NCBI GenBank assembly: GCA_021464415.1
Contig: CM038471.1
Location: 78,164,414-78,228,413, forward strand
Source of the DNA: Lonicera japonica
Taxonomy: Eukaryota; Streptophyta; Magnoliopsida; Dipsacales; Caprifoliaceae
Reading direction: 5' to 3'
Length of the DNA stretch: 64,000 nucleotides
This document shows, piece after piece, positions 1 to 64,000 of this stretch (within the stretch, counting starts at the first letter, position 1; the number at the start of each line of letters is the position of its first letter). The translations under genes were made by a program, and so were the position numbers. The notes under the pieces were generated by a model. The model saw nothing but the letters and a program-made list of their open reading frames with translations, ran no database searches and was not told the origin of the DNA.

Positions 1-445
1 AACTACATTTTTAAACTTATTTTTTATCTTTATAATTAAACTAATTATTTTATTATTATTATTATTTTTTATATTATTATCGAACGATATCTTAAAAACA
101 TCTTGACAAATAGATTTGAAAGATTTCTTTCAAAATCATTATCATCGCGAGGATATCTTTACATTTATTGAATGCATGGCGTGGTTGCTTCATATTTGGT
201 TTTAGTCACCATATATTTTCTAATGATTGCGTATGCAGTATTATAAGGATATTACCCCTTTTTTCCAAAAAAAGAGAGCCAAATTATAACTTACTAGAAA
301 AAATTAAAATACAATTATCTTTGCATTCATATTAATCGTTGGATCTCATCAATCACCGTCACCGCCGCTGTTAGCGTGAATTTCCAATGACTACCATACA
401 CTTGTAGTGGCACAAAGAGTCTAAGATACAAAGCCCTAACCACAT
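1..445. other. AT-rich intergenic DNA, no gene seen
   Basis: This stretch is AT-rich and has no long reading frame on either strand. It is the left flank of the copia element that starts at 451. I see no RNA gene, and no promoter that can be tied to a gene. Confidence 0.6.
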
Positions 446-450
446 ACACA

Positions 451-916
451 TGTTAGAAAATTTATATTTTTTAATTTATATGAAAAATATATTTTAATTA
501 TATTTGCTATTTAAATTAATAAGTTAATTTTTAGTTGTTTAATTAATTTTTAGTTAAGCACATAAACTATTCAAATAAATGTGGGCCACATATGTAGATA
601 CTTTATATGGACTTGTTAAGGCTTTATAGGAATCCTAATTAGACTGTATATAAATTATATATTAATGATATGGTTCCCAATACATTAAAACAAATTATGG
701 CTCCCTTCTCCTCATCCGAAAGATAACAAAAAATTCACATTAAGAAACTAAGGCAATTTGGTTGAGGAAGACAACGTACCCGCTCGATTTGTACTTTATT
801 GTGATCGATTCTCACACTTTTGCATATATCTTATCAAGGATTCAAGTACGCAGTTTAAATATTTTAATTAAAATCTTAATTATTTGACATGTTGATTTTA
901 GGGATTAATTCCAACA
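451..916 (+). repeat. 5' LTR of copia element
   Basis: The 466-bp repeat has TG...CA ends and aligns along its whole length with 11175-11646. It differs at many positions and by small gaps, so the insertion is old. Confidence 0.85.
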
Positions 917-932
917 AGTGATATGAAAGGAA
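917..932 (+). other. Decayed primer binding site of copia element
   Basis: Immediately after the 5' LTR, the bases AGTGATATGAAAGGAA resemble the plant initiator tRNA-Met primer site TGGTATCAGAGC with several substitutions. The position and partial match support the call. Confidence 0.55.
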
Positions 933-1142
933 CTTCATGTTGAATCATTAAGAATTTTATATATATTATGTTTTAATAATAAGGTTGAGTATACAATAGC
1001 TTGTTTAAGTTTGTTTATTTTAACTATGGATTTATTTATATATATATTTAGTTACAACCATGTCGAATCAAGCTGCGGCACATTAGAATTTCGATTTAAT
1101 CGTGCAGCATACAATTGGTTTCAAAAAAAAAAAAAAAATCCT

Positions 1143-1506
1143 ATGGTGATGTTTGGTTGATATTTTGAGTTGAGTTTTCAAAATATGGTGTTTGGTAGAA
1201 TTTTGAAGTATGTTGAAAATTGGATTTTTTTTTTTGAGTTTTTTTTTCAACAAACTAAAAATTTCATAAATTTTTTAAAAAAAGTAGTTACAATGGATCT
1301 TATTTTATAGATCTCGACGAGTATGTTTTAAATATATATATTTTATTTAATTTTAATTTTTGAATTTAAAGTTATGGTGTTTTAAAAGTTTTTTTAGAGA
1401 GAAAGTAAAGTAAAATAAATTTTGAAAAGTATAAAAGTAGAGTTGATTTTGAGTTAAGTTTTTAAAATTTTGAGAAAAAAAAATAGAGAGCCACCAAACA
1501 TGGCCA
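1143..1506. mobile_element. MITE-like element, GTTTGGTTGA type
   Basis: The left end (ATGGTGATGTTTGGTTGA) and the complement of the right end (ATGGCCATGTTTGGTGGC) are imperfect terminal inverted repeats. The internal AT-rich sequence resembles the MITE at 1715-2020. I could not identify a target duplication. There is no coding capacity. Confidence 0.45.
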
Positions 1507-1714
1507 TATATTTATATATAAGTTTTTGAGTTTATTTTGATTAAAGTAACTTCATATATATATATGGATGAGTTTTCAATGGTTACCTTCTCTTTCTATC
1601 CATTGATGGGTACCGACAATAATTAATGCACATTGGTGAGGTGTCAAATCATTTTACTTGTTATAGCAGGTTAATGTGACCTATTCTATTTTTTTTTTTT
1701 TTAATTAAACTTTA

Positions 1715-2020
1715 GGTGGTGTTTGGTTGAGATTTTAAAATCAAGTTTTTAAAATTTTTACCAAAAACTGAACTTTACTTCACACTTTCCAAATTACTTT
1801 ACTTTCTCTCTCATAATTTTTTTAAAAGACCATAACTTTAAATTCAAAAATTGGAATTAGATAAAAAAAAATATTTGAAATCTAATTATCGATATCTATA
1901 AAACAAGATCCATTGTGACTATTTTTTTTACAATTTTTTTGAATTAGTTGAAAAAAACTTTAACAAAAATTAAATTCACTTTTCAAAACATGTTTTAAAT
2001 TCTCAACCAAACAAAATTCC
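1715..2020. mobile_element. Tourist-type MITE (PIF/Harbinger-like)
   Basis: This is a 306-bp element with terminal inverted repeats (left GGTGGTGTTTGGTTGAGA, right complement GGAATTTTGTTTGGTTGAGA) flanked by TTA on both sides (1712-1714 and 2021-2023). A 3-bp TWA duplication and no coding sequence are typical of Tourist MITEs. The window's last about 95 bases look like the start of another copy. Confidence 0.65.
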
Positions 2021-3940
2021 TTAAATGTTTTATTTGCCAACTAAATCTAGGATAACCCAATTTTAAATTAGGATAAGTGTTTATGGGTGTTTTCGTCTTT
2101 TCAGTTTTATAGTTAATTAATAACATAAATTTATTGAAAATAATACTTTTAAAATATATTTGACTTTGAATTTTCATCTCTATACAATAGGTGTATAAAT
2201 TACATACAACTAAAGTACTATTTCAATAACACTTTCAATTTAATCATTTTATTATCATTCGTGACAAATCATATCACAATAAAAACTCAAAAATTATTTT
2301 GAAGCGTCTCATATAGCATGTGTTAGTGGTTTTATTAGTCACTGTTCAACTAAATAATAATTTTAACACAATAACATAAAATAATATTAAAAGAAACTTA
2401 TTTTCTTAATTTAAAGTATTTCAAACAAACTCAACTTTTAATAATTTGATAAAATACAGAAGTATGCGCATGATTTAAGGGAAAATTTTATAAATAATTT
2501 GTCGTTACTCAATTCCGCACTTAAATACAATAAAACCATACTTTTATGTAAAATAATTAAATTAGTATAGTGAATAAGTAGGAGTCGATATAAATTCAAG
2601 TTAATACTTTAAAAGTAAGAAAGTTTGTCGAAATCCAATATTTTAGGAATTTAGATTAAAACAGTTTTTAAATTTTGATTTTTGAAATTATTTTAATTAA
2701 GAAACAAAACCAATTAAATTAAATCTAGCAATTACGTAATCAATAATAAAAAATCCCAAGGAAAGAGAATCCACCACCATGGATATAAACAAAAAATTAT
2801 TTAATTATATTTTTAATATTCATCCCTACTATATAAACAAATTCAAAATCACCATCATTCTTTCTTTAAAACTAATTTAAATAAAAATAGGCATAGCCTG
2901 TATCCTCATTTATGGTGATCATAAGAGATCCATCATTTATTTTAAAAATAATTAAAGTACTAGAAAGAAAACACGTTATAATAATGGTAATTTCAAAATC
3001 TATTTTAATTCGGGACGAATAATTAAAAATCAATTAGAATTAAAATAAGCCTATTACATCCATGGCAGTTCATCCTTCCATTTTGGGAGATAATTTAGCC
3101 AAGCATATTAAATAAATAATACATTAAAACAAAATAATAATTCATCATTAAAATTTAAAATTAAAGTACTTGAATATAAATTATAGATAATTAAAAAGTT
3201 AGAAAGCGTCCCCGTTTATGATGCTCGAACTAGCGTGTACTGCATGGCTTTACGCTGTCTACTTATTCACCTTCAATACTTCGGCCACACGGCAACTAGT
3301 ATTTGGAGGATTTTATCTCTTTATAACTCTCTAACAATATTATATTCTATCTATTTTTTTCTATCTTTTTTTTATGATTTTAGGTGTACAGAATATGTCT
3401 ATATTTAGTAATAAGAGATACAAGTTTAAAAGGTTTAGAAAACTATAATTATAGAAGAAATAACAAATACGAGTTCAATTAATTAAGAAAGAATAAGGAG
3501 TTGTATTTTAATTATAAGAGAATATTTAATTGGAATATTCTTTCTTCTTGATCTTTAATAGACTTCTTCTACCATTTTATCACAATTTACTTCTTTCCTA
3601 CAAAAAGACAAAATAAATATTATTCCTCCATAATTTAGGCATTAATTATATTCTAAAAAAATATTATTTGCAGGTTTAAATAGCAATTTGAGACACTTAT
3701 CAACGTACGACTTCCTAAATAACACTTAAAATATATCTTATTTAGCATTAAATAATTAATTATTTGGTTCAATGATCAATGTATTGTGTTTGACAAACAA
3801 ATTTTGTACCATTTTCAAAATTGAGAAGTATATCCACTAATTAAAATTAATTTATAATTGTACTAATTTAGATTACATTTTCATTTAGATTCTTAATCGA
3901 AATCTACTTTCATTTTAATTTATTTTTTATTTTCTTTTAA

Positions 3941-4661
3941 GGTGCATTTGAATTATATAATTGAATTTAGCTTTAAAATTCATAAATCTAAGATTCAAAA
4001 ATTACGTATTTGAAATACAAGAGCTTAAAATTTTGTGTTTGCTTAACAAATACAAGGAAATTGATTTCTAAATCCAAATATTATTCCTCTAAAATTTATA
4101 TTTAGTTGATTAGTAAGTTATTTTTATTTTTTAACAATGTGGCAGAACTTATGCTTACACAGAATTAACCCGTTTGACTCGACCCGCCCCTATTATAGTA
4201 TTTTATTTCTTATAATATAGCATAATTACCATGGAACGGGAGTGGATTTATGCATATACTATTTGAGACGGATTTAGATTTTAAAAAATAAAACCTGCAC
4301 TGGGCTGGGATGTGTTTATAAGTTTGTTGGGTTTGGGTTTGGGTTTGGACAGCACACGATCCTTTGTCATCATTCGTATTATTATTATAATTAATATTAC
4401 AAGTATATTTATAATAACAAAAAATAATAATTTGTTAAAAAATTAATTGATATTTTTTTCAAATTCGCAAGTTTGGGATTTCTAAGGAACAACTCTATCT
4501 CTAAAATTTTAAAGTTAACTTTAAGATAAGTATCAAATCTCATTATTTGAATATATTTATAAATCTTAAATCATAATTTCACAGCAAACAAAAATATTTA
4601 GATTTGAGATTCCAAATCTCATGTTAAAATTTTCTCTCAAATCCACATTCCAAACACACCC
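3941..4661. mobile_element. Possible MITE with TTAA flanks
   Basis: The left end GGTGCATTTGAATTA and the complement of the right end (GGGTGTGTTTGGAATGTGG) form weak inverted repeats. TTAA borders each end. The inside is AT-rich and non-coding. The call rests on termini only. Confidence 0.35.
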
Positions 4662-4728
4662 TTAAAGAATTTTAAAAGGTTTTATTAAAAGATATTTTCA
4701 ATTAACTATGTTATTAATACTTCCACCC

Positions 4729-4729
4729 C

Positions 4730-4793
<64 letters not shown>
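4729..4793. repeat. (TAA)n microsatellite
   Basis: About 20 uninterrupted copies of the trinucleotide AAT/TAA are present. Confidence 0.9.
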
Positions 4794-4794
<1 letters not shown>

Positions 4795-7129
4795 GATTTA
4801 AGAATCAAGAATACATTTTCTTCTATGCTGACAATCATAATAAACCTATTTCATGTTTATCAAATTTTCAATACATAATCATATAAAGTATTCATGATCA
4901 TGTAATTAATTAGTTAGTATGACATTTGGTACTATAATTTATAATACAAATAGTATTTTCTTTTACTAGAATGGTTTGCGAGAGGATAATTATGTAAACA
5001 ACATACCATAAACTTTTGAGATTTATTTTGTATTTCAAAAAAAATATTTTTTATGAATTTATGTGAAATAAATGAGCCTACAAACAATTTTGAAAAAAAT
5101 CATCAAAATTTTAATTTTTTTTTGAAAGGATCACCATTCTCAAGTATTTTTATTTTTCTTTTTTGCTGTACATAATTTTTTTTTCTTTTTAAAATTGTAT
5201 CATCTTATCATTTGATAATTAATTTAAAATTTAGAGTTTTTAGAATTAATAAAAAATATATATATTTAATACTTATGTTCTTGGTTGACCTTTGTTATAA
5301 GATTTCGATTACATGTTCAAATTTGAAATCTTTGTTTGAGATGTTTAGCTTGAATTTGAGCTTTTGTTATTTATATTTTTTTTATTATTTATATTTTTTA
5401 ATAGTTGTTATCTTTATTAAGGGGTAGTTTTGAAAATAACTATATTTTATTTTTAATAAATTAAAATTTATTTTGCCATCGATTAAAAAGTTATCTTTGA
5501 AACTAATCCTAAAAATAGAATGTTCTTTATTAGAATGAGAGTAATCGATTTTTACTTTAAAAAGAAGCCCCATATTTTTATTTATTTAATTAACATAGAT
5601 GTACCTATTAATCTAATTTATTTTTTAATATTAAATCATTAATAAAATAATATTTATAAAATTAAATCAATAATATTTTTTTGTTAGTTTGTCCACATTT
5701 AAGGATTAATTTAGGAAACAATACTAATTAACTTAACAATGTAAATTAACTACAATATATCAATATAAATAAAATCACCTATTTTATAGGGGTAAAGAAT
5801 AGGGATATCCTATATTGGAATTACAAAATCATGTAATGAATATCTAATTTATGTTTCCTTAAAATTAAATAGAAAATAAATACCATGTCATCAGGTATCA
5901 ACAAGTTACCCACTTAACTTTGCCTTTAATACTTTGTATTTCTCCAATGTGCATTAATTATGTTAGTCAACTACACATTTGATCTCAACCATTGATTTTT
6001 CATCCAATGGTTAATATTACAATAACCATCCATGAGTAAAAATAGCGGTAACCATTGAAACCTCACCCATATATAAATAAACATTTTATTTTCTCGGCCT
6101 AAAGGAAGATAATTAATTAGCAAAATAATAAACAAGCATGCAGGAATAAATGTGTGATAATTATCAAGTTTTCATGTGAGCAATAAGTCAATCCAAAGAA
6201 AGACTTATTGTTTGACAGGAATTATTAACAATATTTGATTATTGTGTTGAGAATACCTATTATAGTCTCATCCGGGTATGTAAACCCGGACTGCCAGTAA
6301 ATACAAAATTCTAGTATGAGTCAATGTGGAAAAGATAAGATTTGTGCTTTGTAAATCTTATCAATACAGAAAATCTATTTTTTAGAACATAAGGATGCAA
6401 AGCGCAAATCATCTGATATTAGAAAATAGTTGAATTGAAAAGACAAGTTGCCAAAGTAACATCTGTCGCGTAAATTTATTTGTTTTGAAATATTAAGATG
6501 TGTGTATTTGTTATTTATGCGAATAATAATTGGCCTAAAGGAAAGTTATTGTTGGGCCGAATAATATGTACACCTGTAGTTATAAATATAAAATGATTAT
6601 AAAATTTTTCATGTGAATAATACGTCAGCCCAAAGGAAGTCATATTATTTGACAGGATTTGTCATATATATTTGATTACTACGTTGATAGGGCTAATTAC
6701 AAGTTGATATTCATGTCCAAAGACTAAATATCAATGTTGTTCTAAGTATCTTGTGATGGGGCCCACTATTGATAATTTGGATAATTGTGTCATTCATATA
6801 CGTTGTTTATTAATATGTTATGACATGTATATTAATTGTAAGTTTGTAATTTTTATAATTTGTTCTCTATTTAGTTTTTAGTTGTGCTTTATATATATTT
6901 GTCAATATAAATTCGGTATCGGTGCTTAACGATACAAGTTTCAAGAATTGAAAATAGAACGTTTCTATTCAAAATAAAATAAAATTGGGGTTTCATAAGA
7001 AAAATGCTACTTAGTTCTTTAAAAAGATTAAAGAAACGTTTTATTAAAATCGAAAAGGCTGAAGCAAATAATTAACCTTTTGGCTAATCTTGTTTCAATA
7101 AAATATAAAGAAAAATGGAACATAAAGGA

Positions 7130-7340
7130 AGTACATTATGAAAATGTCTAATATCGTTTTCAAATTAATGGCACTTAAGTCAGGGCTATCTAATGACATG
7201 CTCATGCATACGGTTCTTTATTTCTTTTTCTGCATAATACAGTTAGTTTTCAGTGAGTTACAATACCCGTAAGGATAAATGATATTTTAATGAGCTCATA
7301 TTTCACGGTGTGTAAGAAAAAGAAAAGATTTTGCGATAAA
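7130..7340 (+). pseudogene. Copia gag remnant
   Basis: Translation of the + strand gives segments similar to the copia gag core: a stretch with SGLSNDMLMHTVL followed by VFSELQYP, interrupted by stops. It lies upstream of the integrase remnant, as expected. The gene is broken by several nonsense and frame changes. Confidence 0.5.
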
Positions 7341-7849
7341 TGATAGAAAGTGTTTATCTAGCAAACACCTATAAAGGACAATAAAATGATAAAGGTTAAA
7401 ATGGTGTAGTTGGAACAACACTATATCAATTACAAAAGAAATATGATAAAGAATTTGTCAGTTACTTTTGCAAGAATGATAGACATAGTAATGTTCTAAA
7501 TACGCCACTTGGCGTGTAAAGTAAAATATATTTTAGATTAGGATTTGTTCAGAAGTTAGTTTGACTTATGTACATGTGATTACTTGGTAAGTAGATTTTA
7601 GTGATACTACTCACATAAGTGTATTTAGAGGTTACATGTGGAGCCAAAAGCCAATTGATATTAAAAAATTCATCTATCAAGGCAGTGGAAAAACAGTTAC
7701 TGTTGAGGTTTTAAGAAATTTTATGTTATCATTAAAGATTGATTACTTTTTGGATTTAATATAGACTTATATGGTACTGTCATTTAAATAGAATTTTTAT
7801 TTTTATTTGGATAAATACGGTTATTCTTATTCATTTGAAAATAATAAAG

Positions 7850-8560
7850 TTAGTCTTTTTCAAGATTTAAATATTTTGGTACTAATTCTTTAATTGATAA
7901 GTCATATACGAATACAATCACCTCATGTAATAAAACCTTGTAAATTGATTCACGTGATACGAAGCGTAAATTAACTGATAAGAATTCTTTCATGTTATGG
8001 CATAAGCATTTGGGACAAATTTCTAAATAGAGAATTAAAAGACTTGTAAAATTCTTAAAACCCATTAATTTAACAGATTTTAAAAATCTGTATTGAATAT
8101 GTAAATGAAAAATGAACAAATATAAGAAAACTATGTGCCATAAAGAGTTCAAGTGTCTTAGAACGAATTCATGCAGATATCTGTGAACTATTCATTACGG
8201 CCTCCTAGAATGGTTAATAATATTTTATTATATCAATGACAATTATTAAGGGTACCTATATTTAATTAATGAGAAGTCACAATCCTTAGACGTTGTTATA
8301 ACTTTCATAGCCAAAGTTAAAAATCAATTAGGCAAAAAAATTAAGGCTGTGAAATTTGATCGTGGTGGTGAATATTACGGTAGATATAACAGATAAGGTA
8401 AACAACGTTCTAGAACTTTGTGAAATTCCTAGAGAAATGCGAAATCATTTCACAATACACCATGCTAGGCAAACCTAGTATAAACAGTGTCGTTGAGAGA
8501 TAAAACAGAAGTATAGGGATATGGTAAGAAATGTGAGTAATTATTATTCTCTACTATAAT
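7850..8560 (+). pseudogene. Copia integrase remnant (GAG-pre-integrase and core)
   Basis: On the + strand the translation includes LWHKHLGQISK (GAG-pre-integrase zinc region), then VKFDRGGEYYGRY, which matches the copia integrase core, then a degraded version of the conserved GVAERRNRT segment near 8480-8510. Stop codons and frame shifts occur throughout. An open frame on the opposite strand here is a shadow. Confidence 0.65.
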
Positions 8561-8959
8561 GACTCTAGAAAGAAACACTTAAGACTGCAACATATTTTCT
8601 AAACAATATTATATCAAATCAGTTGTTAAAATAGGTTGTCCAGCTGTAGTAAAGCCATAAAAACTAAAAAATAGTTATCTACTACTTTGTTAGATATACT
8701 GAAAGATCGAGAGATTATAAATTTTATGAACCCTTGAATAAATCATTTATTAAGATGAAAAATGTCAAATTTCTTGAAGTTATTGAGTTTTAGGGGGAAG
8801 ATAAAGTTAGAAACATTGTATTTGTGGAGGAATTTATTCACATTTCAAGTACTGTTTTTGACAATGATTATGAACAAATTTATAACATTGTTTTAGATGC
8901 AAATTAGGATCATCAAGACAATATTGAAAAATTACCTAAATAGCAAACTCAACAACCTC

Positions 8960-10800
8960 AAAAATAAGTTAAATTCAAGAAATTCGTCTATGGCCTTAAG
9001 GAAGTTTTCCGTCAATGGTATCAGAAATTTTATCAAGTTATTATCTCGTACGGTTTTGATGTAAATCCGGTTAATGATTATGTATATTATAAGTTCAGTG
9101 GGAGCAACATTATCTTTCTGATATTTTATGTTGATAATATCTCTTTTGTTTTAGAAATACAAATACATCGATATTATTGTCGGGTATCCTAGGGTTATCA
9201 CGAAAGAGATATATCAAAAAAATTCTTACCAAATTTGGCATGAAAGACTATTGATGGTGTAAATTATTAAATCAATTTACCCCGCCAACCTCGAGCTAAT
9301 ACGTGGCCATCCACGTCAGCTATCGAGCCTGTTTCTGTACAAGGAGCTCAGATGAGCCCTATTATAACTTTGTAAGAATGATGTAGCCACTCGAGGGCTG
9401 GGTACCCGCTCAAGGGTCAATTACGTACGACAAATTATGAGGCCCGAGCCCTGGAGCTTTTTCGATGAGCTTCGAAGCTCCTTATCTCTCTCTCGCCCAA
9501 GCACCCTATCAGAGTAGTTAGCGAATGCATGGGCAGTTGTCACATGCTCTGCAGAGCGCACAAAACTCCCTTCACCTTCATTAAATGCACACCAACTGCA
9601 TTTAATGCACTGAAATTCATGGAGAAGTAAGGTCAGAGTTGGTACTGGTCGAAGCACAGCCCCAGACCTACTCTGGGAGCTCTGGCCACACGTCTCCTCC
9701 AGTCATATATATACAAGAAGCATTTACTTCTCCCAACAACCAAGTTCTTATCGAGTTCCAATTGAGAAAAGTCAGAAAGAGACAAGACACACCACAAATA
9801 AGCACGAAAAAGACAGAATCAGAGCTCGGTAGCTTGCTTCTGGGCTCTTCAGTTAGAGAGATTAAACCGTAACTAGTTTAACTTTTCTTTTATTATAATA
9901 TTGAGAGAATATAATAGGCAGGGAGACTTTTGTGAGTTTGTAACACTTGTTAGTTTACTATCAATACAAGGCAAATCGAGCTCCTGGCTCCATGCCACAT
10001 GGGATGACTAACTCGTATCTTTATTCGAGGCCAACCTCCTCTATAAATCCTTGATTTCTTAAATTCAGCACATTTACTTTTATTGTTCCAATTATTTGCC
10101 ATAATCTTTTGAATGTGTGGTCTAAAATACACTTCTCAATTTTTAGTACCAACAACTGTCATTCATGAGATACTCCTATTGTTAAAGGAGATAATTCATG
10201 TCTCAGCCAGTGCCCTAAAATAAGGTTGAAAAGAAAGATATGCAAAAGATTCCTTATGCATCAATTGTAGTGAGTAAGATGTATCATAAAATATGTACGC
10301 ATCTGGGTTTAACGTTCATAGTTTGGATATTTGGTAGATATTTAAGTAACCCTAAAATATATCTTTGGAATGCAGCCAATAAAAAAGGTTATACGATATT
10401 TAAAAAGAACAAAAGGATTACATGCTTATATATCAAAAATCAGATAACTTAGAAATCGTCCGGTATTTTGATTTTGATTCTAAGATGGGATATAGTTATA
10501 GAATTTTGTCACTAGGCTGTAAATTATAGATAGTGTTGAAAGAGCACTAAAGATATTTTGTGACAAAAAATCGGTTATGCTATATTCGACAACAACAAAA
10601 ATTTTTCAGAAGTCTAAAGTACATAGATATTATGTTTTTTGTTGTTAAAGAATAGTTCAGAGTTGTCGTGCCTATAGAGCATATAAGTACAAATTCCATG
10701 ATTAGGATCCATTCACTAAATGCTTAACACATAAGGTATTTCATGAGCATATTAATCAAATAGGCTTTGTGTTATCTAATAATGTGCTGATTTAGTGTGA
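8960..10800 (+). pseudogene. Copia reverse transcriptase / RNase H remnant, split by a solo LTR
   Basis: At 8980-9140 the + strand encodes a degraded copia RT block (YGLKEVFRQWYQKF, then FYVDNIS in place of YVDDI). The frame runs to FGMKD at 9251, is interrupted by the 903-bp solo LTR, and resumes with IVKGD, the QCP region, IPYASIVVSKMYH, CTHLG and GRYLSNPKIYLWNAA. RNase H traces follow (a segment near 10560 similar to LKIFCDK, then DPFTKCLTHKVF near 10710). Many stops are present, so it is non-functional. Confidence 0.7.
9252..10154 (+). mobile_element. Solo LTR inserted in the copia RT region
   Basis: The 903-bp segment starts TGATGGTGT and ends TAGTACCAACA, giving TG...CA termini with a short inverted repeat. 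It is flanked by ACTAT (9247-9251) and ACTGT (10155-10159), a 4/5-matching 5-bp duplication. It interrupts the copia RT frame exactly. A TATA-like CATATATATACAAG lies at about 9702-9715, giving probable orientation +. No second copy and no internal domain are present, so this is a solo LTR from recombination or a lone remnant. Confidence 0.75.
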
Positions 10801-11157
10801 GTTTGTATCATGCATACTCTATTATTTAGATGTATATTTTCTGCAAAATAAAGAAGATGGTTTATTTTCGTCTTAATTCTGAATGTTTGTTTTTCCTTCC
10901 ATTGTGGTTTATCGTCTAAGATCACATTGCATGTAATTTTCATGCTACTCATCCATATTTGATCTATGTTATTAAGTATATTAATATGGTGATAATCGCA
11001 ATTTAGTCACGTCCTTAGACTGATAAAAGCTGCGATAATTTCATTGCGAGTACATGAGATATACCAGATTGTTTACGGAGAAGTCTAAGGATAAATAGCA
11101 TACGGATGCGCGCTTAAAGAATTCTGTAATATAATTGTTTCAGGAATAATATGTATA

Positions 11158-11174
11158 TAACCTAAGTGAGAGAT
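11158..11174 (+). other. Polypurine tract of copia element
   Basis: The sequence ending AAGTGAGAGAT directly precedes the 3' LTR, and it matches the position and composition of a copia polypurine tract. Confidence 0.55.
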
Positions 11175-11646
11175 TGTTAGAAAATTTATATTTTCTAATT
11201 TATGTAGGCAACATATTTTAATATTTCAATTATATTCGCTATTTAAATTAATAGGCTAATTTTTAGTGGTCTAATTAATTTTTAGTTAAGCCCATAAACT
11301 ACTCAAATAAATGTGGCCCATATATGTAGATACCTTATATGGACTTGTTAGGGTTTTATAGAAACTATAATTAGATTGTATATAAAGTAGATATTGGGGT
11401 TATGGTCCCCAATACACCAAATCAAATTACGGCTCCTTTCTCCCCATTTGGAAGAGAACAAAAAATTCACATAAAAAAACTAAGGCGATTTGGTTGAGGA
11501 AGACCACATATGCGCTCTCTGTACTCTATTATGATCAATTCTCACACTTCCAAATATGTCTTATCAATGATCTAGTTACGCGGTTTAAATTTTTTAGTTA
11601 AGATCTTGATGATTTGACATGTTGATTTTAGGGATTAATTCCAACA
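11175..11646 (+). repeat. 3' LTR of copia element
   Basis: This 472-bp partner of 451-916 has the same TGTTAG start and CCAACA end. Confidence 0.85.
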
Positions 11647-11692
11647 GCACAAACATTAATGTTTATATTTTTCGTATAACTAAGAATAGATG

Positions 11693-13929
11693 CAGAGCCG
11701 GTCCCGGTCATTTTTAAACCTTGGGCAAAATCTTAAAATAATGCTCCTCTTATAAATAAATATATTATTTTTTTATATTAAAAAAACAAATTAATTTTAT
11801 TTCAATTAAAATAATTTATATTCCGACCAAAAAACACATTATAATTAAGAATTTAAAGTGTTTGTAAGGTTCATTTTAAAATATACGAGCTTACATGCTA
11901 TCAAAACCAATACGACAAATAATTCAAACAATTATATGTTTCATGTTCGGCCTTCATGTGCATCTTATCTTCTAAAAAGTTTCTAAATGCTTCAAAGCGA
12001 CACCGCATACTAAAACGCAGTTACAAAATTAAAGTAACAATGAAATTTTGATCAAAACAATCATTTAAAATAATTTCTTGCATTTTTAGCAGTAAAATCA
12101 TAAATTATATTTCTATAGTCAAGATTTTATGAGATGTCATTTTCACTGCATAAAATTGTTAATCCTTTTTATCTATCTTGACTCATGGTGGTTCGAAAAT
12201 AAGATTTGTTTCATATGATTCACTTAGTAACATTAATTGCAATACTTTTAATTCTGAATATAAGTACTTTCATTAACATCAAAAATATCAATTTTTAAAA
12301 TATTTTCAAAATTTATGCAAGATCTTCTCAACTCATCATCATCTAATGAAACTAATTTTGTTGTATCAAACAAAAATTTAAACATTGATTGAAAAAATTG
12401 CAATTGTTTTCTAGGAAAGATACTTTATTAATTATTTATTTTTTAACACACACACACACATATATGTATATTATAATATTATATATACACATAAAAAAAA
12501 TTAGTGCCCCTTCTTAGGGGGGTGTATTCAATTCAAATTTTAAAAGATCCTAACCGACTTTTTAAATTTCATAAATTTTGTTAAGTTCATGGATTATTTT
12601 AAATTCTTATAGAATTTGACAGATTTTAATGCATGAATTCTTTTGAATTTATGCAAATTTTAATAAGTTGGTGGATTTCTATAGATTTTAATAAGTTCAT
12701 CAGAAAAATAAAAAATCAAACGACAAACAATAAAATAAATTAATTATGACTTTAAAGTAACATTATAAAAAATGCAAAGACAATTAATGAAATACGTTAT
12801 AAAAATTCATACTGCCCAATTCAAATATCATTATAATTATCATAACCCTCTTCATTCTCATTATCATCCTCTTGATTTTCATTCTTATTATTTTATAGCC
12901 ACCTATTTACTAAAAAAATTCAAGGCGACAAAATTTTATGATTTTCTTATAATCATTAATTGAATTTTACACTTGATACTATGTTTTGTTTATATGTTTT
13001 TATTTTTATTTCATACTAATTATTCAATTCTTAGCATATATGTATTCATTAATAGATTTAATGACATTTGTCAAGCGCTACAGTCACTTGCAATGCACGT
13101 GTATAAAAACTAGTTATAATAAAAAATCAAAGGGTAAATAATAAAAGAATTTTGATTACAACTTTAAAGTAATAAGCAAATTATAAATCCACCGCAAACG
13201 GTTTTGATCAAGTCTAAAAACCTAATGGATTGGTTTTTTTTGCCATTTATATTCGATTTTCATCTTCTGTTTTAAAAAAATTCATAAAATGGGAGAAAAA
13301 AAATAAAGGGGCGACATCTATATAGTTTTGGAAGAATATAATTAACTGAATAATTAAAATTTTGAAAGTAACAGTATCTAAATCCAAGAAAAGGATTTAT
13401 TAGATAGAGTGAATGAATTAGAAAGATTTAAATAGCTTATCGAGATGAATAAAAAATAATAAATATGATTTAGGAAAATAAGAGGTTTTAGATAGAGAGA
13501 ATGGAGTGGAAGGGTTTAATAGATTATAGAGATAAGAAGAAATAATAACTAAGGTTGGGAGAAAGATAGAAAATAAATCCATGTGAAATCTTTCACTTGA
13601 AGAAAAGATTTGTCGATGGATTTATTATTTATAAAAACACTCACAAATCCATCAAAATCTATCAACTTATAAAATCTTTCAAAGTTTATTGAGTTTTGAA
13701 TACCATAAGATTTTAAAAGATTATTTTTATTCCTAATTGAATACTACGAGATTTTAAAAGATTTTTTTAAATTCTAATTGAATACCAGAAGATTTTAAAA
13801 GATTTTTTAAAATCCCAATTGAATACCCATGGACTTTTAAAATCCAAAAAAATCCTATAAAATCTAAATTGAATACACCCCCTTTACTTTTGGGTCCTGG
13901 GCGGTCGCCTTGCCCCAGGGCCGGCTCTG
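11693..13929. mobile_element. hAT-type DNA element with perfect 8-bp TSD
   Basis: The left end CAGAGCCGGTCCCGG and the complement of the right end (CAGAGCCGGCCCTGGGGC) are inverted repeats. They are flanked by an exact 8-bp duplication, AATAGATG, at 11685-11692 and 13930-13937. An 8-bp duplication with CAGAG-type termini indicates the hAT superfamily. The inside is AT-rich without a transposase frame, so it is non-autonomous, and a Harbinger-type element has inserted in it. Confidence 0.85.
12517..13883 (+). mobile_element. PIF/Harbinger-type element, copy 1 (nested in hAT)
   Basis: The ends carry the inverted repeat GGGGGTGTATTCAATT (left GGGGGGTGTATTCAATTC; right ...GAATACACCCCC). TTA precedes the left end and TTA follows the right end after one extra T, consistent with a 3-bp TWA duplication. 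Internal segments such as 12772-12965 reappear in opposite orientation in the element at 32883-34345, proving a family. No transposase frame is visible; the 63-aa frame at 12772-12963 is not a recognisable protein. Confidence 0.7.
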
Positions 13930-14229
13930 AATAGATGTTTCCTGAAAAATTGTGATTTAGGCTATTGAGGATGTTATGTTGAATATATAATGGTAAGATG
14001 ATGTTGTAACACTATTTTGTCATAAATACTAGCTAGCATGTCTAATTTACTAAAATGTAAAGAACATTTTGCGAACTTCTAAATTTCACGCACCAACCAT
14101 AAACCACAGTTTTCTCATTAAAAATTCCATCATGAAACATTTTACAAAGTGAAAGTGGGAATAAAATACTCCTAGAATATATCATCAGTCCAGAATTGAC
14201 CTATACATACATATTCTCTCTGATCACAA

Positions 14230-14251
14230 TATATATATATATATATATAAA
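14230..14251. repeat. (AT)n microsatellite
   Basis: About ten AT units are present, about 180 bases downstream of the stop codon of the USP-kinase gene. Confidence 0.8.
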
Positions 14252-14427
14252 GTGATTGTAGAGCTCACTCAAAACTTATCCCTCAATGCGCATTTATGTT
14301 AAAAATGATTGTACCTTATATTTAAAAAGTAATCTATGTAAATGGTGGAGAAAATTAATTTCTAAACAATCTGAAATGACTATAGAGTGAAACTGAAAGG
14401 TACAAAACAAAAAGGGCTAAGTACAAA

Positions 14428-17400
14428 CTAAAGGTCCTCCAAAGCAATATCCGAGGGAAGATCATAGCCAAAAATCATTGAGTAATCATTTATCTCCTCT
14501 GTTACTGATTCTTGTAATCTCCAACTCTGTCCCATCTCAAATCCTTGCCCATAAGTTAGAAGCTGTAAAACCTACACAAAGGGAAAAGGAAAAAAAAAAG
14601 TACGAAACAAAATGAACATGTTATTTATGTACAAATGGGAGGGAAAAACTCTTTCCTCTCAACTTGTTAGATTTTAATTTGTCTCATCAATGGTTCTTGG
14701 GTGATATAAATGGAGGGCATTATATTTGAGGACATAACAATGTGTCAGCACTCATGTAGTAGTAAACAATATTTTTTTTGTAAATATATTAGGAATATCA
14801 AAGTTCACTGACTATTGTATTCGCATGTATCGCAAAAGCATTACAATAATTTTGATATTAATATTATTGCATTTATCAAATTATTTTGTGTTTGTTGTTG
14901 TTTTATTCAAACGGTAGATAAAAATAGAAGGTGTTTAATGTGAATGTGAATGTCAATTGAATTGCTGCTCTCATATAACTTACAACACAACTATAATTAA
15001 CTGAGTAAGTCTCAATATTTTGATATTATTACATTTAAATTTGAATACTAAGATATTGAAAAATAAGGCTTGTTTAAACAAGTTTTCTGCAAAACGAATA
15101 AGGAGTAATATATTTGTAAATTAAGAGTCTATATTTGACCAAACTTCAAAAGCAGTGCAACGTAACTTTGCAATAGATTTTGATTTTTTTTTATGAAATC
15201 ATGCAAAATTAAGTTTGCACTACATGTTTTTTAGCATATTATTATAAATAAGAGTTTAATTGACAGTGTTTTAAAATAATTTTAACAAATTACATATTCA
15301 AAACCTATTTTTTAATAAAATGCACATAATATTTTTTTCAAAATGATGCAAAGTTAAGTTTGCATTCCTTATTTTCAAAACGTTACTATGTATTTGTGTT
15401 TATTTAATATTATTTTAAAGTTTTATTAATGAAATATAAGAATATATTTGTTAAAAAATATAAACACGTCATGCAAAATAAATATACATTAATTTTTTTT
15501 GATTGCAAATTTAAGTTTGCACAAAATATAATTTTATGCAAAGTTAAGTTTGCATTCGGTTAAAACCCTTATTTTAAAACACAGTTGATAAACAAATCCT
15601 TATTTCATAATGATAATAATGTCTATGCTCTTATTTTTAAAAAAATATTATTCATTAATTTTTTTACAAAAAGTATTATTACGCAAGTTTTTTTAGTTTT
15701 TTTTTTGGATCAAAGTTTTTTCAGTTCATTTTTAATTTTTTAAATCTGACTAAAGGGCAAAAGCATAAACCGCTAGAAAAAGACAGAAAGTAATCTCACT
15801 TCTCTCTCGCATCGAGTCACTGACACGCGCAAAAGTTTCTATTTCTCGCAATTTGGGAGATTGACAGATATGTATTTATATATATAATATGTTTTTCTGG
15901 ATTTATATTAAATTCTTTATTCTTATTTTAAAATTGCTAATTCTACTTAGCCGAAAGTGACAGATTCGGTTCAGCTAGTTTTATTATATTCAAAATTCTA
16001 CAATTTTAATGTTTGTGGCACCAAATCTTTATTTTTAATAACTAAAGTTAAATATTTTTCTTCCTTAGTTATCTTTTAGTAAAAAAGTCTTCTTTATCAT
16101 ATTAGCTTTTTAACTACATGAAAAATACTTTTTAATTAATAAAAAAAAATGAAAAATTTTAAGGTTTTTTTTATGTGAAATTATAAAAAATATTAATGAA
16201 AGCAACATATACATTAGATGAAAACACCAGATTAAATAGTAGGATAATTCACTCACTCAACTGTATAAATGTATTTAAATATCGACTCTTTGCTCAAAAT
16301 TTGATAAAAAGTTTTGTTTACGCTAAGCTCACACCATCAAAAAATCCTAGTTCCGCCCCTGCATTGAGACTCCAAATTATTGCATGTGTGAGAAAGTTGC
16401 ATATAATATGTTGTGTTTACTCGAAACTTACTGTCCACATGTTGACCCAAAATTATTGCATCCCGTGAGAAAGTTGTGTACAAAAAATCTATTGTGACTC
16501 AAAATTCCCGGCCACATAAAAATTTGTTAGATAGTGTGCTAATAACGCATGTCATATTTTTCAACGACACTAGTTTAAACCCTTGGGAAGCATATAACCA
16601 ATTAAATGTTTTGAGGAATAATAAAATGAATTAAGAGAAGAGTATATTGTACCTCAGTCATGGATGGGCGCCAAGTTGAAGATTGTCTAACACAATAGGA
16701 AGCAGTGAGGACTAATCTATGCATTTGTTCCGTCTCATATTTTCCTTCCAAATTTGGGTCTGCTAGTTCTTCTATCTTCTCAGATTCCATTAGGGGCTTT
16801 GCCTGTACAAAAATATATCTCATTTTTAACATTAAAAATGGAAAATTTGAAACTACAGATATATCTCCAAAAAAGCAGAAAAAAACATTTACACATATGC
16901 GCATGCGCACACATGTGTATACACATACATATACATTCTCTATGTTTTTATTAGGAGTTCATATTTAACTTTGACATATTTTAATATTAGATGAATTTCA
17001 TCACAATAAATGGTTAAGAACAAGACATTAAACAAGAAAATGTTGAGATATAATTGAAATTACATAATTTATAACGTACTATTATAAAAGTTCATACATA
17101 AAAATCACACCACAAATTTTTTGTTGAAATGAAAAAAATTATAATTTATTAAATTATAATGAAATAATTATAAATGAGATAATTTACGCAACTAATAAAC
17201 AATAGAATTTGTGAAATGAAAATTGCAGGCCAGCTTACTTACCCACAGGAGAAGGCTTTGTTTGGATGAGTCAACTGGCCTACGACCAGTTATGATCTCT
17301 AGAAGAAGAATTCCAAACGCAAAAACATCAGTTTTTTCATCAACAATTCCATTAACGAAGTACTCTGGTGCTAAGTATCCAAACGTGCCCTCAATTGGAA

Positions 17401-20400
17401 TCGCAGCGTGGTGAGTCCATTTGCTAGGTAGCCATTTTGCTAGCCCAAAATCTGATATCTGTAAAAAAAGGCACAAAATCTCAAGTGAATTCAAACATTT
17501 TAGCAACTCTGACAGTACAAAAGAGTAGGAATCCCTAATGAGATTGGGATGGGAAGGGTTAGATCAAGTCAATTTCATATCCGTTTGTCTAAAGTCGTGT
17601 AAAAATTATATCGTCCACCTTGAACATGCCAAATGTCAATTTTGTTCTTGTCTAACGCAAGTACATGTTTTGTCCCGGTGGTAATGGACAACCACCTAAA
17701 CTAGGAGATCTCATATTCAAGTATTAAGGCTCCGTTTGATTGCAAAGTGGAAAAGGAAAATAAATTGAGTTAGTTTTGATAAAAAGATGGAAAATAAGTT
17801 GAGTGATAGAGGTAATATCCTCTTAATTTTTAAGCTTTTCCATGAAGAAATTTTCTTTGCTTGGTGGTGAGAAAAAAAATTTCCACCAAAAATATTGAAA
17901 GATGGAGGATATATATACTCATAAAATGAGTAATATCTCTCACCTTATTTTCTATCTTTTGACACAAACAAACTAAATTTATTTTCTTTTTCCATCTTTG
18001 CAATCAAACGGAGCCTAATAATCAGAAGAATAACATTTTTTGCTCTCTCCCTTTGATGTAACACTATATATTTGCAAAAATAAACAAACAAATTAATAAA
18101 ATCTAAACAGATCAACCTTAGAGTTTAAATATAAAAGGAAAATGGGCACTGATCCACTAGGCCTCAAGGGTGAGCCCAAATGACAACTAGCCTCAAAAAA
18201 TTTTAGTTTCAAGCCCAAGTACACAATTATTCATGTTGAATTTATGAATCTGCGTTAAAAATGTTAAGAATGATTAGCTCAAATTATTAATTATACGTAA
18301 AAAAATTGTAAAACTCAACACATAATAATAAGGCATTTTAAGTAGGGGAGTGTCACCACAAAGTAACTAGACATTTTAAGATAAAATCTTACACCTGTGA
18401 TCAAAAGGTATTTAAGTTATGAATAATATACAAAAAATGTGTGCCAAATAAAATTTAAGAAGTCACAGTGTTGTTCCTAGCAAAAATAAAAGTATAAAAT
18501 AAATTGTGAAAAATAAAACTAAAATGAAATGATAGTGTTGGTTGTTACCTGTGGTTCGAAATCGGGACCTAGAAGAACGTTAGAGGCTTTAATGTCACGG
18601 TGAATGATACGGTGCTTGCAACACTTGTGCAGGTAATGGAGTCCCCTTGCTATTCCAACTGCTATTTTATATCTCGTTCCCCACTCTATTGACTTCCCTG
18701 TCTTTCCTGAATTTAAAAGTAAAAATGCATAATGCAAGTTTGTTAAGAGAGAGCGCGCATCATAATTCTATATATATACACATTCGACATGACATAAAAT
18801 TTAACATATTCGGTTGGTTCAACACGTATTAATTAAATTATAAGGTTCGTAATCTATATCAAAACCTATTTTAACCATTGAATAATTGTAAGATCAATAT
18901 ATCACTATTTTTTGTCAGATAAATGTGTCTTTATAAAAGAACATGAGAGAGAATTTACCATGCAATGCAGAAGAGAGAGTTCCATTTGAGTAATAATTGA
19001 AGACGAGATAAAGCCCATTTTCAAAGCAATAACCAACCAAGCTAGCTGTATTTGGATGATTTACATGTCCAATTATTCCCAATTCCACAAGAAACTCCTT
19101 CTCTTTATTTTCATCTTTGTTGTCCTTTGCTAATCTTTTCACTGCTATTTCATGCCCATTTTCAAGATCTCCCCTGTATACCTCTGAGTACCCTCCTCTT
19201 CCCACAATATTATCTGCCAACCAAAAAAATTGAAAAATAAATAAATTATGTGGCTATTCATTAACTCTATGGGGTGGCCTAGTGAGGGAGATCCCGTATT
19301 CGAATCCCTCTAAGTTCAAGTTGTTAAAAATAAAATAAAAAATGTGGCTACTCATCGATGGATTTTCTTTTTTTTAACTAAAGTTTTTTTTGGTATAATT
19401 ACAGCGAACCCCCTGAATTTCGATTTATATGTGTATATTTTAATTTTGAGATATTATGTTATTCTCTTATAAAATTTCTTTTTTTGGTTTATCAACACTA
19501 TCGTATCGCAACCTTTTGAATTTGTTAATAAATCACGATGCACATGACATGTACGACTCTCACTCATATAATTAATTTGAATTAAAAAAAATTAATAATA
19601 ATAATGATAGATCATTTACTAGTTAAGTGTGAAGTTATGTTCTTAAAACCTTGTGCAATCAAAATTTTCATTAAAAAAAAATATTGCAAGGGAAAATTGG
19701 AAATAAAAACATTTAGAAAGGATGATCCTATTTATCCATTTGTCAATTCTGATTGGTTAAATATAATACAGCCATCACTTTAATACAATAGCCAATCAAA
19801 GTGGAGGTTGAATAAATCTGGACTCTCTCTTTCAATGTGATTTTATTTTATATTTTTTTGTTGTGGAGCAAATTTAAAGATTTACCTTGATGGAAGTTAT
19901 TAGTGGCAATTGCAAGCTCTTGATAGCTAAAGCACTTCAATAAAGGCCGCTGTTTTCCTTTCTTCGAAAATTCCCCATCATTTCCTTTCCTTCCATTTGA
20001 AAAGAAAGATGAAATAATCTTCAATGGTGACATTCGCTTCTTGAAATTGGATTTCCCTTTTAATGGAAAAGGAGAAGGAGCCATGGAAGTAGATTCCCCA
20101 GAGCTACTAGAGCTATTAAATTCCTCTGTTGTACTCTGTGATTCTGCTTCACTTAGATCTAAAACTGTTTTTGGTGATGGCCTTTGATCTCTCATTTTCT
20201 TGGACTTGATAGATTTGGTTGTGTTATTTTTCTTGTCGGACCAACTTGAACTTGCCATCCTAAATTCTGCCAAGAATTAAAAATACCCAAAGTTAGAGCT
20301 AGGACCGGTAATTTTCAATACGTTCTGCTAAATTGACACAAACATACATGAAATCATCATAATTGAATGAAGTGCTAACGAACTTCGGTCATGAACGGGT

Positions 20401-22581
20401 ACTTTGATTTTCAAAAGCTACCCTCAATTTGCAAATCAGATTCCGCTCATAAATGTATAAGTCATCAACTATGCATTGCTACAACCTGACAAAATATTTT
20501 GGTTTCCGTCAAAGCAAATGCTGCATTAGATAGGTTTGCATGTAAACTTACATTTTTTGCGGTACATGATAATTTTGGTTTTTAAAAATTAGGTAGAAGG
20601 TCTTATTACACATTGATTTTTATCAAAAATCCGATGAATAATATTTTTTTGAATGAATGACCTATTTTTAATTGGTGATTAGTGTAATAGGTCTATTTTG
20701 TTTTATATTTTAAATGAAGGTATTTGAATAAATTTAAATAACATTTAATTAATAAAAACATATTATCTATTACCTAAATTACACCCTCCTTATTTTTATC
20801 AAGTTCCAATCATACCCTTTTAGGTTTTAAACCAAAAATATGAACTACAATTTGAACTTTGTACCAATTTGGACTGCAATATGAACTTCGTACCAATTTG
20901 GACTGCAATATGAACTTTGCACCAAAAACATGGGCTACAAAGTTCGTATTGCAGTAAAATATGGATTGTAATATAAAATTTGCACAAAAAATATAGACTG
21001 CAAAGTTCATATTGCAGTGAAATGGACTGCAAAAGTTCATATTTCAGTGAAATATGGACTGCAATATGAACTTTGCACCGAAAATATGGACTACAAAGTT
21101 CACATTGCAGTAAAATATGGACTACAATATGAACTTTGCACCATAAATATGGACTGCAAAGTTTATTGCAGTGAAATATGGATTGCAAGGTTCAAATTGC
21201 AGTCCATATTTTCATGTATATTGGTATTGTTTAGTTTATTTTAATGGTTGGGATGTCATTTTGCAATGAAAAAAAAAGACACATGTCATCTTATCAATAA
21301 AATAAAAAATAGGCCCTTTATTTACAAAAAAAATTATTCATCGACTTTAATGTGAAAATCTTTCTCCAATAACACTTTTTTTTAATTGTCCGTTTTTGTT
21401 TTGAAAAGCTACTTTAATCAAATTTACATACATTTTAAAAAGTCAAATAATCTCGATTTTGAATTAAACAAATACAATAATAACATCTTTTAGTACCACC
21501 TTTGAAGTGCATGGAATTGCAGTAAAAATCTTGTTGCGGAGGCTTAGATTTCCCAACCAAGACAATCGAACAACCTTCAGGTGCATGCTCAAAACAGTAT
21601 CTTGTAGTTTCGTGCGAAACTCTGACAATAAAAAAAATGGAATTAATTCATTAAAAAAAGGAAAAAATTAAAAAGAGCAGGTGTTATGAAGTTGAATTTA
21701 TTTCTAACTTGTTCGATGGGTTCTTTGAGCTGCCAATGAGAAGAAATTCAGCTGAGATGCCTTTTGCTTCCTCAATTAGTCCTTTTCCAACACTTGAGCT
21801 AAACCCAACTTTAGCCTCTAAATTTACCTTTACAATTGTCAAATTCCAAGCATATTAATTAGCATTATTAAAACCATTTAAACATAAAATTAAGGGTAAA
21901 TTACCTCTTACATTATTAGATTTATATGTTTTTTCTTATGTATCGCTAAAAACATTGTTGTTACGTCACTGAAAACGATTAGATGGCCCGATTTCCTAAA
22001 GTTTGCCTAGGACCTAAAATGCAAACGATTCGAGAATGGAGAGAAGTATTTGCAACCTATGCAATAGTTTAAGGATTTCTCACAAGTAATGAAAAATTGA
22101 ATATAAAACACTATGTTTTGCTGAAAACATTCTTCTTTTGCCACTAGATCGAAAGATAAGACGATATATTTTTAGTACCTGCTTCGACCGGCAAGTCTCG
22201 GCAAACTCCCCCATCACATTTATAACAAAGGCCTTTGCTTGACGAATTTGTGTTTGATATTTTGTAATAGATTTCCACTTCTTAATCTCCTCTCTTTTTT
22301 GGTCGACTCGCTTCTTCATCCCTTCGGCCACTATTTTTTTTAAGGAAAATAACATAACAAAAGACAATTGGAAGGATTAACATTTATAAAGTCAATTTTT
22401 CGAGCTCTGAATTTGAAGAAAAAAGTCAGAGAAAGAAAGACGAACCAAGAACATGCAAGGCGACCACGGTGTCATTGGGCTGAGCTAGGGTTCGAATTGC
22501 CCAAGAGACGAGCTCGGCACTATCTTGTGAATCTAAAGAGATGCCTATGAGTATGACTTTTGCGGGAGATGAATGAATCAT
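14428..22581 (-). CDS. USP-domain receptor-like cytoplasmic kinase (RLCK VI type), 10 exons
   Basis: CDS exons (minus strand): 22581-22446, 22330-22179, 21827-21709, 21621-21500, 20266-19886, 19213-18959, 18706-18549, 17458-17243, 16802-16653, 14571-14428. All have GT-AG borders and matching phases; the total of 1833 nt gives 610 aa. Residues 1-176 form a universal-stress-protein fold (VILIGISLDSQDS..., FLLIGSS). A Ser/Lys-rich polar linker follows (about 180-285), then FSYQEL and the kinase domain. Kinase motifs are complete: glycine loop GRGGYSEVYRG (308-318), K329, HRD (424-426), DFG (444-446), APE (471-473), so an active RD-type kinase is likely. There is no signal peptide or membrane segment. 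The USP-kinase architecture matches plant RLCK VI genes such as Arabidopsis At2g16750 and At1g77280. The start is the first ATG in frame. Substrate and pathway are unknown. The second kinase gene lies upstream on the same strand. Confidence 0.9.
15150..15556. repeat. Recurrent TGCAAA...TTTGCA palindromes in the last intron
   Basis: The motif ATGCAAA-N6-TTTGCAT or close variants occurs at 15201-15219, 15346-15365, 15504-15521 and 15536-15555, with a weaker copy near 15155-15175. All lie in the 2.1-kb last intron of the USP-kinase gene. They may be ends of small nested repeats; the function is unknown. Confidence 0.5.
17728..18015. mobile_element. Tourist-like MITE in intron 7 of the USP-kinase gene
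   Basis: The 288-bp element has inverted termini GGCTCCGTTTGATTGCAAAG and ...CTTTGCAATCAAACGGAGCC type ends, flanked by TAA on both sides. A second family member lies at 63561-63845. It lies well inside the intron and does not touch the splice sites. Confidence 0.8.
20810..21215. repeat. Array of short inverted repeats in intron 4 of the USP-kinase gene
   Basis: The segments GGACTGCAATATGAACTTTG and CAAAGTTCATATTGCAGT alternate repeatedly, so the array is made of self-complementary units of about 60-70 bases with small variations. The open frames in it are by-products of the repeat. It lies between exons 4 and 5. The surrounding 20560-21370 may be the body of one MITE-like element. Confidence 0.75.
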
Positions 22582-25305
22582 TTTACGTTTCTTTTCCTTT
22601 TTTATTTTTCTTCTCAAAAACGGAGAGAAGAGTTGGAGCTCAAGTAGAAAATTGAGCACAGATTAGTTTATGGTCACATACACTGAGCTTTAAGAATATG
22701 TATAGAAGAAACAAAATGATTAAAGTCGAAATTTTTTCTTGTTTAAGAAGCATAAAAAATGTTTTAATTACTTGCGGCAAGTGAAGAAGTGATTACTACT
22801 CTCTATGTAATTTATTTATTTATTTTATTATTGAGTTTTTGGGTAAAAGTTTTGTGCTTTTTCGGGGATAGAATGTAATTAGTGTTATGGTTGGATTCTT
22901 TGGGGGATAAGCAAAGTGGTGGCATTATTTGATTATGTGTCTTGGTGTATAAGCCAAATAGGAGTCTTCATTCTTGCCTTTGCTAAAGAAAAGTACTAGG
23001 GGTTATTTCCTTTGTGGAGTTTGGTAGGAGGGGCTATTTGACACTCTCAAGACTACTACAACACTTTTCATCATGAATGAAACTTTGAGATGACACTTCC
23101 TATTTCATTCTTGTCATGGGTATACATGCGTCAATGTGTGTGAGACAGATTTATTAAGATATAGGTTATATTTTCTTAATTCTTCGATTGAAACTTGTGA
23201 TATCATATGGATTTAACGTTATAAATAATGACGTGATGTAACGGATTTAATATAAAATATTAAAATTTTAATTTAATAATTAAGTTTACACTTTCATATA
23301 TGCAAACGACTAAATTTTTGCAAAAAAAAATATTAACATAATTTGAACCATCGATTTAGTTATTTGATATTTGTTATTTAACTTATAACAAATATTGCCG
23401 TTACAAAATTGTATTCAACAATTGTTCTTTTACTATTATTTTAAAAACATATCAAATGTTCTCCAAGTAGTATTACCTCCTCCTCTTGATACTTCGCACT
23501 TAATTAATAAAAGTGTGATGCATAGAGTTACGTTTGTATGACACATGGCCAAATTTTATGTCTTTATTATAGAAGAAAATTCCACTTGGCATTGCGTGTA
23601 CATATGCAAATTTCATTGGTTTTGTGTGTGTGTGTGAGAGAGAAAGAGAGATTGATTATCCTAATAATTGCTATCCACATTGGGTAATCCCATGCCTTAA
23701 AGCTTGGGATATGCTTTGTCATAGAAAAAACTAACTAATTCCATAATTACAACGTCATGATTTGGAGTTTGGCACTAAGATTTATTAAGGATAATTTTAA
23801 ATAAACCCACAAAATCATTCTTTTCACCCCACTCAACTCCTAAATTTTAGGAAAATACTTTCACGTTCATCGCCAAACAAGCCCTTAAATTCTTATTCAA
23901 TTTACACTCTTCTCACAGAACTAGACACAAATTTTTATTTAATTTATCCTTTTCTTTCACTTTAAAGCTCCGATTGGCCACACTATTTTTGGACAAATTT
24001 TTAGGGTTTTGTCAAGTTAATTACTACAAAGGTATGGCTATATATATATATGGTGATGCCGAATTACTACAAAGGTCTGGCTATATATATATATATATGG
24101 TGATGCCGTGACGGAGATAGTGATTCCGGTGAGCGACAGCCGTCGGAATCATATTTTGTAGTTTCGCACGGATATTGATTCCTTCGAGTATGTACTCGCA
24201 TGATGGTTTTGCATGAAAGTCATCCTAGAAAAGGAACAAAAACGAATTAAACAGCCCTTTCACATAATTAGAGATAACGCTCCCTAGGAACAAAGACATC
24301 ACCACAATTAGACGACATTACCTACATGTTTTATAAAAATAAGAAAGTAATTACCTCTTTGCAGTAAATATTAATAAAAATCCCATTGATTGATTTAATA
24401 GTATTCTTAATTTATTTGTGACGAATGAGATCATGTTTGCATAGAGAATACATTGATCTTATTTTGTTGATTAATGAGAGAATCGCTTGATAAAGAGAGA
24501 GAAACATGTGGATGATGCAATTGAAAAAAACAAAAGGAGGCTTATGGATTAAACAGAGGTGATGACAGCGGTGGTAATAAGAAACAGAGTATTTCTAGTC
24601 GATGGGGATGTTTTAAGCGTTTGTTTGGTTTTTGTAAATAGGCGAGGTGAGTTGAAAGGATTTGAGGAAATTAAGTGGGGCGAGTTGAAAATTATCTCTA
24701 ATTGGGGTGAGAAGAATAATTTTATGGGGCATATAAGAACTCCCTTTATTAATTAGAGGGGTCAAACCATCCCATATGATATTCCCATTATCCTCGCAAA
24801 CCTAATTAAACTAGAATTTATAATTTAAGTACTAGAAGTGTGGGCCTGTAAGTGCGCCACTTCTTTAAGGTTAGCTCCCAACAGAAATGAGCCTAAAAAT
24901 GGGGATAACGAATATATCATAAATCGACACATTTTGTTGTTGATTTCCGATATATATAAGAAAAGCCAACAAAACCTCTCCTAGACATATATGTTTATGC
25001 GCTACATATAAAATTCAAGGACGCTTGAAATTTAATTGCTTTAAATTTATATAACATGGAAAAATAATAGGGAAATACATGTTTTACACGACTAAATGGA
25101 AATGGGATGATTTTCATGCCCCTTGGAAAAGATATGATGTTCATATGTATCAACATATCAAGAGCCATTCCACACTCTTCCTTTTTGGGGTAAAAATGTA
25201 ATTGAATGCAATATAAAATCTACAACACTCAGCTTTCTCACCATGGAATGAAAAACACTGTTACACTGTAAATAATATTGTGATATTGAAAATCTTCTGT
25301 AAGTT
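22582..25305. other. Intergenic region between the two kinase genes
   Basis: The left part is the 5' flank of the USP-kinase gene and the right part is the 3' flank of the second kinase gene. The sequence is AT-rich. A short imperfect direct duplication (ATTACTACAAAGG...GGTGATGCCG) occurs at 24020-24062 and 24063-24108, with TA repeats inside. I see no further gene. Confidence 0.55.
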
Positions 25306-28186
25306 TCATCCCTTTTTCCCCTTTCTGTTCTCGTAACGTTTATACGGGTCCTGCATCTTTTGCATTTCCATAGCACCGAAAACACCATAAGCACTACTCT
25401 CATCTCCCCCACCACCATGGCCACCACCGTCATCATCTTCATCACTTGCTTGATCGAGCGCCATCAAATCCTCCCCATACTTAACACTCTCAAGCCTCAT
25501 TTGCATAACCTTCTTATAACCTTTAGGCTCATTATACCCTTTTAACAACCCCACCACTTCCTTCATAGTAGGCCTTTTATCAGGCTCGCTTTGCACACAT
25601 AGGGCCGCCACATTAATTGCCATTTTGAGCTGGTTCTCGTCGAAATTTCCTCTTAGCTTAGGGTCTGCCAAGTCCTTGAACCGCCCTTTCAAGATCAAGG
25701 GCTCGGCCCATTCAGTTATGGTCCGTTTAACCCCACCTGAGAGTTTTTCGATAGGCTTTCGGCCTGTTAATATCTCAAGTAGAAGAATCCCAAAGCTATA
25801 AACATCACAACTCTCGGAGACTTTGCCCCACATTGCATACTCTGGGGCTAAGTAGCCCAATGTGCCCTTGACCCTCGTGGTCATGTGGCTAACCCCATCT
25901 GGTATTAGCTTGGCGAACCCAAAGTCAGCCACTAGTGGCTCAAAGTTTGAGTCCAATAGCACATTGCTGGCCTTTATGTCTCTGTGTATTATGTGGGGTG
26001 TTACTTCATGATGTAGGTACCTATTAATTAAAAAAATATATATATATGATTTAGAATAGAATCTTCGTGAAAATTAATATTGTTTGTATCAAACAATGAA
26101 TGATGACTAACTACTAAGAAAACACAAATAATCCCAAGGATTGTAAAAAATGAAAAGGTAAATATATATGAAAACACTATGGATTTTGTAGTCTCTTCAG
26201 CCGTGTCCTTCGAAGATGTCAAATTTTCTTTTTGAGTACAATTTCAAGACGTCAATTTTATGTACACCCTGTAATATATAACATCTTAAATTTTGATTTT
26301 ATATACCAGGACTTTAATTTTTGGTCCATTAAGCATATTTAACCGGTCAAAAATCATGCAAATTTGAATTCTTATGCCTAATTTGTCCTTGAAAATGCGT
26401 TTGTCAATGGAACATACATCGACTCAATGGTTTGTTTTTTCTTTATGTCAGTTTCACGTCTTGATTCATCTTAGTAAGATATTTCAAAGTAGATAAGATA
26501 ATCTTATTGAGCAGGACCTAAGATCTGCCATCTAGAAAAGCACCAATTTCTTACTTTCTCCTAAAAATAGACAGAAACAGAAATTATTAACCAGCTACAT
26601 GGGAATTGAATCACAATGTATGTTTTGTTTTTAAAAAATAATAATAATAAATAAATAAGCGACCAATACTCTAATTTTTGTGAAACAAGGGATATGTCAT
26701 ATGGTTAAAGGTAAAACTTACATTAAGCCTTCAGCAGAGCCAATAGCAACCTTGATTCTTTTTTTCCAGTCAAGTTGAACATCACTAGCAAATTGGCCGT
26801 GGAGATGAGAGAGGAGACTTAGATTAGGCATGTAATCGTACACGATTAGTCGTTGATCAGCCCCCGCGCAATATCCCCTTAGACCCAACAAGTTCTTGTG
26901 TCGTACCCTACCTAGAACTTCTACTTCCACAGCAAATTCCATTTCCGCCTTTGAATTCATAGATTTCAGTTTCTTCACCGCTATCTACATATATAAAAAT
27001 AAAAAGAAATGAAGAAAAATTAAAATTAGGCACTGATGTCATAACCGATGAGTTGTGGATTGAATGATATGGAGATGAAAATATTTAGGAGGTGTTTGGT
27101 TCGGGAATTTAATAAGATGGAACGAAATAATAAGGAAAATGAAAGAAAATATGATTTAATTTTCTTTCTCTTTTCCATTTTAAATAACATTTCAAATCAC
27201 AAGTTTTCAAGAAAATGCAAGTAAGGGTGTGAATATTATATGTGAAATGAAAATAAATTGCTTCTGATTTTCTTTAAATAGTAAATATTAAATCCCTCCT
27301 TTTGGAAATATTTTCGATTCAATGCATGAAGATATATATTATTCATTTTTTCTTTATCTTTTTTAAAGAATGGCATTATTTACACCCCTAAATCTGTCAC
27401 AAACACCCCCTCCAAAATTTAACTAAAAACACATTTTAACACCACCTTATTTGTTACAAACACCCCCCCTCCATTGCCCGATAGTAGGTGAGTGCTTAGC
27501 AACACACTCTCCTCATGTAACCCGAGTTTATGTAAGCGCACTCACCTCTCATTAGGCGGGCCATATTTGGAAAACACTCCAGTAATCCATTGCTTGATTT
27601 TAGGCGAGTTATTACAAATAAAGTCTCTCCAAGTGGGGCGATTGTATGCATCTGCATTCACCTCACATTAGGTGAGTCTTAGGGTGGTGTTAGTAATTAG
27701 AGATTTACCTTGGAGAGTGTTTGTAACAATTGGGTATTTATGACAGATATGAGGGGTGTAAATAATACCGCCCTTTTCAAAAGATATTGTACCTGAAGGC
27801 CATCAGAAATTTTGCCCCAATAAACACTTCCAAACCCTCCCTCTCCAAGCTTGTTCTCCTCACTAAAACCATTTGTAGCACTATGCAACTCTTTGTATGT
27901 GAATATTCTCCATGGTGTATTACCTTCGCCCACTGTCATCGACCTACAATTAAATGTAAAGAAGGATATATTCTATTGTCAAAACAAATATAACTAACTA
28001 TATATAAATAAATTTACAATTGTAAAAAACACGTAATACAGTTATAATTGTTCTAATGTACAATTATAAAAATACATAGTAAAAATTTGCAGAACAGCAT
28101 CGACAAGTTAATTTGTAGAGCAGCGTTACGAAAACATACCCTTCATCAACTTTCTCATCTCCACAGCAACTCAAGGAGGATCCCAT
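25306..28186 (-). CDS. N-acylated receptor-like cytoplasmic kinase, At3g15890-like
   Basis: Exons (minus strand): 28186-28140, 27943-27793, 26984-26722, 26020-25306, with GT-AG borders and matching phases; 1176 nt gives 391 aa. The N-terminus MGSSLSCCGDE has Gly2 for myristoylation and Cys7/Cys8 for palmitoylation, so the protein probably sits on the inner plasma membrane. Kinase motifs: GEGGFGSVYWG, IAVKK with K70, IIHRDIK (HRD 166-168), DFG (186-188), APE. It is RD-type and appears active. The tail is unusual: acidic, then glycine-rich (DDDGGGHGGGGDE), ending basic. The layout resembles the Arabidopsis PTI1-like kinase At3g15890, from family knowledge. A MITE occupies intron 2. Function in plant signalling is likely but not shown here. 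Confidence 0.9.
27372..27769. mobile_element. MITE with long TIRs in intron 2 of the second kinase gene
   Basis: The left end GGCATTATTTACACCCCT and the complement of the right end GGTATTATTTACACCCCT are inverted repeats of at least 28 bases allowing few mismatches. The 398-bp interior has no coding potential. The target duplication is unclear, so the superfamily is not assigned. Its right end is only about 24 bases from the 3' end of exon 2, close to that donor site. Confidence 0.65.
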
Positions 28187-28700
28187 AGTCTCCCTATGGG
28201 ATATTAAAAAAAAGTTACAAGTTGGCTTTCATTCGCCAAACAAAGTTGTTCTTTTAAACATCACTAGGGTCATTATTGTCATTTCACATCTAGTTATGCC
28301 GACCTTGGCCGGCTCTGTCTTGATGATACAAGTGAAATAATTAATATTTTTGTAATTTGCATGGGTTGAGTGTTGGGTTGGACCAACAAATTAAAAATTT
28401 ATCTGTAAGAAAAATTAAAACAATATTTAAAAGAGTGGATAATAGAGGATGTTGGAGTTTAATTTGTGAACTCCGCTAATTTATGAATAAGGACAATCTT
28501 GTTTTTGAATTACTTGTGGAATGGTCCGTCGTTATATAAATCAAAGAAATCTCAATATATTTTCGTTAAGTTGTGTTATTTTCACAAGATTTTAAAATTT
28601 TGTGATTTTTTTAAAAAATTTAGAAATTTTGATAAATATTTTATAAATTATCAAAAATATAGTAACGAAATTTGAGTTTGAATGGATTCTTATCTATTTA

Positions 28701-28991
28701 TAGGGGTGGCAAAAAAACCGAACTTGTTGAGTTCCCGACTTGGGTAAGTCAGGTTCTTTTTTAGGGCGGGGTGGGTTTGGGTTTTGCCATTAGAAACTAA
28801 ACCCGACCTACCCCATACATGTGTATATATATATATATATGTTTTTAAGTTAAAACCTAAGTCAATTTCACTCAATTCGGGGTAGGTTTGGGAATCATTA
28901 AAAAAAAAAAAAACCGTCTCTGGTTTAGGCCTGGGTAATTTATGGGCAGGTTGGGTTTGGCCAAAACCGCCCCGACCCGTTGCCATTCCTA
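28701..28991. mobile_element. hAT-type MITE
   Basis: A 291-bp element with termini TAGGGGTGGCAA and TTGCCATTCCTA is flanked by TCTATTTA (28693-28700) and TCCATTTA (28992-28999), an 8-bp duplication with one mismatch. The 98-aa open frame inside is not a gene. Confidence 0.75.
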
Positions 28992-28999
28992 TCCATTTA

Positions 29000-31437
29000 T
29001 ATGTTTTAGTTAGAGAGAGAAAGTTTCAGTGATCAATAATAGGGGAAAGATTAGATTAAAAAAAGATGAATCAAATTCAAACTCTATAATTCATCACGGG
29101 ATTCTCAAAATCCCAACTTTTTTGAGCGGATTATGAAATTGCGTAATTTATAGGATTTGAAAATTTGACGGAATTTTAAAATATCAAAATTTATCCCAAA
29201 AAAACTCTTGAATTATATAAATCATGTGATTTATTAAATCGCATCTTAAATCACACGAAAAGAATATGGTCTTAATCAAATGATTGTTTGATTAATTACT
29301 ATTTATTGATATTTAACTTGCTCCAGCCGTTCCATATAAATCTTAAAAGTTTTTGGATCACCTTGACTCTTGATTACTATTGTGGTGGATGTGGTGGTAG
29401 AGTTCATGGCATAGTGCTAGAATTGGCGTAGTGGTGGTGGTAGTGCGTAATGCTAGAATTGATGTAGTGGTGGTGGTAGTGTACATCTGGTGAGTTTGAG
29501 ATAAATATATACATTGGTGGAGCCTGAGATCAACGGTAAAGGAGGGGATTAAACTTTTTTAATTTTCTGAAATACACACTCCTCTTTCATGCTCTAGAAT
29601 TACAAGAAAATGATTCTAAAACTTTAAAAGTGGCAAATAAAATTCATGAAATGTCACTTTATATTATCCTTAAATTTAAAAAATACCAAAATATAGTGCA
29701 TTTTAAGCTACTCTTAATTACAAAGTTCACAAAAATTTTAAACAAGATCATCCCCCCCCCCATCACATGTTAAATTTATTTTTTTCAAAAACACTTGATA
29801 AAAATAAGCATCTTTCAAAACTTGCCCTTGTTAAATTCCCTGTGGCTTCGCCATTCTTGTGAAAAACAAAACAAGAGGCCCTTTTCCTAAACAAAACATA
29901 GTTTTTAGACTCTTGTTCTAATGAGTGATTAAAATATTGCACAAGTTTAACTAAATAATTCTTATTTGTAATATGTCATTGTGTAATTACCTACTCTATG
30001 TACATATTCAAAAGCGCCAAGTAAGTACAATAAAAGGTGCTAGTTTAAAAGAGATATCTTGATGGTGGGACTATTGTCAAGCTGATGGCAATGACGGCCA
30101 GGGGTGAAAGTCTGTTATAGTGCATATATCATTGTGTAAGAAAATTTTGAAGAACGTTTTACTAAATCAGTTTTTATAAAATAATTATTTTGTCATGGTT
30201 ACCATTAGGGGTTTGAGTCATTTTCCACCTGTTTCTCTTTTCACTTGGTTTGAATACTGGATGAAGGCTGGATGGGTCATAATGGATCCCACTTGCCCTC
30301 AATTAAACATTGATTTAAGTACGATTGAAAACAAGAACCTTAGATTTAAAACTACACCAAATGGCAAAAGAATATTGCAAGTGAGCCTGCCTACGCCTCT
30401 CTACTCCCTCTATATTAATTTCTTTTTTATTATTTCAAAATTCTAATTTTTCAAAACAAATATAAAATAAAAGAAAAGAAAAATACAACTTGTATTTTAC
30501 GATTACATTTTAAATATATTATGAGTAAAAAAATAATTTTATATATAAAATTATGTACTTTATTTGAATTTGTATTTAAATATTATTTTTTTATATATAT
30601 TATTAGCATACGTCCTTAAAACATATACTCCGTGTTAACTATTCAACTTGACTTTCAAATAAAAATGACCTGCAGTTAGCTTTTAAATCTATAAAATTTG
30701 TCCTTTCCACTCTCTGATGTCATGTTGTTTGACTTCAAATCAGATACAACAACTATATGTAGCCAAAAAAATCAGAAACATTGACACAAAATAAATAGTA
30801 CATTTATAAGAAACATTGACACTCTTGAAATATCCGGCGCACATTCCAATTTTATGATTTATGACTGAAAATTTTGTGCCAAGAATATTTTTGTAATTTT
30901 GTTATTGTAATTGGTAGATCCAAATTTGTACTAAATGATGATATGATATTAACACGTAGGCCTACCAGTAATTTATTTTTATAAAATCTTGAATGATATC
31001 TTTCATCTTTGTTTGCATAATAGTTGTAAATTTAAAGAGACACGTTCATCTACACTTAATTTAATAGAAGACACTTTTTTCTTTTGTTTTTCAATATATT
31101 AATGAGGGCGAGAGATTCAAACTAACGATCTCACTTAAGGTGGAATGAGTTATAGCGAGAGGTGACAATTTTAAAAATGATACAATAACATGACTTTAAA
31201 AAATAAAAAACTGACATGAAATTAACATGAGAACTTGTTTTCGTTTTTGTGTTATATTTCTGTATGCCTATAATTTTTTACACGAATTTGTGTCATACTT
31301 TTTATACAATATTAACACGAAATTAGAACTATATCCTATTAGTTGTTGCGGCTTCTTGTGTTGCATCTACTGATCTACATGTTAGAAGAGCAGATGTATT
31401 TACTTAGCATGCATGGAATGTCAATTAGGGCTCTAAA
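29000..31437. other. Intergenic DNA, no gene seen
   Basis: AT-rich sequence. A short direct repeat with GTAGTGGTGGTGGTAGTG occurs at about 29430-29485 and a run of C at about 29752-29761. The 83-aa frame at 30195-30446 has no recognisable domain and no supporting context. Confidence 0.5.
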
Positions 31438-31445
31438 TATATAAT

Positions 31446-31994
31446 TAGGGGTGTGCAAAAAAAACCAAAAAATTGACCCGAACCGGCCTGGATTAGCCGG
31501 TTTTTAAAGTTTTTAGTCCCGGTTCAGTTGGAGAATATAAAAATCAAAAGTGGTTGGTTCGGTTGTCTGTTGCCGTTATTATAGAATCGATAAAAACCGA
31601 ACTAAACCAAAAGGCATTTTATAAAAATAAAATGCTAAAAAGGAAAAATATTAATATATTTTGGTTTTTTTTTGTCAAAAATGATTTAAGAAGGAAAGTG
31701 CCTAATTAATTAAAAACAAGCCCAATTTTCTATTAAAAATGACTTTAAATCATGGCCCAACAATATAAATTTTTAAGCCATGGCCCAACAATATAAAGTA
31801 GGCCCAATTGTCCAAACCTAAAACCAACAAAAACCGACTAAGTACTAACCGAACTAACTTTGACCGAACTGACCCCAACCGGTTTTAGGCCTTCACCGGT
31901 TCCGCTCGGTTGACTGCCATCTGAAAACTGACTTGTTAGTTCGGTTTATGCTGAAACCGTATGGTTTGGTTAACCGAACCTGTTCACACCCCTA
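31446..31994. mobile_element. hAT-type non-autonomous element
   Basis: A 549-bp element with ends TAGGGGTGTGCAAA and GTTCACACCCCTA is flanked by TATATAAT (31438-31445) and TATGTAAT (31995-32002), an 8-bp duplication with one mismatch. The interior is rich in ACCGAACC-type segments on both strands and has no coding capacity. Confidence 0.75.
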
Positions 31995-32002
31995 TATGTA
32001 AT

Positions 32003-32879
32003 CACATACGTCTATCATGTTTTGTCGTGTTTAAGCGAATTATGTTTGTGTTATGTATAATACAATGTTATGTTACATTTTGCTAGTGTCTAGCTTTATG
32101 GTTCTTGTCATGTGTCATATTGTGCCAAGCACAAACACAACCTAAAAACTTGAATTGTGACTCCTTGTTGTCGCCTCTAAACTAGTCCTAGCAGTTATTT
32201 GGTTTGTAGTTAAAGTGATAATATCCTATTTGGTTAGATTTGGAGAGAAGTATATGGTTTGATTCTCCACTTACTTGCAAATTGAACTATAAGTATAAGT
32301 GTAATGTGTACATACCACTATGTATCAGGAAAATATAGGCACATGCATTCGAGATAAAATACTTACAAATTTATTGTGATCACTTTGTATCATAATATGG
32401 GGATTCATATGAAATTAATACATCTCGCTTTCCAGCTACTTGCAAATCAAATCTCAAGTGTATCTGAAATAAAGATTACATTACTATTACAACCACTCTA
32501 TATTAATTAAAATATAAGATTCATGTAAAATTATTAATCATTAACAATTTATTCTAACTAACCAATAATTGTCATACTGAAATGATGAAATATCACTACT
32601 TTATAATTATAACGTAACATATGACTTTCATACTTTCCAAGAACTATATAATTTAATTGTACTAAATCGTTAAGAACTATCTTAAGATTTGGTACAAAGT
32701 GCGTCCCAACAAAGGATGTCAAATTCGTAATTTTCTTTTTTTTTTTTATATTAGCAATCACACTAAGAGAGTTAAAGTTTCCTCACATATTGCACTAGCA
32801 GATCATGTATGGAAGCTGGAGCTACATCAATATAAACAAGTAATGGTGAGATCTTAATGTCCGTTTGATAATAAGATAT
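32003..32879. other. Intergenic DNA, no gene seen
   Basis: AT-rich sequence without supported reading frames or recognisable repeats. Confidence 0.5.
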
Positions 32880-32882
32880 TAA

Positions 32883-34345
32883 GGGGGTGTTTTGGATTTA
32901 GAATCTATAGGATTTTTATGAACTTTTAAAGTTCGTGGGTATTCAATTGAGATTTTAAAAAGTCTTTTAAAATCATGATGTATTCAATTGAGATTTTAAA
33001 AAATCTTTTAAAATCTTGATGTATTCAATTAGGATTTTAAAAAATCCATCTAAATCTTATGGTATTCAAAAGTCTAATGACTTAGTAGAATTTTAATTAT
33101 TGGTGAATTTTGGTAGATTGTAAAGCTTTTTTTTAAATAAAAATCCATCTTGAAATCTTCCCACTTACCCAGAGATTTAAGATAGATTTCTAATTTCTTT
33201 AACAACTTTACTCAACATTTTCTCTCTCTCCCCTTCCCATCTCTCTCTCAAAATCCAAATTTCTTATTATTTGATGAACGTGTTAATTTTTTCTTCATCC
33301 ATATAAAGTCTTTATTCTCTCTTTTACTAATGTGGTTATCACGCATTAACATAATTTCAAGTGGTTAGACCGCTAATTATCGTTCAAATTTTTAAAAACA
33401 ATTCATCTCAAATTCATTAAAAAATACTAGTGGGGTAAGCAATCTTATTTTGTTGGTGCATAAAATCATCCATAGTTAAAGTCAGTTTACAAAAGTAAAA
33501 TTTGGTTCACTTATTATGTAATAACTGTTAATTTTTTACTGTAAGCGAAGGTTAGAGACATAACATTTTTTTTGTAATTCATTTCATGGACTAACACAGC
33601 ATGCATTATTACACTTTTATAATACTCTAGATAGTAATCTGACCAAAATCTCAAAAACTTTAAGTACTCAATTTGGTTCAAACGTGGATTTTAAATTAAT
33701 AGATATACACTGGAATAATAATGTTATAATTCATATTCACTTTGTAATCAAAATCCTTTTATTATTTATCCTTTGATTTTTTATTATAACTAGTTTTTAT
33801 GCACGTGATTGTAGTGCTTGACAAATGTCATTAAATTCATTAATGAATACGTATATACTAAGAATTGAATAATTAGTATGAAATACAAATAATAATAACA
33901 TATAAACAAAATATAGTATCAAGTGTAAAATTCAATTGATGGCTATAAGAAAATCATAAAAAAATGTCGCCTTTAATTTTTTAAGTAAATAGGTGGCTAT
34001 AAAATAATGATAATGGAAATTAAGAGGACAACAATGAGAATGAAGAGGGTTATGATAATCATAATGATGGTTGAATGGAGCAGTATGGATTTTTATAATG
34101 TATTTCTTTAATTGTTTTTATATTTTTGATAATATTACTTTAAACTCGTAATTAATTTATTTTATTGTTTGTCTTTTGATTTTTTATTTTTCTGATGAAC
34201 TTATTAAAATCTACAGAAATCCATGGACTTATTAAAATCTGTCAGATTCTATAAGGATTTAAAACAATCTATAGACTTAATAGAATCCACGGATTTTAAA
34301 AAGTCAGTTAAAATCTTTTAAAATCTGAATTGAATACACCCCCCC
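32883..34345 (-). mobile_element. PIF/Harbinger-type element, copy 2
   Basis: This 1463-bp element starts GGGGGTGTTTTGG and ends GAATTGAATACACCCCCCC, with TAA on both sides (32880-32882 and 34346-34348). Internal sequence around 33800-34140 is the reverse complement of 12770-13110 in copy 1. Several partial repeats of the terminal sequence (TATTCAATTGAGATTTTAAAA) lie near its left end. There is no transposase frame. Confidence 0.75.
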
Positions 34346-34657
34346 TAAATGACAGAAAAAATAATTGGTTAGTGTAAGAAATTTGAAAATCAGGTAAGTG
34401 ATGTAGAGAAATGCTCTCTTCTTTTTTTGAATTTTTCCATTGAAAATGTTTCTTCAGGTGATGGTGAAAAAAAATGCACGAAAAATAAAGAAGGATGAAT
34501 GGCATCAATTCATAAAACATAGAGATCATATTACCACATCATCTTACTTATTTTTATATTCTCACACAAATCAATCTATCATTTTTCATCTTTTTATTAA
34601 ACAGAGCCTTAATTTAAAAAAATAGGTATTTTATGTATATTTACATATATATATATA

Positions 34658-35064
34658 GGGAAAATTTCCTACGCGGATTACTATTCACGGATGAACAGTA
34701 CGGATTGGTCAATTTGGCACGCTTTCTGATGAAATTTTTTGATGAAATTTTGTGGGGATGTTCTTCATCGTGTGTAGAACATCTCCACCAAATTTCATCA
34801 AAAAATTCAACCGGGAAGTGGGTTAACTACGTGATTGAAAAATATTGGTCCAAAAATGGATTTATAAAATCCAATATTTTTCAATCATATAGTTAACCCA
34901 CTTCCCAGTTGAATTTTTTGATGAAATTTGGTGGAGATGTTCTACACACGATGAAGAACATCCCCACAAAATTTCATCAAAAAATTCTATCGGAAAGCGT
35001 GCCAAATTGACCAATCCGTACTATTTATCCGTGAACAGTAATCCCGCGTAGGAAATGCTCTGCC
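34658..35064. mobile_element. Foldback element: near-perfect 190-bp inverted repeat
   Basis: The left arm (about 34658-34848) and right arm (about 34868-35064) are complementary with few mismatches: for example CCTACGCGGATTACT on the left and AGTAATCCCGCGTAGG on the right. They are separated by a short centre near 34855. TATATATATA flanks both sides, so it may have inserted into a TA repeat or duplicated it. A transcript would fold into one long hairpin. The 87-aa open frame inside is accidental. Confidence 0.85.
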
Positions 35065-35861
35065 TATATATATGGAACATTTTTTGTAAATACCTTATAT
35101 ATGGATTGGGGTTTTTGAGTAAATAAATGAATGGATTTTTTTAATGAAATTTGCTAAAGATGATCTCCATATTTAGTGGATTATCTCCACCAAATATATT
35201 AACAAATTTCACTAGGAAGTTTGTTAATTATCTCTTCAAAAAGCCCAACCCGTATATATGGTATGTATGGGAAATTTTTCATAGACTTATATATATGCGA
35301 TATAAAACAAGGATTTTTTGCAATAAAATAATAAATCAATTCAATTTCCCATATTAATTCCTAATGTTGTTAACACTTTTAGACCATACTTTTAGATCAT
35401 TAGATCACTTTTATGCTCATAATAAGATGTCAAATCACCTTAATATTACTCAAACACTAAACATATATACAAACATAATTCTTACATCTCTCTATTTTTC
35501 TACAACACTTCTCTCTTATCAAAATTTTAAAAAAACTTTCAAATGCTATAACTTTAAATCCACAAATCCAACTTTAATAAAATTTATATATTTAAAATGT
35601 ATTCATCAAGATTTACAAAATAAGATTTATTGTGATTATTAAAATATGTATAAAAGAATTTCAAGAAAACTTATAAAATATTACAACTAGAATGGCATAC
35701 ATAACATATTTCTAACTCATTAGTCATTGAAAGTATTACACAATGATTAGAAGATATTGTGATAAAATTAAAAATACTAAAATATCCAGATTAGGTGGGT
35801 TTCAATCCAAACAAAGCCGAATGTGGCTGGAATGTTTGTTCTAAGGTTCAATCTGCCTAGA
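35065..35861. other. Intergenic DNA left of the pararetrovirus, no gene seen
   Basis: AT-rich sequence. A short stretch near 35150-35215 recalls the arms of the adjacent foldback element (CTCCACCAAAT, AAATTTC) and may be a decayed relative. No gene is supported. Confidence 0.45.
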
Positions 35862-35874
35862 ATATATATATATA
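35862..35874. repeat. (TA)n at the left border of the pararetrovirus
   Basis: A short ATATATATATATA tract directly precedes the first sequence attributable to the viral insert. A similar tract borders the right end at 63058-63070. Confidence 0.7.
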
Positions 35875-36169
35875 CCGGGGGAAGAGACACACTCTAGATT
35901 AAAACATTAAACAAAGAACAAGACAACAAAGAGAAAAAGAAAATCAGATAGGAAAATTATAGAAGACCAGGGTCCATAACGCTATCACGGGAAGACAGTA
36001 ATATACATAAAATAGGATAGGCATCCTTATCAAGCTTTCATTGAAGATGAAAATATCAAGAGAAATTAATCTCTTCTAGAGAGACTAATACAAAAGTAGA
36101 CACTCATAGAACCTTACTATAAACTTACACACTCCAACTCCTCTGTCTAAAACAACTGAAAGCTCGCTC

Positions 36170-36177
36170 CTTTTATA
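36170..36177 (-). promoter_or_regulatory. TATA box of the pararetroviral promoter
   Basis: The minus strand reads CCCTATAAAAGGAGC downstream of the last viral frame, which is where caulimovirids place the promoter of the pregenomic RNA. Transcription would start near 36140 and proceed leftwards. Confidence 0.6.
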
Positions 36178-36345
36178 GGGGAATGGCTGAGCAACAAGAC
36201 AAACCAAAGGACCAGCTGTCCCGACAATCAAAAGCAAAAAAGCAAAGATTCCAATCAACTTTTACAAAAGCTAGTATGAAAACGACATAAAGCAAAAGCA
36301 AATAATAATACATCGCCGAAAGAAGATTCCTTCATAAGTGGAAAA

Positions 36346-36366
36346 TGACGTCATGGATGACATCAG
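36346..36366 (-). promoter_or_regulatory. as-1-like bZIP element upstream of the viral TATA box
   Basis: On the minus strand two TGA(C/T)GTCAT-type motifs follow each other 12 bases apart (CTGATGTCATCCATGACGTCA, positions 36366 down to 36346). This resembles the as-1 element of the caulimovirus 35S promoter, bound by TGA bZIP factors. It overlaps the end of the last viral frame and lies about 170 bases upstream of the TATA box, further than in the 35S promoter. Confidence 0.5.
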
Positions 36367-37394
36367 TCTGTTTCATTGCCGTCATAGTCAAAGTCATAAT
36401 AGTCATCATGACCGTAGAGTGGGCTGTCTGGAGAATATGGACCACCATCTTCATCATTGCTGGTGTTTGCGAGTTCTGCAAGTTCTTCGCCAAAATTTCT
36501 AGCATTTGGATCATCATCATCAACAGTATCAGATTCTATACCAACGAATGCGTCTAAATCGGAACTTAATTCACCATAACTCCATCTGTGCGATTCTGCG
36601 TAAGCGTAGAGGCAGTTAAATAATGGAGTACAGGAGTGATCAGTCCAGTGGGGATTGAACCATGCGACCTTTGCAAATTTGACATGATCAGGAACTGAAT
36701 CATAGTCAACCTTGTTTAAGGCACAAATATTTTTCAAAAATATGACATAGTTCAAATTGTAGGGTTCTTTTATGGTTTTGGCAAGATTCTCAAAGAACCA
36801 TGCTTCAATAGTAGCATTAGAACCATCTGGATGGGGAACTCTGAGTGGGTCATGGAAATGGATCAGGCAATATGTGTGATGATGGACCTTGAGGGCTTCT
36901 TTCCACTGTTCAACAGACTTGAACCATTTTAGAAAAATAACAAAATTATACGAGCTGGGAACTCCATATAAGATTGCATGGGCATTTTGAGTTTCAGGGT
37001 CTGAAGAAGCAATCTGTAAGTAGAGTAACAGATCAGGGGCCTTGAAAATGAATCCTACATGGTAAGCCTTTGTAAAATACCAAAGGAAGACAAGGGCTAG
37101 CTTTGGGATTCGGTAACAGTAGTGGATATGGAACAAGGAGCAAAACGGATAGGTAGGATGAAGGCGAAGGCCACGGAAACAAAGACCATGTTTTTCAAGT
37201 AATATTTCTAAGTACTTGATGACCATGTCTTTTGCTCGGAGGTCAATGGCAAAGTTGACCACATGTTCTTGTAGCTCTGAGGGTAAAAGAGAGATGGCTG
37301 TCATAGGATCAAGGGCTTGTTCAAAATCTGAGAACTGAAATGGGTGAGAGGTTTCTGATTTGGATTTTGATGAACTGGCTTGAAAGGGATCCAT
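36363..37394 (-). CDS. Pararetroviral downstream ORF, unknown function
   Basis: From the ATG at 37394 (MDPFQASSSK) a 343-aa frame runs to TGA at 36363-36365. It is in frame with, and continuous from, the end of the RNase H region, so it may be a C-terminal extension rather than a separate ORF. The centre is hydrophobic-aromatic and may fold as a globular domain. The last 60 residues are very acidic (DDDD, DDYYDFDYD). I recognise no known domain. Florendoviruses are known to have a second ORF of unknown function at this place, which fits. It has no internal stop. Confidence 0.6.
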   Translation of the reverse strand: MDPFQASSSKSKSETSHPFQFSDFEQALDPMTAISLLPSELQEHVVNFAIDLRAKDMVIKYLEILLEKHGLCFRGLRLHPTYPFCSLFHIHYCYRIPKLALVFLWYFTKAYHVGFIFKAPDLLLYLQIASSDPETQNAHAILYGVPSSYNFVIFLKWFKSVEQWKEALKVHHHTYCLIHFHDPLRVPHPDGSNATIEAWFFENLAKTIKEPYNLNYVIFLKNICALNKVDYDSVPDHVKFAKVAWFNPHWTDHSCTPLFNCLYAYAESHRWSYGELSSDLDAFVGIESDTVDDDDPNARNFGEELAELANTSNDEDGGPYSPDSPLYGHDDYYDFDYDGNETD

Positions 37395-37649
37395 GACTTG
37401 GGTTAAAGTATATATGACTGGGAGGCAGGATACGGTTTGGGGATGGTGATCATTGAATTTAAAGGGTTTGCAAAAGGTTTTTTTTATGAATGGGGCGATG
37501 TGGGATGAGGATTTTAACTGTTCATTTGCGCCTTGTCTTGAAAAGAAGTCTGCAATAACATTGTTTTTGCCTTGAATGTGCTTGACTTCATAATCCCATT
37601 GTGAGAACCATTCTGACCATCTCAACATCTGTGAATTTGGGATTTGCTA
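37395..37649 (-). pseudogene. End of pararetroviral RNase H, after an in-frame TAG
   Basis: The polyprotein frame meets TAG at 37647-37649 inside the RNase H region and continues in the same frame: WSEWFSQWDYEVKHIQGKNNVIADFFSR is the usual end of RNase H (its final part is ADFLSR-like). One substitution therefore truncates the polyprotein. The base after the stop starts CAA, but the downstream context does not match the full leaky-stop consensus, so a disabling mutation is the simpler reading. Confidence 0.75.
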
Positions 37650-40541
37650 GTTCTTGAACTGAATCATGGCTGGAAATGAAGACATATCCATTTCAATCTT
37701 AATGTGGTATCCAATAAGATGAAACTGAAATTTCTCTATTCCACGTTTTACTGCTAGAATTTCCTTGAAAGTAGAGTGATAATGTAATTCACCCTGTTTG
37801 AATTTTCCTGATTTATATCCACAAGGAGTTCGAATACCATTCTTTTCTTCTAGCAAGATAGCAGCCCAAAATTCATCGCTTGCATCAGTTTGCAAAATTC
37901 TTTGACCATCTGAAGGGATCTGGAGATCTGGTAATTGAGAAGTGAGATCCTTCAATTTTTGAACTGCTCTGGTCTGAGCTTCTGACCACGGGGGTGGTGA
38001 CTTTTTCAAAAGAGCTGAAAGAGGAGCAGTGTATGTGGCAACCTTCTGAATGAATTGAGACATGTAATTCACCAAACCAAGAAACTGCTGGATTTGAGTT
38101 TTGTTAGTTAACTTGTCTGGGAATTTTTGTAAGTCCTTGGAAATATGTGGTTGGAGCTGGAACTTTCCGTTCTTAATCATCATTCCAAGGAATTCTATCT
38201 CAGTTGTACCAATAACCATCTTCTTTTCAGAGAGCATAATTCCATGAGTGAGAACTATGTGATGGAAATGGTGAAGGAGCTTTAGATGTTCAGCTTCATT
38301 CTGACTGAAGAGCAAAATGTCATCAATGTAAATTAATGCATTTGCTGCGATAGGCTCAAAGATAAACATCATGGTTTTTTGGAAAACAGATGGAGCATTC
38401 TTCAGGCCAAAGGGCATTACTGTCCATTGGTAGTGAAAACCAGGAATGCAAAATGCTGTTTTTGGACGATCAGTAGGGGTGATGCCTAATTGCCAAAAAC
38501 CGGCTTTCAAATCAAATTTGGAGAAGACATTTGCATTTGAAAGATGGCTGAACAGGGAATGCTTCTGGGGTAATGGAAATTTATCACTGGCTAGGAAGTA
38601 ATTCAGCGGTTGGTAATTTATCACTAGCCTCATTTTTCCTCTGACTTGTTCAGATCTTTTATTCACATAAAATGCTTCACACGCCCAGGGAGATGTTGTT
38701 TCTTCAATAAGCTGTTGCTGTTTGAGAGAAACCAATTCTTGAAGAGCAAGAGACTGATGTTCTGGATTCATTCCAGAATGAGATGCTCTTGTTGGATTAG
38801 CGTCTTCATTGAGCTTGAAGGGGAGTGTAACAAAGAACTTGCTATTTCGCCATAGCGGGTTCTGGCATTTAGTGAGAAAATCAACATGGGAGTCTGCACA
38901 AGACATAGTGACAATATTTCTTCTGAGAGTATCCAATGATATCCCTGGATCAATTGGATAAGCTGGAGCAGCTTGATAGAACATGAGAGCTGCATCTGGG
39001 TCATGCCATGGGAGAAACTGCTTCTTGTATTTGAGACCAGTATCAGAAAATTGTGCTTGCATTTTCTTGATAAGATCCCATCCTATCATCAAATCCTTTT
39101 GGGTAGCACTGCTGCCATAAACTGCATGCTTGATTCGGAGACCAGGAAATGGTTGAATCAGGATTGGTTTACTGATTTTATCAACATAGAGTATTTCACC
39201 ATTAGCTACACGAAAGGCTAATTGGCAAGGTTTCCATATTGAATCAGGGAGTAAACTAGGATTTATCACGGTTTTGGTAGAACCGGTATCAAAGAGGGCC
39301 AAAACAGTTATCGGTTTAGAATATGGCTCAGTAAATATTTTTACTTTGGCATGAGGTGAATGTATGGCAAGGCTTTCTTCTTGGGAAAAGGCAAGTTGCT
39401 CTAACGAGCGAATTGCTTCATCTGGGTCGTTAGAAAGCTCTGAACTAGCTTCTTCACTTGGATCATCTGATTCAATGTCGGATGCTTCAGATTCAGTGAA
39501 GGCTAGTTGCATTAAGCAACCTTGAGACGCCTCGTCTTGGGCTGAGAGAACTGATTCGACGTCCGATTCGGTAATTTCAGGTGCAAGTTGATGAAGAAGA
39601 TTCATGAATTGTGTCTTCTTTGTAGAATCAGGACAGTTCTTCGCAAAATGGCCAGGCTTATGACATAAGAAACACTTATCAGATTTCTTTCCTCTGAAGT
39701 TCCTTCTTGTAACAAACTTAAATTTCTTGAACTTCTTTTTCTGAAACTTCTGCCTTTTGAATGGTTTGACAAAAGTATCATCACGATTTTTATGGTGACG
39801 AGAGGAATGCTTCCGATATTTCTTCTTATAAGCCTTCTTGTGTTGAGAACAATCACAGCCTTCTTTGTTCTTACACTTGATCTTCCAGTGGTCTTTATTA
39901 CAAGCAGATTTAAGCATTTTGTTGGTCTTTTCCATATCATCCATGAGCTTTTTGTGATTACAAATTCTTTCGACAGAATCAAGGAGGTGCTCATATATAC
40001 GGCCAACAGAGAGATCTTTGAGCTCAATATTCTGCATCTTTAGAGTTTTCTGTGCTTCAGTAACTAAAGCATCTGGGAAAGACTGGAAGAAAACTTGCTT
40101 CAAATTTAAATCATCTAGACCGCCAATAGTATAAAATCTTTTTGACATTCTATCATAATGACGTTCTAAATCTTTTTCTTGCAGGGAGCAACACTTCATT
40201 CCCATGAATTCAGTACGGGCTATTTCAGAAAATTTGGATGGGTTTCCAAGGAATTCATTGTAAATGGAGCCAAGGAAAACATCAATATTAGTGATTTGCT
40301 GAAATTGGAGCTGTCTGTATTCTCCAAGAGCATCGTACCAATCATATAAACGGCCAACAACACGAGCTAAAAATCGTTTAATCACGGATCTGAGATCATA
40401 TAGCTCATTGTCAGCAACCATCCATGCTTTGAACTGAAAAAATCGCTCACGCCATTGGTTTGGCTTGATATCATCGAGGGTAAATCGGACATGATTATCA
40501 TGAGCATGGTTTGCCTGTGGAGGTGGTTGGTTGAGAGGAAC
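37647..40541 (-). pseudogene. Pararetroviral polyprotein, C part: capsid CCHC, protease, RT, RNase H
   Basis: This frame is open for about 964 viral codons up to the Tat insertion; the first five codons of the apparent ORF belong to the LTR. In order: a capsid-like helical region, a Lys/Arg-rich stretch, a CCHC knuckle CFLCHKPGHFAKNC (about 39634-39678), an acidic region, aspartic protease with FDTGST (about 39275-39292), RT with YIDDILLFS (about 38315-38329), and RNase H with QTDAS. It ends at the TAG at 37647-37649. No integrase is present, separating it from LTR retrotransposons. The N-terminal remainder is on the far side of the Tat element. Confidence 0.85.
40537..40541. repeat. Target site duplication of the Tat element, left copy
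   Basis: GGAAC directly left of the LTR equals GGAAC at 58791-58795 directly right of the other LTR. A 5-bp duplication is standard for Ty3/gypsy integrases. Confidence 0.9.
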
Positions 40542-41380
40542 TGTGAGAATCCGCAAATGCGACCTCCCGGGTCTCGTCCCCGTTGGTGGTGGGGGTCATG
40601 GGACGTCGGAACTGATTCCGTCGTTCCATTTGCTGGAGCGTTTTCATTGATTCATATCAAGTGTCCCTACGTTCTATTTCTAGATGCAAGGGGGTTCATT
40701 CAGAGTCGCCAGTACGTTTTTACGAGAAAACGGACAAAAAAGGTCGTGTAAGAGGAAAGGCTATAGACAAGCCTTTCTTTACACGTTTGTCTGCGAAACC
40801 GGGATTCTATAAGGTTCGGAAACTATATTACGGTTTGGGAAGGTGTTAAGCACCCATTCCGCCCTTTCGGTCTCTAGTGGGCTTATATGTTTATTCTATG
40901 TTGAAGAACTTGGATGCTTTTACCGACAGTCTACTGCTTTTTAAATGAAAACCCTAATTTTTGGGGAAACGGGGAAAGGGATGAAAACCTTTGTGTTCCG
41001 AGATCCGACGTTTTTGTATTTAAAAGATGTAAATGACAAATGACAAAAACCTTTTATTTTTGAAAGAGTATTCCGTATTATTTCCTCAGATAATGACGGT
41101 TTTCTCGAGTTGTGATTATTCTGAAAAAGGTTCGGATCTTTATGTCGGGACTAATTCAATATGGAATTTGAACTCTTTGAGGAGAGTTTATCAGACACGT
41201 CGCAGTCTATGAAAAAGACAGGATATGTGGATTTTAATTCCTAGATAAGTCTTTATCGGTCCGGGGTTTGAAAACAGGGTTTATCCGGACGATAATGTAC
41301 TTACTCTTCTGGTTTTGAAAGTAGTTTTATCAGGGTCTTTTGTTTTGAAAATGGTAGACTATTGGTAACTTGACAATAAG

Positions 41381-41386
41381 TTTATT
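41381..41386 (-). terminator. Candidate poly(A) signal in the LTR
   Basis: AATAAA on the minus strand lies downstream of the LTR TATA box, where the end of the repeat (R) region would be. The right LTR has the same signal at 58063-58068. Confidence 0.4.
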
Positions 41387-41720
41387 CAAATAAAACGTGG
41401 ACAGAATAACAGAAGTAAAACAAGTACACAGATATCTAATCTTAAATACTAGAAGGGACTTTCTTTACCTTTCCGACGAGAATAATAATAAGAAAGAAAA
41501 TATAATACGGCAGAAGGATCTCCGGCGATAATAATCTTCTCTTTCTTCAGATATTTCCGAGAAATCGATTCCGGAGACGGGACACGTCGAGTGTCGAGGA
41601 TAGATTCGATAATTCTTCAGAAATAAGATAATAGTAGAAAAGTGCTTGATAAAAATCAAATCTAAAGCTCCAAATTCTCAGATTCCAATTGCTGCCCCTG
41701 AACCCTTGGGGGTGTTGGCC

Positions 41721-41728
41721 TATTTATA
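41721..41728 (-). promoter_or_regulatory. TATA box of the Tat LTR promoter
   Basis: The minus strand reads AGTATAAATAGGCC. It begins 15 bases downstream of the nearest TGTCGCGCGACA palindrome. This is the expected promoter for element RNA when it acts in the right-hand (5') LTR, at 58403-58410. Confidence 0.7.
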
Positions 41729-41743
41729 CTGCTCGGGAGAGAT

Positions 41744-42001
41744 TGTCGCGCGACATTTCCTTAAAAAAGGAGAATGTCGCGCGACATTGTGATATGTCGC
41801 GCGACATACGGGAATGTCGCGCGACAAACGGCTGAAGTGATGGTTCTGACAGATTGATGTGTCAGAAAGTGGTTGGTCTGGTGCAGAGGGGGAATGTCGT
41901 GCGACATAGTGGAATTGTCGCGCGACATATCAGGGATTGTCGCGCGACAATGTGATATGTCGTGCGACAATCTCTCTAAAGAACAAGTTTGTCGGGCGAC
42001 A
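41744..42001. promoter_or_regulatory. Palindromic operator-like array in the LTR (9 x TGTCGNGCGACA)
   Basis: Perfect 12-bp palindromes TGTCGCGCGACA start at 41744, 41775, 41795, 41815, 41916 and 41938; one-base variants start at 41895 and 41958 (CGTGCG) and 41990 (CGGGCG). Start-to-start distances are 31, 20, 20, 80, 21, 22, 20 and 32. The array directly precedes the LTR TATA box in the sense of transcription. An identical array is in the other LTR, shifted by 16682. The same palindrome occurs before both antisense genes and nowhere else that I found in the window. Confidence 0.85.
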
Positions 42002-42108
42002 AACCTTCCTAGTGTAGTACCGGGTCCTCGGGTGGGTCCCGGACCCAAAATAGTAGTTCTCGGAGGTCGTTAGGGTTCTTGCGGGGGTCACGGATCGGGG
42101 TGTCTACA

Positions 42109-42118
42109 GACCCTCTCG
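42109..42118 (-). other. Probable polypurine tract of the Tat element
   Basis: The minus strand reads CGAGAGGGTC immediately before the 3' LTR, a short purine-rich stretch in the right position. Confidence 0.45.
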
Positions 42119-42219
42119 ACTCAAGCTCCTTGCTTGCAAGGAATTGAGGCGACTGGAAGAGACCTTGATCCATGGCTCCCGCAGGAACTCTAAGAAAGTG
42201 TATGCGTATAGAAGTACTT

Positions 42220-42990
42220 GTGAGTGCCTCCGGAGAGGGCTTGGCGATTGGTTTGCCTCCGCAGAGGGCTTGTGTTACCTCATTGCCCCTTTCGAGGACT
42301 TTCATTTGTTCCACTTTGCGCCTCAGATGGGAGGACTACCGTATGCCTCTCTGGGAGGAATTCGCCTCAGGTGGGAGGACTACCGTTCGTGCCTCTCTGG
42401 GAGGGCTTCGCCTCAGGTGGGAGGACTACCGTTCGTGCCTCTCTGGGAGGGCTTCGCCTCAGGTGGGAGGACTACCGTTCGTGCCTCTCTGGGAGGGCTT
42501 CGCCTCAGGTGGGAGGACTACCGTTGCTACACCGTGCCTCTCTGGGAGGGGTTTTTAGATCTTCTCGCCTCATGTGGGAGGACTACCATTGTGCCTCTCT
42601 GGGAGGGCTTCGCCTCAGGTGGGAGGACTACCGTTCGTGCCTCTCTGGGAGGGCTTCGCCTTCAGGTGGGAGGACTACCGTTGTGCCTCTCTGGGAGGGC
42701 TTCGCCTCAGGTGGGAGGACTACCGTTGTGCCTCTCTGGGAGGGCTTCGCCTCAGGTGGGAGGACTACCGTTGTGCCTCTCTGGGAGGGCTTCTAGATCT
42801 GAAAGAAGAAGGAAAAAATGCCTCTGGGAGGGCTTTCATGAGTAACTCTTGCCTCTGGAGAGGGCTTGTGATTTTGTGTATTGCCTCCGGAGAGGGCTTG
42901 TGTTTGTGAATTTGCCTCCGGAGAGGGCTTGTGTTTGTGCATTGCTTCCGGAGAGGGCTTGTGTTGGTGAATTGCCTCTCTTAGACTGCT
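42220..42990. repeat. Tandem repeats beside the 3' LTR (about 46 bp and 30 bp units)
   Basis: About ten units of roughly 46 bp sharing GTGGGAGGACTACCGT and CTCTCTGGGAGGGCTTCGCC fill 42320-42800. Units of about 30 bp with TGCCTCCGGAGAGGGCTTGTG flank them at 42225-42275 and 42845-42985. Long open frames across all three + frames are due to the repeat. Tandem repeats in the region before the 3' LTR are known from Ogre-type elements and can seed satellites. Confidence 0.9.
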
Positions 42991-43780
42991 AGAGTGAGAG
43001 AGAGAGTAGATTTTTGCGAAGGTAAAAAGAGCTTCTCAGGGTCTATTCCGGATGTCCGTTTCCCCGTATCTTTCTGAACTTTACTCTCATGTTTTCCTCG
43101 GGTGAAGATGTTTCACTCAGAAGGCAGTTTTCGGATTTCTTCGCTCTCCGTAGAGTGATGGTCCGAGGTTTTCCAAATCATCTCTTCTGTATCGTGCTGA
43201 AAAGAAAATTTGTTTGAAAGTTCAATCTCTGATCTTTATTCTTTTCTTAGTTTTCTCTTTTGGTGGGCCCACATCGTTTTCTGTTTTTTCGATGCCCTTA
43301 TTTCTCCCTCTTTTGGGAAAGACTTTTCCTGGCCCTCTCTGTTTTTGACCAGGAGTCTTTTCATCCCTTTGTCGTGATCAGGAGCCTTACTCACCCAAAA
43401 CGAAGCCCTGAGCCGGTTTTGGCCTAGCTGTCACTTTTGGTGTGGCTCTCCCTGTCACTCTGCATTTCTGTTTCTCTCGCTCGCTCTGGGCGCTCATACG
43501 GGTTCTTTCTCTTTTCTACTTTTTCAATTTTTTTCTATTCCCGTTTTATCGTGGCATTCTGCCTTTATTTGATGGTCTCGGTCCTTCTGTGAGATCAGAG
43601 ACTACTTTTAATCGCGGCATTCTGTTTTCGCATTTTTTCGGAGAGATGATTTGGAAGTTTTCTCTTTGAACTTTTTATCATGGGTGTGCGGTTTTTAGCA
43701 ATTTTCTGAAAACTGCTTCTCCGAAGTGCCTCTGCAGAAGATAAAATGAGACAAAGGTCAAAAAAAATCAGGGAAGAGGG
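42991..43780. other. Non-coding spacer upstream of the antisense PMD gene
   Basis: The sequence is moderately GC-balanced with no convincing reading frame. A 75-aa frame at 43442-43669 has no recognisable domain. Confidence 0.5.
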
Positions 43781-43785
43781 GGGAT

Positions 43786-43869
43786 TGTCGCGCGACACTT
43801 CGGTGCCTGGCTCTTTGTCGCGCGACAATGTGGCCATTTGTCGCGCGACAAACTGACCCACTATATAAA
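43786..43869 (+). promoter_or_regulatory. Promoter of the antisense PMD gene: 3 palindromes plus TATA
   Basis: TGTCGCGCGACA occurs at 43786-43797, 43816-43827 and 43839-43850 (spacings 30 and 23), followed after 11 bases by CTATATAAACCCC (TATA at 43862-43869). The first usable ATG is at 44017. The ATG at 43828 lies upstream of the TATA box and is not the start. Confidence 0.8.
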
Positions 43870-44016
43870 CCCCTTGCTGAGCTCATTCCACCTCATTCTC
43901 TCCTTTCTCTTTCTCTCTCTAGCTCTCTTTTTCTCTCTTTTCTTCTCTCCCAAGCGCGGAAGCTCTGCCGTGTTTTTGACTTTTCCGACCTTTTCACATA
44001 TATTCTACCTATATTG

Positions 44017-47000
44017 ATGGACCCTGCTCATCTCGACCGATTGGAGGGTGACCAGGAGGAGGTCACCTTTACTGACGCTCAGGGCGTTCTTCGCTGCAGC
44101 CCTCATCACGACGACTGGGCGGATTTGGACTGGTATGATGAGGATGGGATAGACCGCGGTCGGGCGGTGGTCTATCGGGATGCTATCCGAGCTGCTCCGG
44201 TCCCGGACGTCCCGTGGCTTTTGATGGAGCCCGTTTCTCACGAGATTCGTCGTCGATCTCTGGTATGTCTTCTTTCGTGCATTTATCTGTTCTGCTTCTT
44301 GTCATTTCCTGTATTCGTTTTAGATAATGTTAGTATGCATGTCTGACTAGGAATAACGCCCGATTTTTAGCGAACACATACTTTTACCTGTGATACCTCT
44401 TAGTTTAGAAAATTACATAATGTACCCCCATAACTCTATAACTCTCATAATTACACCAAAGTACCCTCAGGTTTTGAAAATTACATAATTTACCCTTATA
44501 ACCCCTATAACTCTCATAATTACACCAAAGTACCCTCAGGTTTTGGAAATTACATAATTTACCCTTATAACCCCATAACTCTCATAATTACACCAAAGTA
44601 CCCTCAGGTTTTGGAAATTACATAATTTACCCTTATAACCCCATAACTCTCATAATTACACCAAAGTACCCTCAGGTTTTGGAATTTACATAATTTACCC
44701 TTATAACCCCTATAACTCTCATAATTACACCAAAGTACCCTCAGGTTTTGGAAATTACATAATTTACCCTTATAACCCCATAACTCTCATAATTACACCA
44801 AAGTACCCTCAGGTTTTGGAAATTACATAATTTACACCTATAGCCCTATAACTCTCATAATTACACCAAAGTACCCTCAGGTTTTGGAAAATTACATAAT
44901 TTACACCTATAGCCCTATAACTCTCATAATTACACCAAAGTACCCTCAGGTTTTAGAAAATTACATAATTTACACCTATAGCCCTATAACTCTCATAATT
45001 ACACCAAAGTACCCTCATAACCCCATACTCGTTCCTTTGTCTGCAGTGGGTTGGCCGCGGTTGGGGTTCCCCCAACACTATATCTTCGGAGTGGCGACGG
45101 GCACCGGCCCCTGTCCAGGAGTTGATTCTTGCGACTCCTTTTGGCTCCCTCTTCGACGCCCTCCCGGAGCGGGTTTCTAGGGCGATAGTTTTGGTGTCGG
45201 CATTGGCTTGCCACTGGTGGGATACTACTCATACTTTTCACTGGAGCTGGGGTGAGATGACGATGACACCCCTTGATCTTTTTGCTCTGACCGGGATTCC
45301 TTCAGGGGGGGTCCCTATTTAGATCGACGTTCCCCTGCGTCTGACAGCCGAGGGCATTGTTAGTTCATTAGGATGGTTCCCGGAGCGGCGGAGTTCTGGT
45401 GACACGATTCCTCGGGGCGTCTTGGTTACGCGTTTAGCCACAGAGAGGGCTCGGCTAGTCGCTTCAGGGGTTCCTATGACCCGTCAGGAGGCGCGTCAGT
45501 ATGCCCGCGTCCTCCTTCTACTGACACTTCATGATCTATTCGAGGCTCGTGGTGGGGACACGGCTCATCTTTGGTGGTTGCCCTATCTTCGGGACTTTAG
45601 CCTCCTGTTTGACTACGACTGGGGAGGCTTCATTCTTGCAGTCCTTTACGATGCCATGGACCAGGTCTCTCGTCATTTAGCCCTGAACCTCAAGGGCTTT
45701 TCTTTGCTGTGGGAGGTACATTTTTTAGTCTTTCTGTCTTTGCTTCAGTTCTTTGCTCATTACTTGTTGATCATTGCTGATTTCTTCTATCTTTCCTTTT
45801 CAGAGCTGATTTGTAGCTTATACCCGTCTGGGTCGCGCCCAGGTGGATCTCCTCGTTGAGAACGAGGACCAGTTCCCTTTTCTCCGCCGATTCATCGCGG
45901 GGAACTATAGGGCTCCCTATTTATACCGGACTCGGGAGACCGGAGCTGCTGCTGTTCATGATCTGCGGGAGGAGCAGGTAAAATATTTTTAGTTTTCTTG
46001 CTTTTCCATAGTCAGATAAAGTAGAATATATAAAATACTGAAATAAAATCTTATTCTCTTTTCAGATTGAGTGGGCCCCTTGGGGTGATCTGGGTCATCA
46101 TTATGGGTATGGCCGTGCTCTGACCGCCTCGAGGACCAGGCGGCTTATCCGGGATGAGTACGGCCTTCTCTTCTACTTGGGCGAGAGGGTCATCCGTCAG
46201 CATACGCCGTCCCAGTGGCCTCGTGTTCCATTGTTCCCTCCTGTTCTGATGAGGCGGACGGGCGAGATCGACCCGGTGACGGTGCAGGCTTTGGTTGACG
46301 GACTCGGCTTCCAGACGTTCGTCGAGGAGGGAGACTATGCTATTTTTGCTGCCCGTTACCTGATGAGGGAGCCGAAGGGGACTCGGGGAAGGGTCTTCTA
46401 TGAGAGGTATCGGGCATTGGGGGGTGATCCTCATTATATACGGGGACAGACCCATTTAGCTAGGGTGGTTCCGGGTCATCTGCCACCTGTCCCTGATCAG
46501 AGGGACAACATTCCGGATTCTGAGGATGAGGATCCTGAGGGAGAGAGGGATGTTCCTGCTGCGGCTGAGGGCGGTGATCGGCCAGAGGGCGAGGGAGGCG
46601 ATGCGACAGCGGTTCCGGAGCCGCCACCTCAGGCGACACCTGCGGGGGAGCAGCGCGCTGAGGGCTTCGAGTTTCCCACCGGCCCTTCCGTGTCTCCGGG
46701 GGGCCTTTTTGCTGCTGCTGAGGCTGCTGAGGGGAGAGCGGGATTTTCTGAGAGGTCCTGGGAGCCCGCGGACCTTGGGGCAGATTTTGATCAGTTTGGG
46801 CGGACTCCTCCCGCGGCGGCGACTACTCCTTCTAGTGGGGTACTTCCTTTGGGGGCGACGGCCATGGTGGATCCTCCGGGGGTCCGAACATACGCTACGT
46901 TGACCCCTCTACCGGCGACTGTCATGGGGCCTCCCGCCCGATCTCCGGGCTTTGGTGGCTCATCCTCTCGTCCACCCTTGTTCCCCATTCGTGAGGAGGG

Positions 47001-47633
47001 AGGGTCTTCTTCTGCAGCTGCTCCTGCGGGGTTATCTATTTCGTGGGTAGATCTACCTCCACTCCCCAGAGATATTTCTTATGTCGGCGCGGGCCTATGT
47101 CGATATTCTGTCCCGGAGTATCCCCTTCCCGAGGATACTTTTGATTTCTTGGGTGGTCGTTCTGATGATGAGGTATCTTCTTCAACTTCTCCTGATACTT
47201 TCATGTTTATATCTATTTATTTTGACTGTGCTGACTCTCCTCTTATCTTATGTCTTTTTTACAGAGAGTGGGTGTACGGGTGGCGGATCTACGGGCCTGG
47301 TATGCCCAGTATTTCTACAGCTGGAACCTGCTCCAGTACGTCGGTCGAGACCCTCCAGCCTACATGCGTGACTATCAGAGGGCTATCGACATCTCTTTAC
47401 GGCCGGACGACCCCCTGACTTCCTCCCATGCCCGGACGGATTCTCGGAGGAGCAGTAGTCGGACTTCCAGGCGTTCCCGATCGTCGGTGATCCGTCCTAC
47501 GGCACCGGTTCAGTCCACGGGGCCTTCTCAGGCGGCAGTTCCTCCTGTTCCCGGCGTCCCAGTTGTTGATCTTACCCCCGAGGAGGGCTCGGGAGATAGT
47601 GGGAGCGTGTCGAAACGCGCCCGAGTAGATTAG
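44017..47633 (+). pseudogene. Antisense plant-mobile-domain (PMD) gene, five exons, two stops
   Basis: Exons 44017-44262, 45047-45715, 45804-45977, 46066-47172 and 47265-47633 have GT-AG borders and phase 0 throughout; the sum is 2565 nt (854 codons plus stop). Exons 1-4 give a PMD-like region: WLLMEP..., then HTFHWSWGEMTMTPLDLFALTGIPSGG, ALVDGL and the arginine-rich part. The rest is a long Pro/Gly/Glu-rich low-complexity region, then an exon with WYAQYFYSWNLLQY and a basic Ser/Arg tail ending KRARVD, a possible nuclear localisation signal. PMD (aminotransferase-like) domains occur in plant MAIN/MAIL proteins and in transposons. Two in-frame stops, TAG 45320-45322 and TGA 45807-45809, both explained by C-to-T, break this copy. 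It has its own promoter and runs against the element's RNA. Confidence 0.75.
44390..45030. repeat. 68-bp minisatellite inside intron 1 of the PMD gene
   Basis: About nine units of 66-69 bp containing CATAATTTACCCTTATAACC and ACCAAAGTACCCTCAGG fill most of the 784-bp first intron. The last units drift (TACACCTATAGCCC). The array stops just before the polypyrimidine tract and acceptor at 45046. The 98-aa frame at 44884-45180 is repeat plus exon and not a gene. Confidence 0.9.
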
Positions 47634-47947
47634 TTTTCCCTTTCTGCACTAAGTTGTTAGTTTTGGACAGATGTGTTTAGACAGATATTTAAAACTGTTC
47701 TTTTATTGGTTTTATAAAATATCTTTATCTGTGTTTGATTTATACTTTTATTATCTGTCTGTGCAAGATATATACACATATATATATAAGAGTCGGTAAT
47801 TTAAAAGTCATACCTTGTAGTGTAGTGATACTTATGTTTCCTGCAAAAAAGAACAAAGTGAGAACAGAAAGGTATCCAGAAGTGATTCTTTTGGCAAAGA
47901 TGACCATTATGTATAAGGAAACAAGTAGGGTGCCCCCCAGATGGGTT

Positions 47948-48057
47948 TGTCGCGCGACAATCCCTCCTGGACATGGGTTTGTCGCGCGACACTTCCCCCT
48001 GAAAGTGGGTTTGTCGCGCGACAAACAGGTACAGGACCCTCTTTTTTGCTATAAATA
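47948..48057 (+). promoter_or_regulatory. Promoter of the second antisense gene: 3 palindromes plus TATA
   Basis: TGTCGCGCGACA starts at 47948, 47980 and 48012, exactly 32 bases apart, each preceded by GGGTT. A TATA box (GCTATAAATACACC, 48050-48057) follows 26 bases after the last one. The ATG is at 48096, about 40 bases downstream of the TATA box, so the leader is very short. Confidence 0.8.
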
Positions 48058-48095
48058 CACCCATCTTCCTTCCTTCATCCCCACACCTCTCCAAA

Positions 48096-49352
48096 ATGTC
48101 TTCCTACCGTACCAACTCTGATTTTTCTTATGTTAAAGCTCGAGATGCTCTGATATCTTCTGAAAATGGTTTGAACTTTGGTGCATTCAGTCCTTTGGCG
48201 GGCTGGTGCCATCGTCCTGTAGATTTCTCCTTTCTGTTAGGTGCCTTGTATTTCTGGAGTCCTGCGGACCATCTCTTTCGTTTTGGACTAGATGAGCTCT
48301 GCCCAACCTATGAGGAGTTCTCCTGGCTGTTACGTTCTGACGTTCGTCTCCCGATGGCAGTTCCTATAGAAGGAATCGGTCCCCGCGACATGCTAATTGC
48401 TCTGTTAGCCATTCCCCAAGCGGCCTGCGATGGTTTCATTGTCGACGGGCTCCTTGACCTCCACAAAATGGTGAGGTTCTTTCATCGTTATGAAGATAGG
48501 GCCTCTTACGGCGTGGGGAGTACTGCAGCGGCCCTGATTTGCCTGGTTTCTGATATGCTGCTGGTGACAGGTTCTTCCCGTGTTGATCCGACTATCTTGA
48601 GTCTGATTTACCAGGCTAGAAATGGGGAGTCTATAGTGCCGATCATTCTTGCAGAGACCTTGAATGGTCTTGATGATGTTCAACGGGGGGCCTCGCCCTT
48701 CTTCCGGGGGAGCCCGCGTCTGCTATACATGTGGCTGTTAGAGCGCTTTCGATCGGTGGGTTTCAGCGGAGTTCGGCTCGACAATCCGACTCATTTCTTC
48801 CATCGGCCTCTCTTTGGTGCTTTGACCATGTCTTCCTCTGATTGGACGGTGTGGTTTTCGGAGAACTTTCGGGCTATCCGGTGGAACATTCCTTAGTGGA
48901 AGCTGAGGGCGATGGTACTTAGCACCGGGGGTCAGAACTACGTTCGGCTCCGCGGGCTTTGGTTTACTTCCTTTTACCTCCCTGGGCGTCTTCTTCGGCA
49001 GTTTAACATTCCTCAGGAAGTTCCCCTTGGTCTGAACAACTTCTCTTCTGAGTCTAAATTTGTGACCCCACATGTTTCTTTATCGGTAGAGAGGATGTGG
49101 CGTGCTCGACTGACTCGTCAGTTCAATTATGCCCGTTTTGGTATTACCCGGCCCCTCCGGGCTGACATTATCCGCTCTTGCTGGCAATCTCTAGAAGGAG
49201 AGCTGATTGATGACCCCTTTCAAATGGAGTGGTTCCGATTCATGGATTCTGAGCCTACAGAGGATGGCATTGTCTTTGCGTACCAAATTTTGGATGAGGC
49301 TCGAATTGATTTGGCCGCTGAGGACCCAGTGTGGCCAACCCCTAGGGATTAG
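48096..49352 (+). pseudogene. Second antisense gene, DUF7745-like, single exon, one stop
   Basis: One frame runs from ATG 48096 to TAG 49350-49352 with a single in-frame TAG at 48894-48896, so 418 codons in all. The segment LYFWSPADHLFRFGLDELCPTYEEFSWLL resembles the conserved start of plant DUF7745/PMD-related proteins (FW.P.Y..F.FG..DL.PT.EEY..LL), based on my memory of that group. A second half has LWFTSFYLPGRLLRQF and a basic C-terminal region. No catalytic motif is visible. It runs opposite to pol, ends about 230 bases from the pol stop, and an AATAAA follows at 49440. The function is unknown; a DNA- or chromatin-related role is inference from the PMD neighbour. Confidence 0.65.
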
Positions 49353-49585
49353 TTTATTCTTTGTATGCTGTACTTCCTTTGTAACTCTCGGTGTTCTGAA
49401 CCACCTCTTTAATAATATATGAAGGGACTTTTTATGAGAAATAAATTTCTTTACAAAGCTTTAAACCGGGCCTGAAGTCACTTCTCAGGTTGCCTACGTT
49501 CCCCCCCTTTTTTTTTTGATTTTTTTCAGAAAATACAATATTCGAGTTGGGGCTCAGGTTTACGTAGTTCTTATACATGTCGTGC

Positions 49586-51319
49586 TTATTGATAATACTT
49601 CTTCAGTCGGTCCATGTTGACTGGTGAATGTAGTAACTGCCCGTCTAGGTCAGTGAGTATAGCGGCGCCTCCTGTATTGATTTCTTTGACGATATACGGC
49701 CCTGTCCACTTCTGCCCGAACTTTCCCCTCGGATCTCTGGCTGGCTCTCGAATTTCTTTCAACACGATGTCATTTTCATTGATACCCCGAGTCCTCACTC
49801 TCTGGTTAAATGCTCGAGCGATTCTCTTCTGATACCCTTGATGGTGGTATGCGGCTTTCAATCTTTTCTCATCTAGTAAGGCTAGCTCGTTATAACGTGC
49901 CTGGACCCACTCCAGTTCATTGACCTGATTCTCTAGCATTACTCTGAGGGAAGGGACCTCTAACTCGACAGGGAGGACTGCTTCCATCCCGTATGTAAGC
50001 GAGAACGGGGTTGCCCCGGTAGAGACCCTTTCGGTGGTGCGGTATCCCCACAATGCATATGGTAATTTCTCCGGCCAGTCCCGGCAGGTGTCGGTCATCT
50101 TGCTTAGGATATTCTTCAAATTCTTGTTGGCGGCTTCAACTGCCCCATTGGTTTGTGGTCTATATGGCGAAGATTTGTGTCGGGTGATACCGTATTCTTC
50201 CATGACTGTATTAGCTTCTCCTTCGAAGTGGGTGCCGTTATCTGAGATGATCTCGTGTGGGACCCCATATCGGCAGACAATATTCCTTTTGATGAATCGG
50301 GCAACTTTCCTTGCATCCAGGGTTTGGTAAGATTCGGCTTCCACCCATTTGGTGAAGTAGTCGATGGCTACTAGTATGAATTCATGGCCGTTGCTGGCTT
50401 TGGGTGAGACTTTCCCAATGACGTCAATTCCCCAGGCTGAAAAAGGCCAGGGAGCAGTCATGTTGTACAACTCTTTTGGAGGAAGCTTCTGGGACTTAGC
50501 ATAAATTTGGCATTTGTGACAACGGCGTACATGATCAGCGCAGTCAGTTTGTAGGGTAGACCAGAAATACCCTTGCCTGATGATCTTGCGGGCAAGCGTA
50601 TGCCCGCTCATATGAGGTCCGCAATCGCCCCCATGTATCTGATCCATCATTCTAACTGATTCTTCTTCGGTGAGACATTGAAGATGAGTCCCGTCGTAGT
50701 TCCTCTTATATAATCTTCCGGCACAGAGTATGAATCCTGATGCTAGTCTCCTGAGTGTGACCCGTGTTTTCTTGTCTGCTTTCTCGGGATACTGATGGTT
50801 CTTCAGCAGGTTCCAGATATCATAAAACCAAACGGTTGAGTCACCGTCTTTTTCAATTTCCACCTCAAGGGTCATGCAGTGCGCGGGTCCTGATTTCTTT
50901 TGTACCGTGAGGGTTATTTCTTCCATCCTCTCCGGAATATCGATCATAGATGCCAGGGTTGCCAATGCGTCAGCAAAACTATTCTGGGACCTGGGGATAT
51001 AGTAAAACTCCACACGCTCGAACCTTCCTGCGACTTCTTCTAGTCGGGCGAGGTAAGGGACCAATTTCTCATCTCTGATCTTCCATTCCTTCAGAACTTG
51101 ATGGACCACTAGTGCTGAATCTCCGTATACCTGTATCCTCCTTATACCCCTTTGAAAAGCGATCTCTAACCCGAGTATGCAGGCTTCATATTCGGCCATA
51201 TTGTTGGTGCAGAAGAAGTCCAGTCGATATGATACCGGGGAGTGAGTTTGGTCTGGAGAGACTAACAGGATGCCTATCCCGTTTCCGTTCCGATTGGCGG
51301 CCCCGTCAAAGTACAACCT
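49586..51319 (-). CDS. Tat pol, C part: second RNase H and integrase
   Basis: The frame continues from the PR-RT part after one TAG (51320-51322). It begins LYFDGAANRNGNG, the start of the extra RNase H domain of Tat elements, with catalytic Asp and later EYEACILGLE and YGDSALVV. Integrase follows: H2C2 zinc region (HMSGH ... CHKC, about 50500-50625), core with GIDVIG, SDNGTHFEG (about 50225-50250) and the Glu in VEAANKNLK, then a C-terminal region with GPYIVKEI. There is no chromodomain, as usual for Tat. It ends at TAA 49586. About 577 aa. Internally intact. Confidence 0.9.
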   Translation of the reverse strand, partial: RLYFDGAANRNGNGIGILLVSPDQTHSPVSYRLDFFCTNNMAEYEACILGLEIAFQRGIRRIQVYGDSALVVHQVLKEWKIRDEKLVPYLARLEEVAGRFERVEFYYIPRSQNSFADALATLASMIDIPERMEEITLTVQKKSGPAHCMTLEVEIEKDGDSTVWFYDIWNLLKNHQYPEKADKKTRVTLRRLASGFILCAGRLYKRNYDGTHLQCLTEEESVRMMDQIHGGDCGPHMSGHTLARKIIRQGYFWSTLQTDCADHVRRCHKCQIYAKSQKLPPKELYNMTAPWPFSAWGIDVIGKVSPKASNGHEFILVAIDYFTKWVEAESYQTLDARKVARFIKRNIVCRYGVPHEIISDNGTHFEGEANTVMEEYGITRHKSSPYRPQTNGAVEAANKNLKNILSKMTDTCRDWPEKLPYALWGYRTTERVSTGATPFSLTYGMEAVLPVELEVPSLRVMLENQVNELEWVQARYNELALLDEKRLKAAYHHQGYQKRIARAFNQRVRTRGINENDIVLKEIREPARDPRGKFGQKWTGPYIVKEINTGGAAILTDLDGQLLHSPVNMDRLKKYYQ

Positions 51320-54300
51320 CTAGTCTTCATTGATCTCGACGTTCATGATGGTTTCGTCCGGGAATTCGGCTTCTTCTATCATGTCTCCCAATATCGGATT
51401 GTGGGCCAGGTAATCAGCTATGATCTTGCCTTTGACTGCCTTCTGGGTCATGTAGGTGATGTCGAATTCGGAGAGTAGAAATAACCATTTTGCCATTCGA
51501 TTCGAGAGAGCCGGTTTCTCGAAGAGGTATTTCAACGGATCAATCCGTGATGCCAGGATGACTGGAAAAACTAGCATGTAGTGCCGTAGTTTCTGTGTTA
51601 CCCAGACGAGAGCGGCACACGATTTTTCCAATGGTGTGTAGTTTATCTCAAATGGGGATAGCTTTTTGCTGAGGAAATAGATGGCCTGCTCCTTCCGGGT
51701 ATCAGTGAGGTGTTGGGCTAGCATTGCTCCCGCGGCTGAATCAGTGACGGTTAGGTATAGGATTAGTGGTAGTCCGGTCTGAGGCGGGGCTAACACTGGG
51801 GGCTTGGAGAGGTAATCTTTGATTTTGTCAAAAGCCTCCTGGCATTGATCGTTCCATTCTCCTGTTGAAGACTTCCTCAGGAGTTTGAAGATGGGTTCGC
51901 ACTTTTGAGTGAGCTGAGAGATAAACCTACTGATGTACTGCAGATTACCCAAAAAACCCCGGATTTCTCTCTCGGTACGAGGCTCGGGCATGTCTTGGAT
52001 AGCTTGAACTTTAGCGGGGTCCACCTCGATTCCTTTCTTACTGACGACATATCCCAGGAGTTTTCCTTTGGTTACCCCGAACACACATTTCTGCGGATTG
52101 AGTCTCATCTGATACTGGCGGAGCCGATCAAAGAAGGCTCGCAAGGCTGATACGTGGCCTTCCCTCTCTTTTGACTTGATTATCATGTCGTCTACATACA
52201 CCTCTACTTCTTTGTGAATCATGTCGTGAAAGATAGCCGTAGCTGCCCTCTGATATGTTGCCCCGGCGTTCTTCAGCCCAAACGGCATAACGGTGTAGCA
52301 GTATGTTCCCCACGGTGTGATAAATGCTGTTTTCTCCTGGTGATCCGGGTGCATCTTGATCTGGTTATATCCGGCAAAACCATCCACAAATGACTTCAGG
52401 GCGTGGTTGGCAGTATTATCTACTATCAAATCGATGTTGGGCAATGGAAAATCGTCCTTTGGACAAGCTTTATTGAGATCCCGGTAATCCACACACATGC
52501 GGACTTTCCCATTAGCTTTTGGAACAGGCACGATGTTGGCTAACCACGAGGGGTACTCGATCACCCGTAAGAATCCCACACTCAGTTGTTTCATTACCTC
52601 TTCTTTCACTTTCAAGGACCATTCTGGCGTAAGTTTTCTCAGCTTCTGTTTGACGGGCCTAAGTTCTGGATTGGTGTGTATTTCGTGCATGACTATCTGA
52701 CTGTTCAAACCCGGCATATCTGCATAAGACCAGGCGAAGACATCCACATACTCTTTCAGAGTTTGTGTGAATTCGTCTCTCTCTGTCCCACTTAGGCTTG
52801 CCCCAATGCGGACCTCTTTTCTGTCCTCCTCTGTTCCGAGGTTAATCACAAGAGTGTCTCCTTCCTCGCTTTGTATACGTTGCTCCTCCCGTTCAGGGTG
52901 TTCGTTCATTCTTTCCAATTCCATATAAGCAATTACAGAATTAAAAATAACAGGATAACGCAAAATAGACTCCTCTTTATTGATACTAGTATTTACAGGT
53001 ACAAGTTTAAAAAGTTCATTTAGGAGTGACTCCTTCCTATCCTTACCCTCACTCTTATCTCTCACCCTTACAATTTCGCTCTTTTCCCTTTCCCATTGGT
53101 AGTCTGGATCAGCGTATATCAAGTGTACAGGGTCGTCTCCTGGCTCATCATCTCCCAGAGCCATGATGTCGAAGAGATCTCCGATCATTTCTTCCTCTTC
53201 GCCTTTCATGTCTTCACTTTCTTCCTTCGGCCCGATTGTCAACTTGGTAGCGAAGCTGTGTACGGTGTTTTCTTTGATATATAGGTCCTCTTCATAGAAG
53301 ATTTCCCACCCAGGAAGGTTCTCTCCGTCGCTGTTTCTCCAAGGCTCCTGGAAGCCGCAAAAGGGGAAGTCCTCTCCTTCTTTGACAAAGAACCCGTTCA
53401 GAGAGCTGAAACTCGGATACTGATGCCCTCGACCCCTTTTTTGTTGATCGTCCTCTTCAGTGTGTTGGTACCCCAAACCTTCCCTCTCGTACCTTGCTAC
53501 TGGTTCCAATGCTTGAAGTAGTCCTGGTTGTCCCATTCCCAGACCGGCTCCAGGCAAGTATTTCATCATTCTCAACATATTTATAATCTTGGTGCTGAGA
53601 CCGGGGATATTGTCAGGGGGAAGATACCTGATTGTCTGGGTGCTAAGAGTTTGCACTTGAGGCTCGTAAGAAAAGCCTCCTAACTGTATGCTCTGGCTCC
53701 CGATTCCCAAAACTGGTAACTCCATATCCGCCAAGGTCCTTTCAGGATCTCCTTGGATGGTAATTATGTTCCCTTCAAACGGTATCTTGATCTTTTGGTG
53801 CAAGGAGGAGGGGAGTGCTCCTATGTCATGTAGCCATGCTCTTCCCAACAGTAAGTTAAAACTGGAAGGAATGTCTATGATTTGAAAGTTGGCCGGGAAG
53901 CTTCCGGGACCAACCATGAGATCAAGTTTCAGAGACCCCAGAACGGCCCTCCTGGTATTATCATAGGCCCTGACGGTTACAGCGGATGGTGAGAGCTCTG
54001 AATCTGAGATACCCAAGCATCTGGCAGTCTTTAGGGGGCAGACATTTATGGTCGACCCATTGTCGATGAGAACTTGTGGCAAGATCTTCCCTCGGGTTCG
54101 GACGGTGATATGGAGAGCCAGGCTGTGTTTTCTCCCCAACGGAGACAAGTCTTCATCTGAAAATGACAGACTTCTTTGGACTGTGAGTGACCCGATCATG
54201 TTTGGCAGTTGTTCGGGTGTGGAGTCCGGCGATATGACAGCCTCATCCAGGAGTTTAATGAAAGCGGTCCTGTGAGGTTTGGAGGCAACCAAGAGGCCCC

Positions 54301-54526
54301 AAATGGTGATGTGTGCCTGGGTTTTCTTCAACTGTTCCAGTACTCGGTCTTCTCCTACTTCTTTTGGAGGCGGTGATTTTTCGGCATCCATCGGTGGTGG
54401 CTGGTATACCTTTCCTGAGCGGGTAATCTGTTGTATCCAAAGGGATGTTGGGTCTGATCCTTCTGAAGTTTCTGACGACTCTGGTTCTGCCGACCAGCTA
54501 AAAGTCCCGGGGGAGGTTTCTGTCAT
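51320..54526 (-). CDS. Tat pol, N part: protease, G-patch, reverse transcriptase, RNase H
   Basis: From ATG 54526 the 1068-aa frame carries a retropepsin-like protease (LIDNGSTINVCPLK, near residue 157), a G-patch-like segment (KYLPGAGLGMGQPG ... GLGY, about residues 325-360), an acidic region, RT (YVDDMIIKS near 52190) and the first RNase H with the LYLTVTDSAAGAML and YTPLEKSCAALVW segments. It ends at a TAG where relatives have Trp, before LYFDGA; TGG to TAG by one G-to-A change explains it. The frame is also the gag frame, separated from gag by a single TAA and 39 bases. Role: polyprotein for replication of the element. Confidence 0.92.
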   Translation of the reverse strand: MTETSPGTFSWSAEPESSETSEGSDPTSLWIQQITRSGKVYQPPPMDAEKSPPPKEVGEDRVLEQLKKTQAHITIWGLLVASKPHRTAFIKLLDEAVISPDSTPEQLPNMIGSLTVQRSLSFSDEDLSPLGRKHSLALHITVRTRGKILPQVLIDNGSTINVCPLKTARCLGISDSELSPSAVTVRAYDNTRRAVLGSLKLDLMVGPGSFPANFQIIDIPSSFNLLLGRAWLHDIGALPSSLHQKIKIPFEGNIITIQGDPERTLADMELPVLGIGSQSIQLGGFSYEPQVQTLSTQTIRYLPPDNIPGLSTKIINMLRMMKYLPGAGLGMGQPGLLQALEPVARYEREGLGYQHTEEDDQQKRGRGHQYPSFSSLNGFFVKEGEDFPFCGFQEPWRNSDGENLPGWEIFYEEDLYIKENTVHSFATKLTIGPKEESEDMKGEEEEMIGDLFDIMALGDDEPGDDPVHLIYADPDYQWEREKSEIVRVRDKSEGKDRKESLLNELFKLVPVNTSINKEESILRYPVIFNSVIAYMELERMNEHPEREEQRIQSEEGDTLVINLGTEEDRKEVRIGASLSGTERDEFTQTLKEYVDVFAWSYADMPGLNSQIVMHEIHTNPELRPVKQKLRKLTPEWSLKVKEEVMKQLSVGFLRVIEYPSWLANIVPVPKANGKVRMCVDYRDLNKACPKDDFPLPNIDLIVDNTANHALKSFVDGFAGYNQIKMHPDHQEKTAFITPWGTYCYTVMPFGLKNAGATYQRAATAIFHDMIHKEVEVYVDDMIIKSKEREGHVSALRAFFDRLRQYQMRLNPQKCVFGVTKGKLLGYVVSKKGIEVDPAKVQAIQDMPEPRTEREIRGFLGNLQYISRFISQLTQKCEPIFKLLRKSSTGEWNDQCQEAFDKIKDYLSKPPVLAPPQTGLPLILYLTVTDSAAGAMLAQHLTDTRKEQAIYFLSKKLSPFEINYTPLEKSCAALVWVTQKLRHYMLVFPVILASRIDPLKYLFEKPALSNRMAKWLFLLSEFDITYMTQKAVKGKIIADYLAHNPILGDMIEEAEFPDETIMNVEINED

Positions 54527-54565
54527 ACAGATTGTCTCCTTATGAGGGGGGCGGGGTTTCCATGG

Positions 54566-56470
54566 TTATTTTTTCTTGTCCTGGGTCCATCCTATCCCAG
54601 CTTTCCCAGGATTGGTTTTGATGGTGAGGGGTTGCGAGATCCCCTGATTTGTCTTTCCTAAGCCCTGCCCAGGTAGGAAGTTCATCTTGGCCATCCATTG
54701 GTCAATTATTGGGTTGAGGCCTGGGGCAACTTGTGTTTTTGCCGATAGCATAACGGGTGCCTTATAGGCTGGATCGTCCCGAATGCGTCCTACGGGATCA
54801 AAGCCTTCATCAGTGGTTAAGGCGTTAATTCCCGCAGGTGGAGCATGATTGGGGAGGGGGTTGTTGGTAACATTGGGCCCGCTGGGTGTGGGGATGGTTC
54901 CGGCTTCAATGAGGTCCTGGATACGATGGCGGAGAGCTAAACAACGTTCCGTGTCATGGCCTGCCGCCTGATGGTACGCACAGTTCTCATTCATTCTCCA
55001 AGTGTTGGGAATAGGATTTGGTGGAGGGCGTGGGTTGAGTGGGGTGACTAGTCCGGCCTTTTGGAGTAGTTCCAGGCTTTTGACCAGAGTAGTGGGGAGG
55101 GTGCAGAAATTTCTCCTTTTCTTGACCTCGGTGTTTGAAGAGTCTCCCTGCGTAGGCCAACTCATTGGGGGGACTTGCGGTGACTGCTGAAATGGGTTTT
55201 GTTGATATGGGTACGAGCTTAGTTGGTTTACGGCTGGAGTGGCCGTCTTTCTTCCAGTGTAAGAGGCCTTCTTGGTATCCGTGTCCGCCTTTCTGGCCAA
55301 TTCTTCCTCTACCTGTGACCCCATACTCAACAGGGCTCTGAAGTGTGGGAATACATGCTTTCCCATGCAGTTCAATACAGCTGGAGTAAAATTCTTCTGT
55401 ATGATTTCTAACTGCTCTTCTTCGTCGGGCCGTTTGGACATTTGGGATGCCATTTCCCTCCAGCGGGTGACAAAGTCGCTGAAGCTTTCTTTCTCGCCTT
55501 GCTTGGCCATTTCCAGGTGTTTACGGGTAATTTCCAAATTCTCGTTGGACCCGTACTTGGTCATGAATTCTTTGACGATATCCCCCCAAGTTTTCGTGTG
55601 GTGTTTCTCTAGGTCGAAGAACCATCTCAGGGCTGCCCCCGTGAGAGTCATGTGAAAAGCCTGAGCCAGCTCCGGCTCTCCACAGCCGGACACTTGCATG
55701 GATCTGATGTAGGATTGGAGATGGGTTTTGGGGGGTGTAGTACCAGTGAATTTGGTGATAAAGGGGAGCTTAAATCCTTGAGGTAGTCTGGCTTCTGGGT
55801 AGAGGGAAAAGGCGTTCATGTCTGTGATCTCGTCTCCCCCTTTCATCAGAGAAACACCTCTTTGCAGAACCTTCATCTGCTCTTTCAATTTCTTCATTTC
55901 TTCGCTCTCTCTTGACACCTCATCGGGCTGTTCCCGGGCTATCATTGATTCTGCGTATACTGCCCGGAGTCGGTTGATGTCTGGGTACTCATTGGGAGGG
56001 GCTATTGGGGCTGGTGGAATAGGTCTTGCGGGGACTTGTGGCCATGGTTGATATTGGGGATCGAGGCCTTGCTGAGGTTGTGGCCAGACGATAGGTGGCT
56101 CTTGTTGTTGGTATGTGGGGCCTGAATCCGGGGCCCATTGGTTCTGATTGTTGGGGTCGGTTTGAACGGGACCGGCCATGTTGGGGCCCGTTTGGGGTGG
56201 ATTGGTTCCTTGGATTGGGGGAAGTACTTGTGAAGATTGCCCTTGATTCGGATCTCGATTCGGTGGTAGTTGCTCAAACCCGGGTGGTGCGGTCCGTTCG
56301 GCTGACAACTCTTCCATTCGAATCCGGGTGTTCTGTTGCTCACTTGTGAGGCTTGCCAAATTCATGCTGACGGTCATCAACAAACGGTGCATCTCGGCTA
56401 AAGTCGGTTGAACTGCAGACGCCTCGGCTAGGCTCTGATTTGTCTCCTGATTCTCTCGTCCATCGGCCAT
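54566..56470 (-). CDS. Tat gag
   Basis: The ATG at 56470 (MADGREN) starts a 634-aa protein; the longer open frame upstream begins with GTG. Residues about 140-210 are Pro/Gln-rich. The Retrotrans_gag core is clear (LPFITKFTGTTPPKTHLQSY, WFFDLEKHHTKTW, FVTRWREMA). A zinc-knuckle-like CAYHQAAGHDTERC lies near 54945-54985. A G-patch-like MNFLPGQGLGKTNQG and GIGW close the protein. It ends DKKK-TAA at 54566, in frame with pol. It would form the particle that packages element RNA. Confidence 0.9.
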   Translation of the reverse strand: MADGRENQETNQSLAEASAVQPTLAEMHRLLMTVSMNLASLTSEQQNTRIRMEELSAERTAPPGFEQLPPNRDPNQGQSSQVLPPIQGTNPPQTGPNMAGPVQTDPNNQNQWAPDSGPTYQQQEPPIVWPQPQQGLDPQYQPWPQVPARPIPPAPIAPPNEYPDINRLRAVYAESMIAREQPDEVSRESEEMKKLKEQMKVLQRGVSLMKGGDEITDMNAFSLYPEARLPQGFKLPFITKFTGTTPPKTHLQSYIRSMQVSGCGEPELAQAFHMTLTGAALRWFFDLEKHHTKTWGDIVKEFMTKYGSNENLEITRKHLEMAKQGEKESFSDFVTRWREMASQMSKRPDEEEQLEIIQKNFTPAVLNCMGKHVFPHFRALLSMGSQVEEELARKADTDTKKASYTGRKTATPAVNQLSSYPYQQNPFQQSPQVPPMSWPTQGDSSNTEVKKRRNFCTLPTTLVKSLELLQKAGLVTPLNPRPPPNPIPNTWRMNENCAYHQAAGHDTERCLALRHRIQDLIEAGTIPTPSGPNVTNNPLPNHAPPAGINALTTDEGFDPVGRIRDDPAYKAPVMLSAKTQVAPGLNPIIDQWMAKMNFLPGQGLGKTNQGISQPLTIKTNPGKAGIGWTQDKKK

Positions 56471-57204
56471 TTCAGGTATGCTTGGTCTCACTAGTCTTCC
56501 GGTATGATCTCGACCGGCCCAACCTTCCAGACTGACGTCGTTTTATGGCTGTAGACGACACCACGTGGCGAAGATGAAGGGAGACTATGATGCGACTCGA
56601 TTTTTGCCAAAAGAATCACTAAAAATGGTCGAGAGAAAACCTCGGAAAATAGGTGTGGTAAAGTAAGCCGTAAGGTGGTACATCCCCTACAGCTGTATGA
56701 CAAGTGTTTTAACTGACTCAATCTTAGATGCAGCGCAGGTGTTCGAACGGTTAAGGCTTCAGGCTCCCTCCTTTTTGGCAAGACCTTGCGATATACCCCA
56801 AGGGCGGGTACGTGCAAGAATCTTTTGATATACTTCCCGGGTACGTGAGTGTTCTCGTCACTCGATATACCTCGGGGGCGTACTTGGCCAAGGAGAGTGG
56901 AAGTAAATGCTTTCGGTTTATGTTGGCCCAAGCAAGCCAACTCCCTACTCACTTATAATACTTCCGAGGGTTTGGGGTAAATTCACACTCGTAGAACCAA
57001 TGCATGATTTGTGATAGTGCGTGTAAAGTTCGAAAGGTTGGTTTCACAAATATCATTATCTTTATTACGTCTTTTCGAAAAACTCCCATTTTTTTAGAAA
57101 AAGGTTTCTTCTCAATCAATTAACATGAGTAGGGAAAGCAGTAAAAGCAAGTTTTCAACAGATAAACAAAGGTCCACATATAAGAGTCTAGTTTTCTAAT
57201 GGTC
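56471..57204 (-). other. Tat 5' leader between primer site and gag
   Basis: The leader is about 730 bases. The open frame at 56491-56952 has no recognisable domain and ends at the gag start region, so I treat it as leader. Short repeats around GATATACC and GGGCGTACGTGC-like segments occur at 56790-56890. Confidence 0.55.
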
Positions 57205-57222
57205 TCCCCAGCAGAGTCGCCA
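57205..57222 (-). other. Primer binding site of the Tat element
   Basis: One base after the 5' LTR, the minus strand reads TGGCGACTCTGCTGGGGA. It begins with TGG, complementary to the CCA end of a tRNA, and resembles the primer sites of Ogre/Tat elements (tRNA-Arg type, from memory). Confidence 0.75.
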
Positions 57223-57223
57223 C

Positions 57224-58790
57224 TGTGAGAATCCGCAAATGCGACCTCCCGGGTCTCGTCCCCGTTGGTGGTGGGGGTCATGGGACGTCGGAACTGATTC
57301 CGTCGTTCCATTTGCTGGAGCGTTTTCATTGATTCATATCAAGTGTCCCTACGTTCTATTTCTAGATGCAAGGGGGTTCATTCAGAGTCGCCAGTACGTT
57401 TTTACGAGAAAACGGACAAAAAAGGTCGTGTAAGAGGAAAGGCTATAGACAAGCCTTTCTTTACACGTTTGTCTGCGAAACCGGGATTCTATAAGGTTCG
57501 GAAACTATATTACGGTTTGGGAAGGTGTTAAGCACCCATTCCGCCCTTTCGGTCTCTAGTGGGCTTATATGTTTATTCTATGTTGAAGAACTTGGATGCT
57601 TTTACCGACAGTCTACTGCTTTTTAAATGAAAACCCTAATTTTTGGGGAAACGGGGAAAGGGATGAAAACCTTTGTGTTCCGAGATTCGACGTTTTTGTA
57701 TTTAAAAGATGTAAATGACAAATGACAAAAACCTTTTATTTTTGAAAGAGTATTCCGTATTATTTCCTCAGATAATGACGGTTTTCTCGAGTTGTGATTA
57801 TTCTGAAAAAGGTTCGGATCTTTATGTCGGGACTAATTCAATATGGAATTTGAACTCTTTGAGGAGAGTTTATCAGACACGTCGCAGTCTATGAAAAAGA
57901 CAGGATATGTGGATTTTAATTCCTAGATAAGTCTTTATCGGTCCGGGGTTTGAAAACAGGGTTTATCCGGACGATAATGTACTTACTCTTCTGGTTTTGA
58001 AAGTAGTTTTATCAGGGTCTTTTGTTTTGAAAATGGTAGACTATTGGTAACTTGACAATAAGTTTATTCAAATAAAACGTGGACAGAATAACAGAAGTAA
58101 AACAAGTACACAGATATCTAATCTTAAATACTAGAAGGGACTTTCTTTACCTTTCCGACGAGAATAATAATAAGAAAGAAAATATAATACGGCAGAAGGA
58201 TCTCCGGCGATAATAATCTTCTCTTTCTTCAGATATTTCCGAGAAATCGATTCCGGAGACGGGACACGTCGAGTGTCGAGGATAGATTCGATAATTCTTC
58301 AGAAATAAGATAATAGTAGAAAAGTGCTTGATAAAAATCAAATCTAAAGCTCCAAATTCTCAGATTCCAATTGCTGCCCCTGAACCCTTGGGGGTGTTGG
58401 CCTATTTATACTGCTCGGGAGAGATTGTCGCGCGACATTTCCTTAAAAAAGGAGAATGTCGCGCGACATTGTGATATGTCGCGCGACATACGGGAATGTC
58501 GCGCGACAAACGGCTGAAGTGATGGTTCTGACAGATTGATGTGTCAGAAAGTGGTTGGTCTGGTGCAGAGGGGGAATGTCGTGCGACATAGTGGAATTGT
58601 CGCGCGACATATCAGGGATTGTCGCGCGACAATGTGATATGTCGTGCGACAATCTCTCTAAAGAACAAGTTTGTCGGGCGACAAACCTTCCTAGTGTAGT
58701 ACCGGGTCCTCGGGTAGGTCCCGGACCCAAAATAGTAGTTCTCGGAGGTCGTTAGGGTTCTTGCGGGGGTCACGGATCGGGGTGTCTACA
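57224..58790 (-). repeat. 5' LTR of the Tat element
   Basis: The 1567-bp copy matches 40542-42108 except at 57687 (T for C) and 58716 (A for G). The palindrome array lies at 58426-58683 and the sense TATA at 58403-58410, which would drive element RNA leftwards. Confidence 0.95.
58426..58683. promoter_or_regulatory. Palindromic array in the 5' LTR, upstream of the sense TATA
   Basis: It contains the same nine TGTCGNGCGACA sites as the left LTR, with identical spacing. Here the array sits immediately upstream of the TATA box that should drive gag-pol RNA. Confidence 0.85.
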
Positions 58791-58795
58791 GGAAC
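58791..58795. repeat. Target site duplication of the Tat element, right copy
   Basis: GGAAC, identical to 40537-40541, and in viral sequence on both sides. Confidence 0.9.
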
Positions 58796-60589
58796 GTTTA
58801 TTGGTTCAGGTGGGTCTTCAACCATAGGCTCTGGGGTTGGATTTGGTGGCTCGGCTGGCTGGGTTGAGTAAAGCTGGTCAAATGCTTGGAATAAGTCATC
58901 TGAATCAGTTTTTATGGGGTCACGGTTTGAAAGGGTTAGAGCTTTTAGAAAAGATCCTATCTGATTGACAGAATGATTTTCAAAAGCATCCATGGTAAAC
59001 ATATCCAATGGTTTGGTGGAGGCACCTTGGATAACATCAGGTGGTTCTTTTGAAGGGGTATAGGCTGAAGGAGTGGTTGTGGGATTGGTATGTGAGGATA
59101 TTTGCTGCGGGTGAGACGGAGGTGGAACGGTTTGCAAAGGAGTAGGAAAAGGATCTAATCCTTGGGTGGGAGGTGTAACTGTTCGATGGGGTTTAGACCA
59201 ATCAACTTCACTTGGATGTTTGGCTTTATAAGTGTAACTTGATTTGGGAGGGACAAACTTGGGTTTTGGTTTTGGAGGAGAGGTTGACCAAGGAGGTAAC
59301 TTTTTTTTGGGTGGTTCATCCCAAAGGTTTACAGAATGGGACTGAGCTTTTCCCGAAAGGGAATATTCAGCGGGGTTATACAGAGGTTTAGCAGGTTTTT
59401 CTGGAGGGTAAAACACTGAATAATTTGAGAAATCCGATGTGGGATGTACTGTTTGGGGGGAAAGGGTAGTATATGGCGGAGAGTATTGAGCAGCTTGTTG
59501 CTTCATAGCTTCGCTTCTTTCAAGAGACTCAAGTTGAACTTGGAGAGCTCGTTTTTCTGTTTCTTTATCTTGAAAGAATTGTGCTGTGCTGGCGAAATCT
59601 CTAATATGCATAGCGACAGAACGCATCTGATCATTGAGAACCTTAATTCTCATTTTTATGTCTGCAAAGGCTTCTTCCATAGTAGAAATGGAGGAAACTC
59701 GGGAACTGATCTGTCTGGTCTGTTGGGCTATCTGGGTGAGAAGTTTATTTTGTGCCACAGCATTTTCTGCTTGCCAGTTTAAAGCTGCTTCAGCGGCTGA
59801 AAGCTTTTTCACTTGTCCATCAGATCCAATGGAAATGGGGTTTTGGATTTTCCATTTATGGGTAGTCTGAGTGGAGAGGTTATCAAAATCTTCCTGTGGA
59901 GGAAAATAGTGATCTGGTGTTTCTTGAGACATAAGGTAACAAGAAATTGGCTGGGGTTGAAGGATAGGAGTTGGTTGAACCTGCGAGGAGGGTTGTAGAT
60001 ATGGTCTGCCAAGAGCTTTAAAGGCCTTTTGGGTGTATGGAGAAAGGCGTTGGGGTTTTGGTTTAGGAGGGTCTGGCTCTTGAGGAGGTGGAGAAGGTGG
60101 ACATGTTGTAATCTCAGGCGAGGGTGATGGTGAGGGCTTTTCACCATAAGTGACATAGTAGTTAAACTTGCCACTTAGTTCACCTAAGAGGCCAACGGTA
60201 TTATCACCTGCTTGATACCGTTCTTCAAGGACTTCTTGAGAATTTAAGGCTTTACCAGCCTTCTTTTTTCTGTACAGTTTAAGTTCCTTGGGATCTAGCT
60301 CTGCTTCATAAGCTAGCTCTTCACAGTCATCACAGTAGCACACATCATACCAGATGTGACCTTTATCATTTCTAGGTTGATAGGAAGGTTTTCCATACTT
60401 ATCAAAGTAAAGGATTACCAACGGATCAGCCTTTAGAATAGGATCGGTAGGAAACCGACGAATCTCGTGCATCATATTCAGCTCAGTTTGGAAAGGATTC
60501 CGCTCTGGAGAAGAAATAGAGATCTTGTTGTTATTAAATCTCATTTCTATTTGCTTATCAGCTCTGCGGAGGTAGCTTGGGTCAGTTTG
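58791..60589 (-). pseudogene. Pararetroviral polyprotein, middle part
   Basis: The frame is open from just after the TAG at 60590-60592 to the Tat insertion. It has a Cys-bearing segment (WYDVCYCDDCEELAYEAEL), a Pro/Ser-rich stretch (SPSPEITTCPPSPPPQ), a probable coiled-coil part (about 59500-59800), and a proline-rich linker. It connects movement protein and capsid parts; no enzyme is visible. The last codons of the apparent ORF (to 58691) come from the LTR. The same segment, nearly identical and without the TAG, is at 62132-63057. Confidence 0.7.
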
Positions 60590-61609
60590 CTAAAGAGGCT
60601 CCGTATTAGCTTGTTCTTGGAGCTTCTCATAGGATGTAACCCAAACTTCAGGTAACAATTTAACAAGCTCAGGGCGAGTTAATTGTTTGGGAACATACTT
60701 TGCTGTGTGAGATGCATCAGAATCAATGGTTAGCATGAGAGCTTAAGAAGTAGAGGAATCGGGTATACATAAATCATATGAGTGATTTTGTACACGGTAG
60801 ACCATCTGCTGATGAATTGTTGCTGCTGCTGTGCCTGGGACCATTGAGACACCAGTTATCTGAACCTGGATTTTGAGGGCTGAACATACGAAAGGATCAC
60901 TGAGGGGAACATTAAAATTACGATACAGAGTAAAAAACACTGTTCCTGCATTTAACGTGACTTGGACATTTCCAAGAATTGCTTGTTGATAATTTGTAAG
61001 CCTGGAGTCAACAAGGGCAATCCTGGCAACTGCTTCAAGACCTTTTCGACCATGGAAAGTGACGGAAAAACGGATGGCGCCGAAATGCATATGGGTATAA
61101 CCTTGGGATAAGGCCATACGAGGAATATCTGTGGGAAAGGGAACAGTAAAAAACTGTTCTTCATGACCAGATTTAACAAACAAAGAATCAAAAGGGGTGC
61201 ACTGGACAAATTCACGAACTGGAAGTTTGGATTTGTCTGATGAAACCATCTGTCTTACTCTTTTAGTGAATGACTCGGAGGAGGGCTTCTGAAACACATG
61301 ATAAGGGTTTGTTATGGTTAACTTTGTTTCTGGAATTTGTTCAACAGGTAAATGTGTAATTTCATACAACGACTCGATCTTATCTTTATGGGAACCTGTA
61401 GACCTAAATGACTCACTAGAACGAAACGACTCTGTGGGAGTAAGAGTTTTAGAAGAAGATGATGCGGATAAAGACTTTGATTTAGAAAACATTACAGATA
61501 ACATCGGAGAACTCATGCCAGCAAAATATTTCTGAGGTATGTCATGCCTTTGTAGTATTTCAATGAAAGACTTTTCTGTAAAAAAGTGAAGATAAATAAG
61601 AATTTCCAA
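60590..61609 (-). pseudogene. Pararetroviral movement protein region (30K superfamily), two stops
   Basis: An open frame at 60743-61609 carries a Ser-rich start and a 30K-type core (about 60830-61230) with the conserved ALVDSR segment (LxDxR type) and FFTLYRNFNVPL. It continues in frame after TAA (60743-60745) to TAG (60590-60592). The duplicated copy at 62132-63057 has Glu and Gln codons at these two places, so both are single-base nonsense changes. The first ATG in frame is at 61516; the frame upstream has no ATG, and CTTTTTTACAG at about 61575-61590 could be a splice acceptor. Its usual role is cell-to-cell movement. Confidence 0.8.
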
Positions 61610-62131
61610 TAGACCTAAAGATCCTCGACAACCTTTTGTTACTAACCAAAAACTATAATATCATATTTGACCACAATCAGGAGCATTTATTAGGCATACA
61701 CACGGCTATCCATCGCCTTAAAAGCCTAGCGCTCAACACCTGTCCATATATGAGAGTATCTCTTTTTGTGTAACCAAAAGATTCATACCAGTGTTCTGAA
61801 AAATAGAACTAATGGTTTCTGATACAGGAGATCCACACAAATTCTCTGAGTTTTCTGATGTGAGAGATCCATATAACATGGCAGTCACAGAGCATACTAA
61901 AATCAGAAGAAGATGTAAAGTGGCAGCTGTAGAGCATACTAAACATTCTTCAGATTTTTCATACTAATCAAATTATAAATATCACTGAAAATTATTTACT
62001 TCTTGAGACAGAAAAACATTTGTTAAAATAACCAAAAAGGAATTCCATAAATCTGACATATTTTTGCGGCATAAGTTCTTCCTTAAAGAACTACTCACGA
62101 GAGGACATCTTTACAGCCTCTGATACCAACT
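61610..62131 (-). other. Pararetroviral leader region
   Basis: The 520-base non-coding region lies between the primer site and the movement protein frame, as in caulimovirid genomes. Short repeated segments occur (GGAGATCCACA / GAGAGATCCATA; GCATACTAAA twice). Confidence 0.6.
62118..62128 (-). other. tRNA-Met primer binding site of the pararetrovirus
   Basis: The minus strand reads TGGTATCAGAG, identical to the first 11 bases of the plant initiator tRNA-Met primer site used by caulimovirids; base 12 differs. It marks nucleotide 1 of the viral map. Confidence 0.85.
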
Positions 62132-63057
62132 TTGGTTTAGGAGGGTCTGGCTCTTGAGGAGGTGGAGAAGGTGGACATGTTGTAATCTCAGGCGAGGGTG
62201 ATGGTGAGGGCTTTTCACCATAAGTGACATAGTAGTTAAACTTGCCACTTGGTTCACCTAAGAGGCCAACGGTATTATCACCTGCTTGATACCGTTCTTC
62301 AAGGACTTCTTGAGAATTTAAGGCTTTACCAGCCTTCTTTTTTCTGTACAGTTTAAGTTCCTTGGGATCTAGCTCTGCTTCATAAGCTAGCTCTTCACAG
62401 TCATCACAGTAGCACACATCATACCAGATGTGACCTTTATCATTTCTAGGTTGATAGGAAGGTTTTCCATACTTATCAAAGTAAAGGATTACCAACGGAT
62501 CAGCCTTTAGAATAGGATCGGTAGGAAACCGACGAATCTCGTGCATCATATTCAGCTCAGTTTGGAAAGGATTCCGCTCTGGAGAAGAAATAGAGATCTT
62601 GTTGTTATTAAATCTCATTTCTATTTGCTTATCAGCTCTGCGGAGGTAGCTTGGGTCAGTTTGCTGAAGAGGCTCCGTATTAGCTTGTTCTTGGAGCTTC
62701 TCATAGGATGTAACCCAAACTTCAGGTAACAATTTAACAAGCTCAGGGCGAGTTAATTGTCTGGGAACATACTTTGCTGTGTGAGATGCATCAGAATCAA
62801 TGGTTAGCATGAGAGCTTCAGAAGTAGAGGAACCGGGTATACATAAATCATATGAGTGATTTTGTACACGGTAGACCATATGCTGATGAATTGTTGCTGC
62901 TGCTGTGCCTGGGACCATTGAGACACCAGTTATCTGAACCTGGATTTTGAGGGCTGAACATACGAAAGGATCACTGAGGGGAACATTAAAATTACGATAC
63001 AGAGTAAAAAACACTGTTCCTGCATTTAACGTGGCTTGGACATTTCCAAGAATTGCT
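62132..63057 (-). pseudogene. Second pararetroviral fragment (movement protein C part to middle region)
   Basis: These 926 bases match 60056-60983 at all but seven positions by my count, in the same orientation. The frame is open throughout. At its downstream end it breaks within the proline-rich region (PPKPK) and is joined directly to the primer site at 62129; at its upstream end it stops at the (TA)n tract. It is not a full gene. It lies upstream of the main copy in viral orientation, which suggests joining of two viral molecules at the primer-site discontinuity. Confidence 0.85.
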
Positions 63058-63070
63058 ATATATATATATA
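63058..63070. repeat. (TA)n at the right border of the pararetrovirus
   Basis: ATATATATATATA begins exactly where similarity to the first viral copy ends. Confidence 0.8.
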
Positions 63071-63557
63071 AATACACTCATAACACCATTACATTATAAA
63101 AGGGTCGAGGCAATTTTAGGTCCAATTGTATAAGAAAGGCCTGTTTTAGGGTGAGAACGACTATATTTTTAGATCGACGGAGTTTCATTTTTGCGATACT
63201 TGATCTGTTATCATCCCTAGGTAACATACAATTGTACATATCTTCGATTTTCACATTTTTCACGTAATTATATTTTATCCTATTATTATTTTTAGATAGA
63301 CGGCATGAATATACCATAATATATATACATAATATATCTAACATATATACATAATATATATATATATATGCTAGGCCGGGCCAATAAGGGCCTCAAAATT
63401 ACTAATAAACCCTGACCTTGTGTTTGACTTGGTCTAAAATGTGTTTCAACCACTGTCAGGCGTCCAAAAAAGAAAAAAGAAAAAACTCTTTTTTGAAATA
63501 TTATTTATGTCAATTAGTAAATAATTTTATTATTAACCATTAACATACTTTAATTAT
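63071..63557. other. Intergenic DNA right of the pararetrovirus, no gene seen
   Basis: AT-rich sequence with a second TA-rich tract at 63350-63370. The 88-aa open frame at 63078-63344 has no recognisable domain. Confidence 0.5.
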
Positions 63558-63560
63558 TAA

Positions 63561-63845
63561 GACTCCTTTTGATTGCAAGGTGGAAAACGAAAATAAATTG
63601 AGTTAGTTTTGGTAAAAATATAGAAAATAAGTTGAGTGATAAAAGTGATATCCTCTTGATTTTTAAGTTTTTCCATGAAGAAATTTTCTTTGCTTGATGG
63701 TGAGTAAAATTTTTTCACCAAAAATATTGAAAGATGGAGGATATATACTCATAAAATGAGTAACATCTCTCACCCTATTTTCTATCTTTTCACACAAATT
63801 AACTAAATTTATTTTCTTTTTCCATCTTTATAATCAAACGGAGTC
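63561..63845. mobile_element. Tourist-like MITE, second copy
   Basis: The 285-bp element has ends GACTCCTTTTGATTGCAAGG and ...ATAATCAAACGGAGTC, flanked by TAA on both sides. It is similar over its full length to 17728-18015 in the kinase intron, in the same orientation. Confidence 0.8.
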
Positions 63846-63904
63846 TAATAGACTCAATAAGAATCCTATTGTTTACCCGAAACAAGAGAGAATAAAAACA
63901 CACT

Positions 63905-64000
63905 AGTTGTGTTTGGTTGCTCACTATTTTATTTTTTTTTCCAAAATTTTAAAAACTCAACTCAAAACCAACTATATTTTCACACTTCTCAAAATCTATT
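63905..64000. mobile_element. Left part of a Tourist-type MITE, cut by the window end
   Basis: TTGTGTTTGGTTG followed by CCAAAATTTTAAAAACTCAA resembles the left end of the elements at 1143 and 1715. The right end lies outside the window. Confidence 0.45.

Follow-up and report, generated by a model that had tools for sequence, protein, structure and literature searches.

A 12-bp perfect palindrome, TGTCGCGCGACA, lies in clusters directly upstream of the three predicted core promoters of one LTR retrotransposon of Lonicera japonica, those of the sense LTR, of an antisense PMD gene (gene 1) and of a second, PMD-related antisense gene (gene 2). We give an even chance to the reading that it is a family-specific operator, with the element's own PMD-type protein as the likely trans factor keeping these promoters active. 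The window analysed is a stretch of 64,000 nt (assembly GCA_021464415.1, contig CM038471.1, positions 78,164,414-78,228,413, forward strand), and feature coordinates are counted within it.

Clusters of one palindrome precede three kinds of TATA box

In the window, the palindrome is found only in four clusters, with nine sites in each of the two LTRs and three upstream of each of the two antisense genes. All 24 sites detected at up to one mismatch fall inside these clusters, against a shuffle expectation of 0.01, and loosening the search to three mismatches adds just two weak matches in 64 kb. AT-only sequences aside, no other 12-bp palindrome occurs more than twice in the window.

The 3' LTR cluster (41744-42001; no strand is assigned to any cluster) comprises six perfect sites and three one-base variants, and its last site is followed after 15 bp by the sense TATA box TATAAATAG (41720-41728, minus strand). 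The 5' LTR carries the same set of nine sites, six of them perfect (58426-58683), with the same 15-bp gap to its TATA box (58402-58410, minus strand). The gene 1 cluster (43786-43850) has three perfect sites, with the TATA box TATATAAAC (43862-43870, plus strand) 11 bp past the last one, and the gene 2 cluster (47948-48023) has three perfect sites 32 bp apart, with the TATA box TATAAATAC (48050-48058, plus strand) 26 bp further on. Each cluster in the window thus precedes a TATA box by 11-26 bp, and the layout described in an earlier sequence-only reading proved right for all 24 sites. TATA-like strings are not rare in the element, with 23 on both strands together, some overlapping, of which four adjoin a cluster.

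Such clusters might instead have a structural role: they could form hairpins in DNA or RNA, serve as signals for recombination or packaging, or be amplified repeats. Palindromes are able to form hairpins, the genomic RNA would be predicted to include the LTR sites upstream of TATA near its 3' end, and site number differs among copies; however, the same site recurs at two further promoters, with other spacers and just before a TATA box, and we regard a structural role as very improbable.

A Tat/Ogre-type element with two antisense genes

The LTRs were delimited by BLAST and diagonal comparison at 40542-42108 (3' LTR) and 57224-58790 (5' LTR), both on the minus strand, which is the sense strand of the element. 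They differ from each other at two positions, none within the palindromic sites. They have TG..CA ends (TGTAGA...TCACA, sense strand), and flank comparison identified a 5-bp target-site duplication, GGAAC, at 40537-40541 (left) and 58791-58795 (right; neither stranded), as is typical of Tat/Ogre elements. Pfam matches on the minus strand identify gag with a G-patch (54566-56491), a pol segment with reverse transcriptase, RNase H and a weak G-patch (51320-54526), and a second pol segment with RVT_3-type RNase H and integrase (49586-51316); the dual RNase H therefore consists of RT_RNaseH in the former and RVT_3 in the latter. Directly after the 5' LTR, in primer-site position, stands TGGCGACTCTGCTGGGGA; the Ogre primer site is described as complementary to tRNA-Arg (PMC9289625). 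From its LTR ends, target duplication and dual RNase H, the element is classed as a high-copy Tat/Ogre-type Ty3/gypsy LTR retrotransposon.

Gene 1 (44017-47633, plus strand) matches the PMD profile PF10536 on two pieces (E 2.6e-9 and 3.4e-4), and its exon 2 piece passes the curated cut-off (37.2 bits vs 34.9). Its predicted exons (44017-44262, 45047-45715, 45804-45977, 46066-47172 and 47265-47633, plus strand) are separated by GT..AG introns, the first of which contains 68-69 bp tandem repeats (44403-45017, unstranded, end placed by eye). The window copy has two in-frame stops.

Gene 2 (48096-49352, plus strand) is a single exon, PMD-related by a weak profile match. The window copy has one in-frame stop (48894-48896), and many other gene 2 copies are open. 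When compared with PF10536, the first of the window's own gene 2 pieces gave no match and the second E 0.039. The nearest relative, P0001, matches PF10536 over positions 27-317 of 347 with 24.7 bits (E 1.6e-5), a score under the curated cut-off, and matches DUF7745 more weakly (12.3 bits, E 0.085). In a distant relative, P0006, DUF7745 scores better (17.9 bits, E 0.0017) than PMD (E 0.031). The label "DUF7745-like" given to gene 2 in the earlier reading is therefore not simply wrong, since P0006 favours it, but P0001 favours PMD and the scores of all three relatives (P0001, 12.3 bits; P0005, 20.5; P0006, 17.9) lie under the DUF7745 (PF24924) cut-off of 26. A structure prediction for gene 2 from a 6-row alignment had a mean pLDDT of 35, and we found no solved structure related to P0001. 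A scan of seven antisense pieces for the TRP28 domain of the Retand-type antisense gene (PF04195) found nothing at E <= 0.1.

The dN/dS ratios, 0.109 and 0.093 in two comparisons of gene 1 and a median of 0.087 for gene 2 (236 pairs with dS > 0.1), indicate strong purifying selection on both genes, at about 0.09-0.11. One gene 2 copy (L027) has lost its palindromic sites and still has an open reading frame.

The palindrome recurs across the element family

The host assembly (886 Mb) contains 29,561 perfect copies of the palindrome and 1 of a reversed control pattern. The site lies 8-36 bp ahead of TATAWA in 7,307 matches, a few places being counted twice, against 1 match for the reversed control, which shows only that the palindrome is not there by chance and says nothing on the link to TATA. 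That link was addressed in promoters picked without reference to the palindrome. Absence from other family members, or separation from TATA boxes there, was the outcome that the earlier reading had named as fatal to its claim, and we found the reverse. All 20 sampled LTR core promoters have at least three sites (up to two mismatches), at least one of them perfect, and in 18 of the 20 the gap to TATA is 15 bp; every row listed had the exact core promoter, so that decayed LTRs fall outside this sample. At least one perfect site is present at 29 of 30 gene 2 loci, and the gap is 26-29 bp in all 27 loci where both core and sites were located. The gene 1 promoter cluster is present in 6/6 copies, and the LTR cluster in 5/5 copies reaching the LTR. 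These counts are not independent, because the copies are related.

The family is very abundant, with 5,255 LTR core promoters counted in the genome. All 50 genome sites among the matches listed, and likewise five odd-looking ones (5/5), fall in copies of this element; the palindrome is thus common in the genome because the element is common. This disfavours the possibility, raised with the earlier reading, of a host motif common genome-wide, as a sample of sites rather than a survey of host promoters.

The same sample bears on the main rival to an element-encoded factor, namely that the palindrome is the site of a host transcription factor, placed at the three promoters for expression in the same cells. 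LTR promoters are commonly driven by host factors, and the mostly fixed 15-bp distance to TATA would suit any activator. The half-site TGTCG also resembles auxin-response-factor sites, and the core TCGCGC resembles E2F sites. However, no host gene with the site appears among the 50 listed and five unusual sites, the known auxin inverted repeats are more widely spaced than this palindrome, and the G at its position 2 rarely changes, unlike the TTT of E2F sites. A host factor is in our judgement unlikely, though a contender to be taken seriously.

Among other PMD genes of the genome, none of 20 upstream 2.7-kb regions, which may not reach the promoters, has two or more sites, and no recurrent 10-bp palindrome was found in any of them. 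These regions are taken to be mostly MULE-type, and they yielded no divergent element family pairing a different operator with a different PMD. In 11 of the 20, different 10-mers are repeated at least three times (L062, L066 and L070 were inspected by eye), and L071 of this set encodes a GRF-like zinc finger by reading of its sequence. In viral contigs, neither paired sites nor relatives of integrase, reverse transcriptase or gene 2 were found, and plasmids gave no match to gene 2. In prokaryote contigs, eight stretches with paired sites occur in records titled as bacteria.

Conservation of the site

In copies with overall identities as low as 72% the sites are still present, although their number and their spacers vary. 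Averaged over 78 LTR promoter pairs, identity is 0.93 in sites and 0.81 in spacers, a comparison biased because sites are recognised via their similarity to the motif, and gaps are nearly as frequent in sites (0.088) as in spacers (0.110). Of 54 changes in sites, 45 are C>T or G>A. The CpG-rich site is thus decay-prone yet better kept than its surroundings, with this recognition bias. The central CpG changes more often than the outer two (24 vs 8 and 8; 34 vs 12 and 8 in a second sample), an excess that shared descent may explain, since 29 of the 34 are one recurrent change. The G at position 2 is seldom altered (2/109 sites; 5/139 in the second sample). We also considered a palindrome longer than 12 bp, and rejected it, self-complementary flanks at offsets 1-8 being not clearly above shuffles. 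Two bases outside the palindrome, on both sides, an A/T is nearly fixed.

Members of one family have all their features in common through descent, and the clusters could in principle reflect descent or chance only, with no function. Against this, the spacers differ among the three promoter regions, the decay-prone site is kept better than its surroundings in the biased comparison above, and the shuffle expectation in the window is very low; we attach next to no weight to this explanation.

A possible self-activating operator

With clusters at all three core promoters, one trans-acting complex could control the genomic RNA and both accessory genes together. This factor would most likely be a PMD-type protein of the element, alone or with host partners, and its binding would most likely hold the three promoters active against silencing, so that it is probably an activator or anti-silencer. 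The result would be a positive feedback loop, which may act in trans also on copies with broken accessory genes. Of the earlier interpretation, the family-wide site-plus-TATA module and the maintenance of the accessory genes by selection hold, and VANC is kept as a working analogy only.

The opposite sign is also conceivable, the element's PMD-type protein repressing the LTR and its own genes and thereby limiting damage or timing expression. In favour of such negative feedback, the PMD proteins MAIN and MAIL1 are reported to be also needed to silence some elements and genes (PMC5418596, PMC7156037). However, the sites, up to 9-10 in number, stand ahead of TATA and do not overlap it, an arrangement that would be more typical of activation, and a self-repressor would need a reason for being kept among multiplying copies. 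We therefore consider repression improbable, and prefer activation by the element's own protein.

The role of antisense accessory genes in giant plant retrotransposons is called unknown in PMC7264820 and PMC11963269. A family-wide site shared by the LTR and both accessory genes makes their function concretely and cheaply testable, and the palindrome offers a 12-bp tag for an element family that is highly abundant in the L. japonica genome.

Comparison with known systems

In literature titles and abstract openings, with subscription papers mostly outside coverage, we found no operator shared by an LTR and antisense genes. The letters of TGTCGCGCGACA turned up in a single, unrelated paper. Regulatory roles have been suggested for the Tat antisense accessory genes Grande gene23, RIRE2 and Retand TRP28 (PMC7264820, PMC11963269), for which the available portions of the sources describe no operator at LTR and antisense promoter; the honeysuckle element differs in that gene 1 is PMD and gene 2 PMD-related, with no TRP28 match. 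PMD is reported in 57% of Ogre elements (PMC6317226), and the PMD-A1 and A2 clades as encoded by Gypsy elements only (PMC5418596). In what these sources make available on such genes, two antisense PMD-type genes per element sharing an LTR operator are not described.

VANC21, which acts on no family but its own, binds a motif of 9 bp (PMC6419827, PMC13317346). As described there, VANC of VANDAL recognises an element-specific short motif at many noncoding sites, and a repeated noncoding motif specific to the element is also what we found in honeysuckle (50/50 listed and 5/5 odd sites; 0/20 other PMD regions with at least two). However, VANDAL is a MULE DNA transposon with a VANC gene, whereas the honeysuckle element is an LTR retrotransposon with its putative binding sites at promoters; with gag, reverse transcriptase and integrase, and a gene 1 that matches PMD, it is no member of the VANC systems. 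If an accessory protein binds the site, plants would have an LTR-retrotransposon counterpart to VANC anti-silencing.

Among retroviruses, Tax is a transactivator and HBZ an antisense gene. The logic of Tat/Tax and antisense HBZ, in which an element's protein works on the LTR of that element, is similar to that proposed here, with a different protein and site, and we claim no homology. A comparison with Tat and Rev is drawn in PMC7264820 and PMC11963269.

The host PMD proteins MAIN and MAIL1 are described as required to express genes, a fraction of them with a promoter motif, and in Arabidopsis the 'DOWN' motif is present in 25 of the 26 genes whose expression falls in every mutant but ddc (PMC7156037); its direct binding is put forward there as a hypothesis only. 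MAIN and MAIL1 with PP7L thus resemble the honeysuckle element in tying PMD proteins to a short promoter motif, and in the latter the motif stands at all three promoters that it would control. The likeness lies in this arrangement; the MAIN/MAIL1 module consists of host genes and host proteins, whereas the element would act on accessory genes and an LTR that it carries itself. If an accessory protein binds the site, host PMD-motif gene control would gain a possible origin. Somewhat more tentatively than for the operator itself, we suggest that the element may be a complete selfish PMD-motif module, in which one or both PMD-type proteins recognise the palindrome, in the LTR as well as before their own genes, and keep every copy open in trans against silencing. 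The host MAIN/MAIL modules would then be relatives or domesticated descendants of such autoregulation in retrotransposons, and Tat antisense genes would serve transcriptional self-control. The operator reading itself, if right, would connect Tat/Ogre antisense PMD genes with the host PMD-DNA motif modules.

Structure of the element and its antisense genes

The element, a high-copy Tat/Ogre-type LTR retrotransposon, is bounded by LTRs of 1,567 bp each (40542-42108 and 57224-58790), and its insertion is young, since these differ from each other at just two positions and GGAAC is found on both flanks. The minus (sense) strand codes for gag with a G-patch, RT, RNase H, a second RNase H, and integrase; profile matches place the G-patch in gag (54566-56491), with a weak one in pol (51320-54526). 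Two further genes, in antisense orientation, occupy the stretch that separates pol from the 3' LTR. Gene 1 was modelled with five exons and GT..AG introns, has two in-frame stops in the window copy, and includes one piece that scores above the cut-off of the plant mobile domain (PMD) profile. Gene 2 is a single exon, with one in-frame stop in the window copy. Its closest relative is a Lonicera macranthoides protein (96% identical) with a PMD match below cut-off and a DUF7745 match weaker still; this order is reversed in P0006, a distant protein relative whose DUF7745 match is the better of the two. On sequence similarity, gene 2 may be labelled PMD-related.

A short tandem repeat was spotted by eye between the 3' LTR and gene 1 (42300-42800), and a separate repeat (42849-42979) looks expanded in one genomic copy (L075). 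The element sits within endogenous pararetrovirus-like DNA (36363-40536 and 58796-63077); one flank has matches to RT and RNase H as well as weak protease and zinc-knuckle ones, and the other matches a viral movement protein (PF01107). In this flanking DNA, a block of at least 300 bp is present twice in identical form (60057-60356 and 62131-62430, 2,074 bp apart), which points to a recent duplication. An inverted repeat with 174-bp arms, 95% complementary and separated by 22 bp, is present at 34675-35044.

A palindromic operator shared by three promoters

With up to one mismatch allowed, the 64-kb window has 24 occurrences of the palindrome TGTCGCGCGACA, against 0.01 expected from dinucleotide shuffles. 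All 24 sites fall in four clusters, nine in each LTR and three upstream of each antisense gene, confirming the confinement to these promoters proposed in the sequence-only reading. Allowing up to three mismatches adds just two weak matches, and, AT-only strings aside, no other 12-bp palindrome is present more than twice in the window. The same reading placed a TATA box 11-26 bases past each cluster, and the measured distances from the last site agree (15 bp in the LTR, 11 bp at gene 1, 26 bp at gene 2); four of the 23 TATA-like strings on both strands of the element, some of them overlapping, adjoin the clusters.

Distribution of the operator across the family and the genome

The perfect palindrome is found 29,561 times in the 886-Mb assembly, and the reversed pattern once. 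The genome sites listed comprise 50 places (100 entries over both strands) within 12 fetched regions. The element aligns in all 12 (75-93% identity), and all 53 perfect sites of these regions (the 50 listed plus three more) lie within aligned element DNA. A site 8-36 bp ahead of TATAWA gives 3,703 + 3,604 matches genome-wide, and the reversed control 0 + 1, a result that reflects the palindrome and says nothing on the link to TATA. Counts for the core promoters are 5,255 for the LTR (up to three mismatches) and 1,644 for gene 2. Five site-TATA places unlike the three standard types all correspond to gene-1 or LTR promoters of the element family, one of them with 72% identity to the element and one perfect site among three.

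The association of operator and TATA box also holds in other family members picked without use of the operator (20/20 LTRs, 29/30 gene-2 loci, 6/6 gene-1 clusters). The LTRs were taken from 100 listed core promoters, starting at the ninth and at about every fifth thereafter; as all 100 match the core exactly and come from a single contig, within its first 31 Mb, the sample covers LTRs with an intact core, not decayed ones. Each LTR has 3-9 sites (up to two mismatches), at least one perfect, and the gap to the TATA box is 15 bp in 18 cases and 14 and 44 bp in the other two. None of 300 draws of composition-matched palindromes gave a match in these sequences. The gene-2 loci, found by protein, are the best 30 of 102 scored; where operators are present, they number two or three per locus and include one or more perfect sites. 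The gene-2 core could be placed in 28 (up to six mismatches), with a gap of 26-29 bp in all 27 that have sites. Six element copies picked by gene 2 served for checking the other clusters: each has three gene-1 sites, and the LTR cluster is present in all five copies that reach the LTR, one of which is cut by the stretch end.

The remaining gene-2 locus, L027, has no operator sites upstream of gene 2, while its own element, one of the six copies, retains the gene-1 and LTR sites. The loss looks like a deletion sparing the TATA box, apparently between short CACAG repeats, and the open frame is also kept, which makes L027 a natural test case for expression without gene-2 operators. The annotated Lonicera protein that is the closest relative of gene 2 begins further upstream, and its first residues (GLSRDT, VCRATN) match read-through of two operators; these thus seem to be kept in another copy.

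Elsewhere in the genome, 20 other loci with PMD matches lack an operator cluster in their 2.7-kb upstream regions, which may fall short of the promoters. Six of these regions hold single two-mismatch matches (L059, L060, L064, L065, L071, L072), and L062 has one one-mismatch match. The loci at G000:C1:76297746-76298825 and G000:C8:2656690-2673737 match PMD over its full length in long open frames and are probably host MAIL-like genes; of four PMD matches close together on C8, one has stops and the other three are open.

Conservation of the sites and selection on the accessory proteins

Among 109 sites (window plus the 12 regions), C>T or G>A accounts for 45 of the 54 changes, a pattern that only suggests methylation of the sites in many copies. 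Positions 1, 3, and 10 are unchanged, and A/T stands two bases outside the site in 106/109 cases on the left and 108/109 on the right. In the LTR sample (139 sites), there is a single change at position 1, another at position 3, and none at position 10. Spacings between these sites, mostly 20-22 and 30-33 bp (79-81 across the gap), approximate two and three helical turns and would suit side-by-side binding. In 78 pairs of LTR promoters, identity is 0.93 for sites vs 0.81 for spacers (sites higher in 77/78), a comparison biased by the recognition of sites through similarity to the motif; for non-site CpGs it is 0.87 (sites higher in 63/78). Sites are gapped almost as frequently as spacers, as would be expected for sites that come and go.

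An open frame of 416-418 codons is present in at least 23/30 gene-2 loci, in a search that favours good copies, and the median dN/dS is 0.087 (range 0.05-0.43; 236 of 253 pairs, dS > 0.1, non-independent). For gene 1, dN/dS of the window copy against two others is 0.109 and 0.093; these two also have small indels and stops (8 and 3 among the codons aligned, with the normal end counted wherever it aligned), and in L014 one gene-1 acceptor lies away from its projected place. Both proteins are thus kept by selection among the copies that multiply, while many copies are broken, and this would fit a factor that acts in trans.

A putative element-encoded control system

From the cis site common to three promoters and the narrow TATA distances, we infer that one sequence-specific complex would act at all three. 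The apparent restriction to the family, the selection on the accessory genes, and host PMD precedents suggest that this operator-binding complex may be encoded and made by the element itself. Pelissier et al. 2025, going by the title, reportedly counts among these precedents. Another study reports the DOWN promoter motif in 25/26 genes whose expression is lowered in every mutant except ddc (PMC7156037). The position of the sites and the host precedents favour a positive sign of control, but MAIN and MAIL1 silence as well (PMC5418596), so the sign may also be negative.

Tat/Ogre elements were already known to carry antisense genes and PMD domains, and regulatory roles had been proposed (PMC11963269, PMC7264820, and PMC6317226). 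As far as literature searches show, what is new is that one operator is common to the LTR and two antisense PMD-type genes, and that this has been tested across the family. Without being a member of the VANC system of VANDAL transposons, the operator system of the element is alike in layout.
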